Assembly: GCA_021647205.1 (NCBI GenBank)
Contig: JAKIVD010000015.1
Span: 1 to 64,000, forward strand
From: Bacteroidales bacterium
GTDB lineage: Bacteria > Bacteroidota > Bacteroidia > Bacteroidales > F082
Length of the DNA stretch: 64,000 nt
Direction of reading: 5' to 3'
A program made the translations under genes and the position numbers. Shown here one piece after another: positions 1 through 64,000 of the stretch. The notes below the pieces were generated by a model, which did no database searches, had not been told where the DNA came from, and saw nothing but the letters and a program-made list of their open reading frames with translations. Every line of letters begins with the position of its first letter. The first letter of the stretch is position 1.

Positions 1-69
1 AAAAACTGAATGATTAAAATCAGAATGAATGCTTTGAAGTTTTTCATGTTAACATCCGAATTAAAAGTA

Positions 70-759
70 TTAATGTCTCACTACAAAACTATATTTTTCA
101 TCTGGTTTCATTGCCCTGATTACCTCAGCGGGGAAAGTATTTTGGCTTAGCTGTTGTACTTCCTCAACGGAAAACCCAACCTTCTCCAAATAAGAAACAA
201 TGGAAACCGGCCGGCATCCTGTCAACAGGCCCGGAAACCGTTTTGCAACCCAATGCCAGAATTTATTGTACCATCTTTGACCAAATGCCATGGTTGAGGT
301 TACCAGTCTTCCCGATGGTTTTAGAACCCTGTAAAATTCCGACAAAACTTTTTCAAAATCTTCTTCGGGCAACAGGTCGAGCATAAAATTATTTACGAGA
401 AGGTCAAACGAATTGTCTTCAAACGGGAGCCGGTAAGCATTTCCGGTTTCCAGTGTGTAATTGTCCAAACCCAGCTTGCTCACGCGTTTTTTCGCCCGCG
501 AAAGCATGCCCGGGGAGAGCTCGGTTCCGGTATTTGTTCCATTCGGATTTCGCTTGAGCAATTCTTTTAAAAGCTGTCCCGTACCCACTGCCACTTCCAG
601 GATGCTTTCCCCGTCTTTGATGCTTGCCAGTTCGATTACTTTCCTTGCCGCTTTGGATTCCGTCAGCAATGCCCAAAAATCATAAAACCAGGCAACTTTG
701 GCGTAGCTGTCTTTTACTTTGTTTTCCGAGAATTCCCTTTTTAAAGTTTTTTCTTCCAT
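70..759 (-). CDS. Class I SAM-dependent methyltransferase (UbiE/Methyltransf_11-like)
   Basis: A soluble methyltransferase of 229 residues; the substrate cannot be read from the sequence. SAM-binding motif I is EVAVGTGQL (residues 55-63), followed by an acidic motif around TELSPGML (79-85), the LPFEDNSFDLLV block (111-122) and LKPSGRLV (146-153), which is the order expected for the Methyltransf_11 family. The C-terminal 60 residues have the lid-like W/F-rich segment common in lipid or small-molecule methyltransferases. It starts 20 nt after the stop of the response-regulator gene on the same strand, so the two are probably co-transcribed. No membrane segment or signal peptide is visible. Family assignment is firm; a role in quinone or lipid methylation would be guesswork. 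Confidence 0.85.
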   Translation of the reverse strand: MEEKTLKREFSENKVKDSYAKVAWFYDFWALLTESKAARKVIELASIKDGESILEVAVGTGQLLKELLKRNPNGTNTGTELSPGMLSRAKKRVSKLGLDNYTLETGNAYRLPFEDNSFDLLVNNFMLDLLPEEDFEKVLSEFYRVLKPSGRLVTSTMAFGQRWYNKFWHWVAKRFPGLLTGCRPVSIVSYLEKVGFSVEEVQQLSQNTFPAEVIRAMKPDEKYSFVVRH

Positions 760-779
760 CGCCCTTTGTGCTTCCCCAC

Positions 780-1430
780 TCAGTTTTCAATACTTATGAT
801 CTTGTTCTTGATGGCGTAAATCAACAGGCTGACCACATTTTTGGAACCTGTTTTTGAAATCAGGTTGTTTTTGTGGGTATCGACGGTGCGGATGCTGATG
901 AACAGCTTGTCGGCTATTTCGGCATTGGAATAGCCTTCGGCAATGAGCTGGAGTATTTCGAGCTCGCGTTTGGTCAACAAAAGTTCGGGGCTGTCGTTCT
1001 TGTTGTCGAGAAATTTGTTGGTGAAGTAAGGGAGCAGTTCGGGAGAAAAGTAATTCTGTCCGTTGTGTACCAGCTTAATGGCATTGAAGAGCGTTTCTTT
1101 GTCCACGTTTTTCAGCAGGAAGCCTTTGGCCCCGGCATTGATGATTTGGTGCAAAAATTCCTCTTCGCCAAATGTTGACAGGACGAGCACTTTGATTCCG
1201 GGGTTTTTTTCGACGGCTTTGGCGGTGGTCTCAATACCATCCAGGCCCTTCATTTTGATGTCCATCAGCACCACGTCAAAATCAGAAGAATCCATTAACT
1301 GTAAAAATTCTTCCCCACTGCCGGCTTCGCCTGTTACCTCTGTTTCTTTGTTTTTGCTGAAAACCAGCTTTAAGCCGTTCCTGAAAATTTCGTGGTCATC
1401 GACGATGAATACTTTGATGGTTTGTTCCAT
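780..1430 (-). CDS. NarL/FixJ-type response regulator (REC + LuxR HTH)
   Basis: A two-component DNA-binding response regulator of 216 residues. The receiver domain (about 5-120) has the acidic pair D11/D12, the phospho-acceptor D57 in VVLMD, S85/T86 and K107 in FLLK. The LuxR-type helix-turn-helix (about 151-210) has the usual LTKRELEILQLIAEGYSNAEIADKL-like layout ending in SIRTVDTHKNNLISK. The family binds DNA as a dimer after phosphorylation. No histidine kinase is adjacent, so the partner is encoded elsewhere or the protein is an orphan. The methyltransferase follows after 20 nt; upstream is the T9SS protein gene on the same strand, about 100 nt away. Regulated genes cannot be named from the sequence. 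Confidence 0.93.
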   Translation of the reverse strand: MEQTIKVFIVDDHEIFRNGLKLVFSKNKETEVTGEAGSGEEFLQLMDSSDFDVVLMDIKMKGLDGIETTAKAVEKNPGIKVLVLSTFGEEEFLHQIINAGAKGFLLKNVDKETLFNAIKLVHNGQNYFSPELLPYFTNKFLDNKNDSPELLLTKRELEILQLIAEGYSNAEIADKLFISIRTVDTHKNNLISKTGSKNVVSLLIYAIKNKIISIEN

Positions 1431-1530
1431 GATGGTTTCTTTCAGTTGCTAAAAATAGAAAAAATGTTTTGAAACTTTAGACTAAATCACGGCGGGTGAG
1501 CCGCGGCCTTCTTTGGTGGAAAGCCTGTCC

Positions 1531-4431
1531 CTAACGAACAATTATTTTGACGGACCTCCAAAGGCCTTCTCCCTCCAGTTTGAGCAGCCAAAGTCCGGGT
1601 GACAACCGGTTTTCCGGCTTAACTTCAATAAGCCCGTTTACCCCTTTCAATTTCTGCCGGTAAACCACACTCCCCATTGCATTCACCATCTCCAAAGTGC
1701 TAAAGTTTCCTTCTTTGGGAATCACAAGGGTAAAAGCACCGTTTGTGGGATTGGGATAGATTTTCAGCTTGTTTGTTTCCTCCGGGTCTTCATTTGTGCC
1801 AAAAACGGTGCTTACCATTACATTATCAATAAACAAGGGGTTACCGATGGCGCTGTAGCTTTCAAATGCAAAACGGACGTTTGCATTCATTTCCCAGTTT
1901 GCTAATCCGATGGTATTGCAATTGGCCCCCCAGCCCGTGCCACACCAGTCGGAATTGGTTTCGGGCCAGAAGCCGGTGGTTTGCTCGTGGGTGGCAAAAC
2001 TGCCGTTGCCGTCCTCGCCGCCGCTAAAAGCCCTTTCCCAGGTGTCGCCGCAATCGGGCGAAACATAAACAATTAAGGAGTCGGTGAGGGGTGCGTATTT
2101 TTTGGCGTAGGCATGCTGAAAGTCGAGCATCGGCCCCTCTGCCCATTTCAGATTAAAGGGCGGGCTGATCAGGCGGTCGCGCTGCCCGATCAGGTATTCG
2201 GGAAATTGAACCCCCATAGCCCTATTGCCGGGCCCGGTACCACCAATTTCGAGCAATTCCCAGGTGACAGATTCATCGGGGTTTTCAATCGTCCATTCGT
2301 TGCTTTTGAAGGATTCAGGTTCAAAAGTTTCCAAATACCAGGGTTCGTAGCCCCCGGAGGTGACCATGCCAAATTTAGTGAGTTCCGACTCCCCGTTCAA
2401 ATTCCAGGCTTTCAGGGTGACTGAATAGGGCTTCGCTTCGTTAAAAACGACTTCCGGGTTTTGGCTGCTTTCGTCGGTTCCGTTAACAAAAGTTATTGTT
2501 GAGGGATCAAACTGCCATTCCCATTGAACGGGGCGGTAAAGGGTGTGGTCGGTGAAAACCACTTCTTTACCGGTGCAAACCACTGTTTTGTTGGCGCTGA
2601 AATCAACTTCGGGCAGGATGGTGCTGCTGGTGGTGATAAAATCCGTTTTAATAATTGTGTCGGTACCCAATGCATTCGAGGCGATGAGGCGTATATCGAA
2701 GCTTCCTTCCTGAGCAAAAAGAATTCCGTCCGGGTTTTGTTGCGAAGATGAATCCGGTGTCCCCTCCTCAAAAATCCACTGCCACGAAGTGGGAACGCCA
2801 AGCGTTAGGTCGGTAAAGTCAATGGTTTCCCCTGTGGGGATGAGGGTATCGTTGGCAGTAAAATCAGCCAGCGGGTCGAAGCTTGGCTTCATAAAAGCCC
2901 ACCAGCTTCCCCACAGGTCGTTTCCGGAAGGAAGTTCGGCATATTCGTGTATGGCCCAAAAATCAAGGTCGTGAACGGGATCGACAAACACGGCCGAGTA
3001 ATCGCCCCAGCGGTTGCGGCCGCCGCCATAAGTTTTGTAGTAGGGTGCCAACCCGGCTTTATAGGTGTAATAAGTGCGCATGCTGCCCGAGTCATCCAGG
3101 TGGTCTTTGAAGGAATAGGCGGCACCTGCATAATCGTTATACGAGTAAACACCGTGCCCGATGAAAACATCCTCGTTGGCATTTACCGCGATGCCGGGGA
3201 AAGCAAAAGAAACCGTGTTGGATGTGTCTTCAATCCGTCCCCTTTCCAATACCACACCGGCAGTGTCCAGTTCCCACCACTGGATGGCACAGCGTTGCGG
3301 ATTGTTTGCAGGCAGGTAAATGTGGTGAACGGCCCAAAGCTTGTTGTTGCGGAAAATCATGGTGTGCATGCGGGCATCCACACTGTTGAGTTTTTCGCTG
3401 CTGCCCAGTTGGGGAAGGAAATCTCCATGGTTTTCGTAGGACCAGTTTTCCCAGGGGTCGGGTATGCCAATTGAACCTTTGAGTTCAAAAACAGGGTTGT
3501 CCACCGCACCGCCCAGCTTAAAGAGGTTGATGTAGCCGTAGCCGTTGTTGTTGCCATTACCGGTGGAAACCAGGTACAAATCGTCAATGGCCGTGTCGTA
3601 GGTAGAAGCCGGTACAATGGCCGAGCCAAGTGTGGTGGTAAAACGGCTGACAAGCGGTTCTTCCTCGCCGGCGTAAGCCGCCAGCTTGTCCATGGCAAAC
3701 ACCACGAACTCAACAGCCTCAAAATCGCTATTTCGCATGATTCCGCCAATACTGATCCAGTTTTTGTTGAAACCCAGGTTGGGGTAATCGAACCATAAAA
3801 CCTGGTCGGGGTCGGTTTCTATCCAGTAGAAATTCCAATCGTCCAGCGGGTTGTCGGTGGTGCTGACGCCGATGTATAATTTTGTTGTTGTAGAGTTGCC
3901 CCCGCTCGGGGTGATCATGATCCAGCGGCTGTTGTAAGGGTCGTAAACAATTTTGGGGTCGAAAGTACTGCCGCTGCCCGGCATGGGGTTCCACCAGGCA
4001 CTCAGCGTAGTGGTAAAAAGAGGATTACCGTTTCTGTCCGAAATCCTGACTTCGGTGTTGAGGGTTTCCATCAGGTGGTTGGGGCCGGCGGCACCGTTTA
4101 CGTCGGGCGGGATGGAACTTCCGTTGTCCATCAGGCCGGGAAAGGTGGTGTCGGGTGCGGGAGAATTCAGCACACGGACAGTATGCCTGACTTTTGGGTT
4201 TTGCATCACCTGTTTGTAAATCACATTCGATTCCGAAAAAGTCCATTTTGGGGGCTGCCATCCGGGATTGGGTACTTTGATGCCTTTTGCCACGCCGGGA
4301 CTTTGTTGTGGAAGCGATAAAAGAGTGACCGTTGCCTGTTTTTTCGCTTTTGTTATCGTCCCTTCGATACCTTGGGAAAATGCTTTGACAGTAAAAACAG
4401 ATAACAATAATACAATCAAGAAATATTTCAT
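1531..4431 (-). CDS. Large T9SS-exported protein with two PKD domains
   Basis: A 966-residue secreted protein of unknown activity. I chose the ATG at 4431 because it gives a clean signal peptide (MKYFLIVLLLSVFTVKAFS, 1-19); an ATG 30 codons upstream would put a basic, Cys-rich stretch before it. Order: an N-terminal probable beta-propeller region (about 90-515) with repeated FDP/YDP and FDYPNLGFN-type strands, PKD-like domain 1 (about 517-600), PKD-like domain 2 (about 605-690), a jelly-roll or MAM-like region with a YVSPDCGDTW motif (about 695-880), and a T9SS type A sorting domain beginning KLKIYPNPTNGAF (about 888-966). The sorting domain directs export across the outer membrane and surface attachment or release. 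It is a close paralog of the 48643-51537 protein and shares the phrase DNGSSIPPDVNGAAGPNH. No catalytic residues could be identified. Confidence 0.9.
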   Translation of the reverse strand: MKYFLIVLLLSVFTVKAFSQGIEGTITKAKKQATVTLLSLPQQSPGVAKGIKVPNPGWQPPKWTFSESNVIYKQVMQNPKVRHTVRVLNSPAPDTTFPGLMDNGSSIPPDVNGAAGPNHLMETLNTEVRISDRNGNPLFTTTLSAWWNPMPGSGSTFDPKIVYDPYNSRWIMITPSGGNSTTTKLYIGVSTTDNPLDDWNFYWIETDPDQVLWFDYPNLGFNKNWISIGGIMRNSDFEAVEFVVFAMDKLAAYAGEEEPLVSRFTTTLGSAIVPASTYDTAIDDLYLVSTGNGNNNGYGYINLFKLGGAVDNPVFELKGSIGIPDPWENWSYENHGDFLPQLGSSEKLNSVDARMHTMIFRNNKLWAVHHIYLPANNPQRCAIQWWELDTAGVVLERGRIEDTSNTVSFAFPGIAVNANEDVFIGHGVYSYNDYAGAAYSFKDHLDDSGSMRTYYTYKAGLAPYYKTYGGGRNRWGDYSAVFVDPVHDLDFWAIHEYAELPSGNDLWGSWWAFMKPSFDPLADFTANDTLIPTGETIDFTDLTLGVPTSWQWIFEEGTPDSSSQQNPDGILFAQEGSFDIRLIASNALGTDTIIKTDFITTSSTILPEVDFSANKTVVCTGKEVVFTDHTLYRPVQWEWQFDPSTITFVNGTDESSQNPEVVFNEAKPYSVTLKAWNLNGESELTKFGMVTSGGYEPWYLETFEPESFKSNEWTIENPDESVTWELLEIGGTGPGNRAMGVQFPEYLIGQRDRLISPPFNLKWAEGPMLDFQHAYAKKYAPLTDSLIVYVSPDCGDTWERAFSGGEDGNGSFATHEQTTGFWPETNSDWCGTGWGANCNTIGLANWEMNANVRFAFESYSAIGNPLFIDNVMVSTVFGTNEDPEETNKLKIYPNPTNGAFTLVIPKEGNFSTLEMVNAMGSVVYRQKLKGVNGLIEVKPENRLSPGLWLLKLEGEGLWRSVKIIVR

Positions 4432-4615
4432 GGTTGCCGGGTTTTTGGGCTGCTGACAACAAAAATACGATTTTCGCCGACGCTTGCCCAAAACCTGCTG
4501 ACGGAAAAAGAAATATTTCAAAACTTAATTGCCGATTTATTTCTGTGCTTCATCATAATTTATATTTTTAACCTTTGAAAAAGGAAACCCGGTTTGGACA
4601 TTAAGCTACAAAAGA
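4432..4615. promoter_or_regulatory. Divergent intergenic region between T9SS gene and glycan operon
   Basis: This AT-rich stretch of 184 nt separates the minus-strand T9SS gene from the plus-strand polysaccharide cluster, so it must hold promoters for both. On the plus strand there is a near match to the Bacteroidota -7 element around 4569-4577 (TA, three bases, TTTG instead of two), but no convincing -33 TTTG at the right spacing. I see no strong hairpin or coding sequence. The exact start sites cannot be set from sequence alone. Confidence 0.35.
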
Positions 4616-5410
4616 TTGAAAGGAATTAAGAAAAAGATATTTGAGTCGCTGCCCGAAAACAACAGGATGGAGCGGATTTGGCTTTTGGCCAAAACAGACT
4701 TTAAGCAACGCTACTACGAAAGCGCATTGGGAATGGTCTGGGCGCTGATCAACCCCATGTTTCGGCTGCTTATTTACTATTTTGTGTTCACTGTCATATT
4801 TGAGAGCAAAATACCCAACTATGCCCTCTATCTTTTTTCGGGTTTGTTGTTATGGATGTTCTTTCAGGAAGCCACAAAAGGCAGCATGTTAATCCTTAGA
4901 AAGAAAAGCTATCTTATCGAAAACATTCAATCCAACAAGCTTGATATTTATGTCTCATTTATCCTGGCCAATTTGTTTGGGTTGTTGTTCAATTTTGTTG
5001 TGTACTTTTTATTGAGCCTGGTTTTCTCCATCAGCTATTCATGGACAGTTCTGTTTTTCCCGTTACTTCTGCTCAACCTTGCCATCCTGGTTTTTGCTGT
5101 TAGCCTGTTGCTTTCGACCATTCATATCCATTTAAAGGATATCGACCATATATGGAGCATGGTCCTGATTGTGATTTTCTGGACAAGCCCGATTTTTTAC
5201 GGGCGGGCAATAATCTTCGAGAAACTTCCACTGCTGCTTTATGTTAACCCCATGGCCGGTATTATGATTAATGTCAGGGAAGTGTTGATAAACGCTAACC
5301 AGCCTGACTACTTCAATTTCTTTTACGACTTCTTTTATGCTTTTGTGTTATTGGCTGTCAGCCTTGTTTTTTTTAATAAGAATATTCATAAAGCCGCCGA
5401 GAAAAGATGA
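4616..5410 (+). CDS. wzm: ABC-2 type polysaccharide export permease (Wzm-like)
   Basis: The inner-membrane permease of an ABC transporter for a lipid-linked polysaccharide, 264 residues. The TagG/KpsM/Wzm signature region KTDFKQRYYESALGMVWALINPMF (about 26-49) at the cytoplasmic gate is followed by about six hydrophobic segments (near 50-65, 70-85, 110-138, 143-165, 178-197, 236-252). The frame opens with TTG at 4616; an ATG at 4667 would remove 17 residues and is a plausible alternative start. The stop overlaps the ATPase start by 4 nt (ATGA), so the two subunits are translationally coupled. The family exports O-antigen, capsule or teichoic acid; the sulfotransferases downstream suggest a sulfated glycan cargo. 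Confidence 0.9.
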   Translation: MKGIKKKIFESLPENNRMERIWLLAKTDFKQRYYESALGMVWALINPMFRLLIYYFVFTVIFESKIPNYALYLFSGLLLWMFFQEATKGSMLILRKKSYLIENIQSNKLDIYVSFILANLFGLLFNFVVYFLLSLVFSISYSWTVLFFPLLLLNLAILVFAVSLLLSTIHIHLKDIDHIWSMVLIVIFWTSPIFYGRAIIFEKLPLLLYVNPMAGIMINVREVLINANQPDYFNFFYDFFYAFVLLAVSLVFFNKNIHKAAEKR

Positions 5411-6153
5411 GCAGGAACAGTAAAACAGTATTGCGACTTGAAAATGTGAGCAAGACATTTACCATCAGGGACAGAAATGCCGACTCGATAAGAGACAAAG
5501 TGTTTAATGTTTTCAATCCTACGAACAAGCGTGTGATACGGGCGGTGAAGGATGTTTCGCTGGAGATTAAAAGGGGCGAGTTTTTTGGGGTTATTGGAAG
5601 AAATGGTTGTGGCAAGTCAACGCTCTTGCAACTTATGGCCGGTGTTTACCCGCCTGATAAAGGGGGAAAAGCGATGATAGACGGAAGGTTTATCAGGTTG
5701 AGCCTTGGCCTGGGTTTCAACAAAGACCTGACCGCAAGGGAGAACATTTACATCAATGCTTCCATACTTGGCCTGACACTGAAGAAGATCGGAAGGAAGT
5801 TCGATGAAATCATCGAGATGTCGGAGCTGGCAGATTTTGTTGATACGAAAATCAAGTATTATTCCCGCGGGATGCGGAGTAAACTGGCATTTGCCATCGC
5901 CATTCATGCCGAAGCGGACATTTTGCTGATGGATGAGTTTTTTGGCGGGGTGGGTGATGAAAAGTTCCGCAAGAAATCGGACGAGATATTCCAGCGCAGT
6001 TTTTTGGATGGCAGAACAATTGTCCACGTAAGCCATAACCTTTCAACCATTAAAAAGTACTGTGACAGGGTTATCCTTCTCGATAAAGGCGAATGCATCG
6101 CTTTGGATAAACCAGAAATTGTGCTGGATATTTATGAGAACCTAATGAAATGA
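5407..6153 (+). CDS. wzt: ABC transporter ATP-binding protein for polysaccharide export (Wzt-like, short form)
   Basis: The nucleotide-binding subunit paired with the permease, 248 residues. Walker A is GRNGCGKST (64-72), the signature is the degenerate YYSRGMRSKLA (151-161) typical of the Wzt/TagH/KpsT branch, Walker B is DILLMDE (171-177) and the H-loop is VSH (208-210). The protein ends about 30 residues after the H-loop region, so it lacks the C-terminal carbohydrate-binding domain found in Wzt proteins that recognise a capped glycan end. Export therefore probably does not depend on a terminal modification read by this subunit. The next gene starts 4 nt downstream. Confidence 0.93.
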   Translation: MSRNSKTVLRLENVSKTFTIRDRNADSIRDKVFNVFNPTNKRVIRAVKDVSLEIKRGEFFGVIGRNGCGKSTLLQLMAGVYPPDKGGKAMIDGRFIRLSLGLGFNKDLTARENIYINASILGLTLKKIGRKFDEIIEMSELADFVDTKIKYYSRGMRSKLAFAIAIHAEADILLMDEFFGGVGDEKFRKKSDEIFQRSFLDGRTIVHVSHNLSTIKKYCDRVILLDKGECIALDKPEIVLDIYENLMK

Positions 6154-6157
6154 TATT

Positions 6158-6955
6158 ATGAAAGATCTCAGTTTGCTTGCCAGACAGGCCGCAGAGGTAT
6201 TACACCTCAGCCGGCAATATAATGCCGGCAGGACGGCTGCCCGAAAGAAGCTTGATGGTTCTGAGGATAAAGTGCCTGTAAAAAGAAAAAACAACTTTCA
6301 ATTGATTTCACTTCATATTCCCAAAAGCGGGGGCACATCATTTTATAAAACGATTCAGGGGGTTTACGGGAAAGATGTTGTTGCCCGTGTTGACTATAAA
6401 CCGTATTATAAGAAACTATTTCTAAACGAACGGGAGTATGAAAAAAGTGCCTTTTCCAATCACCTGAAAGTAATTCATGGCCATATTCAATTCAATGCGC
6501 TTAAGAAACACATTGAGCTATCTGACGATGTGAAAATTATCACCTGGTTAAGAAATCCTGTCGAAAGGATAATCTCAGATTATTTCTTTGTGAAGAATAT
6601 CATGAATGAGCGGTATCGTCATGACCCGTACAATCCTCATGTTTTGAACCGGATGACGCGGTCGCTTCTGGAATTTGCAGCACAGGAGGTTGAACAAAAC
6701 CGGATTAGCAGGTTCCTTGGGGATGCACGACTTGAAGATTTCTTCTTTGTGGGAGTACTGGAATATTTTGATGAGGACTTGAAACGACTGTCCGCATTGC
6801 TCAATTGGGGGCCGTATTCCGAGGCCAAGTTGAACAAAACCAAAAACAAACCGAAGGAAATCGCCGATGAAATCATTGAGAAGATCAAGGAATTTAACCG
6901 GAAAGATATGGATTTGTACGAAAAAATTCTTGCTTTGAGAAAAAACAGGGGGTAA
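6158..6955 (+). CDS. Sulfotransferase family 2 protein (first of three tandem copies)
   Basis: A probable PAPS-dependent carbohydrate sulfotransferase of 265 residues (Sulfotransfer_2 type). The 5'-phosphosulfate loop is HIPKSGGTSF (53-62), a KVIHGHIQF block (104-112) follows, and the 3'-phosphate-binding strand is WLRNPVERIIS (130-140). A basic N-terminal extension of about 45 residues is absent from the two copies that follow. Shared C-terminal blocks (SLLEFA, then FFFVGVLEYFDEDL) show common descent with those copies. Family members transfer sulfate from PAPS to glycan hydroxyls; the acceptor here is inferred to be the polysaccharide handled by the adjacent ABC exporter. No signal peptide is visible, consistent with action in the cytoplasm. 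Confidence 0.87.
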   Translation: MKDLSLLARQAAEVLHLSRQYNAGRTAARKKLDGSEDKVPVKRKNNFQLISLHIPKSGGTSFYKTIQGVYGKDVVARVDYKPYYKKLFLNEREYEKSAFSNHLKVIHGHIQFNALKKHIELSDDVKIITWLRNPVERIISDYFFVKNIMNERYRHDPYNPHVLNRMTRSLLEFAAQEVEQNRISRFLGDARLEDFFFVGVLEYFDEDLKRLSALLNWGPYSEAKLNKTKNKPKEIADEIIEKIKEFNRKDMDLYEKILALRKNRG

Positions 6956-6992
6956 AAAGATAAACAGCAGCTTCTTTGCGAACTTGACAGGT

Positions 6993-7694
6993 ATGTTTGG
7001 CTTAAAAGGGAAAATTAAAAATCAACTGGAGTTAATTTCTATTCATATTCCGAAAACAGCAGGTACATCTTTTCGGAATATACTGAAAGAGCATTTTGGA
7101 GAGGAAAGCGTAGTACGATTTGATATTGTAGGAAAAGAGAAAGTAATATTAGTTGAAAACAAGGAATTGAAACCCAATAAGCTTCCGGCACACATAAAAG
7201 TAATACATGGCCATTTCAACTATATTGATTTAATTGAAAAGCTTGAAATTAAAAAAGACGTTCCGGTTATAACCTGGTTGCGTAACCCGGTTGAACGGGT
7301 GATTTCAAATTATTTTTACCTTGCGAAACGTTTAAAAGAAGAACTAAGGGAGGAAGAAAAAGGATTGGATATACTGTCCAAAATGCAAAAATCCCTGATT
7401 GAATATGCCAGGCTTGAGTTGAACCGCAACAGAATGTCCAAATTCCTTGATGGGATATCGCTGGAAGAAATGAAATTTGTTGGCGTCCATGAATTTTTTG
7501 ATGAGGACCTGGAATATTTTGGCCGACTGTTTGGATTTGAAGATATTCAGACATTAGAGCATAATATCACAGGTGTAAAACACAAGGTTTGCGTTGAGGT
7601 GGCCCAAGAGATTGAAAGTTTAAACGCACTTGATATGGGAATCTATAACAAGGGAATCAAACTGAGGGGAAAAAGAATAAATAAGTATTTATAA
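6993..7694 (+). CDS. Sulfotransferase family 2 protein (second tandem copy)
   Basis: A 233-residue sulfotransferase similar in layout to its neighbours. From this ATG, the PAPS loop HIPKTAGTSF lies at about 18-27, KVIHGHFNY at about 70-78 and the 3'-phosphate site WLRNPVERVIS at about 97-107. The C-terminal half carries SLIEYARLELNRN and FVGVHEFFDEDL, the same landmarks as the other two copies. The open frame extends to a TTG at 6984, only three codons upstream, but ATG at 6993 is the more usual choice. Its stop overlaps the next ATG by one base (TAATG). Acceptor specificity presumably differs between copies, since only the cofactor motifs are strictly kept. Confidence 0.87.
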   Translation: MFGLKGKIKNQLELISIHIPKTAGTSFRNILKEHFGEESVVRFDIVGKEKVILVENKELKPNKLPAHIKVIHGHFNYIDLIEKLEIKKDVPVITWLRNPVERVISNYFYLAKRLKEELREEEKGLDILSKMQKSLIEYARLELNRNRMSKFLDGISLEEMKFVGVHEFFDEDLEYFGRLFGFEDIQTLEHNITGVKHKVCVEVAQEIESLNALDMGIYNKGIKLRGKRINKYL

Positions 7695-8413
7695 TGGGGC
7701 TCAGAGGGTTAGTGTGTAAAGAAAGCAAGTGCGTTGATGATGTTGGATTAATTTCTATTCACATCCCGAAAACCGCCGGGCGGTCGTTTTATGAGACACT
7801 AAAATTTGTTTACGGTTCTGAATTGGATGCCAGGACAAAAAGGAAGGATTATTTTTTACATCCGGAACAGATGAATCAATCTTTCAGCCTCTATCCCGGT
7901 ATCAAAGTAATACATGGCCATTTATACTATTCAGAAATAAGGTTCATCCATAAGAAGAACAATTCTGTCAAGTTGATTTGCTGGTTGCGAAACCCGGTTG
8001 ACAGGGTTATTTCTCACTATTACTTTTTTTTAAAACGTATCTCTGAGGGAAAAGTGCAAGCAGCGCAACTCCATAAAGCTGATTTTTCTTTAATTGAGTT
8101 TGCAAGGCTCGATTCTGTTAGGAATGTTATCAGTAGGTTTGTTGACGGACTTTCTTTGGATGACTTTTTCTTTATTGGACATGTTGAGAGCTTCCAGACT
8201 GATTTAAATTTGTTGGCAAATAAATTGCAGTGGCCTTCAGGATTGCCGGTAGTTCATGTTAACAAAAGAGATAAACTTACTTCAAATCAAATCGCCAAAA
8301 CAAAGTATGAGGGAGTTTCAAATAGTATTCGAAATGAAATCTGGGAACTGAACCGGGAAGATGTGAAAGTGTATGAGCAAAGTCTTGAACTCAAAAACAC
8401 TGTAGAAGATTGA
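7694..8413 (+). CDS. Sulfotransferase family 2 protein (third tandem copy)
   Basis: A 239-residue member of the same tandem set. PAPS loop HIPKTAGRSF (about 23-32), KVIHGHLYY (about 72-80), WLRNPVDRVIS (about 97-107), then SLIEFARLDSVRN and FFFIGHVESFQTDL. The arginine in place of threonine in the TAGRSF loop is a difference from the other copies but keeps the main-chain phosphate loop glycine and serine. It is joined to the previous gene by a one-base overlap and followed after 40 nt by the fusion gene, the largest gap in this part of the operon. It probably sulfates another position of the same glycan. Confidence 0.87.
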   Translation: MGLRGLVCKESKCVDDVGLISIHIPKTAGRSFYETLKFVYGSELDARTKRKDYFLHPEQMNQSFSLYPGIKVIHGHLYYSEIRFIHKKNNSVKLICWLRNPVDRVISHYYFFLKRISEGKVQAAQLHKADFSLIEFARLDSVRNVISRFVDGLSLDDFFFIGHVESFQTDLNLLANKLQWPSGLPVVHVNKRDKLTSNQIAKTKYEGVSNSIRNEIWELNREDVKVYEQSLELKNTVED

Positions 8414-8453
8414 CAAGGGCAAACAATATAAGTGATATTCTAAAATAATAAAC

Positions 8454-10589
8454 ATGATCTGGCTGTCTTCATTTCCAAGATCAGGGAATACTTTCTTCAG
8501 AAATGTACTCTACGAAGTATATGGGCTGGAGTCGACCACATTTCACCTTGAACCTGGTTATCATCTTGATGAGAATTATGCGGATTACCCGTTTGTAAAA
8601 ACACATCTGTTGCCGGATCAACTCAAACCAGGAGACAGCTCGATTCCGGCAATATATATAATTCGTGACGGACGCGACGCACTGGTATCCATGGCACATC
8701 ACCGGAAAGACATTATTGCGCCGGGTTCTGACTTTTACGAAAACCTGAAAGTAGCCATTATTGCTGATCGGGGCAGCTTCTTTGGGGGTTGGTCTGAAAA
8801 CGTCTCAGAATGGATACTGCGGGCAGATATGGTTATCCGATACGAAGACTTATTAATTGACCCGGTTAAAGAAGCAGAAAGAATGAGGGCGCTCTTTGAC
8901 TTGCCCAAACCCGACGAATCAAGAGTCCCGAGATTTGAACAACTGAAGTTTGGAATTCCACAGTATGGGAGTGGAAAAGTCCACGGGTTTTCTGAAGCGA
9001 GAATGAAGGAGTTGGCGCAAAAGAACTTCAGGAAAGGCAGGGCTGGTAGCTGGAAGGAAGAAATGCCCGAAGAATTGGTTGACCTTTTCTGGAGTTACCA
9101 TGGTGATACAATGGAAAGGGTGGGCTATACTTATGATGGAAAGATAAAAGACCTGCATACGGAACTGGATTATCTGCTCATTGATAAGTTAGGGAAAACT
9201 AAGCAAGAAACCCGGTTTAAACCAAAAAGAATACTTATAGAAAGCAATAAAGTTGTCTCTCCTGACAACGACGGCGTGAAGCGCTACCAAATCGAACTGT
9301 TGAAAGGGTTTCTTCCACTGCTGGAAAATCCTGACTCGGGTTGGGCCATCGATTTATTTATCCGCGGGAAAATATTTCCGCTTCTCTTTTTTAAGGAAAG
9401 TATTCTCGAAGATTTTAGCAATGGAACATTGAAGGAAGCCAGGCACCAGGAAAGGGATAAAACATTTTTTGAACGCGTCGAGCAAATCCTAATCAAACTT
9501 GTGCCAAACAGCTTTGTCAGCTTTCTGGCTAAACATGAGATAAAAGTATTTCACAATATATACGAGTTTCTGAAGAAAATGCTGCGCCATACAATAGATG
9601 TGATGCTTACATTTGTGAATTACATAAAATTGCTGTTATATCGTTTGTTTAATGTATTCGAAGGTTCAATATCCGGTTTTCGCCTGGAAAAACAATTTAA
9701 CCAGTACGACCTGATTCATCTCCCCTTGATGCACCACTATTTGCCGTTCAGGAGAAGTAAGGCGAAAATACTCACAACAGTTCATGATCTTACCCACGTG
9801 ATTTGCCCGCAATTCCATACCAAAATCAATATTGAAAATTCAGCTAAGGGCATGGACTTTGTTTTGAACATCGGTTCTGATGTGATTGCGGTCTCTCATT
9901 CTACGAAAAACGACTTATTGAAAGAGTATAACATGAAGCCTGAAAAGGTTTTTATGGTGCACGAAGCAGCAGACAAGAAAAAGTTCAATTTTAAGATTAA
10001 CCAGGAAGACAACAGCAAGGTCCTGGACAAATACGGTATCGCTGAATTGGGCAATTACCTTGTTTGTTTGTCAACCATCGAACCCAGGAAGAACCTCGAA
10101 AATACAATGAGGGGCTTTAAACTTTTGATAGATGAAAACCCGGATATTCCGTTGCACCTCGTCATTGCCGGAAAAAAAGGATGGGAAAACAATGACTCAG
10201 TTTTTAACGACCCGGCCTACCTCAGGAATGTTGTTTTTATTGGATTTGTTGATGATGAGGATATTTCAGCTATTTATTCCAATGCCGTTGCGATGAGTTA
10301 TTTGTCCTTTTATGAGGGTTTTGGGTTGCCGCCACTGGAAGCCATGTGTTGCAGTACACCGGTAATCTACGGAAATAACAGCTCGCTGATTGAGGTAGTC
10401 GGACCGGGTGGCTTAGCTTGCAAGCCGGATGACATCAATGAAATTAAAGAGAAATTTGAACAAATATTTTTTGACAAGGAATTGAGGGCACGAAAAAGCA
10501 GGGAAGCATTGAAACAATCCCTGGGTTTCTCGTGGCGAAAAACAGTTGAACAAACGCTGGATGTTTATAAGCAAATAATTGAGAAATGA
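8454..10589 (+). CDS. Bifunctional sulfotransferase - GT4 glycosyltransferase fusion
   Basis: A 711-residue protein with two complete enzymes in one chain. The N-terminal Sulfotransfer_1 domain (1 to about 245) has the PAPS loop SFPRSGNTFF (6-15), the FVKTH catalytic strand (47-51) and the 3'-phosphate motif IIRDGRDALVS (69-79). The C-terminal part from about residue 255 is a GT-B glycosyltransferase of the GT4 family, with the Rossmann start KRILIESNKV, the donor-domain start STIEPRKNL and the EX7E motif E621-E629 (EGFGLPPLE). Between the GT halves lies an unusual helical, hydrophobic insertion (about 355-405) that may touch the membrane. A single protein could add a sugar and sulfate it, or act on a neighbouring residue. 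There is no frameshift; both domains are in frame. The 3' end overlaps the next gene by 4 nt. Confidence 0.9.
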   Translation: MIWLSSFPRSGNTFFRNVLYEVYGLESTTFHLEPGYHLDENYADYPFVKTHLLPDQLKPGDSSIPAIYIIRDGRDALVSMAHHRKDIIAPGSDFYENLKVAIIADRGSFFGGWSENVSEWILRADMVIRYEDLLIDPVKEAERMRALFDLPKPDESRVPRFEQLKFGIPQYGSGKVHGFSEARMKELAQKNFRKGRAGSWKEEMPEELVDLFWSYHGDTMERVGYTYDGKIKDLHTELDYLLIDKLGKTKQETRFKPKRILIESNKVVSPDNDGVKRYQIELLKGFLPLLENPDSGWAIDLFIRGKIFPLLFFKESILEDFSNGTLKEARHQERDKTFFERVEQILIKLVPNSFVSFLAKHEIKVFHNIYEFLKKMLRHTIDVMLTFVNYIKLLLYRLFNVFEGSISGFRLEKQFNQYDLIHLPLMHHYLPFRRSKAKILTTVHDLTHVICPQFHTKINIENSAKGMDFVLNIGSDVIAVSHSTKNDLLKEYNMKPEKVFMVHEAADKKKFNFKINQEDNSKVLDKYGIAELGNYLVCLSTIEPRKNLENTMRGFKLLIDENPDIPLHLVIAGKKGWENNDSVFNDPAYLRNVVFIGFVDDEDISAIYSNAVAMSYLSFYEGFGLPPLEAMCCSTPVIYGNNSSLIEVVGPGGLACKPDDINEIKEKFEQIFFDKELRARKSREALKQSLGFSWRKTVEQTLDVYKQIIEK

Positions 10590-11389
10590 TTTGGAATTTA
10601 TTGGCCGGGAACAAGAAACCCTTTAAAGATATAAAAACCTTTTGTCTGTTTATAGGATATCCCCGAAGTGGGCATACGTTATATGGCGCCTTGCTTGATG
10701 CCCACCCGAATTGTATTATTTCGCACGAGCTTGGTGTTCTTCGGCTTATGAAAGAGGGTAAACCAAAATACCGGATATTTAAAGAGATATTACTTAACTC
10801 ACGGGAGTACAGCAACAGTGGCCGGAAGAATGAAGGTTATGCGTACGAAGTAAAAGATCAATGGCAGGGGAAGTATCATAAATTGCAATTAATAGGTGAT
10901 AAGCGCGGCGGACGGACGAGTTTGATGCTGTCCACCGAGCCGGAATTATTATACCATTTATCTGATGTTCTGGATATTCAGATTAAAATCCTGCATGTGT
11001 ATCGAAACCCTTTTGACAATATTGCCTCCCGCTCAAAAGGGGGAAACCTCAACAAGAGGAAGTTCAGTGTTAAAATATTAAAGAATGAAATTGAACGGCA
11101 TTTTGTCCAGGTGGAAACAAACAATAAAATCCGTCAAGAAGGCAGGTTCGAGGTGCTGGATATCAAGCATGAAGACTTTGTGGCATCACCGGAAGCAGGG
11201 TTGGAGGGGATTTGCAATTTCTTTGGCCTGGAGCCAACAAGTAAATATTTGAAGGATTGTGCTGCCATCGTCTTTCAAAAACCGCACAAAACCAGGTTCG
11301 ACATTGATTTCCCTGACGAGCAAAAAATGGAAATCAGCAAGCGAATAAAGAAGTATGATTTTCTGGCCGGCTATTCATTTAATGATTAA
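10586..11389 (+). CDS. Sulfotransferase (PAPS-dependent, Sulfotransfer_1/3-like)
   Basis: A 267-residue sulfotransferase that is distinct from the three tandem copies. The PAPS loop is GYPRSGHTL (24-32) and the 3'-phosphate motif is HVYRNPFDNIAS (about 138-149). Between them lies a GDKRGG segment and a region of predicted helices; the C-terminal part has FEVLDIKHEDFVASPE, the usual strand-helix end of the fold. The start overlaps the upstream fusion gene by 4 nt and the stop lies 4 nt before the next gene, so it is part of the same transcript. It is the fifth sulfotransferase domain of the cluster. The acceptor is unknown. Confidence 0.85.
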   Translation: MIWNLLAGNKKPFKDIKTFCLFIGYPRSGHTLYGALLDAHPNCIISHELGVLRLMKEGKPKYRIFKEILLNSREYSNSGRKNEGYAYEVKDQWQGKYHKLQLIGDKRGGRTSLMLSTEPELLYHLSDVLDIQIKILHVYRNPFDNIASRSKGGNLNKRKFSVKILKNEIERHFVQVETNNKIRQEGRFEVLDIKHEDFVASPEAGLEGICNFFGLEPTSKYLKDCAAIVFQKPHKTRFDIDFPDEQKMEISKRIKKYDFLAGYSFND

Positions 11390-11393
11390 TGAC

Positions 11394-12497
11394 ATGAAAA
11401 TTGCCATTTTAGCCGATCCCCTTGACGGGCAATATGCCGGTATTCATGTCTATACCAGGGAATTGATTGATGCGCTTAATCAATTTGATAAGAAAAACGA
11501 ATATGTTCTTGTTCGCCAGAAAAAGGGAGCGGAGTTCCCGGGAATGAAGCAGGTCGTTGTTCCTAATTTTCCTGTTTATACCGGTTTCCAGGTGCTGAGG
11601 GTCTTTTTCCTGTTCCCGCTTATTTTAAGAAAGCTAAAAGTGGATGCGGTAGTTGAACCGGCACATTTCGGCCCTTTCAACCTTCCGAAAAGAATGAAAC
11701 GGATTACGGTAATCCATGACCTGACACCGATTAAATTTCCCGGACTCCACCGCTTTTACAGTCAGGCCCTGCAACGTATCTTTTTGAGGGGAATATTAAA
11801 AAGGGCACATTTGATCCTGACCAATTCGGAAAATACATCCCGCGATACCCTTGAATTCTATCCGGGTTCAGAAAAAAAAATCAAAAGAATCTATCTCGGA
11901 AAGGAAGATATATTTAAACCGGACTTCCACTCCGAAACAATAAGCAAATTTGGGCTTGACGAACCTTACTTTCTTTTTGTCGGTACCATTGAGCCACGAA
12001 AGAACCTGTTGGTGTTGCTCAAAGCGTACACTGCATTCAGGCAGGCAGTCCGGAAACCGGTGAGGTTGATAATTGCCGGGCAACTGGGCTGGAAAGCAGA
12101 ACCGGAAATGGAGGCGCTGGCCCAACATCCGTTCAAAAACGACATTGTCATTACAGGATATGTCAAGCGGGAAGAACTGCCGGTTTTATACACAAATGCA
12201 CGGGCATTTATTTACCCTTCAAAATATGAGGGTTTTGGCTTACCGGTGCTCGAAGCAATGGCTTGTGGTGCACCATGCCTCGTGTCCGACTCATCAAGTC
12301 TGCCCGAAGTCGGGGGTGAGGCGGCATTGTATTTTAGCCCGGCAGATAGTGATAAACTTTGTTCGCTGATGATTGCTGTCAATGCTGATGAAGGGAAAAG
12401 GGACGAAATGAGAAAAAGATCTTTGGGGCAGGCAGAAAAGTTTTCCTGGAAAAAATGTGCCGAAGAGTTTATGGATGCAATTGAAACATTAACGTAA
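11394..12497 (+). CDS. GT4 family glycosyltransferase
   Basis: A 367-residue GT-B fold glycosyltransferase. The ATG at 11394 gives MKIAILADPLDGQYAGIHVYT, the usual N-terminal strand and acceptor loop; a longer frame starting at 11355 would overlap the upstream gene by 35 nt and is less likely. The donor half begins FVGTIEPRKNL and contains the EX7E motif E279-E287 (EGFGLPVLE), which marks nucleotide-sugar binding in retaining GT4 enzymes. It resembles the GT domain of the upstream fusion protein (shared EPRKNL and EGFGLP), suggesting duplication. It is cytoplasmic and likely builds the exported glycan. The next gene begins directly after its stop codon. Confidence 0.92.
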   Translation: MKIAILADPLDGQYAGIHVYTRELIDALNQFDKKNEYVLVRQKKGAEFPGMKQVVVPNFPVYTGFQVLRVFFLFPLILRKLKVDAVVEPAHFGPFNLPKRMKRITVIHDLTPIKFPGLHRFYSQALQRIFLRGILKRAHLILTNSENTSRDTLEFYPGSEKKIKRIYLGKEDIFKPDFHSETISKFGLDEPYFLFVGTIEPRKNLLVLLKAYTAFRQAVRKPVRLIIAGQLGWKAEPEMEALAQHPFKNDIVITGYVKREELPVLYTNARAFIYPSKYEGFGLPVLEAMACGAPCLVSDSSSLPEVGGEAALYFSPADSDKLCSLMIAVNADEGKRDEMRKRSLGQAEKFSWKKCAEEFMDAIETLT

Positions 12498-13601
12498 ATG
12501 AGAATCCTTTTTGTGCTGGAATATTATCACCCGAATATCGGCGGGGTTGAAACACTGTTTAAAAAACTGGCCGAAAGCCTTGTGCAAAAAGGAAATGAAG
12601 TTGAAGTAATCACCATGCGGTTTAAACCGGTACTTGCAAAAACAGAATTGATAAATGGTGTGCGGGTCAGGCGGCTGAGGTTAACCAACCGGATATTCTT
12701 CGCCCTGTTCTCCACATTTAAAGTAGTAGCTGCTTCGCGTAATTGCGACCTGATTCACACCACCTCGTCCAGTTCCGGTTTTCCGGCGGCCGTTGCCGGA
12801 TGGCTCTCAAACAAAAAAGTAGTGGTTACTTTTCATGAATTATGGGGGAAATTATGGTTTCAGCTTCCTTACATGAACATGGCAACAAAAGCCGTCAATT
12901 ACTTGTTTGAGCAGATTATTGCCCGGCTGCCTTACGACAAAGTTGTGGCAGTTTCTGATTTTACGGGGGAAAGCCTGCTAAAGTCAGGCATGCTGCCGGA
13001 AAAAGTAACCCGGATATATAACGGACTTGATTATAAAAACCTTGAGGGGTATGCACACAAACCGCAGGGGTCGTTTACTTTTGCTTTCTTTGGCCGCCCC
13101 GGTGTTTCAAAGGGGCTTGACATTTTGCTTCCGGCCGCCGCTATGTTTTTTAGCGATAACCCGGACACGAAATTAAAACTCATCATCCCGTCCCGTCCAA
13201 AAGCCAGCTACCGGAAAGTAATGAGTCAGCTAAAGAAGTTAGAAATATCGGGACAAACCGATGTGCTCAGCGACCTGAACCATGAGGAACTAAAAAGTCA
13301 ACTGTGCTCCTCTCATTGTGTGGTGATTCCTTCATACAGCGAGGGATTTTCTTTTGCTGCTGCCGAAACTGTTGCCATGGGCATTCCGGTCATTTCTTCA
13401 GATAAAGGTGCTTTGAAGGAAACGGTTTCCGGTAAGTTTATCAAAATGAAGTCGTTGACTACGGAGGCGCTTTGTGATGCCCTCCGGCAAGCACAAAAAA
13501 AAGGCTGGACGATTTCTTCTGTGAGAAGATTTGAACTGGATACACAGGTGAAATCCTACGAGCAATTGTATTCTTCGATGCTAAAAGGGCGTAAAGGGTA
13601 G
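12498..13601 (+). CDS. GT4 family glycosyltransferase
   Basis: A 367-residue GT-B glycosyltransferase. The N-terminal half starts MRILFVLEYYHPNIGGVETL, with the GGVE acceptor/donor loop typical of mannosyl- or N-acetylglucosaminyl-type GT4 enzymes; the donor half has FFGRPGVSKGLDILL and an EX7E-like motif E282-E290 (EGFSFAAAE). The ATG abuts the previous stop with no gap. It is the last plus-strand gene of the glycan cluster; convergent minus-strand genes begin 77 nt later. Sugar donor and linkage cannot be deduced. Confidence 0.92.
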   Translation: MRILFVLEYYHPNIGGVETLFKKLAESLVQKGNEVEVITMRFKPVLAKTELINGVRVRRLRLTNRIFFALFSTFKVVAASRNCDLIHTTSSSSGFPAAVAGWLSNKKVVVTFHELWGKLWFQLPYMNMATKAVNYLFEQIIARLPYDKVVAVSDFTGESLLKSGMLPEKVTRIYNGLDYKNLEGYAHKPQGSFTFAFFGRPGVSKGLDILLPAAAMFFSDNPDTKLKLIIPSRPKASYRKVMSQLKKLEISGQTDVLSDLNHEELKSQLCSSHCVVIPSYSEGFSFAAAETVAMGIPVISSDKGALKETVSGKFIKMKSLTTEALCDALRQAQKKGWTISSVRRFELDTQVKSYEQLYSSMLKGRKG

Positions 13602-13678
13602 TAGATTTTTGGTGCGGAACAGTTGACTTAGCCGCTAATTATAAAAGCAGATTGGTTCCGGTTCCCGGGATTGACAAA

Positions 13679-14605
13679 CTAAAAATGCCATTTCATGATT
13701 CTTTTGAAGAAAGCATTCTTTTTCTTTTCGGGATGGCTGACTATCTCCCTGTTTTGACGGCTGATTATTTCCATATTTCGATGTTCCAGTTTGTTGTCGG
13801 AAGCCTTTAAAAACAGGAATCCGCCTGTGTTTTGGGACGAACGCATATTTCTGTTCTCAATCGAAATTTGAGTAATGCCACTGGCTACATTGAAGGCAAA
13901 AGCTTCCCTTTCGGTCAGGTTTTTTAAATACGTTATCAACTCATTTCCCCAGTCAGTATTTCCGTAGGAATCATTTTGCTTTATAAACTCATTAACAGAA
14001 TTAACAACATCAAATCTTACCTCTGCCGAAACATGCTTAAATGATTTCTTAAACCGCTTGGTATTTTCCGGTTTTCCTTCGATCCCTACGTGACCATCTA
14101 CTTCAATGAACTTTTTCAGTTCCTTTTTCGACATGGCAGCATAATCAACCTGTCCGCATTCAATTCCATGTAGCATTGTTCCGCCGGGTTTAAGAAAACG
14201 CTTTAACTGTGCGATTACTTTATCTTTGTCTTCGAACGGAATATGGCCAAATACATCAATGCTCACGATATAATCAAAGTAGTTGTAGTTGTCGTAATCA
14301 AAAATATCTACAGAGAGAACATAATCGTAACGATTGATTTTTTTTGCGTATTCCAGTGCGGTTTCTGAATAATCAATACCCGTGATTTCACAACCTTTTC
14401 TTTTTAAGCACGCCAATACCCCGGAACCACAACCGAAATCAAGGACTTTTGTATTTTCTTTGATATTGGAAAACATCCAGAGCAATTTGAAATTATCAAT
14501 ATGATAAAAATTGATTGGATTTTTCGTGAAATCATAATCATGTTTAAAGGCAAACTTGTTTTTATAAAAACCTCTTATATCTTCGATGCCAACATCTTTG
14601 TACAT
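13679..14605 (-). CDS. Class I SAM-dependent methyltransferase
   Basis: A 308-residue methyltransferase. Motif I is VLDFGCGSGVLA (54-65), the acidic residue after strand 2 is in TGIDYSETALEYA (about 75-87), and LKPGGTML (about 137-144) marks the strand 4-5 region. The extended C-terminal part after about residue 160 (HVGIEG, then a charged segment) is not obviously a known second domain. It lies 50 nt after the GT-C/TPR gene on the same strand and converges with the glycan operon, so it may modify either a glycan or a lipid-linked intermediate. The long extension resembles those of glycan- or peptide-tailoring methyltransferases, but this is only an inference. Confidence 0.82.
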   Translation of the reverse strand: MYKDVGIEDIRGFYKNKFAFKHDYDFTKNPINFYHIDNFKLLWMFSNIKENTKVLDFGCGSGVLACLKRKGCEITGIDYSETALEYAKKINRYDYVLSVDIFDYDNYNYFDYIVSIDVFGHIPFEDKDKVIAQLKRFLKPGGTMLHGIECGQVDYAAMSKKELKKFIEVDGHVGIEGKPENTKRFKKSFKHVSAEVRFDVVNSVNEFIKQNDSYGNTDWGNELITYLKNLTEREAFAFNVASGITQISIENRNMRSSQNTGGFLFLKASDNKLEHRNMEIISRQNREIVSHPEKKKNAFFKRIMKWHF

Positions 14606-14655
14606 TATTTCCTTGCTAATGTTTTTTTTACAGGCAATATTACTAAAAACCCCGG

Positions 14656-16665
14656 CTATTCCTGTAACTTCCTTTTTGTCATTAGTAAATAGCCTTTTGC
14701 TTTTTCATTGCCGGGATCAATCCTGAGGGCTTCCGAATAGTAGTGGGCAGCTTTTTTGTAGTTGCCTTTATAATAATAACAGGTGCCGAGGTTGTTGTAA
14801 GTACTTACCCGCTGGGGGTTGATGGTTAGTATCTTTTCATAAACCCTGATGGCCTGGCCGGTTTTTCTCAGGGAAAGGTAGCTGCTGCCCAGCTTCGACA
14901 GGACAATTACATCATCGGGGTCGCTGCGCAAATAGATCTTTGCGTATTTGATGGAGTTGTCGTATTCCTTTAATTTATAGTATGTAAGGACAAGGTTCTT
15001 TAAGACGGCTGTTTGTTTTTTGGTTTCATTTAGTGCCATCAAGAAATACTTTTCAGCCAACTTGTATTTTCCGGTTCGAAGATAAATGTTCCCCAGGTTG
15101 TTCATGGCCTTACGGTTTTCCTTATCTATTTCTATCCCTTTTTTGTAGTACTTGATGGCTTGTTCGGTATTGCCGGCTTTTTCATTGCTTGTGCCTGCAT
15201 TAAAATATGCTTTCCCGTCCTGCGGGTCAAGTGCAATGGCTTGTGCGGCGTATTGCACGGCCTCTCTGTGTCGTCCATCTTTGCTGTACAGATAAATCAG
15301 GTTAAACAGCGGCCTGGTTTTATCGGGGGACTTTTCCATCGCGTCCTGCCACAAGGAGTATTGTGTCCGCCACACATTGTTCCTGCTATAGGTTGCAAAA
15401 CTTAAGATTAGAACAAGCACTGCCAGTATAATTAGAGCAGGTTTTTTCTTCCGTTCCCCGAGAAAACATAAAACAAGGTCGGTGACAACAATCGCGAAAC
15501 CAAACATGGGCAAATACAAACGGTGCTCAAAAATGACATCGCTGATCGGGATAATGCTGGATTCGACTGAAAGGGTCAGGAATATCCAGAAAACACCGAA
15601 AGAAACAACAGGCCGTTTTCTGATGAGCCGGATGGCGAGGCCGAGAATCCCGAGCAGGAAGAAAAAACTCGTCAGCTCTTTCCATCCCCAAACAGATTTG
15701 GAAATACTAAACGAATAATCTACATTCTGCTGTATGGGAAGGACAAGCAACTGAAAATATTTAACAACGACCCTGAACTGGGTGAGCAGGTATTCGTAGC
15801 GGCTGATTTCATCAGTTTCGGCCGGGAGCATTCCTGAAAACAAAACATAAACGATCCCAATGGACAAAACAGCAAGTGAAATAATTATATAGCGGATAAA
15901 GATTTCCCCTTGTTTATCCCTCACAAAAAAGAACTCATACAAAAGTAGCGCAAAGGGGAGGGTTACCGCAATTTGTTTCGACAAGAGTGAAGCGGTAAAT
16001 GAAACAAAGGTAGCTGCGTAAAACAGAAGTGCTTTTCGTCTGTCGCCGGATAATTGACCTGCCCTCCCGAGGGCATAAAACAGTACCGCAAACAAATAAA
16101 ACATGGCCGATTGCGAGGTCATCCGCTGTACGATATAAGTAACCCCCTGGGTTTGTATGGGGTGGGCAACAAATATCAAGGCGGCAAACAAAGCTGCCAA
16201 TTCTTTGTGTCCAGGATTCATTGACGGCTTATCTTCAGAAACAGCAGCAAAGACTCTTCCGGCCAGGAAAAAAACAAGGAGGGCACTTAACAGATGGATA
16301 ATGAGATTGACAACATGGTAACCCCGGACCCCGTACCCGCCAAAATAATAATTCAGGGCAAAACCAAAATTTGAAAGCGGTCTTTTGTTGACAGCCACCC
16401 AGTCTGAAAGGGAAGCAAAATGAGAGAAGTCGTTTATATGGTCCTTGCTGACAATCTGCAAGCCGTCATCAAACTGCATTTCGGCGTGGAAAGTATTGGA
16501 GTAGGCCAGAAATCCAATCACACAGATGAGCAGGACGGATGAAAGGGTGAAGTTTTTCTTAAATGCAGACACAAAAAATCCGGCATCCTTTCCTTTTTTC
16601 TTGCCTTCGCGTTTTGTGCTGCGCCGAACAGGCGGTTTCCTATTGCTCTTTTTTCGAGGACTCAT
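14656..16665 (-). CDS. TMTC-like GT-C membrane glycosyltransferase with C-terminal TPRs
   Basis: A 669-residue integral membrane protein. A very basic N terminus (1-38) precedes a first membrane helix (about 40-57) and then MQFDDGLQIV (63-72), with the D66-D67 pair at the first extracytoplasmic loop as in GT-C enzymes that use polyprenyl-phosphate sugars. About ten membrane segments follow to about residue 420; the rest (about 440-669) is a set of TPR repeats (for example AYFNAGTSNEKAGNTEQAIKYY). This architecture matches TMTC-type O-mannosyltransferases and bacterial DUF1736-like proteins. The start overlaps the DUF2304 gene by 26 nt. With the upstream GT2 and DUF2304 genes it suggests transfer of a sugar from a polyprenyl phosphate to exported proteins. 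The acceptor is not known. Confidence 0.85.
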   Translation of the reverse strand: MSPRKKSNRKPPVRRSTKREGKKKGKDAGFFVSAFKKNFTLSSVLLICVIGFLAYSNTFHAEMQFDDGLQIVSKDHINDFSHFASLSDWVAVNKRPLSNFGFALNYYFGGYGVRGYHVVNLIIHLLSALLVFFLAGRVFAAVSEDKPSMNPGHKELAALFAALIFVAHPIQTQGVTYIVQRMTSQSAMFYLFAVLFYALGRAGQLSGDRRKALLFYAATFVSFTASLLSKQIAVTLPFALLLYEFFFVRDKQGEIFIRYIIISLAVLSIGIVYVLFSGMLPAETDEISRYEYLLTQFRVVVKYFQLLVLPIQQNVDYSFSISKSVWGWKELTSFFFLLGILGLAIRLIRKRPVVSFGVFWIFLTLSVESSIIPISDVIFEHRLYLPMFGFAIVVTDLVLCFLGERKKKPALIILAVLVLILSFATYSRNNVWRTQYSLWQDAMEKSPDKTRPLFNLIYLYSKDGRHREAVQYAAQAIALDPQDGKAYFNAGTSNEKAGNTEQAIKYYKKGIEIDKENRKAMNNLGNIYLRTGKYKLAEKYFLMALNETKKQTAVLKNLVLTYYKLKEYDNSIKYAKIYLRSDPDDVIVLSKLGSSYLSLRKTGQAIRVYEKILTINPQRVSTYNNLGTCYYYKGNYKKAAHYYSEALRIDPGNEKAKGYLLMTKRKLQE

Positions 16666-17041
16666 TAGTTTCTTCCATTTTTTTCAGAATATCGTTTAAC
16701 TCCATCTTTATCAAGCCTATTTCCTGGGTCAGGTTTTTATTTCTGTCCGACAAACGTGAGATAATCGTTGAGAACTCTATCAAAATAAAAAAGAAAGCAA
16801 GTATAAACAACAGGAACATGGCAGCGGGCGGATACGCAATGCCAACAATTCCGGCCACAAAATCGAGGCCTGACCGCCAGGCGGAAAATACAATGAACAC
16901 GATCCCGAAAAAGAGCCACAGAAGTGAAAACTCTTCTTTCATCTTTTTTTTCCTGATGAGGTGCAGCAGGAAAATAAACAGTAAGATGCTGGCCCCAAGT
17001 GCAAAAGCCTGGGTCTTCTGGATGACAAACAGGTTGGTCAT
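16640..17041 (-). CDS. DUF2304 family small membrane protein
   Basis: A 133-residue membrane protein of the DUF2304 family. Three hydrophobic segments (about 8-29, 40-56 and 68-93) are followed by a charged coiled-coil tail (about 95-130). Proteins of this family are commonly encoded next to GT2 polyprenyl-phosphate glycosyltransferases and are thought to assist them, possibly as a membrane anchor or flipping partner. Here it overlaps the GT2 gene by 4 nt (ATGA) and the GT-C gene by 26 nt, so the three are translationally coupled. The role is inferred from context. Confidence 0.85.
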   Translation of the reverse strand: MTNLFVIQKTQAFALGASILLFIFLLHLIRKKKMKEEFSLLWLFFGIVFIVFSAWRSGLDFVAGIVGIAYPPAAMFLLFILAFFFILIEFSTIISRLSDRNKNLTQEIGLIKMELNDILKKMEETNESSKKEQ

Positions 17042-17769
17042 GGATGTGTGGTTTTTTGTTTTAAACGAATGGAGGCCATAAACATTGACAACATGACTTT
17101 GGCCATGTAGTAAGGCCCCCTGATAGTTGAAATGGAAGAAACACCGCCCTGCCGTTCGAGCATCTGGGTAAAAGTTTCTTTGATGGTAAACCGGTTTTTA
17201 CCGAGCAAGATCACAACTTCAGGTTCGGGGTAGTCAATCGGGTAATTGTCCTTTAAAAATTCAATGGCTTTCTTGTTGTACGCACGGAACCCCGAAGTAT
17301 GGTCCGTTATCCGCTGACGGATCAGAAGAAAGCTGAAATATTCAAAGATTTTGATGCCCAACCTTCTTAACGGAAGCGATTTAAAGCCATCGTTTTCCTG
17401 GCAAAAGCGCGATCCGATAGCCACGTCAGCTTCTTCGTTGCAGACGATGTCGAGGAGTTTCTGAATTTCTTTCACTTTGTGCTGGCCATCGCCGTCAAAT
17501 TGAAGTGCATAATCATATTTCTGCCGGAAGGCATATTTAAAGCCGGTTTGTACTGCGCCCCCTATTCCCAGGTTGTAGGGCAGGTTAACCACCCGGGCAA
17601 GTCCTGTCGATTCGGCAAGGGTACCTGTATTGTCGGTTGATCCGTCATTCACAATGAGAATATCCCAGGAACTGTTGTGTGATTTCAGTGAGATAACCAG
17701 GTTTGCAATTGTAGCGGCTTCATTATGAGCCGGTATGATGACGAGAGTTGTTGCTTTGTCTTTTGACAT
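17038..17769 (-). CDS. GT2 glycosyltransferase (polyprenyl-phosphate sugar synthase-like)
   Basis: A 243-residue GT-A fold glycosyltransferase resembling dolichol/undecaprenyl-phosphate mannosyl- or glucosyltransferases. Visible motifs are VIIPAHNEAATI (about 10-21), ILIVNDGSTDNT (about 37-48) and LQFDGDGQH (about 94-102), the latter giving the metal-binding aspartates. No membrane helices occur in this chain, consistent with the DUF2304 partner supplying membrane association. It likely moves a sugar from a nucleotide donor to a polyprenyl phosphate at the cytoplasmic face, feeding the GT-C enzyme encoded two genes downstream. First gene of the four-gene minus-strand unit. Confidence 0.9.
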   Translation of the reverse strand: MSKDKATTLVIIPAHNEAATIANLVISLKSHNSSWDILIVNDGSTDNTGTLAESTGLARVVNLPYNLGIGGAVQTGFKYAFRQKYDYALQFDGDGQHKVKEIQKLLDIVCNEEADVAIGSRFCQENDGFKSLPLRRLGIKIFEYFSFLLIRQRITDHTSGFRAYNKKAIEFLKDNYPIDYPEPEVVILLGKNRFTIKETFTQMLERQGGVSSISTIRGPYYMAKVMLSMFMASIRLKQKTTHP

Positions 17770-17845
17770 GCTGTGCGGTAGGTGCTGGTAAGTTTCGCAA
17801 AGTTAGCGCAAAACTTTAAAAACAAAAATGACTGGGCAAATAAAG

Positions 17846-17860
17846 AACCGTGATTCGGTT
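17846..17860 (-). terminator. Weak hairpin downstream of patatin gene
   Basis: A 5-bp perfect stem (AACCG / CGGTT) with a 5-nt loop lies 75 nt beyond the patatin stop. On the minus strand it is followed by CTTTATTT, a poor U-tract. It may be a weak terminator separating the patatin gene from the GT2 operon; the short stem makes this uncertain. Confidence 0.3.
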
Positions 17861-17934
17861 TTATTGAGCCGTTATTTCCGTTCCGGACAGCTTGTTAGCT
17901 ACTGACTTCAAGTTGTACATTAATTATCTCCGGA

Positions 17935-18795
17935 CTATTTCAGGTGTAAGGCTTCCCGGATGGCCGGGATGGCTTTTTCCGCTGCATCTTCGCCCGACTG
18001 GATAATTTCGGGCATATACCTGACCGATGCCCAGGAGAACCGGGCACTTGACGGCCTGATGACAAAATCGGCACCGGCAAGCCTTTCACGCGAGAGTTGA
18101 AAAGCAAGGATGGTCTGTGCCCTGTCGATGACGCTGAGTCCATTGGTAAGTGCTTCCCTTTCGTTGAGGCTTTTGGTAACATCAACGGCAATAACGTACT
18201 GGGCACCTTGTCCCCTTGATACATAAACCGGGACCAAATCTGAAACACCCCCGTCACACATTTTGGTGTTCAGCATTTCGACGGGTGGAAAAACACCGGG
18301 AATCGAAGAGCTGGCAACAACAGCCTGTTTCAGTCTGCCCTCAACCAAAACGGTTTCCCTTCCTGACACCAGATCGGTAGCCACAGCAGCAAAACTAATG
18401 GGCAGCGTCTCAATATTTGAATCGGGATAGTCGATAAATATTTCATCTACCTGTGATTTGTTCAGCATCGATTTGTACCTCCAGGTCCTGTAAATGGACA
18501 TTTTTCGCTGGGCGTTGTTTAATATTTGTTTCCAGTAACCTGCATTTTTGCTGGGGTCAGGGTCAAAAGCATCCAGGTTTAAATCCTGAAAAGCCGTACT
18601 ACTGACCAGTTTGTACATAAACGCTTCAACCCGGCCTGCATCCCTGAATACTGCATAAAGGCCGCCTACCACTGCACCAATGCTCGTCCCGCTGATCTGG
18701 GAAATGGGAATCTTATTTTTCTCAAAGACTTTAAGTACACCAATGTGGGCAAGTCCCCGTGCTCCACCGCCTCCTAATGCAACTCCAATTTTCAT
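17935..18795 (-). CDS. Patatin-like phospholipase (RssA-type)
   Basis: A 286-residue patatin-fold acyl hydrolase. The oxyanion loop is GGGGARGLAHIG (8-19), the nucleophile S38 lies in GTSIG (36-40) and the catalytic D181 is in DGG (181-183), so the Ser-Asp dyad is intact. No signal peptide or membrane segment is present, pointing to a cytoplasmic protein like RssA. The family hydrolyses acyl esters of phospholipids; the substrate here is unknown. It sits 189 nt downstream of the pyruvate-kinase-like gene on the same strand and may or may not share its transcript. Confidence 0.92.
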   Translation of the reverse strand: MKIGVALGGGGARGLAHIGVLKVFEKNKIPISQISGTSIGAVVGGLYAVFRDAGRVEAFMYKLVSSTAFQDLNLDAFDPDPSKNAGYWKQILNNAQRKMSIYRTWRYKSMLNKSQVDEIFIDYPDSNIETLPISFAAVATDLVSGRETVLVEGRLKQAVVASSSIPGVFPPVEMLNTKMCDGGVSDLVPVYVSRGQGAQYVIAVDVTKSLNEREALTNGLSVIDRAQTILAFQLSRERLAGADFVIRPSSARFSWASVRYMPEIIQSGEDAAEKAIPAIREALHLK

Positions 18796-18984
18796 TGATG
18801 AAATTTTATTGTAAAGTTAGTTATTAAACGCGAACCTTCCTGTTTTATTTAAAAATGGCACTGAAATCAGAAAAGCATATTTGTTTCTGACGGGAACCAG
18901 TTAAAGGTGCTGCCATGGCAACTGAAGCTTATTGTATACTTTGCGCCCTTATTATTACGGGACCGGGAACTTAATAATGAGCTT

Positions 18985-20853
18985 CTATATATTGAATTTA
19001 TCATGGGACAAATACAATTTTTCTGCTCCTTCCAGCTTGGGCAGCATAACCTCCTTTTTCTTTTGAAAACGCTGCATCCGCCGCAGTATTTTATCAAGCA
19101 TCTTGACGGCTTTTTCGATGTAGGCCCCTTTGTTGAGCATAACACACTCGGCGCGTTGGGCCATGGCCGCATCGGTAATTTCGGCTCTTGACGGCACTCC
19201 TTTTTTCGCAAGGTTCTCCAGCACCTGTGTTGCCCACACATCCGGTAAATGTGACGCCTCGCAAATGCGCAGGATCTCTTCCTGGATGGTGGCAAAATTT
19301 TTCCAGCCGGTTTCAATGGCCAGGTCCCCGCGGGCAATCATCACGCCAACCGGAAAGGTTTGCATGGCTGTTAAGATGATTCGTGGCAGATTTTTAAAGC
19401 CTTTCCGGGTTTCAATTTTTAAAATTATTCCTATTGAGGTGTCATACTTGTCCAATTCGTCCAATAATTGTTGCACGTCGTTTACATCATTTACAAACGA
19501 GAGGTTTACTGTATCGGCATGTAAGGCAACAAATTTCAAATCAGTCTTGTCCTTAATTGTCAGACCCCTTATTTTCAAATCGCTTTCAGGCAGGTTAATT
19601 CCTTTATCAGCTTTAAGTTTATTTCCCGCATCTTTTGCATAGGTAATCTTTATTCGTAATTCTTCTTCATTTGCCCCGGTAACTATGCCTTCAATTTTTC
19701 CATCATCAAAAAAAACGGGTTCTCCGGTTTTCACATCACTAAAAATTTCAGGAAGCGTACAGGAAATATGGGCATGCTGAAAAAGTTTCCCTTCACCATC
19801 ATATATTGCCGGTTCACCGGGCTTTGGGTTTTTGTGCAGGATTAAATAATCATTCACTTTCAGGTGAATGTATTGTTCTAAGGGTGGTATTCTGGGTAAC
19901 TGACGAGAAACCTTCTCCAAATTATTTGGCCTGACCAATTTAAATTCCGTTCCTGAAGAAATATATGCAGAAGAGTGGCAGTACCCCCATCTTCCATCAC
20001 CTTTTCTGCCATTTACCATCAGTTTGACCTTTTTCCCCCTTGTGTCGTTTAGATGAATTGTATCACCGCGTTTTAGGTTTTTAAACCAGGTTTCGGTAAC
20101 AGGAATATGCGGGATTTTAATGTTTCCAGGAGGAGGAATATCGGGTGGTGCAATCCAGATTTTTGCCGGATGCACTATTTTCCCCGTCACATCTTTTTCA
20201 GGTCTGATGTGGATAATTTCCGGGCCGGCTTGCATGTCACCTGTCCTCAGCTTGGGGCCTCCCAGGTCCATCATTATTTTGCAGCTTTTTGAAAGTTTTT
20301 GGCTTGACTGGTGAATATTGTCAATCATTTTCTTCCAGGTTTCCGGATTGTCGTGTGCACAATTAATCCGGGCACTGTTCATCCCCAGGTTCATTAAATG
20401 ATTGACCAGCAGGTAATCGTCAGCGGCAGACCCGGGAAGGGTAACCATAATCCGTGTCCGTCGTTTTTTTGATTTGTAACCAAACAGCAGCTTTGTATTC
20501 CGGTTGAGTATCTTTTTGCTTTTTTTGAAAGAGATAATCCCTTTTCTTTTTTCCCTGATGGGATTGCCAAGTAAATGGTTGATAATGGAGCTGAGCGTGA
20601 GCAGGCTTTTCAGTACATGGGCTTCGATATTTGATAAGCCCGGCAGGCCAAGATCTCTTAACTGACTTTGTAACAGATCAATATCAAAACTTCTGAAACC
20701 CAGGTAGTGTACAAGGTTTAGTGCACTTTTTCGGTAAACCGGATGGACTTTTTCAATTTCACGGGCATAGGTGTTTTCCATTTCATTCACCTTTGCAATG
20801 ATGTCTTTTAACTGATGGTCAATATCCGACAGTCTTTCTTTTCGGGTTTTCAT
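18985..20853 (-). CDS. Pyruvate-kinase-like protein lacking the C-terminal domain
   Basis: A 622-residue protein with a pyruvate kinase barrel but unusual ends. Residues 1 to about 130 are an extra helical N-terminal region. From about 133 the family blocks appear in order: RIMVTLPGSA, MNSARINCAH, IMMDLGGPKLRTG, VFFDDGKIEGIV, KGINLPESDL, ILKIETRKG, ARGDLAIE (about 506-513) and WATQVLENL (about 537-545). The catalytic lysine, metal-binding Glu/Asp and Thr positions of pyruvate kinase therefore look present. The B-domain region between the third and fourth blocks is much longer than usual, and the chain stops about 25 residues after the barrel, so the allosteric C domain is missing. The start lies 12 nt after the HD/PycTM gene. 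Whether it makes pyruvate or acts on another phospho-substrate is open. Confidence 0.8.
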   Translation of the reverse strand: MKTRKERLSDIDHQLKDIIAKVNEMENTYAREIEKVHPVYRKSALNLVHYLGFRSFDIDLLQSQLRDLGLPGLSNIEAHVLKSLLTLSSIINHLLGNPIREKRKGIISFKKSKKILNRNTKLLFGYKSKKRRTRIMVTLPGSAADDYLLVNHLMNLGMNSARINCAHDNPETWKKMIDNIHQSSQKLSKSCKIMMDLGGPKLRTGDMQAGPEIIHIRPEKDVTGKIVHPAKIWIAPPDIPPPGNIKIPHIPVTETWFKNLKRGDTIHLNDTRGKKVKLMVNGRKGDGRWGYCHSSAYISSGTEFKLVRPNNLEKVSRQLPRIPPLEQYIHLKVNDYLILHKNPKPGEPAIYDGEGKLFQHAHISCTLPEIFSDVKTGEPVFFDDGKIEGIVTGANEEELRIKITYAKDAGNKLKADKGINLPESDLKIRGLTIKDKTDLKFVALHADTVNLSFVNDVNDVQQLLDELDKYDTSIGIILKIETRKGFKNLPRIILTAMQTFPVGVMIARGDLAIETGWKNFATIQEEILRICEASHLPDVWATQVLENLAKKGVPSRAEITDAAMAQRAECVMLNKGAYIEKAVKMLDKILRRMQRFQKKKEVMLPKLEGAEKLYLSHDKFNI

Positions 20854-20865
20854 TGTAAAGCTGGT

Positions 20866-22050
20866 TTAAAAGTTGATAAATGCGAAAACAAATGCCAAAA
20901 CAGAAATGATAATGCCAAACATAAATACATTGTATGCTATTCGAAGAAGCTTGTATTTCTTGGCCAGTACTTTGCCCAAAGAATGTTGGTCGAGGATCAT
21001 TGCGGCATAAAGGTTGTCGTCGTCTTTCATCAGTTCTCCCAGGGCCCATTCATAATCTGACAGTTCCATATTGTAGAAATTCCCAAAAAACAAGAGGTTC
21101 ACTTTTTTTTGTTTGATTTCGTTTTTGTTGAAGGTGCCCGATGAAATATGAGGCCGCGTTGAAAGGATGGCAAACACAATGGTAACCAGGCTAAACGACA
21201 AAAAGATGAGGGTTGGCAAAATAATATTGGGCGTTTCCTCGAAGCGCGAAACCAAGACCGTCATGGTGATGGAAATGATGATGGCATTTACCGAGATGAG
21301 GATGTTTGATTTGTTATCGGCTATCGAGCTGAGGTTAATCTGCATGCGTGCCGTATTTCTGAACATCGACTCAACACCCCGCGAGTAGCGCTTCGGCTTG
21401 TTTTTTTCTTTGCTGCTTTGGAGCAGCTTTTTTTCTTTTTTTAGTTCCATCTTATAAATCTTTTTTTGAATCAGTTGTAAGTTTTTATCTTTCTTTGTTT
21501 GCAGTTCTTTTTTGGAAAAATCAGTGAAATATTCATGTTGCCGGAAGAATTTCCCGGAAACTTTATGGAATTTGCGCCTGCTGATTTTGTGCTCGCCAGT
21601 GCTGTTCCATTCTTCGCGCATATTTTCTATTCGTTCAAAATAGTCTTCTTCTGCCAGGTGTGCCATGTCGGCATCGCAAAGTACTTTGGCTAAAAGGTTG
21701 TTCGGTTGTTGTGGAATTCGGGTTGACAAAATGCAGTTTTTAACCTGCGTGATCGTTGTCTCGTCGATGCTTTTCGAGGCTAAAAATCCGGCAGCAATTC
21801 CGGCGCTTGCTGCTTCGTGGTTTTCAGAATTAAAAATATAGCCTGTGTCGTGAAACCAGGCACAAAGCTCAACAAGTCTTATTTCATCCTCGCTTAAGCC
21901 GCAGTTACTGCCAATCAGCACTGTCTTGTCAGCCACGTATGCTGCATGTTCCGCTGTATGAAACTTAATGCTTTCGGGTAATTTGTCTGCCAAAAGCTGT
22001 TGCACAAAGAGGGCGGCTTCCTGAAGCAAATCAACACTTATGATTTTCAT
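20866..22050 (-). CDS. HD-domain hydrolase fused to Pycsar-effector-type transmembrane domain
   Basis: A 394-residue two-part protein. The N-terminal HD phosphohydrolase domain (1 to about 190) shows H31/H35, the H67-D68 pair in AWFHDTGY and D126/D128 in CDADMAHL, a complete metal site. A charged linker (about 185-230) leads to a PycTM (DUF5706) region: FRNTARMQINLSSIADNKSN, two membrane helices (about 250-270 and 275-295), the RPHISSG and NLLFFGNFYNM block, and a last helix (about 370-392). PycTM domains are membrane effectors of Pycsar anti-phage systems that respond to cyclic pyrimidine nucleotides; fusion to an HD domain suggests nucleotide cleavage linked to membrane action. It is followed after 12 nt by the pyruvate-kinase-like gene. 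HD-PycTM fusions also occur outside proven defence loci, so a defence role is not assured. Confidence 0.82.
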   Translation of the reverse strand: MKIISVDLLQEAALFVQQLLADKLPESIKFHTAEHAAYVADKTVLIGSNCGLSEDEIRLVELCAWFHDTGYIFNSENHEAASAGIAAGFLASKSIDETTITQVKNCILSTRIPQQPNNLLAKVLCDADMAHLAEEDYFERIENMREEWNSTGEHKISRRKFHKVSGKFFRQHEYFTDFSKKELQTKKDKNLQLIQKKIYKMELKKEKKLLQSSKEKNKPKRYSRGVESMFRNTARMQINLSSIADNKSNILISVNAIIISITMTVLVSRFEETPNIILPTLIFLSFSLVTIVFAILSTRPHISSGTFNKNEIKQKKVNLLFFGNFYNMELSDYEWALGELMKDDDNLYAAMILDQHSLGKVLAKKYKLLRIAYNVFMFGIIISVLAFVFAFINF

Positions 22051-22141
22051 GGTGAATAGGTATTTAGTTAGAAATCCTCTTTATCTGATGTTGTATCCTT
22101 TCATTTACTGATAAAACTTCAGGCCTTCCGGAAAATTGTAA

Positions 22142-25100
22142 TTAAAACAAATAACTGAACTTAAAATCGATAAAACCATCTTCTGCCGACCTGTTGTAGG
22201 TTAATGTCAATGCTGTGAAATCAAAGGGTGTCAACCAAAGCCCAATGCCGTAACCGTCATGCCATCTTGATGAGTTTTCCCCATTTACCCAAACCCTGCC
22301 CAAATCGTTAAAGAGTAAAAGTCCGGCTTGGCCGTTAAAAATATAGCTTCTGATGTCTGTCAGTTTGATACGGACTTCTGTATTCTGAAAAACGGAAACA
22401 TCCCCTGCAAAGCGATTGCTCCGGAAACCCCTGAGGTTGGTTTTCCCGCCCAGGAAATTGGCATGATAAAATTCGTAATCGCCCAGGTTCATTGCTCCGC
22501 CAAAGCGAAGCACAAAAACTATCCTCGGATCTTTTCTAAAGCTCAGGTAAAACCGCAAATCGGAACGGAGTTTCACAAAGTTTCTCCCTTCGTCCCTGAT
22601 GCTGTAATAGCCCAAAGCCTCTGTTTCCCAAAAAATCCCTCTCACAGGCAATGCCTTGTCATTTCTGGTATCGAGTTGAAACATTGCATTCAGGCCGGTG
22701 TAATGATGGGGGAGGTAGGCCGAAGAATCCAACAACAACGGATAGCCATCGCCAATAAACCTGCCGGCGGTGTCCGTTACCATAAAATACTGGTAAAATG
22801 CGCCGAAGGAATAGTAAATATTTTTATTTATCGTTTGTTTGAGCATGGGATTTACCCAGGCATAGGTATACCTGACACGATAGTATTTTTTGTCATCCGT
22901 CAGTTTTTGGGTTTCATTTCCAAGTCCGAAAAAATTATCCACATTCCGTGGAAAGCTGACATCCGCTGTTAATGTTAAATCGAAAGTTGGCGAAACTGCA
23001 CTAAACAATCCCTCATAGCTCACGGCAAATGCACCGGTTTGAATCGCCAGGTTGCCCCGTATTTTTTGGATGGTCGAGTCGCGGAATTGAAAACGTGTAA
23101 TTTTAACGCCACCTCCCAGAAAAATGCCATCATCAATATTATAACCTGCCCAGATTAACGGCATCACCCTGTTGTGTTTAAATAGTTTACGGTTGTAAGT
23201 GTTTACTGATTTATTTTTGGATAACTGAAGGCGTGTTTCACTGCTTTTGACAATCCCGTTTTTTTTGTCTTTTCGGTCGTACACCACGGTTTTCTTTCCC
23301 CATCCCCTGACCTTCGATTCATCAATGATTGAGTCTTTTCCTTTTCCCCCGATGATACGGACTTTAATTCCTCTCTTACCGCTTCCGCTCACCCAGAATA
23401 TATCTTTGCCGTCCAGTCCGTACAACCTGATTTCTTTGGTTTCATCAAATTTGAAATCCCTGCTGTAAAGCTGCTCTTTTACTTTGCCCTTTTTATTGCT
23501 TAAGGCATAAACGCTAAGCCGCGTATTCCCGTTTTCTGTACGTTCCACTTTAAAAAATTCACGTTCTTTTGTGCCGGTTACATCAACAGCTTTGGCCAGA
23601 AAACGGTAGTATTCCGCTGCGTAGTGGGGAAGGAGGTTTCTGCGTGACTTGATTTTGTTTTCAATTTCGAGACCCGTCGAATCGTAAATATTTGGTGGCA
23701 AAACCGCGATGGCTTTATGAATGACCGTATCGGCCACCTTGTTTTTGATGTCGGTGGCAACGGCAAGCCAGTCATCAAGACTTGGTTCTGTTAAAAATGA
23801 CCTGTCGAAATGCCGTGCATTAAATGCCAGTCCTTTCACGTCTTTAATGGTGTAATCGAAACCCTGGAATTTGCGTGTTGGCCAGGTAATCAGGGCCAGT
23901 CTGGTTATAAACCCCTCGTTAACAAAATAGGCCTGATCGCGGTCCCTCGGTATGGGCCGGTAAGTTGTTTGCCTGCCATCTTTGAAAGAAGCCCAGCGCC
24001 ATTGGTCGTCGTGGCGGTCCCAGTCGTTGATGAGCATATCAAATAAGCGGGCCCGCAAAACAGATTTCTGGTCAATCTGGTGATCGTGGTCGTTCTGTGT
24101 TTTTGTGACGACTTTGCCGGTGCTGATTATCTTTTTTGAAAAACCAAAACTGGCCACATCTTCTCTGTTGCCGGCCGGACGTTCTTCGAAAAGAAAAACA
24201 CCATCGGCCATTTCTTTTCGATAAACCCCCAGCCGCGGGTCGTCAGGAACCCAGACAATTTTCGGGTTGGTGTGCATTACCCCTGCAGCATCAGCCAAAG
24301 TCGGAATTGTAATTGCGGCAAAGGGAAACGAAGCCGATATGGCATCCTGAATGGGTTTTAATGCAATGGTGTTCTGGAAATTTTCGGGCAAGACTTTATC
24401 GGCGTATTTATTGACCGACCTTAAAACATACTGCTTTCCGTTTTTGTCTTCCAGCCGAAGTGAACGGGTTTGCATACCGCCTCCTCTTTTAATGATGGAC
24501 AGTCCACCTTTTTCATGCCCGATATCAAATACCGGCAAATCCACCGGGGTGTTCCAGATGTTCCGGTAATTGTTGCCCATGATAAACCTGCGTGGTTTGC
24601 CGACATTATATATTTCTGTAAGCTTGACCCTGACAACACGATCAGAAAAATCTAGGCTTTGTAAACGTGCTTCCTTTTTTCGGGAATCGAAAACTGTCTT
24701 ATTGAACAGCTTTTTACTGAAAATGGTTTTGTTCAGCGAATTGGTGTCAGTCGTGATAAACTCCATCCAAACATCGCCATTGGAAAAAAAGGACAATTTA
24801 CCGAAACCACTGCACTGGCAGGCAAAATCAGCTTTTTTCTTTTTCCGGGCAATATAACTGGCCGCACCGCCTCCACCACTTACAATATGGTGCAGGCTGT
24901 CAGCATGAAAGTACTGCAAGTTGTGTTCATGGCCGGCTGCGTAGATCACATTTGGATAATCCTGAAAAATACCCAGTAAGGTTTTTCCGAAAATTTTGTA
25001 TTCGGGATGGGCAAGGTCCTGGATATCCCCCAGGAATTTTCGGTAGCCGGTATACATAAACCCAGGCAGGGGAAGGTACAACCACTTGTTTATCTCCAGC

Positions 25101-25855
25101 AGTGGGAATAACAAATAAGAAGCCGGGAAATGTCCCCCATGCTTACCCGCACTGAACAAGGGATGATGGGTAGTAAAAATGACCTTCTTGTCCTTATTCC
25201 GGCGCAGGGCATCTTCAATCCGGATGAACAATTCGGCTTTGTCAGTAAAGCCGCATTCACCGTTAAATCCGGGCTTTTCATTGTTTTGAAACCACCATTG
25301 CGAATCGAAAACAATCAGGGTAATATCGGGTGTTAACTCAATTTCGACCGGACCGGGACAGCCCTGGTCAGGTAAATAGACATTGTTGTTCCCGAAATAT
25401 TGTTCAATGTACCTTTCTTCATTCTTTACCGATTCCCAACCTTGTTTGCGGCCTTTTGCCCAATCGTGATTTCCGGGTAAAAAAAAGACCTGACCGTCGT
25501 ATACATCAAAGGTGTGGAGTATTTGTTTCAGGTCACGTTCTGCCTCTTTGTATTTCTTGTCAAGCGAGTCGGGCAGGCCAAGCGGGTAAACGATGTCTCC
25601 TAAAACGATTACGGCACTTTGCTTCCCGTCTTTGGCAATGTATTGCTGAAGCAATTGCAGGTTTTGTTTCCCGGTTTCGGAATTTTTGATGTCGCCAAGC
25701 AGATAAATGGTGTACATCAGCTTGCTTGTACCGGTCATTTGCCCGGGTTTCCCGCTTTCATTCTCAGTAGCATAAAAAATCTTTTGGGCCTGTACTGTTT
25801 GTCCAATAACAAAAAGTACCATCAGGAAAACTATGCTATGTGTGAAACGATTCAT
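22142..25855 (-). CDS. Metallophosphoesterase fused to outer-membrane surface-antigen barrel
   Basis: A 1237-residue exported protein. I start at ATG 25855, which gives a signal peptide (MNRFTHSIVFLMVLFVIGQTVQA, cut near 23) and overlaps the upstream stop by one base (TGATG); a longer frame adds 31 non-signal residues. The calcineurin-like domain (about 45-330) has LGDIVYPLG, PGNHDWAKG, TTHHPLFSAG and AGHEHNLQY, covering the two-metal ligands. A long middle region (about 400-830) is followed by a BamA/D15-like barrel (about 900-1237) with FLGGKTNLRGFRSNRFAGD and a terminal Phe. The phosphoesterase would thus be held at the outer membrane, probably on its periplasmic or surface face. Substrate unknown; phosphate scavenging or lipid headgroup removal are both possible. 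It is the last gene of the run of 13. Confidence 0.87.
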   Translation of the reverse strand: MNRFTHSIVFLMVLFVIGQTVQAQKIFYATENESGKPGQMTGTSKLMYTIYLLGDIKNSETGKQNLQLLQQYIAKDGKQSAVIVLGDIVYPLGLPDSLDKKYKEAERDLKQILHTFDVYDGQVFFLPGNHDWAKGRKQGWESVKNEERYIEQYFGNNNVYLPDQGCPGPVEIELTPDITLIVFDSQWWFQNNEKPGFNGECGFTDKAELFIRIEDALRRNKDKKVIFTTHHPLFSAGKHGGHFPASYLLFPLLEINKWLYLPLPGFMYTGYRKFLGDIQDLAHPEYKIFGKTLLGIFQDYPNVIYAAGHEHNLQYFHADSLHHIVSGGGGAASYIARKKKKADFACQCSGFGKLSFFSNGDVWMEFITTDTNSLNKTIFSKKLFNKTVFDSRKKEARLQSLDFSDRVVRVKLTEIYNVGKPRRFIMGNNYRNIWNTPVDLPVFDIGHEKGGLSIIKRGGGMQTRSLRLEDKNGKQYVLRSVNKYADKVLPENFQNTIALKPIQDAISASFPFAAITIPTLADAAGVMHTNPKIVWVPDDPRLGVYRKEMADGVFLFEERPAGNREDVASFGFSKKIISTGKVVTKTQNDHDHQIDQKSVLRARLFDMLINDWDRHDDQWRWASFKDGRQTTYRPIPRDRDQAYFVNEGFITRLALITWPTRKFQGFDYTIKDVKGLAFNARHFDRSFLTEPSLDDWLAVATDIKNKVADTVIHKAIAVLPPNIYDSTGLEIENKIKSRRNLLPHYAAEYYRFLAKAVDVTGTKEREFFKVERTENGNTRLSVYALSNKKGKVKEQLYSRDFKFDETKEIRLYGLDGKDIFWVSGSGKRGIKVRIIGGKGKDSIIDESKVRGWGKKTVVYDRKDKKNGIVKSSETRLQLSKNKSVNTYNRKLFKHNRVMPLIWAGYNIDDGIFLGGGVKITRFQFRDSTIQKIRGNLAIQTGAFAVSYEGLFSAVSPTFDLTLTADVSFPRNVDNFFGLGNETQKLTDDKKYYRVRYTYAWVNPMLKQTINKNIYYSFGAFYQYFMVTDTAGRFIGDGYPLLLDSSAYLPHHYTGLNAMFQLDTRNDKALPVRGIFWETEALGYYSIRDEGRNFVKLRSDLRFYLSFRKDPRIVFVLRFGGAMNLGDYEFYHANFLGGKTNLRGFRSNRFAGDVSVFQNTEVRIKLTDIRSYIFNGQAGLLLFNDLGRVWVNGENSSRWHDGYGIGLWLTPFDFTALTLTYNRSAEDGFIDFKFSYLF

Positions 25856-26799
25856 CACATTTTTTCCTTTTGGTGAAACTTCTGAATTGTCCCCTTCCCG
25901 TTTCCCCCTTCGTTTGACAGGTAAAGTGTGGCATCGGGTCCGAAACAAATTCCTTCGGGTTGCCGGTGAATTGTTGCTTTGAGATGAACCAATGCCTTCA
26001 TTCTCCCTTCCCTGGAAAAAACAGCCAGTACATTCCCAACAGAAGCAAGAACATAAAGGTTTCCGGTAACCGGATGGACGGCTATTCCGGAGGGCTGAAA
26101 AGACACATCCCCATCCGAAGCATCAAGAAAAGCCAGCAATTCAATGCCCAGCGATGTGGCAGTGTTGTAGTTTTTGTACTGTTTGATGCTATCCATCTCG
26201 ATAAGAAGAAAGGGTTGAGCATCCAGTTTTTTGGTCTTCAAACGAAAACGATAGACGGTTTTAAACTCTTTGGCCTCTCTTTGTTCATCTTCATCCACCC
26301 AGGGATAAGCTTTGCAGGCAATGAGCAGGGACTGGCTTTGGGAATCGTAAGCCAGTCCCTCAGCATTGTTCTTTTTCGACAGTGCGGTTTTATGCTTTTT
26401 TACTTTTGGATTTCCTCCTTTCAAAAAATCTTTTACCTGGTACAATGTGCCGTTGCTTTTTAATACCCAGGCATCGTCCCCGACGATTTCAAGGCCTTCA
26501 AAATCGCCTTTATCGCCAAAATCGATTTTCCTTTCAACGTCTCCCTTTTTGGTGTTAAAGATGTAAATGCTGGCTTTTTCGTCTTGCACACAGGCCAACT
26601 GGTGTTTGTCGATAGAACTTAAACCGGAAATCTCCACCAGCTTTTTGGGCAGCTCCCATGATTTGTCCGGTTTGTTCAGTTGATAGGGGAATGAGTAACC
26701 AGGCTGTTCAAAAAGCCTGTTGTTGTCATTTTCCTGGCTATAAACACTGCAACAGAAAAATGCAGTAAACAGTAGTAATAATGATTGTTTTAACCACAT
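25855..26799 (-). CDS. SdiA-regulated family beta-propeller protein
   Basis: A 314-residue exported protein. An N-terminal signal peptide (about 1-21, ending VYSQ) precedes repeated propeller blades of the SdiA-regulated family: ELPKKLVEISGLSS, DKGDFEGLEIVGDDAWVL, NNAEGLAYDSQSQSLLIACK, PSGIAVHPVTGNLYVLAS and QPEGICFGPDATLYLSNEG. The family is named from an Escherichia coli relative under SdiA control, but its biochemical function is not known. It starts 1 nt after the cyclase stop and ends overlapping the phosphoesterase gene, so it is clearly in the same transcript. A signal or lipid-sensing role would be speculation. Confidence 0.85.
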   Translation of the reverse strand: MWLKQSLLLLFTAFFCCSVYSQENDNNRLFEQPGYSFPYQLNKPDKSWELPKKLVEISGLSSIDKHQLACVQDEKASIYIFNTKKGDVERKIDFGDKGDFEGLEIVGDDAWVLKSNGTLYQVKDFLKGGNPKVKKHKTALSKKNNAEGLAYDSQSQSLLIACKAYPWVDEDEQREAKEFKTVYRFRLKTKKLDAQPFLLIEMDSIKQYKNYNTATSLGIELLAFLDASDGDVSFQPSGIAVHPVTGNLYVLASVGNVLAVFSREGRMKALVHLKATIHRQPEGICFGPDATLYLSNEGGNGKGTIQKFHQKEKM

Positions 26800-26800
26800 C

Positions 26801-28126
26801 TTAAACCGTATATTTATAAAGTAAAACCTGTTTTTTGCTTCCTTTAATCCGGGTGGCTGCCAGCAACTCGAATGTGTGCTGCCTTTGTTTATCCAGTTGC
26901 TGATATACTTCTTTAGAAATCAGCAGTTGGGTGTTGTACTTTTTGTTCAATTGTTCAATCCGTGAGGCCATGATGACGACCTTCCCTGTGATGGAATATT
27001 GTTTCCGTAGGGATGAACCGATGTTTCCGGTAACCGCTTCATCAAAATGCAGGCCAATACCAATACGGGTTGCCGGGATATTTCCTTTTTTGAACTCGTC
27101 TTGAACTTTGTGAATGATTTCCTGTGCGGTTTCAACAGCTTGTTGACTGCTGTTGTCCAGTTCAACCGGAGCGCCAAAAGTGGCCATGAACCCATCCCCG
27201 AGAAACTGGTTGATAACACCCTGATGTGCCTGTACGATATCAATCATGAATCCGAACAAAGTATTGAGGTAAGAAACAACCTCCTCGGGTTGATGCTGTT
27301 CCACATAAGGGGTAAATTCCCGGATGTCAAGAAACATAATGCATACCTTTTTTCTTGTACCGGAAAGTTCGCTGTGTTTTTTTAAGATATTATCGGCAAT
27401 TTGGGGAGATATTTGTTGCCCGAACAAGTCGATGACCTCATTTTTTTCCTGCATATTCTTCCAGGATGTGATCATTTTCTTTTTAATCAGGTTGGCAACA
27501 AAACCGGCTGCGATTCCGGTTATAATCATAATCAACCCCTGTCCGAGGTATTGCATCCCGCTAAATTCCGGACGTGCCAAGTTAAGTTGTTCGTCAGCAA
27601 AATATGTAGCGTAATACATTGAAATAAGGATGTAGGTAAAGGCAGAGAAGCTTCCGGTGAAAACGGAAAGCTTAAAATTAAGCCGGAAGGTAGAGAGTAC
27701 AATAAAAATAAAATAGGTCAGGGTGGCCGGGGTCTGTAAAATGATGGTTTGCCCGGAGTATTCGATGATGAAAATAAACAGGATGCCGAGCAAACTGATT
27801 TCCGAAAAACTGTTAAAGTAACCGTAAACCCGTGGGTTTAGCAATAAGGATTTGCTTTTTTTGCCCAGTAAATAGTGGACCAGAAATTCATAAATGATAA
27901 TGACAAAGGTGAAAATAAAGATGGCATAAATAGCAATATGCGATTTAAATATCTGTAAGTAGTTGGCTTTATAAAAAAAGTAAATGATAAGTAAAAAACC
28001 GGCTTCCAAACCTAAAAGACCAATCAGAAGAAGCGAACGCAAACGCTCACTTTTGAAGATCTCATCGTTAAAGAGTTCTTCAAGCAAAATCGTTTTTTGG
28101 GTAGATCCCCGGCTTTTAATTGTCAT
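26801..28126 (-). CDS. Membrane class III nucleotide cyclase with altered substrate residues
   Basis: A 441-residue cyclase. About six membrane segments (roughly 31-52, 62-86, 106-123, 132-148, 154-172, 194-214) lead into a catalytic domain (about 255-440). The metal aspartates D267 (FLDIREFT) and D311 (FLGDGF) are kept, as is R389. However, the lysine that contacts the purine in adenylate cyclases is replaced by Q307 (INQFLGDG), the Asp/Thr partner position holds S378, and the transition-state asparagine of the VNxAxR motif is I385 (GKVVIMASR). Substrate and even activity are therefore uncertain. It lies 23 nt after the AUR1-like gene and 1 nt before the SdiA-regulated gene. The product nucleotide could act on the HD-PycTM protein 4.7 kb downstream, but that link is inferred only from proximity. 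Confidence 0.88.
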   Translation of the reverse strand: MTIKSRGSTQKTILLEELFNDEIFKSERLRSLLLIGLLGLEAGFLLIIYFFYKANYLQIFKSHIAIYAIFIFTFVIIIYEFLVHYLLGKKSKSLLLNPRVYGYFNSFSEISLLGILFIFIIEYSGQTIILQTPATLTYFIFIVLSTFRLNFKLSVFTGSFSAFTYILISMYYATYFADEQLNLARPEFSGMQYLGQGLIMIITGIAAGFVANLIKKKMITSWKNMQEKNEVIDLFGQQISPQIADNILKKHSELSGTRKKVCIMFLDIREFTPYVEQHQPEEVVSYLNTLFGFMIDIVQAHQGVINQFLGDGFMATFGAPVELDNSSQQAVETAQEIIHKVQDEFKKGNIPATRIGIGLHFDEAVTGNIGSSLRKQYSITGKVVIMASRIEQLNKKYNTQLLISKEVYQQLDKQRQHTFELLAATRIKGSKKQVLLYKYTV

Positions 28127-28149
28127 AGCAGTAATCGTAAAGAACAGTT

Positions 28150-29070
28150 TTAAATTCTCTCAACAAATTGTTTGATGCTGCTGTCGGCTACCGGATTTTT
28201 TAGAATTCTATCAAATAAAAATAAGGTCATCAGTGCGAGCATAACGCCCATTAAAACATCAATAATGTAATGATGACCCGAATATACAGCCGAAAACCAG
28301 ATGCCGAGCATAAATAGTGTAAAGAGTATTTTAATCCAAAGTTTCATTTTTTTCTTTGCGGCATAAAACAAAACCACCACAGGATAGGCCGCATGAAGCG
28401 AGGGTATGGCAGCCAAAACATTGGCGTTTTTATTGTAGATATTTTCAAAAACCGGGATCCCCACCAATTCATCAAACCTTGCTAAACCGGCACGATTACC
28501 GGGCACACCAATATGCAGGTCGAAACCATAAAGCGCAACATACCAGGGTGGTGCTGCAGGGTAAAGATAATAAATAATAAATCCCAGCAGGTTGACGAAC
28601 AAAAAGACCAGTGCGTATTTAATGAAAAGGCTTTTGTCTGTCAGGTAAAGATACACCCCAAAACCAATGGGAATAGGCATCCAGTTGATGTAAAAAAAGC
28701 CCGAAAGAAAATCAAGGAATTGATTGTTGACGATTGAAAAATACTCGTTTGGCGTAAGTAAACTGCCCTTATAGTGGATGCCAAAAATGGATTTTTCAAA
28801 GGCGTAAGGTTCTTGAATATGCGGTGTTGACACCTCGTAATTGGGAAGAATCCGCATGGAATCGTAGATAATCCAGAAAAGGATGAAGATGGAAAAAGCC
28901 AGGATGAAGCGGCGTGATGTATCGCTCACATAAAATGCAGACAACCAAAGAACGACTAAAAAATAGTGTTCACTTCTAATCTCACCAATAACAAAATTCC
29001 ACAACAAATAAACAAGTACCAGCAGTGTGTTGATGGTGATGTTTTTTTTGGTGAAGCGGTGGAATTCCAT
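28150..29070 (-). CDS. AUR1-like PAP2-superfamily transferase (inositol phosphorylceramide synthase candidate)
   Basis: A 306-residue polytopic membrane protein. From ATG 29070 the PAP2/AUR1 motifs are LYPAAPPWY (169-177), IPSLHAAYP (222-230, H226) and YSGHHYIIDVLMG (263-275, H267 and D271). The PAAPPWY and SLHAAYP blocks are characteristic of fungal AUR1 and of the Bacteroides enzyme BT_1522, which moves phosphoinositol from phosphatidylinositol to ceramide. About seven hydrophobic segments surround an extracytoplasmic active site. A TTG three codons upstream (29079) would overlap the preceding stop; ATG leaves a 1-nt gap. All enzymes needed to make both substrates are encoded just upstream in the same run, which strongly supports this role. 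Direct activity is not proven by sequence. Confidence 0.88.
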   Translation of the reverse strand: MEFHRFTKKNITINTLLVLVYLLWNFVIGEIRSEHYFLVVLWLSAFYVSDTSRRFILAFSIFILFWIIYDSMRILPNYEVSTPHIQEPYAFEKSIFGIHYKGSLLTPNEYFSIVNNQFLDFLSGFFYINWMPIPIGFGVYLYLTDKSLFIKYALVFLFVNLLGFIIYYLYPAAPPWYVALYGFDLHIGVPGNRAGLARFDELVGIPVFENIYNKNANVLAAIPSLHAAYPVVVLFYAAKKKMKLWIKILFTLFMLGIWFSAVYSGHHYIIDVLMGVMLALMTLFLFDRILKNPVADSSIKQFVERI

Positions 29071-29071
29071 T

Positions 29072-29605
29072 TTAATCAATTAAAATTGTTTGTGTCGTTT
29101 TTTCTCCGGTTTGCAGGTCTTTGCCAAAAAGCCTGATGTATTTGACTTTGGGCCAGACACCCGAATTATCGGCAAAAATGTACATATGCTCCAACCGCGA
29201 AAGTTTGTCGTTAATCATGGTAAGTAAAACAGCTTTAAAAGCGTCTGTTTGTTTCAGCCAAAATGCATGCTCTTTTTCGGCAACCAACTCTACTTTGTAG
29301 TCGGAACTGTTCTTGTTTTTTTGGCAATCAACACCATAAGCATACCATTTTTCAATACTTCGCAACTCCATTCTTTGCCCCTGCTCATCGTATCGGCGCC
29401 AGTACACATCAATGGGTTTGTCGTTGATTAAGCTGCCATCTTTGTCAAAATTTGCATCGTAAACAATGGTGTTGGCGTTGTGGTTCCGTTGAATGTAAAA
29501 CAACAACTGATCTGTTTCCGGTGGCACCGGATAGTTCTCGTTTTGCGCAAAGCCGGATGAACAAAATCCCAAAACAACAAGTAGCTGAACAACAAAAAAT
29601 CTCAT
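29072..29605 (-). CDS. DUF4833 exported protein
   Basis: A 177-residue protein with a signal peptide (about 1-20, ending GFAQ) and a compact beta-rich body matching DUF4833. Landmarks are FYIQRNHNANTIVYDANF, PIDVYWRRYDEQG and KYIRLFGKDLQTGE. No catalytic motif is obvious. It overlaps the ceramide reductase-like gene by 4 nt (ATGA) and ends 1 nt before the AUR1-like gene, so it is fixed inside the sphingolipid operon. A periplasmic helper of phosphoinositol transfer or lipid handling is a fair inference; function is otherwise unknown. Confidence 0.82.
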   Translation of the reverse strand: MRFFVVQLLVVLGFCSSGFAQNENYPVPPETDQLLFYIQRNHNANTIVYDANFDKDGSLINDKPIDVYWRRYDEQGQRMELRSIEKWYAYGVDCQKNKNSSDYKVELVAEKEHAFWLKQTDAFKAVLLTMINDKLSRLEHMYIFADNSGVWPKVKYIRLFGKDLQTGEKTTQTILID

Positions 29606-30597
29606 AACAATCCTTTTTGTTTGTACCAGGCAATTGCTTCATGCACCCCTTTTTCCAAATCGTATTTTGGTTTGAAATGGAAATCTTTTTCCAAAGCCGA
29701 GCTGTCGCAGAGCCAGTTTGTCTGCGATATTTCTTTGTATTTCTCAGTATTCAGGGTGGGCACTTTATCAAATAAGGCACACGACAGCTTTTCGTTCACA
29801 AACGCAATTTGTTTGATTAGAAATTTGGGAAATACAAGGCTCAGTGTTTTTTTATTCAATTCTTTTTTAACGAGTTGGTTAAATTCAACGGCCGTATAGT
29901 ATTTAAGGTCGGAAACAAAATATGCTTTTCGCGTAATGCCGGAGTCTAAAGCATTGATGAGCAGCCGGGCCAGGTCTTTAACATAAATAAATGTAAGGTA
30001 TTGGTTTTTGGTTCCAATGTAGGTTTCCAAACCACTTTTTATACTTTTATACATCAGGTAGTAATCCTTTTCGCGGGGGCCGTAAACGCCTGTCGGGCGG
30101 AAGATTAAAAACGGAAAATCGTCTAAAGACTGAAGATATTGCTCGGCTTTTAGTTTGCTTTTTCCATATTCTGAAACAGGCTTTGGGCTGTCGGTTTCCT
30201 TTATCGGGGCCAGTGTTTTTTCATTCCCGGGACCGTAGGCTGCCAGGCTGCTGATGTGGATAAACTTATCGGGAACCTGATGGGTTTCGTGCAAGGCTTC
30301 AATCAGGTTTTTGCTAAACTGATAATTGACCCTGTCGAACATTTCTTTTGTGCAGGTTTTGGTAACACCCGCATTGTGTATGATGTAGTCGAAATTTCCT
30401 GTTGCAAGCAGGTTTTGTTTGATTGCATTTTTATCTGACAAATCGGTTTTAAAGAATTGGATGCGTGCGTCCTGCAAATACCGTAAATTGCTGGTTTCAC
30501 GAATACCGGCATACACATCAAAGCCTTGGTTTAAGGCTTCTTCAACCAAAAAACCACCGATAAAACCACTGGCACCCGTAATCAAAAGTTTTTTCAT
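29602..30597 (-). CDS. cerR: NAD-dependent epimerase/dehydratase family ceramide reductase (CerR-like)
   Basis: A 331-residue extended short-chain dehydrogenase. The start at 30597 gives MKKLLITGASGFIGG with the dinucleotide loop GASGFIG (8-14); upstream codons to 30666 are not needed. The catalytic set is S116/S117 and Y144xxxK148 (SEYGKSK). In Caulobacter the CerR protein of this family reduces the keto-ceramide made by bacterial ceramide synthase. Here the gene follows the GNAT-type ceramide synthase gene by 10 nt, which itself follows serine palmitoyltransferase, exactly the enzyme set of that pathway. A sugar epimerase role is possible from family alone but fits the context less well. 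Confidence 0.83.
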   Translation of the reverse strand: MKKLLITGASGFIGGFLVEEALNQGFDVYAGIRETSNLRYLQDARIQFFKTDLSDKNAIKQNLLATGNFDYIIHNAGVTKTCTKEMFDRVNYQFSKNLIEALHETHQVPDKFIHISSLAAYGPGNEKTLAPIKETDSPKPVSEYGKSKLKAEQYLQSLDDFPFLIFRPTGVYGPREKDYYLMYKSIKSGLETYIGTKNQYLTFIYVKDLARLLINALDSGITRKAYFVSDLKYYTAVEFNQLVKKELNKKTLSLVFPKFLIKQIAFVNEKLSCALFDKVPTLNTEKYKEISQTNWLCDSSALEKDFHFKPKYDLEKGVHEAIAWYKQKGLL

Positions 30598-30607
30598 TTT
30601 TTTCAGA

Positions 30608-31735
30608 TTATACCAGTTTCCTGATGTAAATTCTTCTGCGCAAATGCTGACGCATTTCATAGGCATCGAACAATTGATGTGAATCTTTGTTCTCTTCCAG
30701 AATGTGGCTTGTCACAGCTGTTTTAATCCCCATGTCAATGTACGCCTGCATCAGGCTGTTAAAAAATACTGCTGTCACTCCTTTTTTCCTGTAGTCTTGT
30801 TTTACACCAAGCAAAAGCATATCAACCGTATCGTTTTTTTTCAGTGCTTTAAGGATGTGTATAAAACCGAAGAGAAACAGTTTCCCTTTGGCTTTCTGCA
30901 AAGCTTTGGAAAGAGAAGGAACCGAAATACCGAAAGCCACCACATCATCGTCATTATCCAGGACAAAGCAAACAAACCGTGTGTCAATCATTGAAAAGTA
31001 ATCTTTTGTGTATTTTTCGATCTGTTTGTCGTTCAGAGGAACATAACCGTATAAATGCTGAAAAGCATCATTTAAGGTATAGAACATTTTTTTGGCATAC
31101 GGCAAAAGCTGTTTCGGTTTTTTTGCATCCAATATTCTTAAATCATATTTTTTCAATACCAGGTCGCTAATTCGTTTGACGCGTTCCGGCACTTCTTCCG
31201 GTACTTTAACTTCCTTCTGTATCCAGTCAACATCTTTTCTATAACCCAGCTTTTCCATGTGTACCGGATAATAGGGGTAATTGTAAATAGTTGCCTGTGT
31301 CCCTATTTCGTTGAAGCCTTCCACCAACATGCCTTCCAAATCCATGTCAGTAAACCCCAACGGGCCGTGAACGGCCGTCATTTCCAACTGTTTTGCCCAG
31401 TCTTCAACGGTTTTAATGAGAGCTTCCGAAACATTAAAATCGTCAATAAAATCTATCCACCCGAAACGAACGTACTTTTCGTTCCAGATTTTGTTGGATT
31501 TATGGTTGATAATTCCCGCTATCCGGCCCACTATTTTACCCTCTTGAAAAGCCAGCCAGTAGCGGGCATCGCAAAAGTCGAAAGCCGGATTTTTTCTACG
31601 TACTAAACTTGATTTCTCAAAAGAATGAAGTTGGGGAACCCTGAATTTATTGCCCTTGTAAAGCCGGTCGGGAAAAGAAATAAAGCTGTTTAGGTCGGCT
31701 TTTGATTTTACTTCTTTTATTTCAATATTGTCCAT
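30608..31735 (-). CDS. GNAT-superfamily bacterial ceramide synthase (bCerS-like)
   Basis: A 375-residue acyltransferase of the GNAT superfamily. I use ATG 31735 (MDNIEIKEVKSKADL), leaving 1 nt after the serine palmitoyltransferase stop. An N-terminal substrate domain contains GRIAGIINHKSNK and HGPLGFTDMDLEGMLVEGF; the acyl-CoA region is near DMLLLGVKQDYRKKGVTAVF (about 305-322), with the Q/RxxG-type loop. In Caulobacter a protein of this layout N-acylates 3-ketosphinganine, unlike the eukaryotic TLC-fold ceramide synthase. Close linkage with serine palmitoyltransferase and a CerR-like reductase supports that assignment. The acyl donor and chain length cannot be read. Confidence 0.83.
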   Translation of the reverse strand: MDNIEIKEVKSKADLNSFISFPDRLYKGNKFRVPQLHSFEKSSLVRRKNPAFDFCDARYWLAFQEGKIVGRIAGIINHKSNKIWNEKYVRFGWIDFIDDFNVSEALIKTVEDWAKQLEMTAVHGPLGFTDMDLEGMLVEGFNEIGTQATIYNYPYYPVHMEKLGYRKDVDWIQKEVKVPEEVPERVKRISDLVLKKYDLRILDAKKPKQLLPYAKKMFYTLNDAFQHLYGYVPLNDKQIEKYTKDYFSMIDTRFVCFVLDNDDDVVAFGISVPSLSKALQKAKGKLFLFGFIHILKALKKNDTVDMLLLGVKQDYRKKGVTAVFFNSLMQAYIDMGIKTAVTSHILEENKDSHQLFDAYEMRQHLRRRIYIRKLV

Positions 31736-31736
31736 T

Positions 31737-32939
31737 TTAGATTGTGTTAAGTACCAATTCTTTTCCAATAAATGCCCTGCTTTTCACCAAAATATCAATA
31801 GCCCGGTCTATTTGCTCGCGGGTGTGTGTTGCCATTAACGAGAAACGCAATATTGCTTTTCCTTTATCCACGGCAGGATGAACAACCGGATTGACATACA
31901 TTCCGTTGTTGAGCAAAACACTGGCAATGGTGTAGGTTTTCACATCTTCACCAATAAAAATCGGGATAATGGGTGTTGTGCTGTTTCCGATTTCAAAATT
32001 TTCCTGCAACAAACAATTTTTTGCATAGGCTGTATTTTCCCACAGCCGGTTGATGCGTTCGGGTTCTTCCTGAATAATATGTAAAGCCTTTAACACAGTG
32101 GCTGCCGATGCAGGCGGAATGCCGGCACTAAATATGAGTGAGCGGGCATGGTGCTTTAAATAATTGATGGTGTCTTTATCGCTGGCAATAAAGCCTCCGA
32201 GAGAGGCCAGTGATTTGCTAAAAGTACCCATAATAACATCGGTTTTGTGGGTCAGGTTAAAAGAAGACGCAGTACCGGCACCACCTTCTCCCATTACCCC
32301 AAGGCCATGTGCATCGTCAAGCATAATTGAAGCATTGTATTTATCAGCCAGTTCAACAATTTTGTCCAAGGGGGCAACATCGCCTTCCATGCTAAAAACG
32401 CCATCTGTTACAATAAGTGTTATTTCGTTAGGATTTGTCCTTTGCAACGTTTTTTCCAGGGAGGCCATATCATTGTGCTTATATTTGAGTGTTTTCGCAA
32501 ATGCAAGCCGGCAGCCTTCAATAATTGATGCGTGGGATTTTTCATCAATAAGAAGATAGTCGTTTCGTCCGACAAGACTGGGAATAGTACCAATATTTGC
32601 CTGGAAGCCGGTGCTAAAAACGGTTACTGCGGGTTTCCCTACAAATTCGGCCAGTTTGTTTTCCAGTTCATCGTGCAGGTCCAGATTGCCATTCATGAGC
32701 CGCGAACCGGAAGCTCCCGTGCCATATTTTCTCAGGGCAAGTTCTGCTGCTTCTATTAGCCGGGGATGATTGGTCAGGCCTAAATAACTATTCGAGCCAA
32801 ACATCAACACTTTTTTACCCCGGATGTACACCTCTGTGTCCTGTCCTGATTCCAGTGAATGATAGAATGGATAGATCCCTTTATCCATAAAAAACTGTGG
32901 TAAAGTAAATTTCGAAAATTTCTGTTGTAAAGATTTCAT
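31737..32939 (-). CDS. spt: Serine palmitoyltransferase (alpha-oxoamine synthase)
   Basis: A 400-residue PLP-dependent alpha-oxoamine synthase that joins serine and an acyl-CoA to give 3-ketosphinganine, the first step of sphingolipid synthesis. ATG 32939 gives MKSLQQKFSKF. Landmarks: GSNSYLGL (about 48-55), GTGASGSRLMNG (about 73-84), DDAHGLGVMG (208-217) and the PLP lysine K242 in TFSKSLASLGG. Relatives include KBL and AONS, but the neighbouring ceramide synthase, ceramide reductase and AUR1-like genes settle the identity. The protein is homodimeric and cytoplasmic in characterised bacteria. It starts 10 nt after the DUF5686 gene. Confidence 0.93.
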   Translation of the reverse strand: MKSLQQKFSKFTLPQFFMDKGIYPFYHSLESGQDTEVYIRGKKVLMFGSNSYLGLTNHPRLIEAAELALRKYGTGASGSRLMNGNLDLHDELENKLAEFVGKPAVTVFSTGFQANIGTIPSLVGRNDYLLIDEKSHASIIEGCRLAFAKTLKYKHNDMASLEKTLQRTNPNEITLIVTDGVFSMEGDVAPLDKIVELADKYNASIMLDDAHGLGVMGEGGAGTASSFNLTHKTDVIMGTFSKSLASLGGFIASDKDTINYLKHHARSLIFSAGIPPASAATVLKALHIIQEEPERINRLWENTAYAKNCLLQENFEIGNSTTPIIPIFIGEDVKTYTIASVLLNNGMYVNPVVHPAVDKGKAILRFSLMATHTREQIDRAIDILVKSRAFIGKELVLNTI

Positions 32940-32949
32940 AATGACTGGT

Positions 32950-35502
32950 TTAAAAATCAAACTTAAATCTTGCCCTGATGCCGTATTCCTGCACGTTGGG
33001 ATTGTCTAAATAGCTTAATCGTTTTACTAAATCTACTCTGAAGAATTTTAAAATATTACCGATGCCCACACTCGCTTCCATATAAGGTTCGTTGTGCAAG
33101 GTAAAAGTGGTTGGGTTTCCGTTTACATCGGTCGGAAACAGCATAAGCCCTGTTGTTACTTCGGGATTGTTTTTCGTGGTAACCCTGCCGTAAATTCCTT
33201 TAAACGAAATAATGGAGCGCCATTTTAAGCGGCGTAACAGAGGGATTTTGTTTAAGATAAATCCGTTAAAATGGTGTTCAACAAAAAGAGAGACATATTC
33301 GTCGCTTACAAACTCAAGAAAATTCATCAGGTTGTAAGAGCGTATCTGATACGAATAGGTTTGGTTTGCCCGGTGAATAAACAATTTTGGGAAAGGTATT
33401 CCGCTGCCAAACAGTTTTCCGGCTTCAATATCAATATTGGTAAAGCCAATGGGCGAAAGGTAAAACCGTTTGAAGAAATTGAATTGCAGTTTGGCATAGG
33501 AAAAATCGGAATTCAAAACATCCTTAAAACCCTGTGTATAGCTAAATTGGAAGATGGGGCTTTTGGTAATGATCGGTGTTTTGTAATCCATGCCCTGATA
33601 GGTTTTTTTGTTGGGTGCAAAACGGATTATTGTGATTAATTCGCTTGAGGTGATTTTGTCAATCGAGTGGTCGTCGTAATTAAAAAACCAGGTTCCACCC
33701 GGTTCTTCAATCTGGTGTTTTATTCTAAATGTTGTTGAAATATCGTTGGCCCAATCGCGATAATGCTCAATAAGAAACATGTCGTAATACAGGATTTTAT
33801 CGGCCACCCCCCGTTTAAACGATAAGAGGAAATTGTCTTCGTTGATGAACATCATTTCCATTCCGGGAAAATTGGTTTCCCTTTGGTACATGGCTGTGAT
33901 GGTGTGTTCAGGGCTTTTGTTGAGCGGGTGTTTGTTGAGCGACCATTTGGCACGCGCCGAATATTTGAAGCGTTCATCTTTAAAACCGTAAACCAGAAAC
34001 CCGTCGAGGCGAAAAGTTTTGCTGAATTTGTCACTCGTTCTTCCGCCCACACGAAGCCGGAAACCTTCCACATCGTTGAAACTGTAAAAGGTGTTGACCG
34101 GGCCAATGTCAATTTTATTGAAATTCCAGTAGCCTGCCACCAGCAGCATAACAACATCAATGGTTCGCCTGAATGCCGGAACGTTTTGCACGCTGTCCAC
34201 CATCGTATAGATGTTTTTCTCCTGCTCACTAAGTGCAGTTATCCGGTTCTCCTCCCAATATTGCTCGTCGCGATTTGCATTTTCGGGCAGTTGAATTTTA
34301 TTCACAACGCCACCAAAAACAGTATCGGGGATTTCTTTGTTGAAAACATAGTTGTCGTAAGCCACGGTTTTTTTACCGAACATTCCCGTTCCGGTTTTGC
34401 CGATATTAAAATCGATGATGACTTCATCGCGGGTCAGCATCCACGATTGGTTATTGATAAATTTGAACTCCTGGATAATCTGCAAGTCACTCACAAAATT
34501 CAGGTTGATGTCTTCGGTAACCCGCATGTTTACTTTGATAACCGCCAGCCTTTCGTCGTTGGTTACGTATAAATTTCCTTTAAAGGCCAGGTCTTGTTTA
34601 TTTCTGGGCTGAAACACCAGGTTGATGCAGTCGTAACCATTGATGTTGACGGTGTCGATGATGTGAAACTTATAAATGGATGGCGCCAAAGTAGATATGG
34701 GGCTTGTAAACTGATTGGTAAGCAGGTCGATGTTGTTTTCATAAATATCAATATCCTGATACATATTATCAATCATAAAACCTACGCCCTCGTTATCGAT
34801 ATAATCGTGAAAACCAATCATCTTTGTTCCTTTTACATACTCTTTTTCACTCTTTGGTTTTTTTCGGAAATACACTTCCGACAAGGTTTCTTTTAGAAAA
34901 ACAGGCAAATAAGGTTTGCCATTGATTTCGGCCGTATCCACATAATTGAAGATAAACTGAAGTTTTTTAAATACCTTTTTCTTCCTGAATTTCTCGGTAA
35001 TATTGTTCAGGTCGAATTCAACTTTTTCATATTTATCATATTGGTAATAATCCAAATGCTCTTTCCTGTTTAAGTTTTTATTTTCTACAATACGCCTTAT
35101 CAAATCAACAGCCGGGTTATTTTTATTCCGGTACCGTTTTTTTTTTGAGACCACCTCAACCTCCTGCAGGCTGATCGAACTTGATTCCAGTTCGAAATCA
35201 ATAACCTGCATTGTTTCGGGAACTACCGGTTTAACTTGTTTTTCGTAACCTACAAAAGAGGCTATGATTTTATTCGATGCCCATTGGGTACTGATGTTGT
35301 ACCGGCCATTGTAATCCGTAATGGTCCCGATGTTTTTTCCTTCGAAAACAATGTTCACAAAGGGCAAGGGTTCTTTTGTTTTCGCATCTGTCACTTTTCC
35401 ACGTATTTGTGTGAGCTTTTGTGCATCAGCAGATGAAACTGTTAAAATCAACGACAGCAATAAAAAACTGACAACTCCCTGTATCGTTGGCTTTCGGTTC
35501 AT
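32950..35502 (-). CDS. DUF5686 outer-membrane protein with N-terminal carboxypeptidase-regulatory-like domain
   Basis: An 850-residue outer-membrane protein. A signal peptide (about 1-27, ending SSADA) precedes a CarbopepD_reg_2-like domain (about 32-115: IRGKVTDAKTKEPLPFVNIVF, IGTITDYNGRYNI), then the DUF5686 body from about 130, and a C-terminal beta-barrel with alternating strands ending in RARFKFDF. The N-terminal domain is the same plug-like module seen in SusC-type receptors, but no TonB plug domain follows. It overlaps the GtrA gene by 4 nt and precedes serine palmitoyltransferase by 10 nt, so it is firmly inside the operon. It is a candidate outer-membrane factor for sphingolipid placement; this is inference. 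Confidence 0.85.
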   Translation of the reverse strand: MNRKPTIQGVVSFLLLSLILTVSSADAQKLTQIRGKVTDAKTKEPLPFVNIVFEGKNIGTITDYNGRYNISTQWASNKIIASFVGYEKQVKPVVPETMQVIDFELESSSISLQEVEVVSKKKRYRNKNNPAVDLIRRIVENKNLNRKEHLDYYQYDKYEKVEFDLNNITEKFRKKKVFKKLQFIFNYVDTAEINGKPYLPVFLKETLSEVYFRKKPKSEKEYVKGTKMIGFHDYIDNEGVGFMIDNMYQDIDIYENNIDLLTNQFTSPISTLAPSIYKFHIIDTVNINGYDCINLVFQPRNKQDLAFKGNLYVTNDERLAVIKVNMRVTEDINLNFVSDLQIIQEFKFINNQSWMLTRDEVIIDFNIGKTGTGMFGKKTVAYDNYVFNKEIPDTVFGGVVNKIQLPENANRDEQYWEENRITALSEQEKNIYTMVDSVQNVPAFRRTIDVVMLLVAGYWNFNKIDIGPVNTFYSFNDVEGFRLRVGGRTSDKFSKTFRLDGFLVYGFKDERFKYSARAKWSLNKHPLNKSPEHTITAMYQRETNFPGMEMMFINEDNFLLSFKRGVADKILYYDMFLIEHYRDWANDISTTFRIKHQIEEPGGTWFFNYDDHSIDKITSSELITIIRFAPNKKTYQGMDYKTPIITKSPIFQFSYTQGFKDVLNSDFSYAKLQFNFFKRFYLSPIGFTNIDIEAGKLFGSGIPFPKLFIHRANQTYSYQIRSYNLMNFLEFVSDEYVSLFVEHHFNGFILNKIPLLRRLKWRSIISFKGIYGRVTTKNNPEVTTGLMLFPTDVNGNPTTFTLHNEPYMEASVGIGNILKFFRVDLVKRLSYLDNPNVQEYGIRARFKFDF

Positions 35503-35894
35503 TTATTGAAAACAAAAAACCGGTTCATTAAAAAATTAAAGCCCAAACCAACGATTACCGAGACAATAATTTTTGAAATGATTGCATCGATATTTGTGTT
35601 TTCAACAAGGAGGTACAGCCCTGCCGTGTTCAGTAAAATGCTGCTCCCCCAAACCAAAAAATACTTTTTCGCCTGCTGACTTAAATGGCCTTCCCTGCTC
35701 ATAAATGCCCAGTTCCTGTTCAGGATAAAAGCAGCAATCCCGCCACTGACTGCACTGATAAATGTGGCGGCAACATACCAAAGCTCAAATACTTCGGTAA
35801 GAAATACAAAAATCAAAAAATCGACAATTGTAGCCAAAATGGCAACCACGTTGTACCTGAAAAATGAGGTCAGTATTTTTGGCTTTCCGGACAT
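35499..35894 (-). CDS. GtrA family membrane protein
   Basis: A 131-residue protein with four membrane segments (about 11-31, 38-58, 75-93, 102-124), matching GtrA. The family is associated with moving polyprenyl-linked sugars or with cell-surface polysaccharide synthesis. Its start directly follows the PgpA-like stop and its end overlaps DUF5686 by 4 nt. Within an inositol-lipid operon it might flip or help present phosphatidylinositol or a precursor, but no sequence feature shows its substrate. Confidence 0.88.
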   Translation of the reverse strand: MSGKPKILTSFFRYNVVAILATIVDFLIFVFLTEVFELWYVAATFISAVSGGIAAFILNRNWAFMSREGHLSQQAKKYFLVWGSSILLNTAGLYLLVENTNIDAIISKIIVSVIVGLGFNFLMNRFFVFNK

Positions 35895-36374
35895 CTAAAT
35901 CAGTTTGAAATAAAACAAAACCTGAATGACAATGAGGCTGTAAATTCCGGCCAGCACATCGTCAAGCATTACACTCCAGTCGTTTTTCATCCGGTCGAAC
36001 CTTTTGATAAACAAAGGTTTCATAATATCGAAAAACCTAAAAAGCAGCAATGCGTACAGATAGTACTGCCACTTGAACGGCATGGCCACAACTGCAATCC
36101 AAACACCAGCTATTTCATCAATTACAATTTGGGGGGCATCGTGTTCCCAAATTTTATGCACCATTTTGATGGAGTAAGCGCCAACAAAAAGCACAAAAAT
36201 TATAGCAAAAAGGTTCAGGGCAAAAACAAGCCACGGTTCAGTAATTAAACGATTCAATACAAAATTGAATGAGTAAAACAACAAAATACCAAGGACAGAA
36301 CCTGCTGTTCCCGGAGCAAAAGGTACAAAGCCCGTACCTAAACCTGATGCTATAATTTTATGTAATTTCATCAA
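35895..36374 (-). CDS. PgpA-family phosphatase (phosphatidylinositol-phosphate phosphatase candidate)
   Basis: A 159-residue membrane phosphatase of the phosphatidylglycerophosphatase A family. Motifs are GLGTGFVPFAPGTAGSVLG (11-29) and the acidic DEIAGVWIA (about 81-89), the usual PgpA signature, with about four membrane segments. In Bacteroides the PgpA homolog in the inositol-lipid cluster removes phosphate from phosphatidylinositol phosphate. Its position 3 nt after the inositol-phosphate synthase gene and one gene from the phosphatidyltransferase supports the same role here. A housekeeping phosphatidylglycerophosphatase is the alternative. Confidence 0.88.
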   Translation of the reverse strand: MMKLHKIIASGLGTGFVPFAPGTAGSVLGILLFYSFNFVLNRLITEPWLVFALNLFAIIFVLFVGAYSIKMVHKIWEHDAPQIVIDEIAGVWIAVVAMPFKWQYYLYALLLFRFFDIMKPLFIKRFDRMKNDWSVMLDDVLAGIYSLIVIQVLFYFKLI

Positions 36375-36377
36375 TGA

Positions 36378-37700
36378 TTAATTATCTTCTTCGTAATAAT
36401 CCAGCCCTAAATAATTGATCAGGGATTCGCCCATTAAATGCCGCAGGGTATTTTCGAATTTGACTTTTTGCAGGAAGATGTCGTGAATGGGCACCAAGCC
36501 TTCCTTTGTTTGCGGCGATTTAAAATAGAACGAAAGCCATTCTTGTATCCCTTTCATATTTGCCCGTTGTGCCAGGTCCATAAATACAGCCAGGTCGAGG
36601 ACAATCGGTGCGGCAAGTATGGAATCTTTGCACAGGAAATTGACCTTGATTTGCATCTTGTAACCCAGCCATCCGAAAATATCGATATTGTCCCAGCTTT
36701 CTTTGTCATCGCCTTTTGGCGGATAATAATTGATGCGTACTTTGTGATACATATCTTTGTAAAGTTCGGGATATTTTTCAGGTTCTAAAACACTATCCAG
36801 CACACTTAGTTTGGAAACTTCTTTTGTTTTAAACGAATCAATATCATCCAAAACTTCACCATCCCGGTTACCAAGAATGTTTGTTGAAAACCATCCGTCA
36901 ACACCCAATAAACGTGTTTTTAAGCCCGGGGCTAAAATGGTTTTCATTAAGGTTTGCCCGGTCTTGAAATCCTTGCCGGCAATGGGCACGTTTAATTGGT
37001 TGGCCAGTTCGATCAACGCGGGTGTGTCAACCGTTAAGTTCGGGGCGCCATTGGCAAAAGCAACCCCGCTTTTAATAGCGGCATAGGCATAAATCATGCT
37101 GGGCGCTATGGCGGGATGGTTTTCCAGGAGTGCCTGTTCAAACTTTTCAACCGAAAGGTGAACATCTGATATTTGGGTATACACTTCGGTTGAAGCACAC
37201 CAAATCATAACCAGTCGATCGCAGGCGTTTTCTTTTTTGAATGTTAGAATATCTGTTATTAAAGCTTTGGCAGCATCCATTTTTGTAGGTGAGTGTTTCA
37301 CATTTTCCCCATCAATATTTTTAACAAACTGATGATCGAAAACGGCCGGCATGGGCTTAATCGCTGACAATTCTTCTTTTAATTTATTCAGTAAATCTTT
37401 ATCTAAAACACCCGCGTTTACAGCCGACTCGTAAGCCGTGTCGTAAAATATATCCCAACCCCCGAAAACCAGGTCTTCCATCAAAGCCAGGGGAACAAAA
37501 TCATTGATGTTTGGGTTTCTGTCTTCGGTTCTTTTCCCCAGTCGTATTTTGCCCATTTGAGAAATCGAACCGATTGGTCTCCCAAGGCCTTTGTTGGTAG
37601 CAATTACACCGGCCATAAATGTGGTTGAAACTGCGCCCATTCCCGGTGTTAAAACGCCTAGTTTTCCTTTCGGATGCTGAACTTTTTGTTTTGAATTCAT
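36378..37700 (-). CDS. myo-Inositol-1-phosphate synthase
   Basis: A 440-residue NAD-dependent isomerase that turns glucose 6-phosphate into inositol 3-phosphate. Family landmarks: KLGVLTPGMGAVSTT (13-27, NAD loop), MIWCASTEVY (about 165-174), AGKDFKTGQTLMKTILAP (about 241-258) with the active-site lysines, and GWFSTNILGNRDGEVL (about 268-283). These blocks match the DFKSGQT and NxLGNxDG motifs of INO1-type enzymes. It starts 24 nt after the CDP-alcohol transferase and ends 3 nt before the PgpA-like gene, which fits the supply of the headgroup for phosphatidylinositol. No truncation is visible. Confidence 0.95.
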   Translation of the reverse strand: MNSKQKVQHPKGKLGVLTPGMGAVSTTFMAGVIATNKGLGRPIGSISQMGKIRLGKRTEDRNPNINDFVPLALMEDLVFGGWDIFYDTAYESAVNAGVLDKDLLNKLKEELSAIKPMPAVFDHQFVKNIDGENVKHSPTKMDAAKALITDILTFKKENACDRLVMIWCASTEVYTQISDVHLSVEKFEQALLENHPAIAPSMIYAYAAIKSGVAFANGAPNLTVDTPALIELANQLNVPIAGKDFKTGQTLMKTILAPGLKTRLLGVDGWFSTNILGNRDGEVLDDIDSFKTKEVSKLSVLDSVLEPEKYPELYKDMYHKVRINYYPPKGDDKESWDNIDIFGWLGYKMQIKVNFLCKDSILAAPIVLDLAVFMDLAQRANMKGIQEWLSFYFKSPQTKEGLVPIHDIFLQKVKFENTLRHLMGESLINYLGLDYYEEDN

Positions 37701-37724
37701 TTTTTTAATTTTTAATCTATAATT

Positions 37725-38417
37725 TCATTGCATCTTTTTTCTGCAATGATTTAACCGTTGAAATGCTGTGTAATTGGTTAGTACAGCAAGTATAAATATG
37801 GGTATGGTAAAAATTGAAATATTTTCAAAAAGAGGAAAAGGCAGCCAGTCGACCACAATTTTAAAGTCGCCGGTATAATAAGAAATTACACCGTAAAGTA
37901 TGGCTGAAACCCCAATGGTCAGTACTCTTTCAGGACGTTGCATGATTCCGATTTTACATTCTTCACCCAATCCTTCGGCCCTGGCCCTTACGTAGCTGAC
38001 CATGATGGAACCAATCATTGCAATAAATGCAAAAACACCACTTAAGAAGTAATGGTAGGAAACCAGATAATAAGCGATTCCGAAGAACATGATCATTTCG
38101 CTGTAACGGTCGATTACCGAGTCGAACAGGGCGCCGAATTTTGTCATATTGTTGGTTTTGCGCGCCAACTGACCGTCAAGCATATCAAAAATGCCGGCCA
38201 GCAGCAGTACTATTCCAAACCAGCTAATATACCTGACGTCGCCCCTGACCCTTATTTCGGCACCCACAATCAGAATTACTGTCGATGCTATTGTAATGAT
38301 AAATCCAATTATGGTGATACCATTTGGTGTTATCCCGGTTTTTATCAGCAGCTTAATGATTGGGTTGAGTGCCCCGTAAGCGCTCTTTTTTAGCAATTCC
38401 CATGTGTTTTTTTTCAT
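37725..38417 (-). CDS. CDP-alcohol phosphatidyltransferase (phosphatidylinositol-phosphate synthase candidate)
   Basis: A 230-residue membrane enzyme. The CDP-alcohol motif DG-x2-AR-x8-G-x3-D-x3-D is complete: DMLDGQLARKTNNMTKFGAL then FDSVIDR (about 78-105). Six hydrophobic segments follow the usual pattern. The family joins CDP-diacylglycerol to an alcohol; with the inositol-phosphate synthase gene 24 nt downstream and a PgpA-type phosphatase next, the expected product is phosphatidylinositol phosphate, as for Bacteroides BT_1523. A GTG two codons upstream (38423) is an alternative start. It is the first gene of the 13-gene run; 134 nt separate it from the LpxR-like gene. Confidence 0.9.
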   Translation of the reverse strand: MKKNTWELLKKSAYGALNPIIKLLIKTGITPNGITIIGFIITIASTVILIVGAEIRVRGDVRYISWFGIVLLLAGIFDMLDGQLARKTNNMTKFGALFDSVIDRYSEMIMFFGIAYYLVSYHYFLSGVFAFIAMIGSIMVSYVRARAEGLGEECKIGIMQRPERVLTIGVSAILYGVISYYTGDFKIVVDWLPFPLFENISIFTIPIFILAVLTNYTAFQRLNHCRKKMQ

Positions 38418-38551
38418 ATTCACCAGTTAATGTTAGCTAATATTATTTGTGTTCAAAAAGTCAGTCCAAAAGAATCATTAAAAATACTATTCTATACATA
38501 ATTGTTTTCACAGCGCTGTTATTTCCGTCACAGTGTGCACTTTGGGCCTTT

Positions 38552-39517
38552 TTAAAACGAAAACCCAATATTCAACCCACCGTAACGGTGAATAACCCCA
38601 TTGATAAAATCCTGCGAATTGAACTTGATCATATAGCGTATATAAAAGCTTTTATAATAAATATTTACGCCTGTACGTACCTGGTACTGACGCGAGATAA
38701 TATCTTGAGTGGGCAGATCAATCGCTTCATCGGTACTAAAAAGCCCTCCCTGCAATGTTGCATCATAAAAAACTCCCTGTAAATTGGCTTCGAACACCCA
38801 CTGCCATACCAATCGGTTTTTGTACTTTTTGGGTTGTGCATATTCACCCAGTGTTTTATTTACATTTCCAAATTTGATTAATAAGCCAAGCCCGATTCTG
38901 TCGGTTAAAGTTCCTACCCTTGCTTTGGCAAATGGGATAAAATGATTGGCTGTCCAGTCCCCGAAAAAGCCTTTTTCGATCCGGAACTGGTAGTCAATCA
39001 GAAAAGTATTGTTCAATTGATTTTCCCAGCCAAGGGGTATGGGCGATCCGATAATTTTGTGTACAGTAGTTTGTGCCCATTCGCCCCCTGCAGCCGGCCC
39101 CATTACACCAATCCCCAGTTCGTTGGATATTTTCAGGTGTTTCTCCGGGTTTATCAAAACCGAGAAGTTGGTGGCCAGTAAATAGGCTGAGTAGGGACGG
39201 TCGTCTTCAATCGAATCGGGCCTGAGAATGGAGTAGGGGGTAAATATGCGTTGCTCCAGCCCAAAACCGCTGAAGCGAATGGATTCCGGGTTTTTCGATT
39301 TTAAAATGAGCTGGGCCGGATCGTGATTCATTTTTTTATTCAGATAAGTGAGTGCAGTTCCCGAGGTATAATAGTGATCGCTTTTAAACAACAGATCGTT
39401 CTCAATTTCAATCACCAAACGGTTTGTTTTTTGGTTGAAATCAACCGCCATCTCGGTCCGCTGGCCTAAAGCCAGTTGACTGATAATTAACAAACCGATG
39501 AGCGTAAAAGCTTTCAT
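38552..39517 (-). CDS. lpxR: LpxR-like lipid A 3'-O-deacylase
   Basis: A 321-residue outer-membrane barrel of the LpxR (DUF2219) family, which removes the 3'-acyloxyacyl group from lipid A. After a signal peptide (about 1-18, ending ALGQ) comes the family block EIENDLLFKSDHYYTSG with the N-D pair and Thr, then RPYSAYL and GVMGPAAGGEWAQTTVHKIIG with the conserved histidine. The terminal residue is Phe, as for BAM substrates. A TTG three codons upstream also opens the frame; ATG 39517 fits the signal peptide better. It sits between the export-type genes and the sphingolipid operon, all on the same strand, which suggests envelope lipid remodelling as a shared theme. Confidence 0.9.
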   Translation of the reverse strand: MKAFTLIGLLIISQLALGQRTEMAVDFNQKTNRLVIEIENDLLFKSDHYYTSGTALTYLNKKMNHDPAQLILKSKNPESIRFSGFGLEQRIFTPYSILRPDSIEDDRPYSAYLLATNFSVLINPEKHLKISNELGIGVMGPAAGGEWAQTTVHKIIGSPIPLGWENQLNNTFLIDYQFRIEKGFFGDWTANHFIPFAKARVGTLTDRIGLGLLIKFGNVNKTLGEYAQPKKYKNRLVWQWVFEANLQGVFYDATLQGGLFSTDEAIDLPTQDIISRQYQVRTGVNIYYKSFYIRYMIKFNSQDFINGVIHRYGGLNIGFSF

Positions 39518-39587
39518 GATTATCAAATAAACAAATATTGGTTCTCAAAATAATGTGTTTAGAAATGCTTTGCATTTGAAACCGTCA

Positions 39588-40007
39588 CTATATTTTCTCC
39601 CACTGCAGTGTGTGCCAAAGAATAAACTTGGAGCCCACCACTTCAATTTCGTGCTCACGCATCTCTGTTATTTTCAGGTTAAAAACCATACCTTTTTCGG
39701 GGCCATACATGTTTCCGTTTAGCCACTGCTTTTTCTCCTGGTCGTATTCAAGGTTTTCAATAATAACCTTTCCCACCAAGTCGTCATTTTGCCTTGATTC
39801 TTCAGGGTTATTTACATCTTTTGTTTGCCCGTCTTCAAAATTATTCAGCGCAATTATTTTGCCAAAATATTTATCACCTTTTTTAAAAATCTCAATATCC
39901 AGATCGTTCGGCAGGTGGTATTTACCGATGATTTCATCAGCTTGCTGTGCAAATGTATGTGATGAAATAAAAGTTACAATTGCTATTATAAAGCTTGATC
40001 TTAGCAT
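39588..40007 (-). CDS. DUF2147 exported protein
   Basis: A 139-residue protein with a signal peptide (about 1-20, ending HTFAQ) and a DUF2147 body: IIGKYHLPNDLDIEIFKKGDKYFGKI, then WLNGNMYGPEKG and a closing WHTLQWEKI. These short lipocalin-like periplasmic proteins have no settled function. It starts 3 nt after the DUF1302-like gene, so it is co-transcribed with it. A small-lipid binding role would fit the fold and neighbours but is not shown. Confidence 0.85.
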   Translation of the reverse strand: MLRSSFIIAIVTFISSHTFAQQADEIIGKYHLPNDLDIEIFKKGDKYFGKIIALNNFEDGQTKDVNNPEESRQNDDLVGKVIIENLEYDQEKKQWLNGNMYGPEKGMVFNLKITEMREHEIEVVGSKFILWHTLQWEKI

Positions 40008-40010
40008 ATT

Positions 40011-41255
40011 CTAAAAGTTGTATTTAATTTTGGTATAAATCATCGAATTGTCGCCATAGCGGCCAAACAATCCCCTTTCGTCGCCCACAAAAATATTGGA
40101 ACCCAGTAAAATGGAGAAGCTGTCGCTAAAATCGTAGGTAATTTTTGGCCGGATCAGGGCATCACCATAGTTCAGCCCCACGTAGGAAAACAGTTCCAGG
40201 TGCAGCGTTTCGCGGACCGCATCGTAGCGGGCCAGAAAAGTCATTGTATTGTCGAACTCATCACTGTCGATTAAATCATCGTAGTCAAAAATGTACCTTT
40301 GGATAAACTGGGTGCTCAGTTTCAGGTTGCCGATTCCATAGTCGAGCCCGACAACGTAATGGAGATAGTCTTTTTGCACAAGTGCTCCTTCAGCCAAAGG
40401 ATCAGCTGTCTGGAAATATTTCCCGAAATAATAAGCGGCCTCGCCCCTGATCACAAAACTCTTGATTGTGGAAGTGAACGAGCCCCCTGCAAGTGCCAGG
40501 CGATTGTATTCAGGTGTGATGAGCAAACTGTCGAGGACAGGTTGGTTTGTTGCAGTGTCAAAACCATAAAATCTGTCAACATACATAGTTGGTGTGGCAT
40601 CCCAGGTGTAGGCCCCCATCAAATCGAAGTCGATAGCGGAGGATGACAGTGCGTACTTCAAATAAATCTCACTGTTTTCGAGCGAGGGCTTGATACTTTG
40701 TTTTGAATAATCAAAAGAAGTTGGTGCCGGAAACTCCGGTGGCTTGTTCCAGATAGAACCTTCTTGCGGGAAAATATTTGCTGCAAACACTGGTTTCCAG
40801 ATAGCTTCGATGGTGCTGTTGCCAAAATAGTAATCCACTTTTGCAGCATAGACACCAATCCTGATTTCATCAAAATCGGGAAGCAGGAACTCGAACAGGT
40901 TCAAAGGTGAAACGATGTCGGTGATAAAAACACCATCGGCCCTGCCCCAGACAATTTGCTGTTTTCCGACACGGATGTCGAAATTGTCGAAATACAAATC
41001 GAGGTAGATTTCCCGCATGTTGAAATCGAGGCTGTCGATGCCGTAAAGGTACACCAGCGGGTTTGCCCTGAAGGCCACCCTGTCGCCCATCAGATCAAAA
41101 TTCAGGTTCAACGTATTCTGAAGCATGTTAAACTCGCCGTTTTCGTATAATACCCCGGTGTAATTGCGCACGAAACCGTTAATGTCGACTTTTTGCGAAA
41201 ATGCAAATTGACTGGCCGACAGTAAAATTACTATGAAGAAGATTTTTGTTTTCAT
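40011..41255 (-). CDS. DUF1302-like outer-membrane beta-barrel protein
   Basis: A 414-residue outer-membrane protein. A signal peptide (about 1-20, ending FAFSQ) is followed by alternating beta strands throughout, with the block FDIRVGKQQIVWGRADGVFITDIVSPLNL (about 92-120), which resembles DUF1302 barrels. The chain ends in an aromatic (KIKYNF). In other phyla DUF1302 proteins are encoded with DUF1329/lipoprotein-sorting proteins and MMPL exporters; here an outer-membrane lipoprotein-sorting protein and an MMPL gene lie upstream. It may be the outer-membrane end of that export path. Family call is moderate because the similarity is judged by motif only. Confidence 0.72.
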   Translation of the reverse strand: MKTKIFFIVILLSASQFAFSQKVDINGFVRNYTGVLYENGEFNMLQNTLNLNFDLMGDRVAFRANPLVYLYGIDSLDFNMREIYLDLYFDNFDIRVGKQQIVWGRADGVFITDIVSPLNLFEFLLPDFDEIRIGVYAAKVDYYFGNSTIEAIWKPVFAANIFPQEGSIWNKPPEFPAPTSFDYSKQSIKPSLENSEIYLKYALSSSAIDFDLMGAYTWDATPTMYVDRFYGFDTATNQPVLDSLLITPEYNRLALAGGSFTSTIKSFVIRGEAAYYFGKYFQTADPLAEGALVQKDYLHYVVGLDYGIGNLKLSTQFIQRYIFDYDDLIDSDEFDNTMTFLARYDAVRETLHLELFSYVGLNYGDALIRPKITYDFSDSFSILLGSNIFVGDERGLFGRYGDNSMIYTKIKYNF

Positions 41256-41267
41256 GTGTTTAATATT

Positions 41268-41702
41268 TTACTTGAAATATGTATCGAACTTTTTAAGATG
41301 TTCATTTAATGCGTTTGTTGCAGACTGGCACCGGCTCAAATCACCTTCTTTTAAATCCTTAAACCATCCGGCCATGGGCATCAGGTAGTTGTGCAACTGG
41401 TTGTGGGCTTCCCCGCTCATGTCGCAGCGTTGAAAAATTTGTTGGAATTCTTTTTGAAGCTTGTTCCCCAACTCCCGGTAATCGGAAAGTTCGCTGCTGG
41501 TGTCCATGTTTTGCATCAGTTCCTTCATGTTGCGAATGCCTTTGTTCGTGGCAAAATTGACTTTCCATTTTTCACCGTTTGCGAGTGTTACTGTCAGGGA
41601 TTGCCCTTCGTGCGAAACAACTTCATCTGAATTTTGCTTAGGAGCCTGGTTTCCGCAAGCCGTTAAAAAAATAATGACTGCAATAATTGTGAGGTATTTC
41701 AT
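41268..41702 (-). CDS. Small lipoprotein, function unknown
   Basis: A 144-residue protein with a lipoprotein signal: MKYLTIIAVIIFLTAC, lipobox LTAC with acylated Cys16. The body is hydrophilic and largely helical, with two further cysteines (in QRCDMSG and SRCQSA). I do not recognise a family. It lies 12 nt before the DUF1302-like gene and 30 nt after the small barrel gene. It may be a periplasmic or outer-membrane attached accessory of the MMPL export cluster. Confidence 0.8.
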   Translation of the reverse strand: MKYLTIIAVIIFLTACGNQAPKQNSDEVVSHEGQSLTVTLANGEKWKVNFATNKGIRNMKELMQNMDTSSELSDYRELGNKLQKEFQQIFQRCDMSGEAHNQLHNYLMPMAGWFKDLKEGDLSRCQSATNALNEHLKKFDTYFK

Positions 41703-41732
41703 TTTTCAAAAATTTGTTCATATAAATAATTA

Positions 41733-42368
41733 CTATCGATAAATAGCTATCCCAAAACCAAGTTCAATAATATCGGACATTGGAATGGATGAGTTGCTAA
41801 ATTTACTTGCCACATACAGGCCTCTTGTGCCAACACGTGTATAAAAGGCAATACCTGAAGCAGGGGTTTTGTTTGCCAATAGTTTCGTTTTTATTTCCCA
41901 ACCGAGAAATAAACCCGTATTTCTGCCTGGTGACCACCAATAATATTTTCTTGGATAATAATCAGGCAACCTGACCCAATATTCGTTTCCAAAAGTATGA
42001 TGGAAATAGAATCCAATATTTAAAGGTATTATTTCAACTTTCTCACTCACTTTTATCCGAATGAGCTTGGCGGTAAATTGTAAACTGATGCTGTGCAGGT
42101 CGTCAACAGTAAACCAGGTAGGGACATAGCCATAGAATAACGAAACATCTATTTTGTGGTCGGCAAAAGTATATCCGATACCAGCCGATAAAAAACCAAT
42201 ACCACCGGCATATTGTAGTTTCACATAATCGGGCAAAAACTTGCTGAAGCCACAGGAATCTGTTTTATGCGATTCCTGGCTGTAGCTTGCCTTTATACTG
42301 AATGCCATCATGATACCAATGGCAATCAATACTTTAAAACGCGTATGTTTCAATCTCAAAGCTGTCAT
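41733..42368 (-). CDS. Small predicted outer-membrane beta-barrel protein
   Basis: A 211-residue exported protein with an N-terminal signal (RLKHTRFKVLIAIGIMMAFS, cut near SYSQ) and a body of alternating beta strands (YAGGIGFLSAGIGYTFADH, FYTRVGTRGLYVASKF, LGFGIAIYR). The start overlaps the upstream phosphoesterase gene by 35 nt; internal ATGs would destroy the signal peptide, so the overlap is accepted. No known family was recognised. It is transcribed with the MMPL cluster. Confidence 0.72.
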   Translation of the reverse strand: MTALRLKHTRFKVLIAIGIMMAFSIKASYSQESHKTDSCGFSKFLPDYVKLQYAGGIGFLSAGIGYTFADHKIDVSLFYGYVPTWFTVDDLHSISLQFTAKLIRIKVSEKVEIIPLNIGFYFHHTFGNEYWVRLPDYYPRKYYWWSPGRNTGLFLGWEIKTKLLANKTPASGIAFYTRVGTRGLYVASKFSNSSIPMSDIIELGFGIAIYR

Positions 42369-43149
42369 CAGTAATATTGATTACATCAAATTTTCGGTAT
42401 TCAACACCATATACGTTTAAATAGGTAATGCTGTCGGCAAATGGTTTATACACTTCGTGGTGATGTGTATGCCCGTGCACACCAAACAGTACATTATTAT
42501 ATTTTGCAAGGGTATTATGGAATGCAGTTACCAATGCGGGGTCGAAACTTTCGTCCCCGGGCGGTACATGAAAAACAACCACAGCATTCATGAAATCATC
42601 GGCGGGTTGTAATTGGGTATCTAACCAATCGGTATCGGGAACCTGTCCGTTGAAATTGAATTCCATGCTGTTTGTGTTTAGAAATATGAATTTAGTATCC
42701 CCATAAACCATACTGAAATTATACTCACCAAACATTTCGCTGTAGGCTTGTCCGCCATTTCCTACCATATCATGGTTTCCGAGAAGGACAAGGTAGGGGC
42801 AATCCAATTCCAACAGATAAGAATTGCCCCAAAGATATTGTTGTGGTAGTCCGAAATCGGCAATGTCACCAACGTGTATTACAAAGTCAAAAGGATTCTC
42901 TTTGTTTACTTTATTTACTGCGTACACAAAATTCTGAAGTTCATCAAAAAACCGATGTGTATCGCCGGTGAATGCGATTCTAATGGACTGATGACCAGCC
43001 TTTTTGGCCAGACTCTCCATATTGGTTTGATTGACGTCCTTATTTTCACCTTCAAAATCAATTACATAAGTCGAATAGTCAAACACATCCTTGCAGGAAG
43101 CAAAGAGCATGATGCCCATCAGAAACAGTATTTTGAAAGTTATTTTCAT
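42334..43149 (-). CDS. Metallophosphoesterase lipoprotein
   Basis: A 271-residue calcineurin-like phosphoesterase with a lipoprotein signal (MKITFKILFLMGIMLFASC, lipobox FASC, Cys19). Metal-binding motifs appear in order: FTGDTHRFF (about 59-67), HVGDIADFG (about 91-99), LLGNHDMVG (about 121-129), VFHVPPG (about 192-198) and GVHGHTHHHE (about 221-230). It should be anchored in the periplasm or outer membrane. The substrate is unknown; phospholipid headgroup or phosphodiester cleavage fits the lipid-related neighbours. It begins 30 nt after the lipoprotein-sorting gene. Confidence 0.88.
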   Translation of the reverse strand: MKITFKILFLMGIMLFASCKDVFDYSTYVIDFEGENKDVNQTNMESLAKKAGHQSIRIAFTGDTHRFFDELQNFVYAVNKVNKENPFDFVIHVGDIADFGLPQQYLWGNSYLLELDCPYLVLLGNHDMVGNGGQAYSEMFGEYNFSMVYGDTKFIFLNTNSMEFNFNGQVPDTDWLDTQLQPADDFMNAVVVFHVPPGDESFDPALVTAFHNTLAKYNNVLFGVHGHTHHHEVYKPFADSITYLNVYGVEYRKFDVINITDDSFEIETYAF

Positions 43150-43179
43150 CTTACATCAAACATCTTACATCAAACATCC

Positions 43180-43968
43180 CTAAATCCCTCTCATCATCAT
43201 CCTTTCGGAAAATTTGGAAGCCGGGATACCGGTATTGATTTCTACATTTTTTAATTCCATGGTAGTACGGTGGCTTTTTTGCACATTTTCCATTTCGGAG
43301 TTTGTAATAACCAGGATACCTGAGAAATCCTCAAATTTTTTGATTTTTAAAATTTTCAGCAGCTCCTCATCTTCATCATAAAACTCTTTTTTCAAACCGA
43401 TGAAATTGTCTTTCCGAATCCATGTTTTTGTTTTAGAGTACATATACTCTTCATCTTTGGGGATGCTTTCAACAACGTAGTAATCAACACCATCAATGGT
43501 TTCTTCACCAATCAGTTTATGGGTATCGTCATCTAATTTCCGGTCGCCCAAATCATCGTAGGTAAAATCAGACCCCATGAAATAGTCGCTTTTGCTGTCG
43601 CTGGAAATGCGTTTGATCTTTTTTAAAGTCGGCAGGTAAATCCATTGGTCATCGCTTTTGCTGTCATCGTCGTAAGTCCAGCTCATGAACGAAGTGTTTT
43701 TTACATCGGCCGGCGACTGGAAAAACATGATGCTTTTTTCAACATCGCCCAGGTCTTTGGTAAACTGCTTGATTTTACGAATACGTTCTTTCCCGCTTTT
43801 GTTGATGAGGGTCATGGTCAGGTCCGAGGTTTGGTCATCGCCCGATGGGAGGTTGTACACCTTGTCGATAATTTCTCTTCCTGTTAGTTGTTGTGCCAAT
43901 ACCTGGTTTGTAAAACCTGATACTGCCAATAAAGCAACCAATACTGTTTTCATTTTTAGTGTTTTCAT
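43180..43968 (-). CDS. Outer-membrane lipoprotein-sorting protein (LolA-like, PF17131 type)
   Basis: A 262-residue periplasmic protein. A signal peptide (about 1-25, ending VLAQ) precedes a LolA/LppX-like fold with TGREIIDKVYNLPSGDDQTSDLTMTL, FFQSPADVKNTSFMSW, DDQWIYLPTLKKIKRISSD and DYFMGSDFTYDDL, the landmarks of the family annotated as outer membrane lipoprotein-sorting protein. These proteins are frequently paired with MMPL/RND exporters and thought to carry a lipid across the periplasm. It starts 11 nt after the MMPL gene. ATG 43953 is a second possible start with little change in the signal peptide. Confidence 0.88.
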   Translation of the reverse strand: MKTLKMKTVLVALLAVSGFTNQVLAQQLTGREIIDKVYNLPSGDDQTSDLTMTLINKSGKERIRKIKQFTKDLGDVEKSIMFFQSPADVKNTSFMSWTYDDDSKSDDQWIYLPTLKKIKRISSDSKSDYFMGSDFTYDDLGDRKLDDDTHKLIGEETIDGVDYYVVESIPKDEEYMYSKTKTWIRKDNFIGLKKEFYDEDEELLKILKIKKFEDFSGILVITNSEMENVQKSHRTTMELKNVEINTGIPASKFSERMMMRGI

Positions 43969-43979
43969 TTTATTGTGTT

Positions 43980-46298
43980 TTATTGATTATTAATTTTCTT
44001 CTTTTTAAAATAAACATTCGACATGTAAAGTAATACCAGCATGATGGTCAGTGTTCCGGCAAAACTGGTGAACATATTCAACGACACCAAAGCACCCAGT
44101 TCGCGGTTGGGTGGGAATACCGAGAACAGCAGTACCAGAAAACCTGCAATTACCACAATGGCATTGTAGATAATGGCTTTGCCTGAATGTGCCATTGTTT
44201 TTTGGGCAGCCACCAATTTGTCGTCCGTATTCGATGCATTATGCCTGTACTGTTCCAAAAAGTGCACGGCATAATCAATGCCAATACCTATGGCAATACT
44301 CGAAAGCAGTGCGGTGGTTGTGCTGAGCGGAATTCCCAAAAAGCCCATGATGCCAAAACTGATTAATGCTGTTATAACAATCGGGACTGAGCCTATTAAA
44401 CCAATTTTAATATTTTTAAACATGAGAGACAGCAGAACGATAATAATGATGAGCGATAAAATGAGGCTCATGATTTGTCCTTCCAGAATCAGGTCGGTAA
44501 AAACAAGCCCTTTGTAACCACTGCCCGCGTAATTCAGGGTAATGCCCAGGTCGTTAAAACGGTCTTCATAAGTATGGATAACATCGAGTGCCGAATTGAT
44601 GGCTTTTGAATTGTCGCTTTTCAACTGGAAAGTAACATTCAGCTTTTCGTAATCATAATCGACCACCTTGTTCAGGTTTTCAGGGTCGCCCGACATTTCG
44701 TAAAGCAGAAGATATTGAGCAATCATATTTTTGTTATTGGGGATGGTATTATAGGCTTCATCATCTGCATTCATCACCTTGTTCATCCGGTTGATGTAAT
44801 CGGTAAGGGAGAAAGTGTTGCCCACAACCTGTAATTGATTGTCAACATCCTTTTGCATTTTGTCGACCAGTTTCAATACTTTGGGTTCTTTAAAAGTATC
44901 CTTTTTACCATCGGCATCAAGGATGAGGTTCAACGAACTGGTCCCTCCAAAATGTTCATTGATAAACTTATCGGTTAGCACAATTTCACTGTCTTTCTCA
45001 AACTTATCCAGGAAACTGGAGTTGATCCATATTTCCTGCATACCGAATGCCGAAAGAATAATGATGACAACGGTTCCAATAATGGACACATATTTATTTT
45101 TGATAACACTGGCAGCAAAAGAGTTGGCCAGTTTAGAATGGGAATGTCCACCTTTGTCCTCCTCTTTGTCAATTTTCTTTGCTTTGGGAAGGCCAAAAAT
45201 CATGATACCGGCCGGTAAAAACACCAGCGAAAATACCATGGCCATCATTACGCCAAAAGCCGTAAATATTCCGAAATATTTTACCGGGTACACCTGCGAA
45301 GTAAGTAGCGAGATAAAACCGACCGCCGTTGTAACAGATGTCATAGCCACGGGTTTCCACATGTGCTGAAGCATGTCTGAAATGGCCTCTTTTTTGGAAG
45401 CTGTCGGGTTGTGGTCAACAAAGGTGTGCAAATGGCTGTAAAGGTGTATGCCATCTGCCACCCCGATGGCGATAAGCATAACCGGGATCATAGTGGAAAC
45501 GGCATAAATGGGTATGTTTACAGCTGCCATCAGGCCGAAGGCCCAAATGGTTGAAAGGAATACAACACCAAGGGTTATCAGGGTTCCTTTAAAACTGCGC
45601 AGCGTAATAAACAGTACCAGGAAAATGATCAGGATTACGATGGGCACCATCCGCTGCATATCTGCAGGGCCGAGCAAGGCCATTGTGCCTTCTACGATGG
45701 GCCGGCCGGCAACGTGAATTTTAATGTCGTCGGTTTGTGAAGCTTTGGCAACATCGAGGATTTCCTGGTAAAACTCCTGAGTGAATACATCGTCTTTAAT
45801 TTCAGCAATAATTACGGTCACGGTTTCGTCGGTTGATACCAGCCTGCCAAAAACCATTTCGTTTTTCTCTACGTTTTCCTTTAGTTGTTTTAGTTTTTCA
45901 GGTGATTTCGGAACTCTTTTAAAAAAACGTTTGACATCCATTCCGTCTTCTGTCCCCACGATGTTGTCAGCGGTGTAAAGCGAGGTTACATCTGCTTTGT
46001 CAATTTCGTCAAATTTTTGAAATTTCCTGGTCAGTTGTTTCAGGGTATCAAGGGTTTCTGTATTAAAGATTCCCTTTTGATTTTCAATCGCAATGATAAT
46101 ACCGTCCTGGATGTTAAACCATTCTTCGGCCTTGTCGCTGTAAATAAAGGCCGGGTGGTTTTGAGGCATGTATTTATCAAGATTGGTTTCCATCCTTGTG
46201 TTCTCCTTCATCAATAAGAAGAACCCAATGGTAATGGCTAGAATTACAATCATGCTAATCCACGAATAATTTAGCAGTTTGTTTAATAATTTTTCCAT
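43980..46298 (-). CDS. MMPL-family RND transporter
   Basis: A 772-residue RND-superfamily inner-membrane transporter with two repeats of one plus five membrane helices. The first periplasmic loop spans about 35-205 and the second about 430-605. The TM4-type signatures are IAIGVADGIHLYSHLH (about 276-291) and IGIGIDYAVHFLEQY (about 668-682), as in MMPL/HpnN-like lipid transporters rather than HAE1 drug pumps. Its neighbours (lipoprotein-sorting protein, DUF1302-like barrel, small lipoproteins, LpxR) point to export of a lipid to the outer membrane. The cargo is unknown; sphingolipid is an attractive guess because the synthesis operon lies just downstream. A strong terminator precedes it, so it probably has its own promoter. 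Confidence 0.9.
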   Translation of the reverse strand: MEKLLNKLLNYSWISMIVILAITIGFFLLMKENTRMETNLDKYMPQNHPAFIYSDKAEEWFNIQDGIIIAIENQKGIFNTETLDTLKQLTRKFQKFDEIDKADVTSLYTADNIVGTEDGMDVKRFFKRVPKSPEKLKQLKENVEKNEMVFGRLVSTDETVTVIIAEIKDDVFTQEFYQEILDVAKASQTDDIKIHVAGRPIVEGTMALLGPADMQRMVPIVILIIFLVLFITLRSFKGTLITLGVVFLSTIWAFGLMAAVNIPIYAVSTMIPVMLIAIGVADGIHLYSHLHTFVDHNPTASKKEAISDMLQHMWKPVAMTSVTTAVGFISLLTSQVYPVKYFGIFTAFGVMMAMVFSLVFLPAGIMIFGLPKAKKIDKEEDKGGHSHSKLANSFAASVIKNKYVSIIGTVVIIILSAFGMQEIWINSSFLDKFEKDSEIVLTDKFINEHFGGTSSLNLILDADGKKDTFKEPKVLKLVDKMQKDVDNQLQVVGNTFSLTDYINRMNKVMNADDEAYNTIPNNKNMIAQYLLLYEMSGDPENLNKVVDYDYEKLNVTFQLKSDNSKAINSALDVIHTYEDRFNDLGITLNYAGSGYKGLVFTDLILEGQIMSLILSLIIIIVLLSLMFKNIKIGLIGSVPIVITALISFGIMGFLGIPLSTTTALLSSIAIGIGIDYAVHFLEQYRHNASNTDDKLVAAQKTMAHSGKAIIYNAIVVIAGFLVLLFSVFPPNRELGALVSLNMFTSFAGTLTIMLVLLYMSNVYFKKKKINNQ

Positions 46299-46339
46299 TT
46301 CTATTGTTGTTAGTTAGCGTTTACTATTTTTTTATTTCT

Positions 46340-46375
46340 AAAAAAAGCTGAAGAATAACCAAGGCTTTCTTCAGC
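46340..46375 (-). terminator. Rho-independent terminator after cupin gene
   Basis: A perfect 9-bp stem (GCTGAAGAA / TTCTTCAGC) with an 11-nt loop is followed on the minus strand by seven T residues. It starts 9 nt beyond the cupin stop. It should end the TetR-cupin transcript before the MMPL gene, or act as a partial terminator with read-through. Confidence 0.85.
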
Positions 46376-46383
46376 CCTTGTGT

Positions 46384-46722
46384 TTACAAAATTTTTGCTG
46401 CTGTTGTCGGGCGGGGTGCTTTCACAACCAGAACGCGAACAATGGCATCGGAATTATTGTAAATACAATGTACAATACCTTTCGGACTTTCGACAAGGCT
46501 GTTTGTTTCGACCTGCATTTTTTCTTCCCCAACAAGTACATCCGGTGTTCCTTCAATTACGAAAAAGAATACATCAACGGGTGTGATGTGGGGTTTCAGG
46601 CTGTCGCCCGGATTGAGTTGAAGGTGAACTGCCTGGGCCGAATCTTTGTTGTACAGCATGCGTGCATCTACCTTGTGCGGGTTGTCATTAACCGGGGTGT
46701 CGGCTACTTTTGTAATTTTCAT
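46384..46722 (-). CDS. Cupin-domain protein
   Basis: A 112-residue single-domain cupin. The barrel motifs are HLQLNPGDSLKPHITPVDVFFFVIEG (about 33-58, first motif region) and ESPKGIVHCIYNNSD (about 78-92, second motif). The metal histidines are only partly kept: H33 and H45 near the first motif and H86 in the second. Its start lies 20 nt after the TetR stop and it ends just before a strong terminator, so TetR and cupin form one small transcript. It may bind a small ligand or act on the regulator signal; no enzyme activity can be assigned. Confidence 0.85.
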   Translation of the reverse strand: MKITKVADTPVNDNPHKVDARMLYNKDSAQAVHLQLNPGDSLKPHITPVDVFFFVIEGTPDVLVGEEKMQVETNSLVESPKGIVHCIYNNSDAIVRVLVVKAPRPTTAAKIL

Positions 46723-46742
46723 TGTTGCTATTTTTAATGAAT

Positions 46743-47321
46743 TTATTTTTCCAATACTTTACTTAATACGGCAATCAAACTTTGACCTTCCCTGTTCAGG
46801 TTGAAATTATGGTTATTCAGGTCCCAGCGTTTAACAAGGAGCCTCAAAGAGCCCATGACCAGCAGGGCCAGGTTTTTCTCATCAATATCATTCCGTACAT
46901 TGTGTTCGGCCTGTCCCTGCACGATGATATTTTCAATTGTTTGGGCATGAAGGTTTAATATTTCAACTATCCTGTTCTTCAACAATTCTTCGTTCTTGAA
47001 TATTTCTTCCGAAAAGATAACTGAAACCATGGAGGGGCTTTCTGAAAACAGCGACAACATCCTGGTGAACATGAACCCTATCTTTTTTGCTGCCGAACCT
47101 TCGTAAGTATCCATTATTCCAGAAAGTATGACTGCCATTTCTTTGAAATTATTGAGAATACTCATCAGGATGGCTGTTTTGCTTTCAAAGTGGCGGTAAA
47201 TTCCTGGTTCGGAAATGCCAATTGCTTTTGAAAGGTTCTTAATGGTGAGTCCCTGTATTCCTTTGTCATCAATTATTTTGATGGACTCCTCAATAATTTG
47301 TTGCTGCCTTTCTGATAACAT
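46743..47321 (-). CDS. TetR family transcriptional regulator
   Basis: A 192-residue TetR-type repressor. The N-terminal helix-turn-helix (about 5-50) shows IIDDKGIQGLTIKNLSKAIG then EPGIYRHFESKTAILM, a textbook TetR pattern. The C-terminal ligand-binding part is all helical and specific to this protein. A 25-nt inverted repeat overlaps the likely promoter upstream (see separate entries), which suggests autoregulation. The cupin gene follows after 20 nt. The nearby MMPL export cluster is a likely target, but a terminator separates the two transcripts. Confidence 0.93.
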   Translation of the reverse strand: MLSERQQQIIEESIKIIDDKGIQGLTIKNLSKAIGISEPGIYRHFESKTAILMSILNNFKEMAVILSGIMDTYEGSAAKKIGFMFTRMLSLFSESPSMVSVIFSEEIFKNEELLKNRIVEILNLHAQTIENIIVQGQAEHNVRNDIDEKNLALLVMGSLRLLVKRWDLNNHNFNLNREGQSLIAVLSKVLEK

Positions 47322-47351
47322 TTTTTGAGCATGTTAGTTAGTATTCGCTCG

Positions 47352-47383
47352 CAAAATAACAACAATTATTTGACATGGCCAAA
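47352..47383 (-). promoter_or_regulatory. Bacteroidota-type promoter of the TetR gene
   Basis: On the minus strand a TTTG (-33 element, 47380-47383) is followed after 20 nt by TTATTTTG (-7 element, 47352-47359; one mismatch to TAnnTTTG). The start site would fall near 47345, giving a leader of about 24 nt. Confidence 0.55.
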
Positions 47384-47388
47384 TAATT
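47364..47388. promoter_or_regulatory. Inverted repeat, TetR operator candidate
   Basis: A perfect inverted repeat with 9-bp arms (AATTATTTG and CAAATAATT) and a 7-nt spacer. It covers the -33 element and most of the promoter spacer of the TetR gene, 43 nt upstream of its ATG. A TetR dimer bound here would block the promoter, so autorepression is likely. Confidence 0.6.
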
Positions 47389-47906
47389 TTAAATATTTCT
47401 AATAAAAGTTTCTAAGATTCCATCCGGAATGTTTGAATTAACAGGCAAATACCAAGGCTTGATACCGGCGTCTTTACGCAACCCGCCTCTTTCACATTAG
47501 CTTGCCAGAAGATTTGACAGGCAAATATTATGAATGTTTTTCGAAGTTGTAGAATAGATGTATCTTTATAGGCATAAAAAAAAATACCAGCATGTACCCC
47601 AACCCCCGGTTTTGTAATCTCTTTTAATACTGTATGTTCAGTATGATGAATGATAGGCAAAAATTGAGATATGTGTCATAGGGTGTGGCTGTTTGGTAGT
47701 TGGCAATTTTAAGAAGATGAGAGGTAACATAAGCATACCGGTTTTCGACGGAAACCTCACAACGAAATGGCTGCGCACTATGTTTGATGCCCTTATTGAA
47801 GCCTGTTTGCGTTGCCCGTCTAATCTTTAGGCCATGAGAAAAATAGTTGTTTATACTGTTCATTCCGACAAAAAATAAATTATTAACACTTAAAAAGAGG
47901 CTTGCT
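47389..47906. other. Long intergenic region without recognisable gene
   Basis: These 518 nt lie between the divergent TetR gene and the SnoaL-like gene. Short open frames on the minus strand have no signal peptide, motif or codon pattern of a real gene. The right end carries the promoter and leader of the SnoaL-like gene; an AAAAAGAGG purine tract 7 nt before its ATG is a good ribosome binding site for this phylum. I see no repeat or RNA structure of note, and the region may be decayed coding DNA. Confidence 0.4.
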
Positions 47907-48419
47907 ATGAAATATTTAACGCAATCAGCTATTATTTTAGTCATCTCATCAGCCGTGTTGCTGTCAGGATGCACACAGCGTGATCCTTCAGAAGAATTAA
48001 GGCCATTGCTGGAGAAATATGTAGGATATTGGAATACCGGGAATTTTCAGGGAATTGAAGAGGTGTTGCATCCTGATTTTGAGTTGAGAATGACCCCTGA
48101 ATATACACCAGAAAAAGGTATTGGCAGTTTTCAGGAAAGTATTACTAAATGGAGAACTGCTTATCCTGATTTTCATATTGACATCAGGGAATGGGTTTTC
48201 GATTCTGGTAAAGCCGCAGCTTTGTGGACAATTACCGCAACTAATAACGGTCCGGGAACTCATCCGCCTACCGGAAAGCACATTAAAGTAAGCGGCATGA
48301 GCATTGTTCATTTTGAGGATGGTAAAATAAGGGATGAATGGATTGCCAGTAACGATTTATTGTGGATGACTCAGCTTGGATTTAAACTTATTCCACCCAA
48401 AACTGACTCTGATAAATAA
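47907..48419 (+). CDS. SnoaL-like (ester cyclase family) lipoprotein
   Basis: A 170-residue lipoprotein. ATG 47907 gives MKYLTQSAIILVISSAVLLSGC with lipobox LSGC; the open frame runs 20 codons further upstream but without a signal. The body has the NTF2-like SnoaL layout: LLEKYVGYWNTGNFQGIEEVLHPDF, GSFQESITKWRTAYPDFHIDI, and GKHIKVSGMSIVHFEDGKIRDEWIASN. The family includes polyketide cyclases and many proteins of unknown role; active-site His/Asp positions appear present in WxxxxxDF and HFEDGKI. It is an isolated plus-strand gene among minus-strand genes, converging with the T9SS gene that ends at 48643. Confidence 0.85.
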   Translation: MKYLTQSAIILVISSAVLLSGCTQRDPSEELRPLLEKYVGYWNTGNFQGIEEVLHPDFELRMTPEYTPEKGIGSFQESITKWRTAYPDFHIDIREWVFDSGKAAALWTITATNNGPGTHPPTGKHIKVSGMSIVHFEDGKIRDEWIASNDLLWMTQLGFKLIPPKTDSDK

Positions 48420-48642
48420 TAGGGCCATTTTTCTTCACCGGATTGCATCAGCAAGGAACAACCGAAGCTTAATTGTTGAACAATGGATGTTGCCTGCCCT
48501 GCTTGCAGTTAGAGGTAGCTTGCAAGCCCTTACTTCCCAACAGCAAATCTGTTTGCCAGGCCGGAGAGGGCAATAAAAACCATGATATTACATAAGCGGC
48601 CCCCTGCCCGCGGTAGAACATTCCGGGCGACAGGATTCCCTT

Positions 48643-51537
48643 TTAGTAAACAAGTACTTTCTTGGTCAGCGACTGCCCTTCAGCATTTACGCGCAGCAAC
48701 CAGATACCAGCTGACAACTTGTTTTCCGTATTGATTTTAATCAACCTGCTTTTCCCGTTCAGCGCCAGTTCGTAAACAACAGCGCCCATCGGGCTGACCA
48801 ACTGTAAAGTGTTGAAGTTTCCTTTTTCGGGAAGCATGACATTGAAAGCCCCGCTGGTGGGATTTGGAAATACAACCATATCTCTGGCAACATCAACTGC
48901 ATCCTCGATATCCACGTATTGGCTGATGGAAATGTTGTCGATAAACAAGGGGTTGCCGATAGCGCTGTAACTTTCAAAGGCCACACGGATATTTGCCTGC
49001 CCGGCCCATTCGCCGAGGTCAACAGAAATGCAGCTTGCCCCCCATCCGCCCCCGCACCAGTCGCTTCCAGTTTGCGGGTAGAAATTATCTGTTTGCTCAT
49101 GTGTGGCAAAGTTGCCGCTGCCATCTTCACCGGCAGCAAAAACACGTGTCCAGTTTTCTCCGCAATCTGCAGAAACCAGTACGACCAACGAGTCGGTGAG
49201 CGGGTCGTATTTTTTGGCATAAGCGTGCTGAAACTCCAGCCAGGCAGTACTCATTTCCGAGAGGTTGAAAGGCGCCGAAATTAGCCGGTCGCGTTTCCCG
49301 ATAAGATATTCCTGGAAATTGACTGAGGCGGCAAAATTCCCCCCGTTTCCGGAAACTTCCCGGAGTTCCCAGCTGATACCGTCATCAGGATTCTCAATAG
49401 TCCATTGGTTTTGAGCAATGTCCCCGTTTTCGAAAGATTCGTTAAACCAGGGCTGGTAACCCCCGGCTTGTATCATGTCAAACTTTGTCAGTTCCGCCTC
49501 CCCGTTCAGGTTCCACGAAGTGAGTGTTACCGCGTAAGTACCTGCCTGGTTAAATACCACTTCGGGATTTTGGCTGGTTTCGTCTGTTCCGTTCACAAAG
49601 CTTACCGTGGAAGGGTCGAATTGCCATGCCCACTGGATGGGGCTGTACTTTGTCTTATCGGTAAACAAAGCCGTTTCGCCTGTACAGACGACATCTTTGT
49701 CCACGGCGAAATCAACTTCGGGAAGGATAGTTGAACTGGCCGTAATTTGTTCTGTTTTTACAACAGTGTCAGTTCCGAGCGAATTGGTGGCAACAAGCGT
49801 AACACTAAACACCCCTTCTTCGGGATAAAGAATGTCCACAGGATGCTGTGCTTCTGAAGTTGCAGGAACAGCGCCTTCAAAGCTCCATTCCCACTGCGAC
49901 GGCACTCCTGCCGTAAGGTCAGTAAAGTTTACGGTTTCGCCTACCGGGATGAGTGTTTCGTCTGAAACAAAGTCAGCTTCCGGCACAAAAGAAGGCCGTA
50001 AATAGGCCCACCATGTTCCCCATTTGCTGGTACCAACCTCCTGTTCGGCGTACTCCTGTAAAGCCCAAAAATCGATGTCGTTGGCCGGGTCGACACAGGC
50101 AGCCGAATAGTCGCCCCAGCGGTTGCGGCCACCGCCAAAAGTTTTGTAATACGGCGATATGCCATCTTTATACTGGTAGTAGGTACGCATGGTGTTAGGT
50201 TCGTCGTAATAGGCCTTAAAGGAGTACCCGGCGCTGGCGTACTGGGTTCCCGAAAATACACCGTGGCCGATAAAAACATCTTCGTGGGCATTGACGGCGA
50301 TGCTGGCGAAAGCAAAGGAAAAAACGTTGGTCGGATCATCAATGCGGCCGCGCTCGAGGACAACACCGTTGGTGTCGAGCTCCCACCACTGTACAGCCGT
50401 CCGTTGCGGGTTGTTGGCAGGAAGGAAAATATGGTGTACGGCCCACAATTTATTGTTGCGGTAAATCACGGTCTCCATGCGTGAGTCCACCGAATTGATT
50501 TTCTCGCTGGAACCCAGTTGCGGCAGAAAGTTACCATACCAGCCTGCACCATTCTCCCAGGGTTCAGGTATGCCGATGGCCCCCTGGTAGGTAAAAACAG
50601 GTTCGTTTACCGGACCGCTGAGTTTGAACTTCTTGATATATCCGTAACCATTGCTGTTGCCGTTGCTCGTGGCAATCAGGTACATGTTTTCGGCATCGGG
50701 ATCATAAGTGGAAGAGGGGACTATCGTAAAACCTTCGGTAGTGGCAAAGCGCGTAAAACCGGGCTGATCGTCACCGTTGTACATGGCCATTTTATCAAAC
50801 ACAAACACGGTTCTGTAAAAATCACCACCGAACATGTTTCCGGTGACGGTAATCCATTTTTTATTGAAGCCCAGGTTGGGGTAATCGAACCAGGTAATGT
50901 TGGCTTCATCCGGGTTGATCCAATACATATACCAGTCACCGGTCGGGTCGTCGGTCAGGCTTACGCCGATGTAAAGTTTTGAATCAGGGCCATTCGAGCC
51001 ACTCGGATTACTCATGATCCACCGGTTTTCGTAAGGATCGTAAACTACTTTGGGGTCGAAGGTTCCGCCGTTGCCGGGCATGGGCGACCACCAGGTGCTC
51101 AGCGAAGTAGTGAACAGGTTGTTGCCCTGACGGTCCTGGATGCGCACCTGGGTGTTGAGCGTGACCATGATATGGTTGGGGCCGGCGGCGCCGTTTACAT
51201 CTGGAGGGATGGAGCTGCCATTGTCATGGAGACCCAGAAATGTTGTGTCGGGTTGGGGAGAGACTTCCCGCGACCTTCTTTGGGAAGCTGTTCTTCTTCC
51301 TTTTGGCTCAAGATAAATGACGTCTTTCTCATTTACCGTCCAGTTGGGAATTTCCCAATTTTGATTGGGTACTTTTACGCCCTGTCCCGGATTTTGACTT
51401 TCGTTACTTTTCAGGTTTTGAACATTGACCCTTGCCTGTAGCGTGGCCTGTCCTTTTGTAACAGGAACATGTTGTGCGCTGAGGGTTTGCCCTCCGCTCA
51501 ACAGCAGGGTGAGAAAAAGGATTTGATATTTAAACAT
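48643..51537 (-). CDS. Large T9SS-exported protein with two PKD domains (paralog)
   Basis: A 964-residue secreted protein that matches the 1531-4431 product along its whole length. ATG 51537 gives a signal peptide (MFKYQILFLTLLLSGGQTLSA). The N-terminal propeller-like region (about 85-510) carries DNGSSIPPDVNGAAGPNH, FDYPNLGFNKKW and GNSNGYGYI; two PKD-like domains (about 515-600 and 605-690), a jelly-roll-like region with DCGENW (about 700-870) and a T9SS type A sorting domain (from MVVFPNPTSGAFNVML, about 888-964) follow. Both proteins end in almost the same sorting-domain pattern. It precedes nothing obvious downstream and follows the sortilin-like T9SS gene by 28 nt, so these two may be co-transcribed. 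Confidence 0.9.
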   Translation of the reverse strand: MFKYQILFLTLLLSGGQTLSAQHVPVTKGQATLQARVNVQNLKSNESQNPGQGVKVPNQNWEIPNWTVNEKDVIYLEPKGRRTASQRRSREVSPQPDTTFLGLHDNGSSIPPDVNGAAGPNHIMVTLNTQVRIQDRQGNNLFTTSLSTWWSPMPGNGGTFDPKVVYDPYENRWIMSNPSGSNGPDSKLYIGVSLTDDPTGDWYMYWINPDEANITWFDYPNLGFNKKWITVTGNMFGGDFYRTVFVFDKMAMYNGDDQPGFTRFATTEGFTIVPSSTYDPDAENMYLIATSNGNSNGYGYIKKFKLSGPVNEPVFTYQGAIGIPEPWENGAGWYGNFLPQLGSSEKINSVDSRMETVIYRNNKLWAVHHIFLPANNPQRTAVQWWELDTNGVVLERGRIDDPTNVFSFAFASIAVNAHEDVFIGHGVFSGTQYASAGYSFKAYYDEPNTMRTYYQYKDGISPYYKTFGGGRNRWGDYSAACVDPANDIDFWALQEYAEQEVGTSKWGTWWAYLRPSFVPEADFVSDETLIPVGETVNFTDLTAGVPSQWEWSFEGAVPATSEAQHPVDILYPEEGVFSVTLVATNSLGTDTVVKTEQITASSTILPEVDFAVDKDVVCTGETALFTDKTKYSPIQWAWQFDPSTVSFVNGTDETSQNPEVVFNQAGTYAVTLTSWNLNGEAELTKFDMIQAGGYQPWFNESFENGDIAQNQWTIENPDDGISWELREVSGNGGNFAASVNFQEYLIGKRDRLISAPFNLSEMSTAWLEFQHAYAKKYDPLTDSLVVLVSADCGENWTRVFAAGEDGSGNFATHEQTDNFYPQTGSDWCGGGWGASCISVDLGEWAGQANIRVAFESYSAIGNPLFIDNISISQYVDIEDAVDVARDMVVFPNPTSGAFNVMLPEKGNFNTLQLVSPMGAVVYELALNGKSRLIKINTENKLSAGIWLLRVNAEGQSLTKKVLVY

Positions 51538-51565
51538 ATTATTGAAGTGCTGGTGGATGAATGTT

Positions 51566-54500
51566 TTACTGAACAATTAGTTTTTTTGTTTTGCTGAAGG
51601 TTTCCCCGCTGACTTTGACAAAGTAAATACCTTTGGGCAGTTCCCTGATATCCAAGGTGGTTTTCCCTGTTTTTGCGTCAACGGATAGCATAAGTTTCCC
51701 TTGTGTGTCGAGGACTTCGACCAAGGTATTTTCCGGGCTTGCTACGGTTACACTTCCTGAAGCCGGATTGGGGAAAAGCTGAAAGTTAGCCGTCGTCATA
51801 TCGCGGTCAAGCAAACCGACAGTACTGCCCACTTCCACATTGTTCAGATAAAGGTTGTTGCCGTATTTGTTGTATGTTTCAAACTGAATTTTTATGTTGG
51901 CTTGCCCTGCCCATTCACTCAGGTCGATTACCGGGCATCCGGCACCGTAACCGTTTCCGCACCAGTCAGCAGAGCTGAGTGGTTCGAAGAAATCAACTGT
52001 TGGTTCGGCTGTTGCAAAGATGCCTTCCCCGTCCGGGCCATTGGCATACACCCGGGTCCAGGTTTCGCCACAATCGGCAGAAATATTCACAATCAATGAA
52101 TCCTTCTGAAAATAGCGCTGGGCATAGGCATATTCAAAATACAGCAATACGGTTTCCATCCCTGAGAAATTTATCAGGGGCGAGGTCAGGTAATCGCGTT
52201 CTTCAAAATCGGTATAATTGAAAAAGTTCATCCAGCTCAACTGGTCTTCCCCGTTCACGGTAGTGAGCCCCCAGGTAGTTTTGGCATCCGGGTTTTCAAC
52301 ACGCCAGCCCATTTCATTAAATGAATTTCCCTGGAAACGTTCGGAAAATGGCAGTGCCAGCCCCCCTGAAGAAATATAATCCACTTTGGTCATGCTGCTT
52401 TCGCCGGCGATGTTGGTTACGGTCAGGCTTACCGAATAGGTGCCATCCTGGTTGAAAGCAACAAGGGGGTTCTGCGAATTCTGGTCGGTACCGTCGAGGT
52501 AAGTAATGTTGTCAGGCGCGAACGACCACAGCCAGCTTACCGGGCAGCCTTCCGATTCGTCGATAAACTGTGTTCCCTGCCCCGTACACTGTACAGTGTC
52601 TTCGGCCATAAAATTTACAGTTGGCAATAAAGCATCACTGACAGTGATGTAGCCTGTGATGGTTTTGTTGTCCGTTCCTGCGGGATTACTTACCGTTAAG
52701 CTAACTGAGAAAGTCCCTTCTGTCAGGTACTGGATATTGGTCGGGTTTTGCAGAATGGAGGTATCGGGTGTGGCACCTTCAAAACTCCATGCCCACTGGT
52801 GCGGAACCCCCGAAGATTCGTCAAAAAAGTCGATGGCACAACCCGAGGGGACATTGGTTTCGCTACTTCCGAAATCGGCAGCAGGTGCATTGTAGAAAGT
52901 GGGAGACGACCACAGTCCGCGGCCGTAAGTTGACGCACGTACGGCATCTCCGGCAGGGGAGAGGCTGTCGTAGTAAACTTCAATCTCACTTACATTTGCA
53001 GCTACGGGAAAGCCATCCGAAAACAACAGCCATTCGTCCATGGAACTGTCCAGATAAAAGATGCCGGCATCTGTTCCGAGGTAAATTCCTGCGTCACTGT
53101 TCTTGTACACTTCGATGGTATTGGTGCTGGCAACGGGCAGGTTCAGGGAAATGTCTTCCCAGCTCACCCCCCGGTCTTCTGATTTAAAAACTTTGTAATT
53201 CAGGGTCATGTAAACAACATCCGGATCATCCGGGCTGGTTTCGATATCGGTAGGTGTACCGCTGACAGGCAGGAAACTGCTTAGGTTGGTCCACTGCGGG
53301 TTGTCTGATAAAACATCATCAGAACGCAACAATCCGTCGCCCCACTTGGCCACATACAATATGTCCGGGTCTGCCTGGCTTTGTTCAATGACCCGGCAAT
53401 TCTGTGTGTTGAAATCGGAGACCATATCCCATTCAACGTTCCATGACCTGATGTTGTGGCTTACCCAGAGGTTTTTCATGCCCACATACATGGTTTCGGG
53501 ATCAGTAACATCCAGGGCAATTGGTGTAACCCAGGCACCGGATTCGCCAATGCCCCCGCCAATTTGCCCCTGGTTGCTGTTGTTAAATATCCTTGAGATT
53601 CCGGCACCGTTGTAATATTCGCCATAGGCATAACGGTGGTCCAGATGGTCGTAGGCACAATCCATCCCGTCACCGCCCATCACCGTAAGAAAACCGTCGT
53701 CTTCGCCAAGATAAGTAGCCGAGCCATTGTCCTGGTAGCCGTTCATCACCTTGTCTTTGTTGGTGAGTGCCTGCCCGATTTTATAAATCTGGGAGATGGC
53801 CAAACCGCTTGTGATTTCCGTCCAGGTTGTCCCGTTATCGTCCGTCCAGTAAATACCACCATCGTTACCGGCATACAGCCTGCCGTCCACGGGTGAGAAC
53901 TCAAGGACATGGCAGTCGGCATGGACGGCAGGTACACCACAACTTCCCACCCAGTGCGAATTGATGCTCCAGTTGCTTCCGCTGTTGGCAGAACGCCACA
54001 CATTGACGCCAGCGGAATACACGAGATTTTCGTTGTCGGGATCGGCGGCAATGTCCAAATCGTACCAGCCCTGACCGCCGCTTCCGCCTGTGCAGCCCCA
54101 ACTCATAATGTTGGGGCTTGTGGACTTCAGCGAGAAATTCAGGCCTGCATCGTTTGATTTATAGATCCCACCGTATTCACTACCTGTTACAGTGTGAAAA
54201 TAAACCACATCGGGATCGGCTTCGGTAACGGCAATCACACCCCTGCTTGCAGAACCGATGCCCGAAGTAATGAGTGTCCAGGTATCGCCGCCATCAGTTG
54301 AGCGGTAGAATTTTCCTCCCTGTGAGGCAAAAACAACAGCGGCGTCATCTACCTTGAAAACTATTTCTTTGTAGTTCCCGTTGGCTTTGTTTGACCAGTT
54401 GGCACCGGCATCAACCGACTTGTAAATACCTCCGCTGGTGGCAGCAAGAATGGTGTTGGGGTCGGTGGGGTGCATGATCATCCGCCCGACGGTAACATTG

Positions 54501-55204
54501 CCCATGCCCGAGTTGGAAGAAGACCAGTTGAGCCCGCCGTCGGTACTTTTCATCACGCCCATTCCCGGCGCATCGCCGGCATCGCGGTCGCCCGTCCCGA
54601 TGTACATGGTATTGGTGTTTGTATAATCAATAAGGATGGAAGAAACCCCGAGTGTGGGAAGGTTGTCGGTATGACTTGTCCAGCTTTGACCACCATCTTC
54701 GGTAACCCACAGTCCGCCGGCAGGTGCACCTATCCAGATTACGTCGGCATCGGTGGGATGAAAGCCGATGGCATTGATACGGCCGTTGCCATTGGGCTGC
54801 CCTGTTCCGGCATTGGCTGGTTTTTCGATAGGCCCCAGGTTTTCCCATTCACCCGTAAATTCACCCTCCCTGCTGCTGTTGGTTTCGAGGAACTGAAAAT
54901 ACGATTTGAAAGCCTCATCTGCCGGACGGCGTGTGCCATCAGGGTAAACCCGGTCGGCCCAATGGTGTTCCCACCTTTTAAAAGGCTTGTAGCCTGAGCT
55001 CTTCGTGATCTTGCGTCCTTCCCAGTATGTTTCAAAGGCAGCAACGGTTGTAAAAAAGTTTGCTTCCGGATCCTGCATCATTTCTATCCAGTAGGGATAA
55101 ATCGCAGCATCTTCGGGAAGTTGGTGCTGAACTGCAGTGGATTGTGCAATTGAAAGTGTCGAAGCGACAACAATTGCTGCAAAAATTAAGGTGATTCTCT
55201 TCAT
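51566..55204 (-). CDS. T9SS-exported sortilin/BNR-repeat protein with PKD domains
   Basis: A 1212-residue exported protein. A signal peptide (about 1-20, ending TLSIAQ) precedes a large region of BNR/sortilin-type propeller blades (about 110-780), each with an Asp-box-like turn such as TEDGGQSW, STDGGLNW, STDGGDTW and TDDNGTTW. Two PKD-like domains (about 785-870 and 875-965), a jelly-roll-like region with SADCGETW (about 975-1130) and a T9SS type A sorting domain (from FQLFPNPASGSV, about 1141-1212) follow. The propeller resembles that of GH74 xyloglucanases and sortilins, but no catalytic pair of aspartates could be fixed by eye. Glycan binding or hydrolysis at the surface is plausible. The C-terminal three-domain tail is shared with the two other T9SS proteins. 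Confidence 0.9.
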   Translation of the reverse strand: MKRITLIFAAIVVASTLSIAQSTAVQHQLPEDAAIYPYWIEMMQDPEANFFTTVAAFETYWEGRKITKSSGYKPFKRWEHHWADRVYPDGTRRPADEAFKSYFQFLETNSSREGEFTGEWENLGPIEKPANAGTGQPNGNGRINAIGFHPTDADVIWIGAPAGGLWVTEDGGQSWTSHTDNLPTLGVSSILIDYTNTNTMYIGTGDRDAGDAPGMGVMKSTDGGLNWSSSNSGMGNVTVGRMIMHPTDPNTILAATSGGIYKSVDAGANWSNKANGNYKEIVFKVDDAAVVFASQGGKFYRSTDGGDTWTLITSGIGSASRGVIAVTEADPDVVYFHTVTGSEYGGIYKSNDAGLNFSLKSTSPNIMSWGCTGGSGGQGWYDLDIAADPDNENLVYSAGVNVWRSANSGSNWSINSHWVGSCGVPAVHADCHVLEFSPVDGRLYAGNDGGIYWTDDNGTTWTEITSGLAISQIYKIGQALTNKDKVMNGYQDNGSATYLGEDDGFLTVMGGDGMDCAYDHLDHRYAYGEYYNGAGISRIFNNSNQGQIGGGIGESGAWVTPIALDVTDPETMYVGMKNLWVSHNIRSWNVEWDMVSDFNTQNCRVIEQSQADPDILYVAKWGDGLLRSDDVLSDNPQWTNLSSFLPVSGTPTDIETSPDDPDVVYMTLNYKVFKSEDRGVSWEDISLNLPVASTNTIEVYKNSDAGIYLGTDAGIFYLDSSMDEWLLFSDGFPVAANVSEIEVYYDSLSPAGDAVRASTYGRGLWSSPTFYNAPAADFGSSETNVPSGCAIDFFDESSGVPHQWAWSFEGATPDTSILQNPTNIQYLTEGTFSVSLTVSNPAGTDNKTITGYITVSDALLPTVNFMAEDTVQCTGQGTQFIDESEGCPVSWLWSFAPDNITYLDGTDQNSQNPLVAFNQDGTYSVSLTVTNIAGESSMTKVDYISSGGLALPFSERFQGNSFNEMGWRVENPDAKTTWGLTTVNGEDQLSWMNFFNYTDFEERDYLTSPLINFSGMETVLLYFEYAYAQRYFQKDSLIVNISADCGETWTRVYANGPDGEGIFATAEPTVDFFEPLSSADWCGNGYGAGCPVIDLSEWAGQANIKIQFETYNKYGNNLYLNNVEVGSTVGLLDRDMTTANFQLFPNPASGSVTVASPENTLVEVLDTQGKLMLSVDAKTGKTTLDIRELPKGIYFVKVSGETFSKTKKLIVQ

Positions 55205-55280
55205 GGCAAAGATGATTGGTTTTATGTGGTGGCAAAATTAATGTAAAAAATGTTGACGGGAAAAAGACAGTAGTGGACAT

Positions 55281-55311
55281 CAAAAAAGGCCTGTCAAAAC
55301 TGACAGGCCTT
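55281..55311 (-). terminator. Rho-independent terminator of the cold-shock gene
   Basis: A perfect 11-bp stem (AAGGCCTGTCA / TGACAGGCCTT) with a 4-nt loop is followed on the minus strand by a T run ending TTTTTTG. It lies 31 nt past the cold-shock stop and just before the sortilin-like gene, so the two transcripts are separate. Confidence 0.9.
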
Positions 55312-55341
55312 CTGAGTGATAAAAAAGTTAAAGACAAAAAA

Positions 55342-55533
55342 TTAAATTGCTTTAACGTTTACTGCGTTTAATCCTTTTCTACCTTCTTTTAATTCAAATT
55401 CTACTGCGTCTCCTTCGTGAATCTCGTCGATAATTCCCGACACATGCACGAAATACTCAGTACTTGAATCCTCTTCTGTAATGAATCCATATCCTTTTGA
55501 TTCATTGAAGAATTTTACTGTTCCTTTTTTCAT
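55342..55533 (-). CDS. Cold-shock domain protein
   Basis: A 63-residue single cold-shock domain, an RNA/single-strand-DNA chaperone. RNP1 is KGYGFI (13-18) and RNP2 is YFVHVS (27-32), with KKGTVKFFN at the start. ATG 55533 is chosen because the nine codons upstream (MPFLILIFS) overlap the predicted promoter region and do not belong to the domain. It has its own promoter and terminator, so it is a single-gene transcript. Its likely function is to open mRNA structure during cold or growth transitions; no regulatory 5' leader is long enough for a CspA-type thermosensor here. Confidence 0.95.
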
Positions 55534-55557
55534 TGAAAATATTAATATTAAAAAAGG

Positions 55558-55588
55558 CAAAAATATGCTATTTTATTTTAACTACAAT
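55558..55588 (-). promoter_or_regulatory. Bacteroidota promoter of the cold-shock gene
   Basis: On the minus strand ATTG (-33 region, 55585-55588) is followed after 19 nt by TATTTTTG (55558-55565), a full match to TAnnTTTG. The start site should be near 55551, leaving a leader of about 18 nt before the ATG. This is the clearest promoter in the window. Confidence 0.72.
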
Positions 55589-55963
55589 GATTGTTCGTAT
55601 ATTTTTTTTGTAATGGCTGTATGAAATGTTGTAAACTATATAAAGAGCAGAAAAAGAGAGGTGTACGTATTGGCTGTATGGGGTGTGCTTTTGGTTTTTG
55701 TTTGCTTAACAGCTAAATTACTTCCGCGCTTAAGTGAGATTTCCTGTTTTCGGGTGCTGATTTACTTCCGTTCTTGACACAGTTTTTGGCTTTTCCGTTC
55801 ATCTTGTAGGCAGGGGACAGTGTGTTTACCAGGATAAAACCGGGAAGTTCATTCTTCGTTTTTTTCTTAATTTTGCCGCAGTGAAGGAACTCCGGTCAGA
55901 AAAAGCGGATTATCAAAGGACCGGGAAAAGCTGTTCCCGTTTTACCAGATTAATTAGGTTGAT
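55589..55963 (+). promoter_or_regulatory. Intergenic leader of the metal-efflux operon
   Basis: These 375 nt lie between the divergent cold-shock and efflux genes. A TAATTTTG at 55868-55875 matches the -7 element for the plus strand, without a clear -33 TTTG, which would give a leader of about 80 nt. A hairpin (CGGGAA / TTCCCG, 55922-55939) with a TTTT tail sits 20 nt before the efflux start codon and is listed separately. No open frame with coding character was seen. Metal-responsive operators could lie here, but I recognise none. Confidence 0.4.
55922..55943 (+). promoter_or_regulatory. Hairpin with short T run in efflux leader
   Basis: A perfect 6-bp stem (CGGGAA / TTCCCG) with a 6-nt loop is followed by TTTT, ending 20 nt before the ATG of the efflux gene. 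It resembles a small attenuator or a structure affecting initiation. It may equally be chance. Confidence 0.35.
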
Positions 55964-58900
55964 ATGTTGGAGAGAATTATCGAGTTTAGTATTCGGAACA
56001 AGCTAATTGTCATACTTTTTACGCTTACAATTGCCGCTTACGGAATTTTTGCCATTCTCAGGATTCCCATCGGCGCTGTTCCAGATATCACCAACAACCA
56101 GGTACAGGTTATCACCACTTCGGGCAACCTTTCCACCCAGGAAATAGAACAGTTTATTACCACACCGGTTGAACTGGAGATGGCCAACCTGCCGGGTGTG
56201 CTCGAAATCCGTTCGGTTTCAAAATTCGGCTTGTCTGTTGTAACCATTGTTTTTGAAGATGAAATCGGGACGTATTTGCCACGCCAGCTGATTGCGGAAA
56301 AGATCAAAACGGCATCGGCCAATATCCCCGAAGGTTTCGGCACACCCGAAATGGGGCCGATTACAACAGGGCTTGGAGAAATCTACCAATATATTCTTGA
56401 TTTGAAACCGGGCTACGAAAACAAGTATTCGGCCATGGAATTACGGACAATCCAGGACTGGATAGTTAAACGGCAACTGTCGGGGATTCCCGGTGTTGTT
56501 GAGGTGAACAGCTGGGGCGGCTACCTGAAACAATACGAAGCGGCCATCGATCCTGCCCGCCTGCGCAAACTCGATGTTTCGCTGATGGAAGTTTTTAATG
56601 CCATTGAGGCTAACAACAGCATTTCGGGTGGCGCTTACATCGAAAAGACAAACCAAAGCTATTTTATCCGTGGCGACGGACAGGTAAAAACACTGCGCGA
56701 CATCGAAGGGATACTGATAAAAAATAAAGGGGGAATCCCCATATTCATCAGGGATGTGGCAACAGTTCATTTCGGATACGCCAACAGGTTCGGTGCCATT
56801 ACCGCCAACGGACAGGGTGAGAAAGTGTTGGGACAAATTATGATGCTCAAAGATGCCAACTCGAAATTGGTAATTAAAGAGGTGAAGAAGCGCGTGGCCG
56901 AAATTCAGGAAAACCTGCCGGAAGGCGTTTTTATCAACCCGATACTTGAACGGAGCGAATTGATTGCCAAAACGACTTTTACAGTAGTCGAAAACCTTGT
57001 TTTAGGTTTCATCATCGTTGTTTTGGTTGTGTTTTTGTTATTGGGGAATATCCGGTCCGCCCTGGTGATTGCTTCCATGATTCCACTGTCGCTGCTGTTT
57101 ACCCTGTCGATGATGTACGTTTTTGGAATTGATGCCAACCTGATGAGCCTGGGTGCCCTCGACTTCGGGATTATCATCGATGGCGCCGTGATTATTGTCG
57201 AATACATCGCCATCCGGATTACGCTAAAAAGCGTTGCCTTTAACAAGGCGAAGGGGGAGGGGCGTCAGACCTTAATTGATAAGATAACTTTTGTGGGTGC
57301 TTCCAAAATGATGAACTCTGCCATCTTCGGACAAATTATTATCCTCATTGTCTTCATTCCGATTCTTTCGCTTAATGATGTGGAAGGCAAAATGTTTCGT
57401 CCTATGGCACTGTCCTTCAGCTTCGCCATTATCGGGGCAATGATTCTGGGACTGACCTGGCTTCCGGTTGCGGCTTCCCTATTCCTGAAACCGGCCAAAG
57501 AGAGCCGGTGGAATGTGTCGAAATGGATAATGGGCCTGGCGTACCGCGCTTATTATCCCGTGCTGAAGTGGTCGTGTAACAACAAAGGCCTTGTGTTGGG
57601 GGCAGCCCTTTTGTCGTTGCTGCTGACCGGCTATGTGTTTTCGAAGATGGGCGGTGAGTTTGTGCCCACACTTGACGAAGGTGATTTCGTCATTCAACCT
57701 GTTTTGAAAACCGGAACCTCGCTCACCAAAACTATTGAGATAACCACACGGATGGAAAACATCCTCATTGATCAGTTTCCCGAAGTTGATCAGATTGTTT
57801 GTCGCATCGGTGCAGCAGAGGTGCCAACCGATCCCATGTCGATGGAAGAAATAGATATGATCATCAAATTGAGGCCCAGGGATGAATGGGTGTCGGTCAA
57901 AACCAAAGAGGAACTGGCCGAAAAATTCAAGGAGGCACTCTCCGTAATCCCGGGTATCGAATACGAATTTACACAACCCATCGAGATGAGGTTTAATGAA
58001 TTAATCACCGGAGTGCGGGCAGACATTGCCATTAAAATATTTGGGGAAGATTTGAATTACCTGAACAGGAAAGCCATCGAAATTAAGAAGCTGATTGAGG
58101 GTACACCGGGTGCTGCCGATATCATTATTGAGAAAACGGCCGGCCTCCCGCAAATGAGTGTTACTTACAAACGGAATAAGATTGCCTATTATGGTTTGGA
58201 TACGCGGACACTCAACAGCTATCTTGCCATGGCTTTTGGTGGCGAGGTTGCCGGAAGCATATTCGAAGGCGAAAAGCGCTTCGACCTGGTGGTCAGGTTG
58301 CAAAAGCAAAACCGGATGGATATTGAGAACATCAGGGAACTGCTGGTGCCTTTGCCAAACGGAAACCAGATTCCGCTGAAGGAACTGGCAGACATCAGCA
58401 TCACCCAGGGGCCGGCGAAAATCTCGCGTGAAAATACACATCGCCGTGTGGTGGTCAGCGTGAACGTAAGAAACCGCGACCTGCAATCGGTGGTGGAAGA
58501 CATCAGGGACAGGGTTGATAAAAATGTTGACCTGAGGCCGGGCTATTACATTGCTTATGGTGGTCAGTTTGAAAACCTGCAAAACGCCACCACCCGTTTA
58601 ATGTATGCTGTCCCACTTGCCCTTTTACTGATATTTATTTTCCTGCACTTTGCCTTTAAATCGATGAAAGATGCCGCCCTGATTTTTACGGCTGTCCCAT
58701 TGTCCACTGTTGGTGGCGTTTTCTTTTTATGGATGCGGGGGATGCCTTTCAGCGTTTCGGCTGGTATCGGTTTTATTGCACTCTTTGGTATTGCCGTACT
58801 CAACGGTATTGTTTTGATCGAACATTTAAAAGAACTAAAACAGGAAGGGATGACCGACATGCGGAAATTAATTTTTAAAGGAACGAAAGACCGCCTGCGA

Positions 58901-60307
58901 CCGGTTATGCTCACTGCCGCTGCCGCCGCGATGGGCTTTTTGCCAATGGCCATTTCCACTGGTGCCGGTGCCGAAGTACAGCGTCCACTCGCGACAGTGG
59001 TCATTGGCGGACTTATCACTTCCACGATGCTTACCATGATTGCCCTGCCTTTGCTTTTCGAGATTTTCAACAATGTCAGTGGTATTCAACTATGGCCTTT
59101 GCGCCTGAAAAGATCGAAGTCGCTGCCACTTGTCCTGCTGCTGCTTTTTAGCGGGCTTTCCTCCTTCGGACAGACAAAAGAACTCAGCCTGGAAGATGCC
59201 GTTCACCTGGCTGTTGAAAACAACAAAGAACTTCGGGCATTTGCATTGAAAGTTGATGAAAGTGAAGCCCTGAAAAGAACGGCCTTCTCAGTCGACAAAA
59301 CCCTGTTTTACTATGGGTACGACCAGAACAACATTGCCGAAAACGGCTTTCCGCTCAGTATCTGGGGCGTGGAACAAACTTTCCCTTTTCCTTCAGTTTC
59401 CTTTGCACAAAAAGAAGCAAACAGGAAAAGCGTTCTTATGGCAGAAACTGAATTTTCCATCCGGAGGCAACTGCTGGTGAAGAATGTTTCGCAGGCCTAC
59501 AACGAAATTCAGTACCTGTTGAACAAACAAAAGATTTACCTGAAGATTGACAGCTTGTTCCGCAGTTTCCGCCGTGGTGCAGCGTTCAGGTACGAACAGG
59601 GCGACATCAGCCACCTTGACCTGCTCAATGCCAACGCCAAGCAGGAACTGATTAACATTGCCATTACACAGTTAAGTTACAACCTCAAAACCGCTTACCA
59701 GAAAATCAGGGGGTTGATGCAATACGACAGTGCTTTTTCCATCCCCTTAGAAGACATGGTTTTGGTTGCTGTTCAGCTAAACGGGATTGAAACCAATCCC
59801 GGTCTTCGAATAATGAGGATGCAAACGGAGTTTCAGATAGCCCTTCTCAAAGTGGAACGCCAGCGTTTGTGGCCCGATCTTTCCCTGGCTTATTTTCTTG
59901 GGAAAAACCGGTATGCCGGAGCGAAAACCTACCAGGGTGTTGAATTTGGTTTGTCGGTACCCCTTTTCTTTGGTGAACAAAAAGCCAGGATTGATGCCGG
60001 CAAAATTGCCGTGAACATTAGTGAAAACAGGCAGTCCGCTTTCGTATCGACCATTACGGCAAGAAAAGCCGGTTTGCAGAGCGAACTGTTGAAATACCAA
60101 AAATCAATAGATTATTACACCTCTTCGGGAAGGCAGTTGAGCGAGGAAATCATCCGGTCATCACAGAAAAGTTACCAGCTGGGAAGCATCGATTTTTTTG
60201 AGTACGTGCTCAGCCTTGAAAATGCACTGACACTTACATTGGATTATCTTGACAATGTCAGGAAATACAACAACGTTGCCTTTGAAATCAATTACTTTGT
60301 CGAATAA
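55964..60307 (+). CDS. CzcA-type heavy-metal RND pump fused to TolC-like outer-membrane channel
   Basis: A 1447-residue fusion. Residues 1 to about 1045 are a heavy-metal RND pump: RIPIGAVPDITNNQVQV near the start, and the TM4 proton relay D400, D406 and E413 in LDFGIIIDGAVIIVE. The substrate-cleft region reads MSMEEIDMIIKLRP and MRFNELITGVRAD, as in CzcA/CnrA zinc, cobalt and nickel pumps; the three methionines that define copper/silver CusA are not at those positions. From about 1047 a hydrophobic stretch ending SSFGQ (about 1066-1070) looks like an internal signal peptide, followed by a TolC-family coiled-coil channel to the C terminus. The channel part may be cleaved off and sent to the outer membrane. 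The fusion-protein gene follows after 13 nt. Confidence 0.93.
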   Translation: MLERIIEFSIRNKLIVILFTLTIAAYGIFAILRIPIGAVPDITNNQVQVITTSGNLSTQEIEQFITTPVELEMANLPGVLEIRSVSKFGLSVVTIVFEDEIGTYLPRQLIAEKIKTASANIPEGFGTPEMGPITTGLGEIYQYILDLKPGYENKYSAMELRTIQDWIVKRQLSGIPGVVEVNSWGGYLKQYEAAIDPARLRKLDVSLMEVFNAIEANNSISGGAYIEKTNQSYFIRGDGQVKTLRDIEGILIKNKGGIPIFIRDVATVHFGYANRFGAITANGQGEKVLGQIMMLKDANSKLVIKEVKKRVAEIQENLPEGVFINPILERSELIAKTTFTVVENLVLGFIIVVLVVFLLLGNIRSALVIASMIPLSLLFTLSMMYVFGIDANLMSLGALDFGIIIDGAVIIVEYIAIRITLKSVAFNKAKGEGRQTLIDKITFVGASKMMNSAIFGQIIILIVFIPILSLNDVEGKMFRPMALSFSFAIIGAMILGLTWLPVAASLFLKPAKESRWNVSKWIMGLAYRAYYPVLKWSCNNKGLVLGAALLSLLLTGYVFSKMGGEFVPTLDEGDFVIQPVLKTGTSLTKTIEITTRMENILIDQFPEVDQIVCRIGAAEVPTDPMSMEEIDMIIKLRPRDEWVSVKTKEELAEKFKEALSVIPGIEYEFTQPIEMRFNELITGVRADIAIKIFGEDLNYLNRKAIEIKKLIEGTPGAADIIIEKTAGLPQMSVTYKRNKIAYYGLDTRTLNSYLAMAFGGEVAGSIFEGEKRFDLVVRLQKQNRMDIENIRELLVPLPNGNQIPLKELADISITQGPAKISRENTHRRVVVSVNVRNRDLQSVVEDIRDRVDKNVDLRPGYYIAYGGQFENLQNATTRLMYAVPLALLLIFIFLHFAFKSMKDAALIFTAVPLSTVGGVFFLWMRGMPFSVSAGIGFIALFGIAVLNGIVLIEHLKELKQEGMTDMRKLIFKGTKDRLRPVMLTAAAAAMGFLPMAISTGAGAEVQRPLATVVIGGLITSTMLTMIALPLLFEIFNNVSGIQLWPLRLKRSKSLPLVLLLLFSGLSSFGQTKELSLEDAVHLAVENNKELRAFALKVDESEALKRTAFSVDKTLFYYGYDQNNIAENGFPLSIWGVEQTFPFPSVSFAQKEANRKSVLMAETEFSIRRQLLVKNVSQAYNEIQYLLNKQKIYLKIDSLFRSFRRGAAFRYEQGDISHLDLLNANAKQELINIAITQLSYNLKTAYQKIRGLMQYDSAFSIPLEDMVLVAVQLNGIETNPGLRIMRMQTEFQIALLKVERQRLWPDLSLAYFLGKNRYAGAKTYQGVEFGLSVPLFFGEQKARIDAGKIAVNISENRQSAFVSTITARKAGLQSELLKYQKSIDYYTSSGRQLSEEIIRSSQKSYQLGSIDFFEYVLSLENALTLTLDYLDNVRKYNNVAFEINYFVE

Positions 60308-60320
60308 ATACAAACACAAT

Positions 60321-61451
60321 ATGAAGAGGACTTTTTTTCTGCCCGCCATTTTTATCGTGATTATTATTGTAGCGACCGGATGCGGACAAGCTGAATCAAC
60401 CGGTCAGGAAGAGGTGCTTTCATCCGACGGCCTTATTCAGCTTACACGTAAACAATTTGAAACGGACGGGATGAGAACCGGTGAACCGGTCATGGCCAAC
60501 TTCGGGGGGAAAGTAAAATGTTACGGGTACATTACCACCCCGCCAAACGGGATGGCGCAAATCAGTGCCCGTATTTCGGGACTGGTGGATGCTGTTTATT
60601 GTTTGCCGGGCGATTACGTAAAAAAAGGGAAGGTGCTGTGTATGCTTTCCACCAATGAACTGATTGTCCTTCAGCAGGATTTTGCCGTAACATCGGCAAA
60701 ACTGGCAAGTTTAAAGGCGGGCTACGAAAGGGTAAGGGCGCTTTATGACGAAAAAATAGGATCGGAAAAAGAATACATCGCTACCGAAAGCGAATACAAA
60801 GCCATGCAGGCGAAATACCAGGCGTTGAAACTGCGGCTGCAAATGCTGAATCTGGAACCTTCAAAAATTGAAGCCGGAGAATTGTATCCCCGTTTTCCGG
60901 TTATCGCACCCATCAGCGGTTACATAACAAGCCTGAACATTGTGCTCGGACAATTTGTAGAGCAGCAAACTGTCCTGATGGATATTGTTGATGTGAAGCA
61001 ACTGCAACTGCAACTTTCGGTTTTTGAAAATGATTTGGACAAACTGAAAACCGGGCAGCGCATCCGGTTCACTTCACTTGGGAAACCGGGGACCACACAC
61101 TTCGCCGTATTGAGCTCGATTGGAAAATCGGTGGGTACGGCATCCAAAACTATTCCCTGCATTGCCAGAATCGATATGGAAGAGGGTGCACATCACATCA
61201 ATAATTCCTATGTGGAAGCTACCATTATCCTGAGTAACAGAGAGGCGAAATCCCTGCCAGATGAGGCCATTGTGAAGTCGGGAGACGAATATTTTGTCTT
61301 TGTTGTGGAGAAATCAGACGGGCAGAGTTATTTTCTCCGTAAAGTGAAGGTGAATATCGGCAGCAAGTCAGATGGGTTTACTGAAATAGTTGGCGCTACA
61401 GCAAAGCTGTCGGATGTCGTTATTGGCGGCGTTTATAATTTGCAGGAGTAA
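60321..61451 (+). CDS. Membrane-fusion (periplasmic adaptor) lipoprotein of the efflux pump
   Basis: A 376-residue RND adaptor. ATG 60321 gives MKRTFFLPAIFIVIIIVATGC with lipobox ATGC, so it is a lipoprotein; the frame extends to 60249 but would overlap the pump gene. Order: beta-barrel/lipoyl half (about 55-105, ISARISGLVDAVYCLPGDYVKKG), an alpha-hairpin (about 110-185, with KLASLKAGYERVRALYDEK), the second lipoyl half (VIAPISGYITSLNIVLGQFV, about 192-211) and a beta-barrel plus membrane-proximal domain to the end. It bridges the inner-membrane pump and the outer channel. Thirteen nt separate it from the pump gene, so they form one operon. Confidence 0.92.
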   Translation: MKRTFFLPAIFIVIIIVATGCGQAESTGQEEVLSSDGLIQLTRKQFETDGMRTGEPVMANFGGKVKCYGYITTPPNGMAQISARISGLVDAVYCLPGDYVKKGKVLCMLSTNELIVLQQDFAVTSAKLASLKAGYERVRALYDEKIGSEKEYIATESEYKAMQAKYQALKLRLQMLNLEPSKIEAGELYPRFPVIAPISGYITSLNIVLGQFVEQQTVLMDIVDVKQLQLQLSVFENDLDKLKTGQRIRFTSLGKPGTTHFAVLSSIGKSVGTASKTIPCIARIDMEEGAHHINNSYVEATIILSNREAKSLPDEAIVKSGDEYFVFVVEKSDGQSYFLRKVKVNIGSKSDGFTEIVGATAKLSDVVIGGVYNLQE

Positions 61452-61667
61452 AAGCTGGAATTATCCAGGTCTGTTATCAGCAAAAGGTATGCGGTACGGT
61501 TTGCTTGGGGTTGCGCTATGCAGTAAGCCGCCAGCCCGCTGATGGCGGCAGATGAGATGAGAGCCCATGAAATCGGCTCCCTGAATTCGTTTTTCTTATT
61601 CTTCAGTACGGGTAAATGAAGTCCCAGATAAAAGAAAAAAATGACCAGCAATGTGTTTTCAGCCCGT

Positions 61668-62555
61668 TTATCCCAGCACATTGAACAAGGCCCCCATTTC
61701 TTCGGAACGGGCAGTGTCTCCGGCCTCTTTGTAAGCAAATTCCAGTTCCATAATCAGGCGGCCGATAAAAGTCAGTTTGCTACAGGGAAGGAAATATTCG
61801 TCGCGGCTTTCCATTTTTAGTTTCCTGATGAACAACGACACCTCGTTGGCAGTGAAAATAGCCCCCTTGTTCATGGCATTGATATAAAAAAGCACATCGT
61901 CCCTGTTATAATGCCCGGAGGTTTTTACCGGAAGCGAATCATCGAGATAAGTGAGGATAAAATGCTGCGGGAGGTTCACCCCGAAGACAGGGATATTCAG
62001 GCTTTGTGCAACATAAGCATATAAAATCCCGAGGGAAAGTGCATTTCCTTTTTTGGTGTCCAGCAGTTCGTTCAGGAAATAAGAATTCAGCTTGGACTTC
62101 CGAGAATCTGGTACACTACGGAAACCATAAACGTCGTAGAAAATATGGTTGAGCACTTTTATTTTTTCCAGTGCTGTCAGCTCATCATTCATTTCGAGCC
62201 AGGCATCTTTTTTCAGCCTTTCCATTTGCTCCAAATACTTTTCTGCATCAAAACCGGGATACCTGAAGCGCGTAATCAGCACAAAAGCTTCCAGTAGATC
62301 CTGCTGTTTCGATTGTTTCCAGTCGTACAATTCGTGGTACACATCGTTAAAACGGATGTCGCCAATCAGGCCTTCAAGGCGTTGGGTCTGTTCATCTGAA
62401 AATGAATTCATCCAGGCATCTTCAAGCAGCGGAATGGCCACTTTGCCGTAACCTGTAATTTTTTCACGGATGGTAGCAAATATCTCTTCGCTGGGCTCAT
62501 CAATCATGCTGACCAGTGCGTTGAGTTCCTTTGCCGAATCTTTTGCAGGCATCAT
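61668..62555 (-). CDS. Transglutaminase-like superfamily protein (Transglut_core2)
   Basis: A 295-residue protein of the SirB1/Transglut_core2 type. The family region (about 90-240) includes FDAEKYLEQMERLKKDAW, LNHIFYDVYGFRSV, TKKGNALSLGILYAYVAQSLNIPVFGV and LPQHFILTYLDD. The typical nucleophilic Cys of transglutaminases is replaced around GNALSLGILY, as in most Transglut_core2 members, so protease-like activity is not expected. The N-terminal part is helical. A second ATG one codon downstream is equally good. It converges with the efflux operon, 216 nt away, and the palindromic repeat lies upstream. Confidence 0.85.
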   Translation of the reverse strand: MMPAKDSAKELNALVSMIDEPSEEIFATIREKITGYGKVAIPLLEDAWMNSFSDEQTQRLEGLIGDIRFNDVYHELYDWKQSKQQDLLEAFVLITRFRYPGFDAEKYLEQMERLKKDAWLEMNDELTALEKIKVLNHIFYDVYGFRSVPDSRKSKLNSYFLNELLDTKKGNALSLGILYAYVAQSLNIPVFGVNLPQHFILTYLDDSLPVKTSGHYNRDDVLFYINAMNKGAIFTANEVSLFIRKLKMESRDEYFLPCSKLTFIGRLIMELEFAYKEAGDTARSEEMGALFNVLG

Positions 62556-62670
62556 TCAATCAGAATTGGATGCAGTAAAAATACATCAAGAGTACATGCC
62601 AAAATAAAAGGAAACGATTATTTAATCACAATGCTTTGTTGAAAAATGACCTGCGCCCGGCCTTCCGTGT

Positions 62671-62842
62671 ACAATCCCGATTGCTATCGTGACCGGTATG
62701 ACCTTCCAGCGTGCGAAGCTCCTGGAAGAGTCGGGATTGTGAAGTTGAAAGTCCTTCCTGCAGATCCCAATAACTATCGGGATCTGGCAATGTAAGGAAT
62801 GCTCTTAAAACAACTCTTCCAGGTCTTGCAGACGCTGGAAGG
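62671..62842. repeat. Cluster of intergenic palindromic repeats
   Basis: The gap between the transglutaminase-like and tyrS genes (62556-62887) holds nested palindromes. An outer perfect 10-bp repeat (ACAATCCCGA at 62671 and TCGGGATTGT at 62731) encloses a 30-nt hairpin unit (62701-62730) whose arms are CTTCCAG and CTGGAAG. A second copy of that unit lies inverted at about 62813-62842, identical in the arms and different in the loop. Between them is CAGATCCC (62761) paired with GGGATCTG (62779). The layout resembles REP/MITE-like intergenic elements; no coding frame is present. Confidence 0.7.
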
Positions 62843-62887
62843 TTGTTTTCTTTGTTAGAAGACTGTGAACTGCCGACATCAAATCCC

Positions 62888-64000
62888 CTACCCCACCCTC
62901 ACCAAAAAGTAATTTTTTTTCCCTTTTTGCACAAGGATATATTTGTCGTTCAGCAGGTCGTTCGGGCCAATCTGATAATCGTCCTTTATTTTTTGCTTGT
63001 TGATGGAAACGGCATTGTCTTTTAACATGCGGCGGGCTTCGCCATTCGATTTGAAGGCGCCGACTTTGGCCGAAAGAAAATCGAGAATCCCGATACCGGC
63101 CTCAAATTCTTCCCGTGAAATCTCCGATTGCGGCACACCCTCAAAAACAGAAAGCAAAACTGAGGATGACAGTTTGCGTAAGGTATCGGTTGTACCTTTC
63201 CCGAACAAAATAGCCGAGGCTTCAACTGCCATTTCATAATCTGCCACAGAGTGCACCCTTATGGTGACATCCTTTGCCAGGGCCTTTTGAAGAAGTCGCA
63301 AATGCGGGGCTTCATCATGCTCTTTTTCAAGCGCTTCAATTTCCTGCCTTCCCAACAAAGTAAACAACCTGATCCACTTTTTGGCATCTTCATCCGAGGC
63401 ATTCAACCAGTATTGGTAGAATTTATACGGGGAAGTCCTTTCAGCATCGAGCCAGATATTTCCGCCTTCGCTTTTACCAAATTTACTGCCATCTGCTTTG
63501 GTAATCAACGGACAGGTGAGGGCAAACGCATTGGTCTCTTTTTGTTCGTCGGCAAAAAACTTACGACGAATCAGTTCGGTTCCCGTTACAATATTTCCCC
63601 ATTGGTCAGAGCCACCCAATTGCAGTTTGCAGTTTTTATTTTTATAGAGCCAGTAAAAATCGTAGCCCTGTACCAACTGGTAGCTAAACTCGGTAAACGA
63701 CATCCCGCTGTCGAGCCGTTTTTTCACCGATTCTTTCGACATCATATAATTTACCGTGATGTGTTTGCCCACATCGCGGATGAAATCCAGGAAAGAAAAA
63801 TCTTTGAACCAGTCGAAATTATTGACAACCTCCGCTTTGTTTTCCCCGCTTTCAAAGTTGAGAAATTTCATCAGTTGCTGTTTCTGCGATTGGAGGTTGT
63901 GGTTGATGTCTTCGACCGAGAGCAGCTTTCTTTCTTCGGTTTTTCCTGAGGGATCGCCCACCCTGCCTGTGGCGCCACCAACCAGCACAAAGGGCTTGTG
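62888..64000 (-). CDS. tyrS: Tyrosyl-tRNA synthetase, 5' end beyond window (partial)
   Basis: The C-terminal 370 or so residues of a class Ic tyrosyl-tRNA synthetase; the reading frame stays open through base 64000, so the N-terminal 50-60 residues lie outside. Landmarks: [20 protein letters not shown] at the window edge, [26 protein letters not shown] (tyrosine and tRNA binding), the KMSKS-equivalent KFGKSEGG, and a C-terminal S4-type RNA-binding domain ([22 protein letters not shown]). It charges tRNA-Tyr with tyrosine in the cytoplasm. The apparent GTG start at 63988 is an artefact of the cut. It lies upstream of the palindromic repeat. Confidence 0.95.

Follow-up and report, generated by a model that had tools for sequence, protein, structure and literature searches.

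Ten co-oriented genes of a Bacteroidales bacterium form a probable operon for inositol phosphorylceramide synthesis

Layout of the locus

The window, a 64,000-nt stretch of contig JAKIVD010000015.1 of a Bacteroidales bacterium, carries on its minus strand a run of ten co-oriented ORFs (28150-38423; Table 1), each of which exceeds the Pfam gathering score. Their order of transcription is PIP synthase, MIPS, PgpA-type phosphatase, GtrA, the CarboxypepD_reg/DUF5686 protein, SPT, GNAT, SDR, DUF4833 and the AUR1-like transferase. The junctions are gaps of 24, 3 and 0 nt followed by overlaps of 4, 11, 32, 59, 4 and 8 nt, and because the ORFs were measured from their earliest possible start codons, the larger overlaps are upper bounds. 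All ten genes described in the first-pass annotation, with gaps of at most 24 nt, are thus present. The co-oriented run does not end with the AUR1-like gene: a cyclase ORF begins 23 nt further on, and a consensus scan found no minus-strand terminator-like site within this gap; the cyclase gene is possibly a read-through member of the operon. Promoter-like sites showed no excess (29 vs 34.6 in shuffles), and terminator-like sites (35 vs 16.3 in shuffles) were scattered over both strands of a near-wholly genic stretch and thus say nothing firm on the operon ends.

Table 1. Features of the locus, in order of transcription
Feature	Coordinates	Strand	Evidence
PIP synthase (CDP-alcohol phosphatidyltransferase), first gene	37725..38423	-	PF01066 63.6 bits; NF052561 PIPSynBT1523 311 bits (cut-off 350)
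myo-Inositol-1-phosphate synthase (MIPS)	36378..37700	-	PF07994 335 bits; PDB 7nwr
PgpA-type phosphatase, likely PIP phosphatase	35895..36374	-	PF04608 136.6 bits
GtrA-family 4-TM protein, candidate lipid flippase	35499..35894	-	PF04138 78 bits; four hydrophobic segments
CarboxypepD_reg + DUF5686 protein, predicted Omp85-like barrel	32950..35502	-	PF13715 + PF18939; AF2 pLDDT 79
Serine palmitoyltransferase (SPT)	31737..32960	-	NF047600 610 bits; PDB 8guh/3a2b
GNAT-family N-acyltransferase, probable ceramide synthase	30608..31768	-	PF00583 34.3 bits
Extended SDR, probable ceramide (3-keto) reductase, CerR-like	29602..30666	-	PF01370 117.6 bits
DUF4833, secreted or membrane-anchored periplasmic protein	29072..29605	-	PF16117 122 bits; N-terminal hydrophobic segment 3-21
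AUR1-like (PAP2_3) phosphoinositol transferase, probable IPC synthase	28150..29079	-	PF14378 81.8 bits; NF052609 340 bits (cut-off 480)
Adenylate/guanylate cyclase, co-oriented	26801..28126	-	PF00211; 23 nt downstream of AUR1-like gene

Enzymes of a probable inositol phosphorylceramide pathway

MIPS, PIP synthase, the PgpA-type phosphatase, GtrA and the AUR1-like protein lie in one run, the gene set of a Bacteroides-type inositol-lipid cluster, and catalytic motifs were intact across the pathway enzymes that we checked. At residue 80 of the PIP synthase, DMLDGQLAR...GALFDSVID fits the motif DX2DGX2AR...GX3DX3D as given in PMC9246714. By phmmer against the PDB, MIPS matched inositol-3-phosphate synthase (7nwr, E 6e-165), and SPT matched its own enzyme class (8guh/3a2b, E ~1e-140) with 472 bits, compared with 297 bits for the next enzyme, which is KBL-type. 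The SPT carries TFSKS at 246, the lysine of which we take to be the PLP lysine, and is the sole SPT-grade match in this genome, the next two reaching 351 and 314 bits.

The AUR1-like protein has a PAP2_3 domain with the conserved His, His and Asp motifs of an AUR1-like/PAP2_3 transferase, and its PDB match by phmmer was AUR1 (9vj3, E 5e-20). We take 9vj3 and 9ivc to be the yeast IPC synthase AUR1; in this comparison by sequence, similarity extends over residues 49-302 with APPWY, PSLH and HHYxxD aligned in common, whereas the window protein is shorter (~309 aa vs 401 for the PDB chain) and belongs to a putative operon. The PSLH and HHYxxD residues H229, H269, H270 and D274 were invariant across 16 aligned AUR1-like proteins. 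Among NCBIfam models, the nearest specific ones, PIPSynBT1523, SerpalmtaseCFB and PhinosDhcerSyn, gave strong scores (311, 610 and 340 bits), but none reached its curated cut-off (350, 640 and 480, respectively), which counts against the IPC reading. PhinosDhcerSyn (NF052609) is the phosphoinositol dihydroceramide synthase equivalog, and as its cut-off was not reached we used the broader name 'AUR1-like'.

We consider it very likely that the ten genes are transcribed together and make inositol phosphorylceramide (IPC), which is the product we infer as best fitting the gene content. This pathway, already proposed in the first-pass annotation, is well supported by domain assignments, by structural homologues of SPT, MIPS and AUR1, and by intact motifs. 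The inositol branch would act at the cytoplasmic face, where MIPS would convert glucose-6-phosphate to inositol phosphate, PIP synthase would join this to CDP-diacylglycerol, and the PgpA-type phosphatase would remove the phosphate to give phosphatidylinositol (PI). PI would then serve the AUR1-like enzyme, probably at the periplasmic face, as donor of phosphoinositol for (dihydro)ceramide.

This is the product expected both of the window and of the Bacteroides thetaiotaomicron-type cluster, BT_1522-BT_1526, where MIPS, a PgpA-type PIP phosphatase, GtrA, PIP synthase and an AUR1-like protein are of the same families. Knockouts reported in PMC9246714 and PMC8791184 indicate that PI-DHC/IPC in B. 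thetaiotaomicron requires BT_1522, BT_1523 and BT_1526; PMC9246714 adds BT_1525, which is also PgpA-like and upon deletion of which PIP-DAG builds up. The same source reports an influence of inositol lipids on how well that species resists antimicrobial peptides and on its fitness in the host. Unlike in B. thetaiotaomicron, SPT, GNAT and SDR are in the operon, PIP synthase comes first and DUF4833 is present; the contrast drawn in the first-pass annotation agrees with PMC9246714, which places BT_1522-1526 in one cluster and SPT (BT_0870) elsewhere. Two genomes of the same order that exceed the NF052609 cut-off and that we took as Bacteroides-like, G446 and G329, yielded no DUF4833.

The trio of SPT, acyltransferase and reductase resembles Caulobacter spt, bcerS and cerR as described in PMC11087976; unlike these, it is joined to inositol-lipid genes. 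For the reductase, a close SDR (at least 234 bits) was present in 13/13 SPT-positive and in 0/12 SPT-negative genomes tested, so that the window protein is an extended SDR that tracks SPT, as expected of a CerR. Of the less certain members, whose roles a single operon was expected to fix, the SDR is thus helped by co-location. A simple hydrophobicity scan gave no signal or TM segment in this protein; Caulobacter CerR, which PMC11087976 likens to NDUFA9, is periplasmic yet also without a predicted TM region, and the missing segment thus does not decide the location of the window SDR.

Conservation of the two modules

Among 80 loci found via the AUR1-like protein alone, all ten genes occurred together on one strand in 22, which span several Bacteroidota classes; 12 of these have the trio first, 9 have the order of the window and 1 has another. 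The ten genes are two modules, the ceramide trio (SPT-GNAT-SDR) and the inositol module. The trio was together in 29/44 full-view AUR1 loci, in contrast with the view, cited from earlier work in PMC11334938, that sphingolipid-producing Bacteroidota carry the three ceramide genes at a distance from one another. Among family relatives, the operon of L039 has no SPT and that of L038 neither SPT nor GNAT, these genomes carrying SPT at another place, which counts against the IPC reading; the joint absence of the AUR1-like gene, SPT, close SDR and DUF4833 from two sampled same-genus genomes (completeness 92 and 94%) speaks for it. Chance adjacency is ruled out by the recurrence of the set in the 22 loci and in family relatives, and novelty specific to the window by the spread of the arrangement in Bacteroidota.

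Accessory genes and a hypothetical export role

Three further genes, GtrA, DUF5686 and DUF4833, were omitted from the earlier list of seven enzymes. As accessory factors they would most likely move PI or IPC from the inner membrane through the periplasm to the outer membrane, a plausible but hypothetical export role. As stated in PMC11087976, no bacterial sphingolipid flippase or transporter had been identified as of 2024, and the operon gives three conserved, pathway-linked candidates for envelope transit of sphingolipids that are testable in a single locus. Since this two-part operon is widespread, the roles of its three unexplained membrane-related genes are now testable.

GtrA of the window is of the same family as BT_1524, deletion of which lowered IPC and raised PI in PMC8791184; the BT_1524 mutant had no TLC phenotype in PMC9246714. 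For DUF5686, the predicted C-terminal barrel resembles Omp85 barrels (SAM complex, BamA and TamA), with a VIA Z of up to 20.4, reached against the SAM-complex barrel (304 residues, rmsd 4.1; Foldseek E 5e-8), and the protein would thus have an Omp85-type barrel. Unlike Omp85 proteins, it left PF01103 (Omp85) unmatched, with DUF5686 alone matching in Pfam at E up to 10, and its N-terminus is CarboxypepD_reg, no POTRA domain being identified and the middle domain (~residues 130-400) drawing no assignment; lacking the PF01103 match, it was filed as an Omp85-like barrel and not as an Omp85 member. The DUF5686 profile matched PDB sequences in N-terminal CarboxypepD-like parts only, mostly of SusC-type receptors. 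PMC9246714 places homologues of BT_1527, which is carboxypeptidase-regulatory-like, near inositol-lipid clusters. The DUF4833 model (pLDDT 91) had no Foldseek match at E <=0.001 and VIA Z values up to 3.6 only, which does not amount to evidence for a new fold. Our literature search found no paper naming DUF4833 or DUF5686.

It is unlikely, in our view, that these three genes have no inositol-lipid role and are chance passengers or serve general envelope assembly. DUF5686 is a broad family, with a 50% identical copy in a genome without a strong AUR1-like gene (G067) and no close copy in one that has AUR1 (G132), and the unchanged TLC of the BT_1524 mutant points the same way. DUF4833 is absent from 3/15 AUR1-bearing genomes and lies on another contig in G504; against this, it is present in the other 12/15 vs 0/5 genomes without a strong AUR1-like gene. 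Moreover, DUF5686, DUF4833 and GtrA were found in 52, 56 and 49 of the 80 AUR1 loci, many of which are truncated, and 11/44 loci encode DUF4833 and PIP synthase as a fusion (separate in 33), counting loci with both domains at >60% coverage and setting aside 12 DUF4833 loci that show no complete PIP synthase. An operon combining synthesis with dedicated outer-membrane delivery, where GtrA would flip PI, DUF4833 handle the lipid and the Omp85-like DUF5686 insert it, and where SPT-less lineages would load phosphoinositol on a different acceptor, is a tentative and rather doubtful extension of the IPC reading.

AUR1-like enzymes in genomes without SPT

SPT was absent in 10/30 chosen AUR1-bearing genomes, and a search for close SDR in these ten (E cut-off 1e-30) gave 0/10. 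Thus an AUR1-like gene alone is no proof of a ceramide acceptor, and co-location does not settle, across AUR1-like enzymes as a whole, what the acceptor is. The SPT-less genomes keep the inositol module and the AUR1-like gene (Spirosoma, Arcicella, Sediminibacterium and Vicingus), and there the enzyme must use another acceptor or be an IPC-synthase look-alike, which counts against the IPC reading; both SPT-negative sequences of the AUR1-like alignment (L062 and L063) retain the catalytic residues. On a quick AUR1-like tree, SPT absence took 5 changes, 4 of them forced by starred branches, and is thus not one odd lineage; the tree omits type II PAP2 loci (L040-L043) and short duplicate loci (L044-L050), and a 230-aa filter took out none of its 104 rows. 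Such genomes point to an unknown lipid. In PMC9246714, Flectobacillus major is named as an exception to the agreement of genes and TLC bands, in a statement that leaves the direction open; a search for Pedobacter lipids gave no title on the subject among the matches listed.

These genomes raise the prospect that the window operon makes PI and ceramides while its AUR1-like enzyme serves another acceptor, such as a hydroxy-lipid or surface polymer, with IPC minor or absent, which we regard as quite improbable. Here SPT sits in the same operon as the AUR1-like gene, PI-DHC depends on BT_1522 according to PMC9246714, and two proteins above the NF052609 cut-off (L051 and L052) share the tree with the window protein. 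A fatty-acid-hydroxylase-type gene directly precedes AUR1 in 18/80 loci, none of them SPT-negative.

The GNAT as probable ceramide synthase

For the GNAT, the operon context helped less than for the SDR, with SPT-adjacent GNATs split into two deep clades and paralogues also occurring away from SPT. We built a tree of 82/83 rows, dropping the L144 fragment, which repeats the window's own locus, and excluding matches below 80% coverage and identical copies. The window GNAT shared a group with the G446, G329 and Prevotella copies (fork support 88). That it modifies a different amine, another enzyme N-acylating ceramide, would fit the two deep clades, an SPT-unlinked paralogue group near the window clade found in two SPT-negative same-genus genomes, and the support of only 88 at the fork parting unlinked paralogues from SPT-linked copies. 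This genome itself holds an SPT-unlinked paralogue with 39% identity to the window GNAT, above the 27-31% of SPT-linked GNATs in more distant loci (L053, L056-L061).

A GNAT match on a Sphingomonas plasmid had no SPT annotated within 6 kb. A Pseudomonas plasmid GNAT, with 27% identity over 98% of the window GNAT length, has as cluster neighbours genes for a class I/II aminotransferase, a fatty acyl-AMP ligase, an epimerase and a phosphopantetheine-binding protein. This gene set is similar to the SPT-ACP-ACS genes reported from Rhodobacteria in PMC9386255, but the plasmid GNAT is no characterised bCerS and was rejected as a reference. This remote homologue in a proteobacterial ceramide-type cluster nevertheless argues, together with an SPT neighbour in 54/82 rows and in 18/21 of the window's supported clade, for the GNAT as the probable ceramide synthase, and makes a different amine substrate very improbable.

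Gene content of the operon and its probable product

The operon consists of ten head-to-tail ORFs on the minus strand, running from 38423 to 28150 of the window, with gaps of 24, 3 and 0 nt at the first three junctions and overlaps after that. Pfam matches in gene order were CDP-OH_P_transf, MIPS, PgpA, GtrA, CarbopepD_reg_2 plus DUF5686, Aminotran_1_2, Acetyltransf_1, Epimerase, DUF4833 and PAP2_3, confirming the ten co-oriented genes with gaps of at most 24 nt described in the first-pass annotation. The nearest specific NCBIfam models, those for BT1523-type PIP synthase, CFB-type serine palmitoyltransferase (SPT) and phosphoinositol dihydroceramide synthase, were all matched strongly, yet under each model's cut-off. 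Among solved structures, the nearest to the SPT were 8guh/3a2b, which we take to be Sphingobacterium enzymes, the nearest to the myo-inositol-1-phosphate synthase (MIPS) was 7nwr, presumably the B. thetaiotaomicron enzyme, and the nearest to the last gene product was AUR1. Activity-related motifs expected in the operon enzymes are intact. The operon has a GC content of 40.5%, against 44.1% for the remaining window. The same annotation read one operon as encoding a complete inositol phosphorylceramide (IPC) pathway, and we also infer that IPC is very likely the product; the reservation is that an AUR1-like gene alone is no proof of a ceramide acceptor, because relatives keep the inositol module together without SPT. 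What is new here is this modular structure, the SPT-negative carriers, a fusion of PIP synthase with DUF4833, and three accessory genes.

Ceramide and inositol modules

We surveyed SPT (graded at 609 bits or more) in 30 AUR1-bearing genomes, a non-random sample since they were picked by name or by a locus with no SPT in view, and found it present in 20 and absent from 10. The negative carriers were three Spirosoma isolates, Arcicella rosea, two Sediminibacterium, a Vicingus MAG, a Cytophagales MAG and the genomes G348 and G490, of which G348 is one 7.0 Mb contig with a completeness of 99%. Their best SPT-search matches reached at most 356 bits, the level of other alpha-oxoamine synthases, and the inositol module remains clustered in several SPT-negative genomes (loci L088, L100, L113 and L127); Spirosoma fluviale and Arcicella rosea are among the carriers of the module that lack SPT. 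Thus DUF4833 and DUF5686 belong with the inositol module and not with the ceramide trio. Directly upstream of AUR1, a fatty-acid-hydroxylase-type gene is found in 18 loci out of the best 80 of 585, and no SPT-negative locus in that set has it; this pattern is consistent with ceramide as the acceptor wherever SPT is present, and the gene product possibly hydroxylates the ceramide.

A close SDR (at least 234 bits) was present in 13/13 SPT-positive versus 0/12 SPT-negative genomes tested; the two SPT-negative genomes of the window's genus gave weak matches of at most 45 bits, and the remaining ten gave none at E 1e-30. Because the SDR tracks SPT in this way, there is good evidence that the operon SDR is the sphingolipid reductase. 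In the GNAT tree, SPT-adjoining proteins form two deep clades, and a paralogue group, including a second gene of the window's genome, lies away from SPT. The window GNAT falls in a supported clade that is SPT-adjoining in 18/21 rows; copies from G446, G329 and one Prevotella join it before the paralogues, at a fork with a support of only 88, and a Pseudomonas plasmid GNAT, a remote homologue (27% identity), lies within a plasmid gene cluster of the ceramide type. Mainly from its gene position, the window GNAT is likely the ceramide synthase. The second GNAT gene of the window's genome is divergently oriented to an SDR gene, with MlaE and ABC transporter genes nearby, and its relatives are found in same-genus genomes without SPT.

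Distribution and gene order

The AUR1-like alignment (A1) was used to scan the genome_contigs collection. From 585 confirmed stretches the best 80 were taken as loci, which therefore sample close relatives. All ten genes are present in 22 of these best 80 of 585, in the order SPT-GNAT-SDR-MIPS-PgpA-GtrA-DUF5686-PIPS-DUF4833-AUR1 in 12, in the window's order in 9 and in a third order in 1. Carriers include Pontibacter, Rufibacter, Pedobacter, Ferruginibacter and unplaced Bacteroidales and Flavobacteriales, and the single-locus arrangement is widespread, not unique. Cultured carriers of all ten genes are Pedobacter sp. BMA (L123), Pontibacter lucknowensis (L126) and Rufibacter hautae (L142), among others. 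Among the 44 loci that span 20 kb or more (from the best 80 of 585), 29 hold the whole ceramide trio and SPT is not in view in 15. Two relatives in the window's family have operons lacking SPT and GNAT (L038) or SPT only (L039), with SPT elsewhere in the genome; in L037 only a short piece of the SDR and part of the GNAT are matched, possibly through gene breakage or an error in assembly.

AUR1-model matches were obtained in 57 of 395 genomes drawn from across the phylum, with scores of at least 313 bits in 14, the window's genome included, and below 42 bits in the other 43. SPT lies about 10 kb or less from the AUR1-like gene in 7 of the 14, again counting the window, and in one further strong-match case (L060) GNAT and SDR lie at the stretch edge. 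Within the window's family, strong matches occur in 11/100 genomes, including the window's own. AUR1-like gene, SPT, close SDR and DUF4833 are all absent from both same-genus genomes drawn, a joint absence that fits block gain or loss. In the AUR1 tree the window groups with Bacteroidales relatives, and its supported group of 32 rows also holds Saprospiraceae, Flavobacteriales, Lutibacter and one Chlorobiota MAG, a mixture suggesting transfer or MAG misbinning.

Proposed pathway and accessory genes

On the cytoplasmic side, MIPS, PIP synthase and the PgpA-type phosphatase would produce PI; ceramide would come from SPT, GNAT and SDR. Since the yeast AUR1 active site faces the lumen, phosphoinositol transfer onto ceramide would by analogy occur on the periplasmic side of the membrane; the completed lipid would then have to reach the outer membrane. 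According to PMC11087976, Caulobacter SPT and bCerS are cytoplasmic and CerR is periplasmic, and transporters are described as unknown. The window SDR showed no signal segment in a sequence scan and could act on either side.

The GtrA protein could be a PI flippase working toward the side of the AUR1-like enzyme. In PMC8791184, deletion of BT1524, which encodes a GtrA protein at the matching place, lowered IPC and raised PI; PMC9246714 gives an unchanged TLC for the BT_1524 mutant. DUF4833 was found in 12/15 AUR1-bearing genomes versus 0/5 without a strong AUR1-like gene, and is a single ORF with PIP synthase in 11/44 loci, from Pedobacter, Spirosoma, Sediminibacterium, Chitinophaga and one unplaced Chitinophagaceae. 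These ORFs run 424-452 codons with no stop, all 11 proteins retain the PIP synthase motif, and the three that were inspected carry, between their two domains, a hydrophobic segment resembling the signal peptide of free DUF4833. The predicted DUF4833 model is confident, and comparison with solved structures found no matching fold. For the DUF5686 protein, the predicted C-terminal barrel can be aligned to the barrels of the SAM complex, TamA and BamA, with Z scores reaching 20.4. Against a tie between DUF5686 and AUR1 stand a 50% identical copy in G067, which has no strong AUR1-like gene, and AUR1-bearing G132, which has no close copy. PMC9246714 had already pointed to a BT_1527 homologue, carboxypeptidase-regulatory-like, in the vicinity of inositol clusters, and we infer that BT_1527 is a DUF5686 protein.

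Neighbouring genes and related loci

Homologues of both the cyclase and SdiA-regulated-domain genes lie downstream of AUR1 in L118. In L078 and L118, phosphoesterase-Omp85 homologues are found ~1-4 kb from the AUR1-like genes; in L123 and in L102/L053 (the latter pair apparently one genome, judging by the contig) the distance is 5-6 kb.

Coordinates of genes beside the operon and in related loci (L-numbers, loci of relatives unless stated)
Feature	Sequence	Position	Strand	Remark
LpxR-family outer-membrane protein gene	window	38552-39526	minus	just upstream of operon, same strand
Nucleotide cyclase gene	window	26801-28126	minus	23 nt downstream of operon
SdiA-regulated-domain protein gene	window	25855-26799	minus	1 nt gap after cyclase gene
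Calcineurin-like phosphoesterase + Omp85 domain protein	window	22142-25948	minus	1268 aa
Fatty-acid-hydroxylase-type gene	L107	9367-9987		PF04116; homologues at same place in 17 other loci by tblastn
Second GNAT and divergently oriented SDR gene	L150 (own genome, contig C32)	8042-10251		GNAT 39% identical to operon GNAT
Glycosyltransferase, SPT, GNAT, divergent PAP2_3 protein, Rce1-like membrane protein, SDR	L040	2166-8003		
PIP synthase-DUF4833 fusion	L097, L100, L107, L108, L110, L113, L122, L123, L127, L138, L140			

A second kind of sphingolipid locus occurs in the relatives L040-L043. GNAT, a PAP2-type protein and SDR are present in L041-L043, with SPT in L041 and none found on searching L042 and L043. 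The PAP2-type proteins of the four loci match the AUR1 model weakly (31-38 bits), and the L040-type PAP2_3 protein could be a further ceramide head-group transferase.
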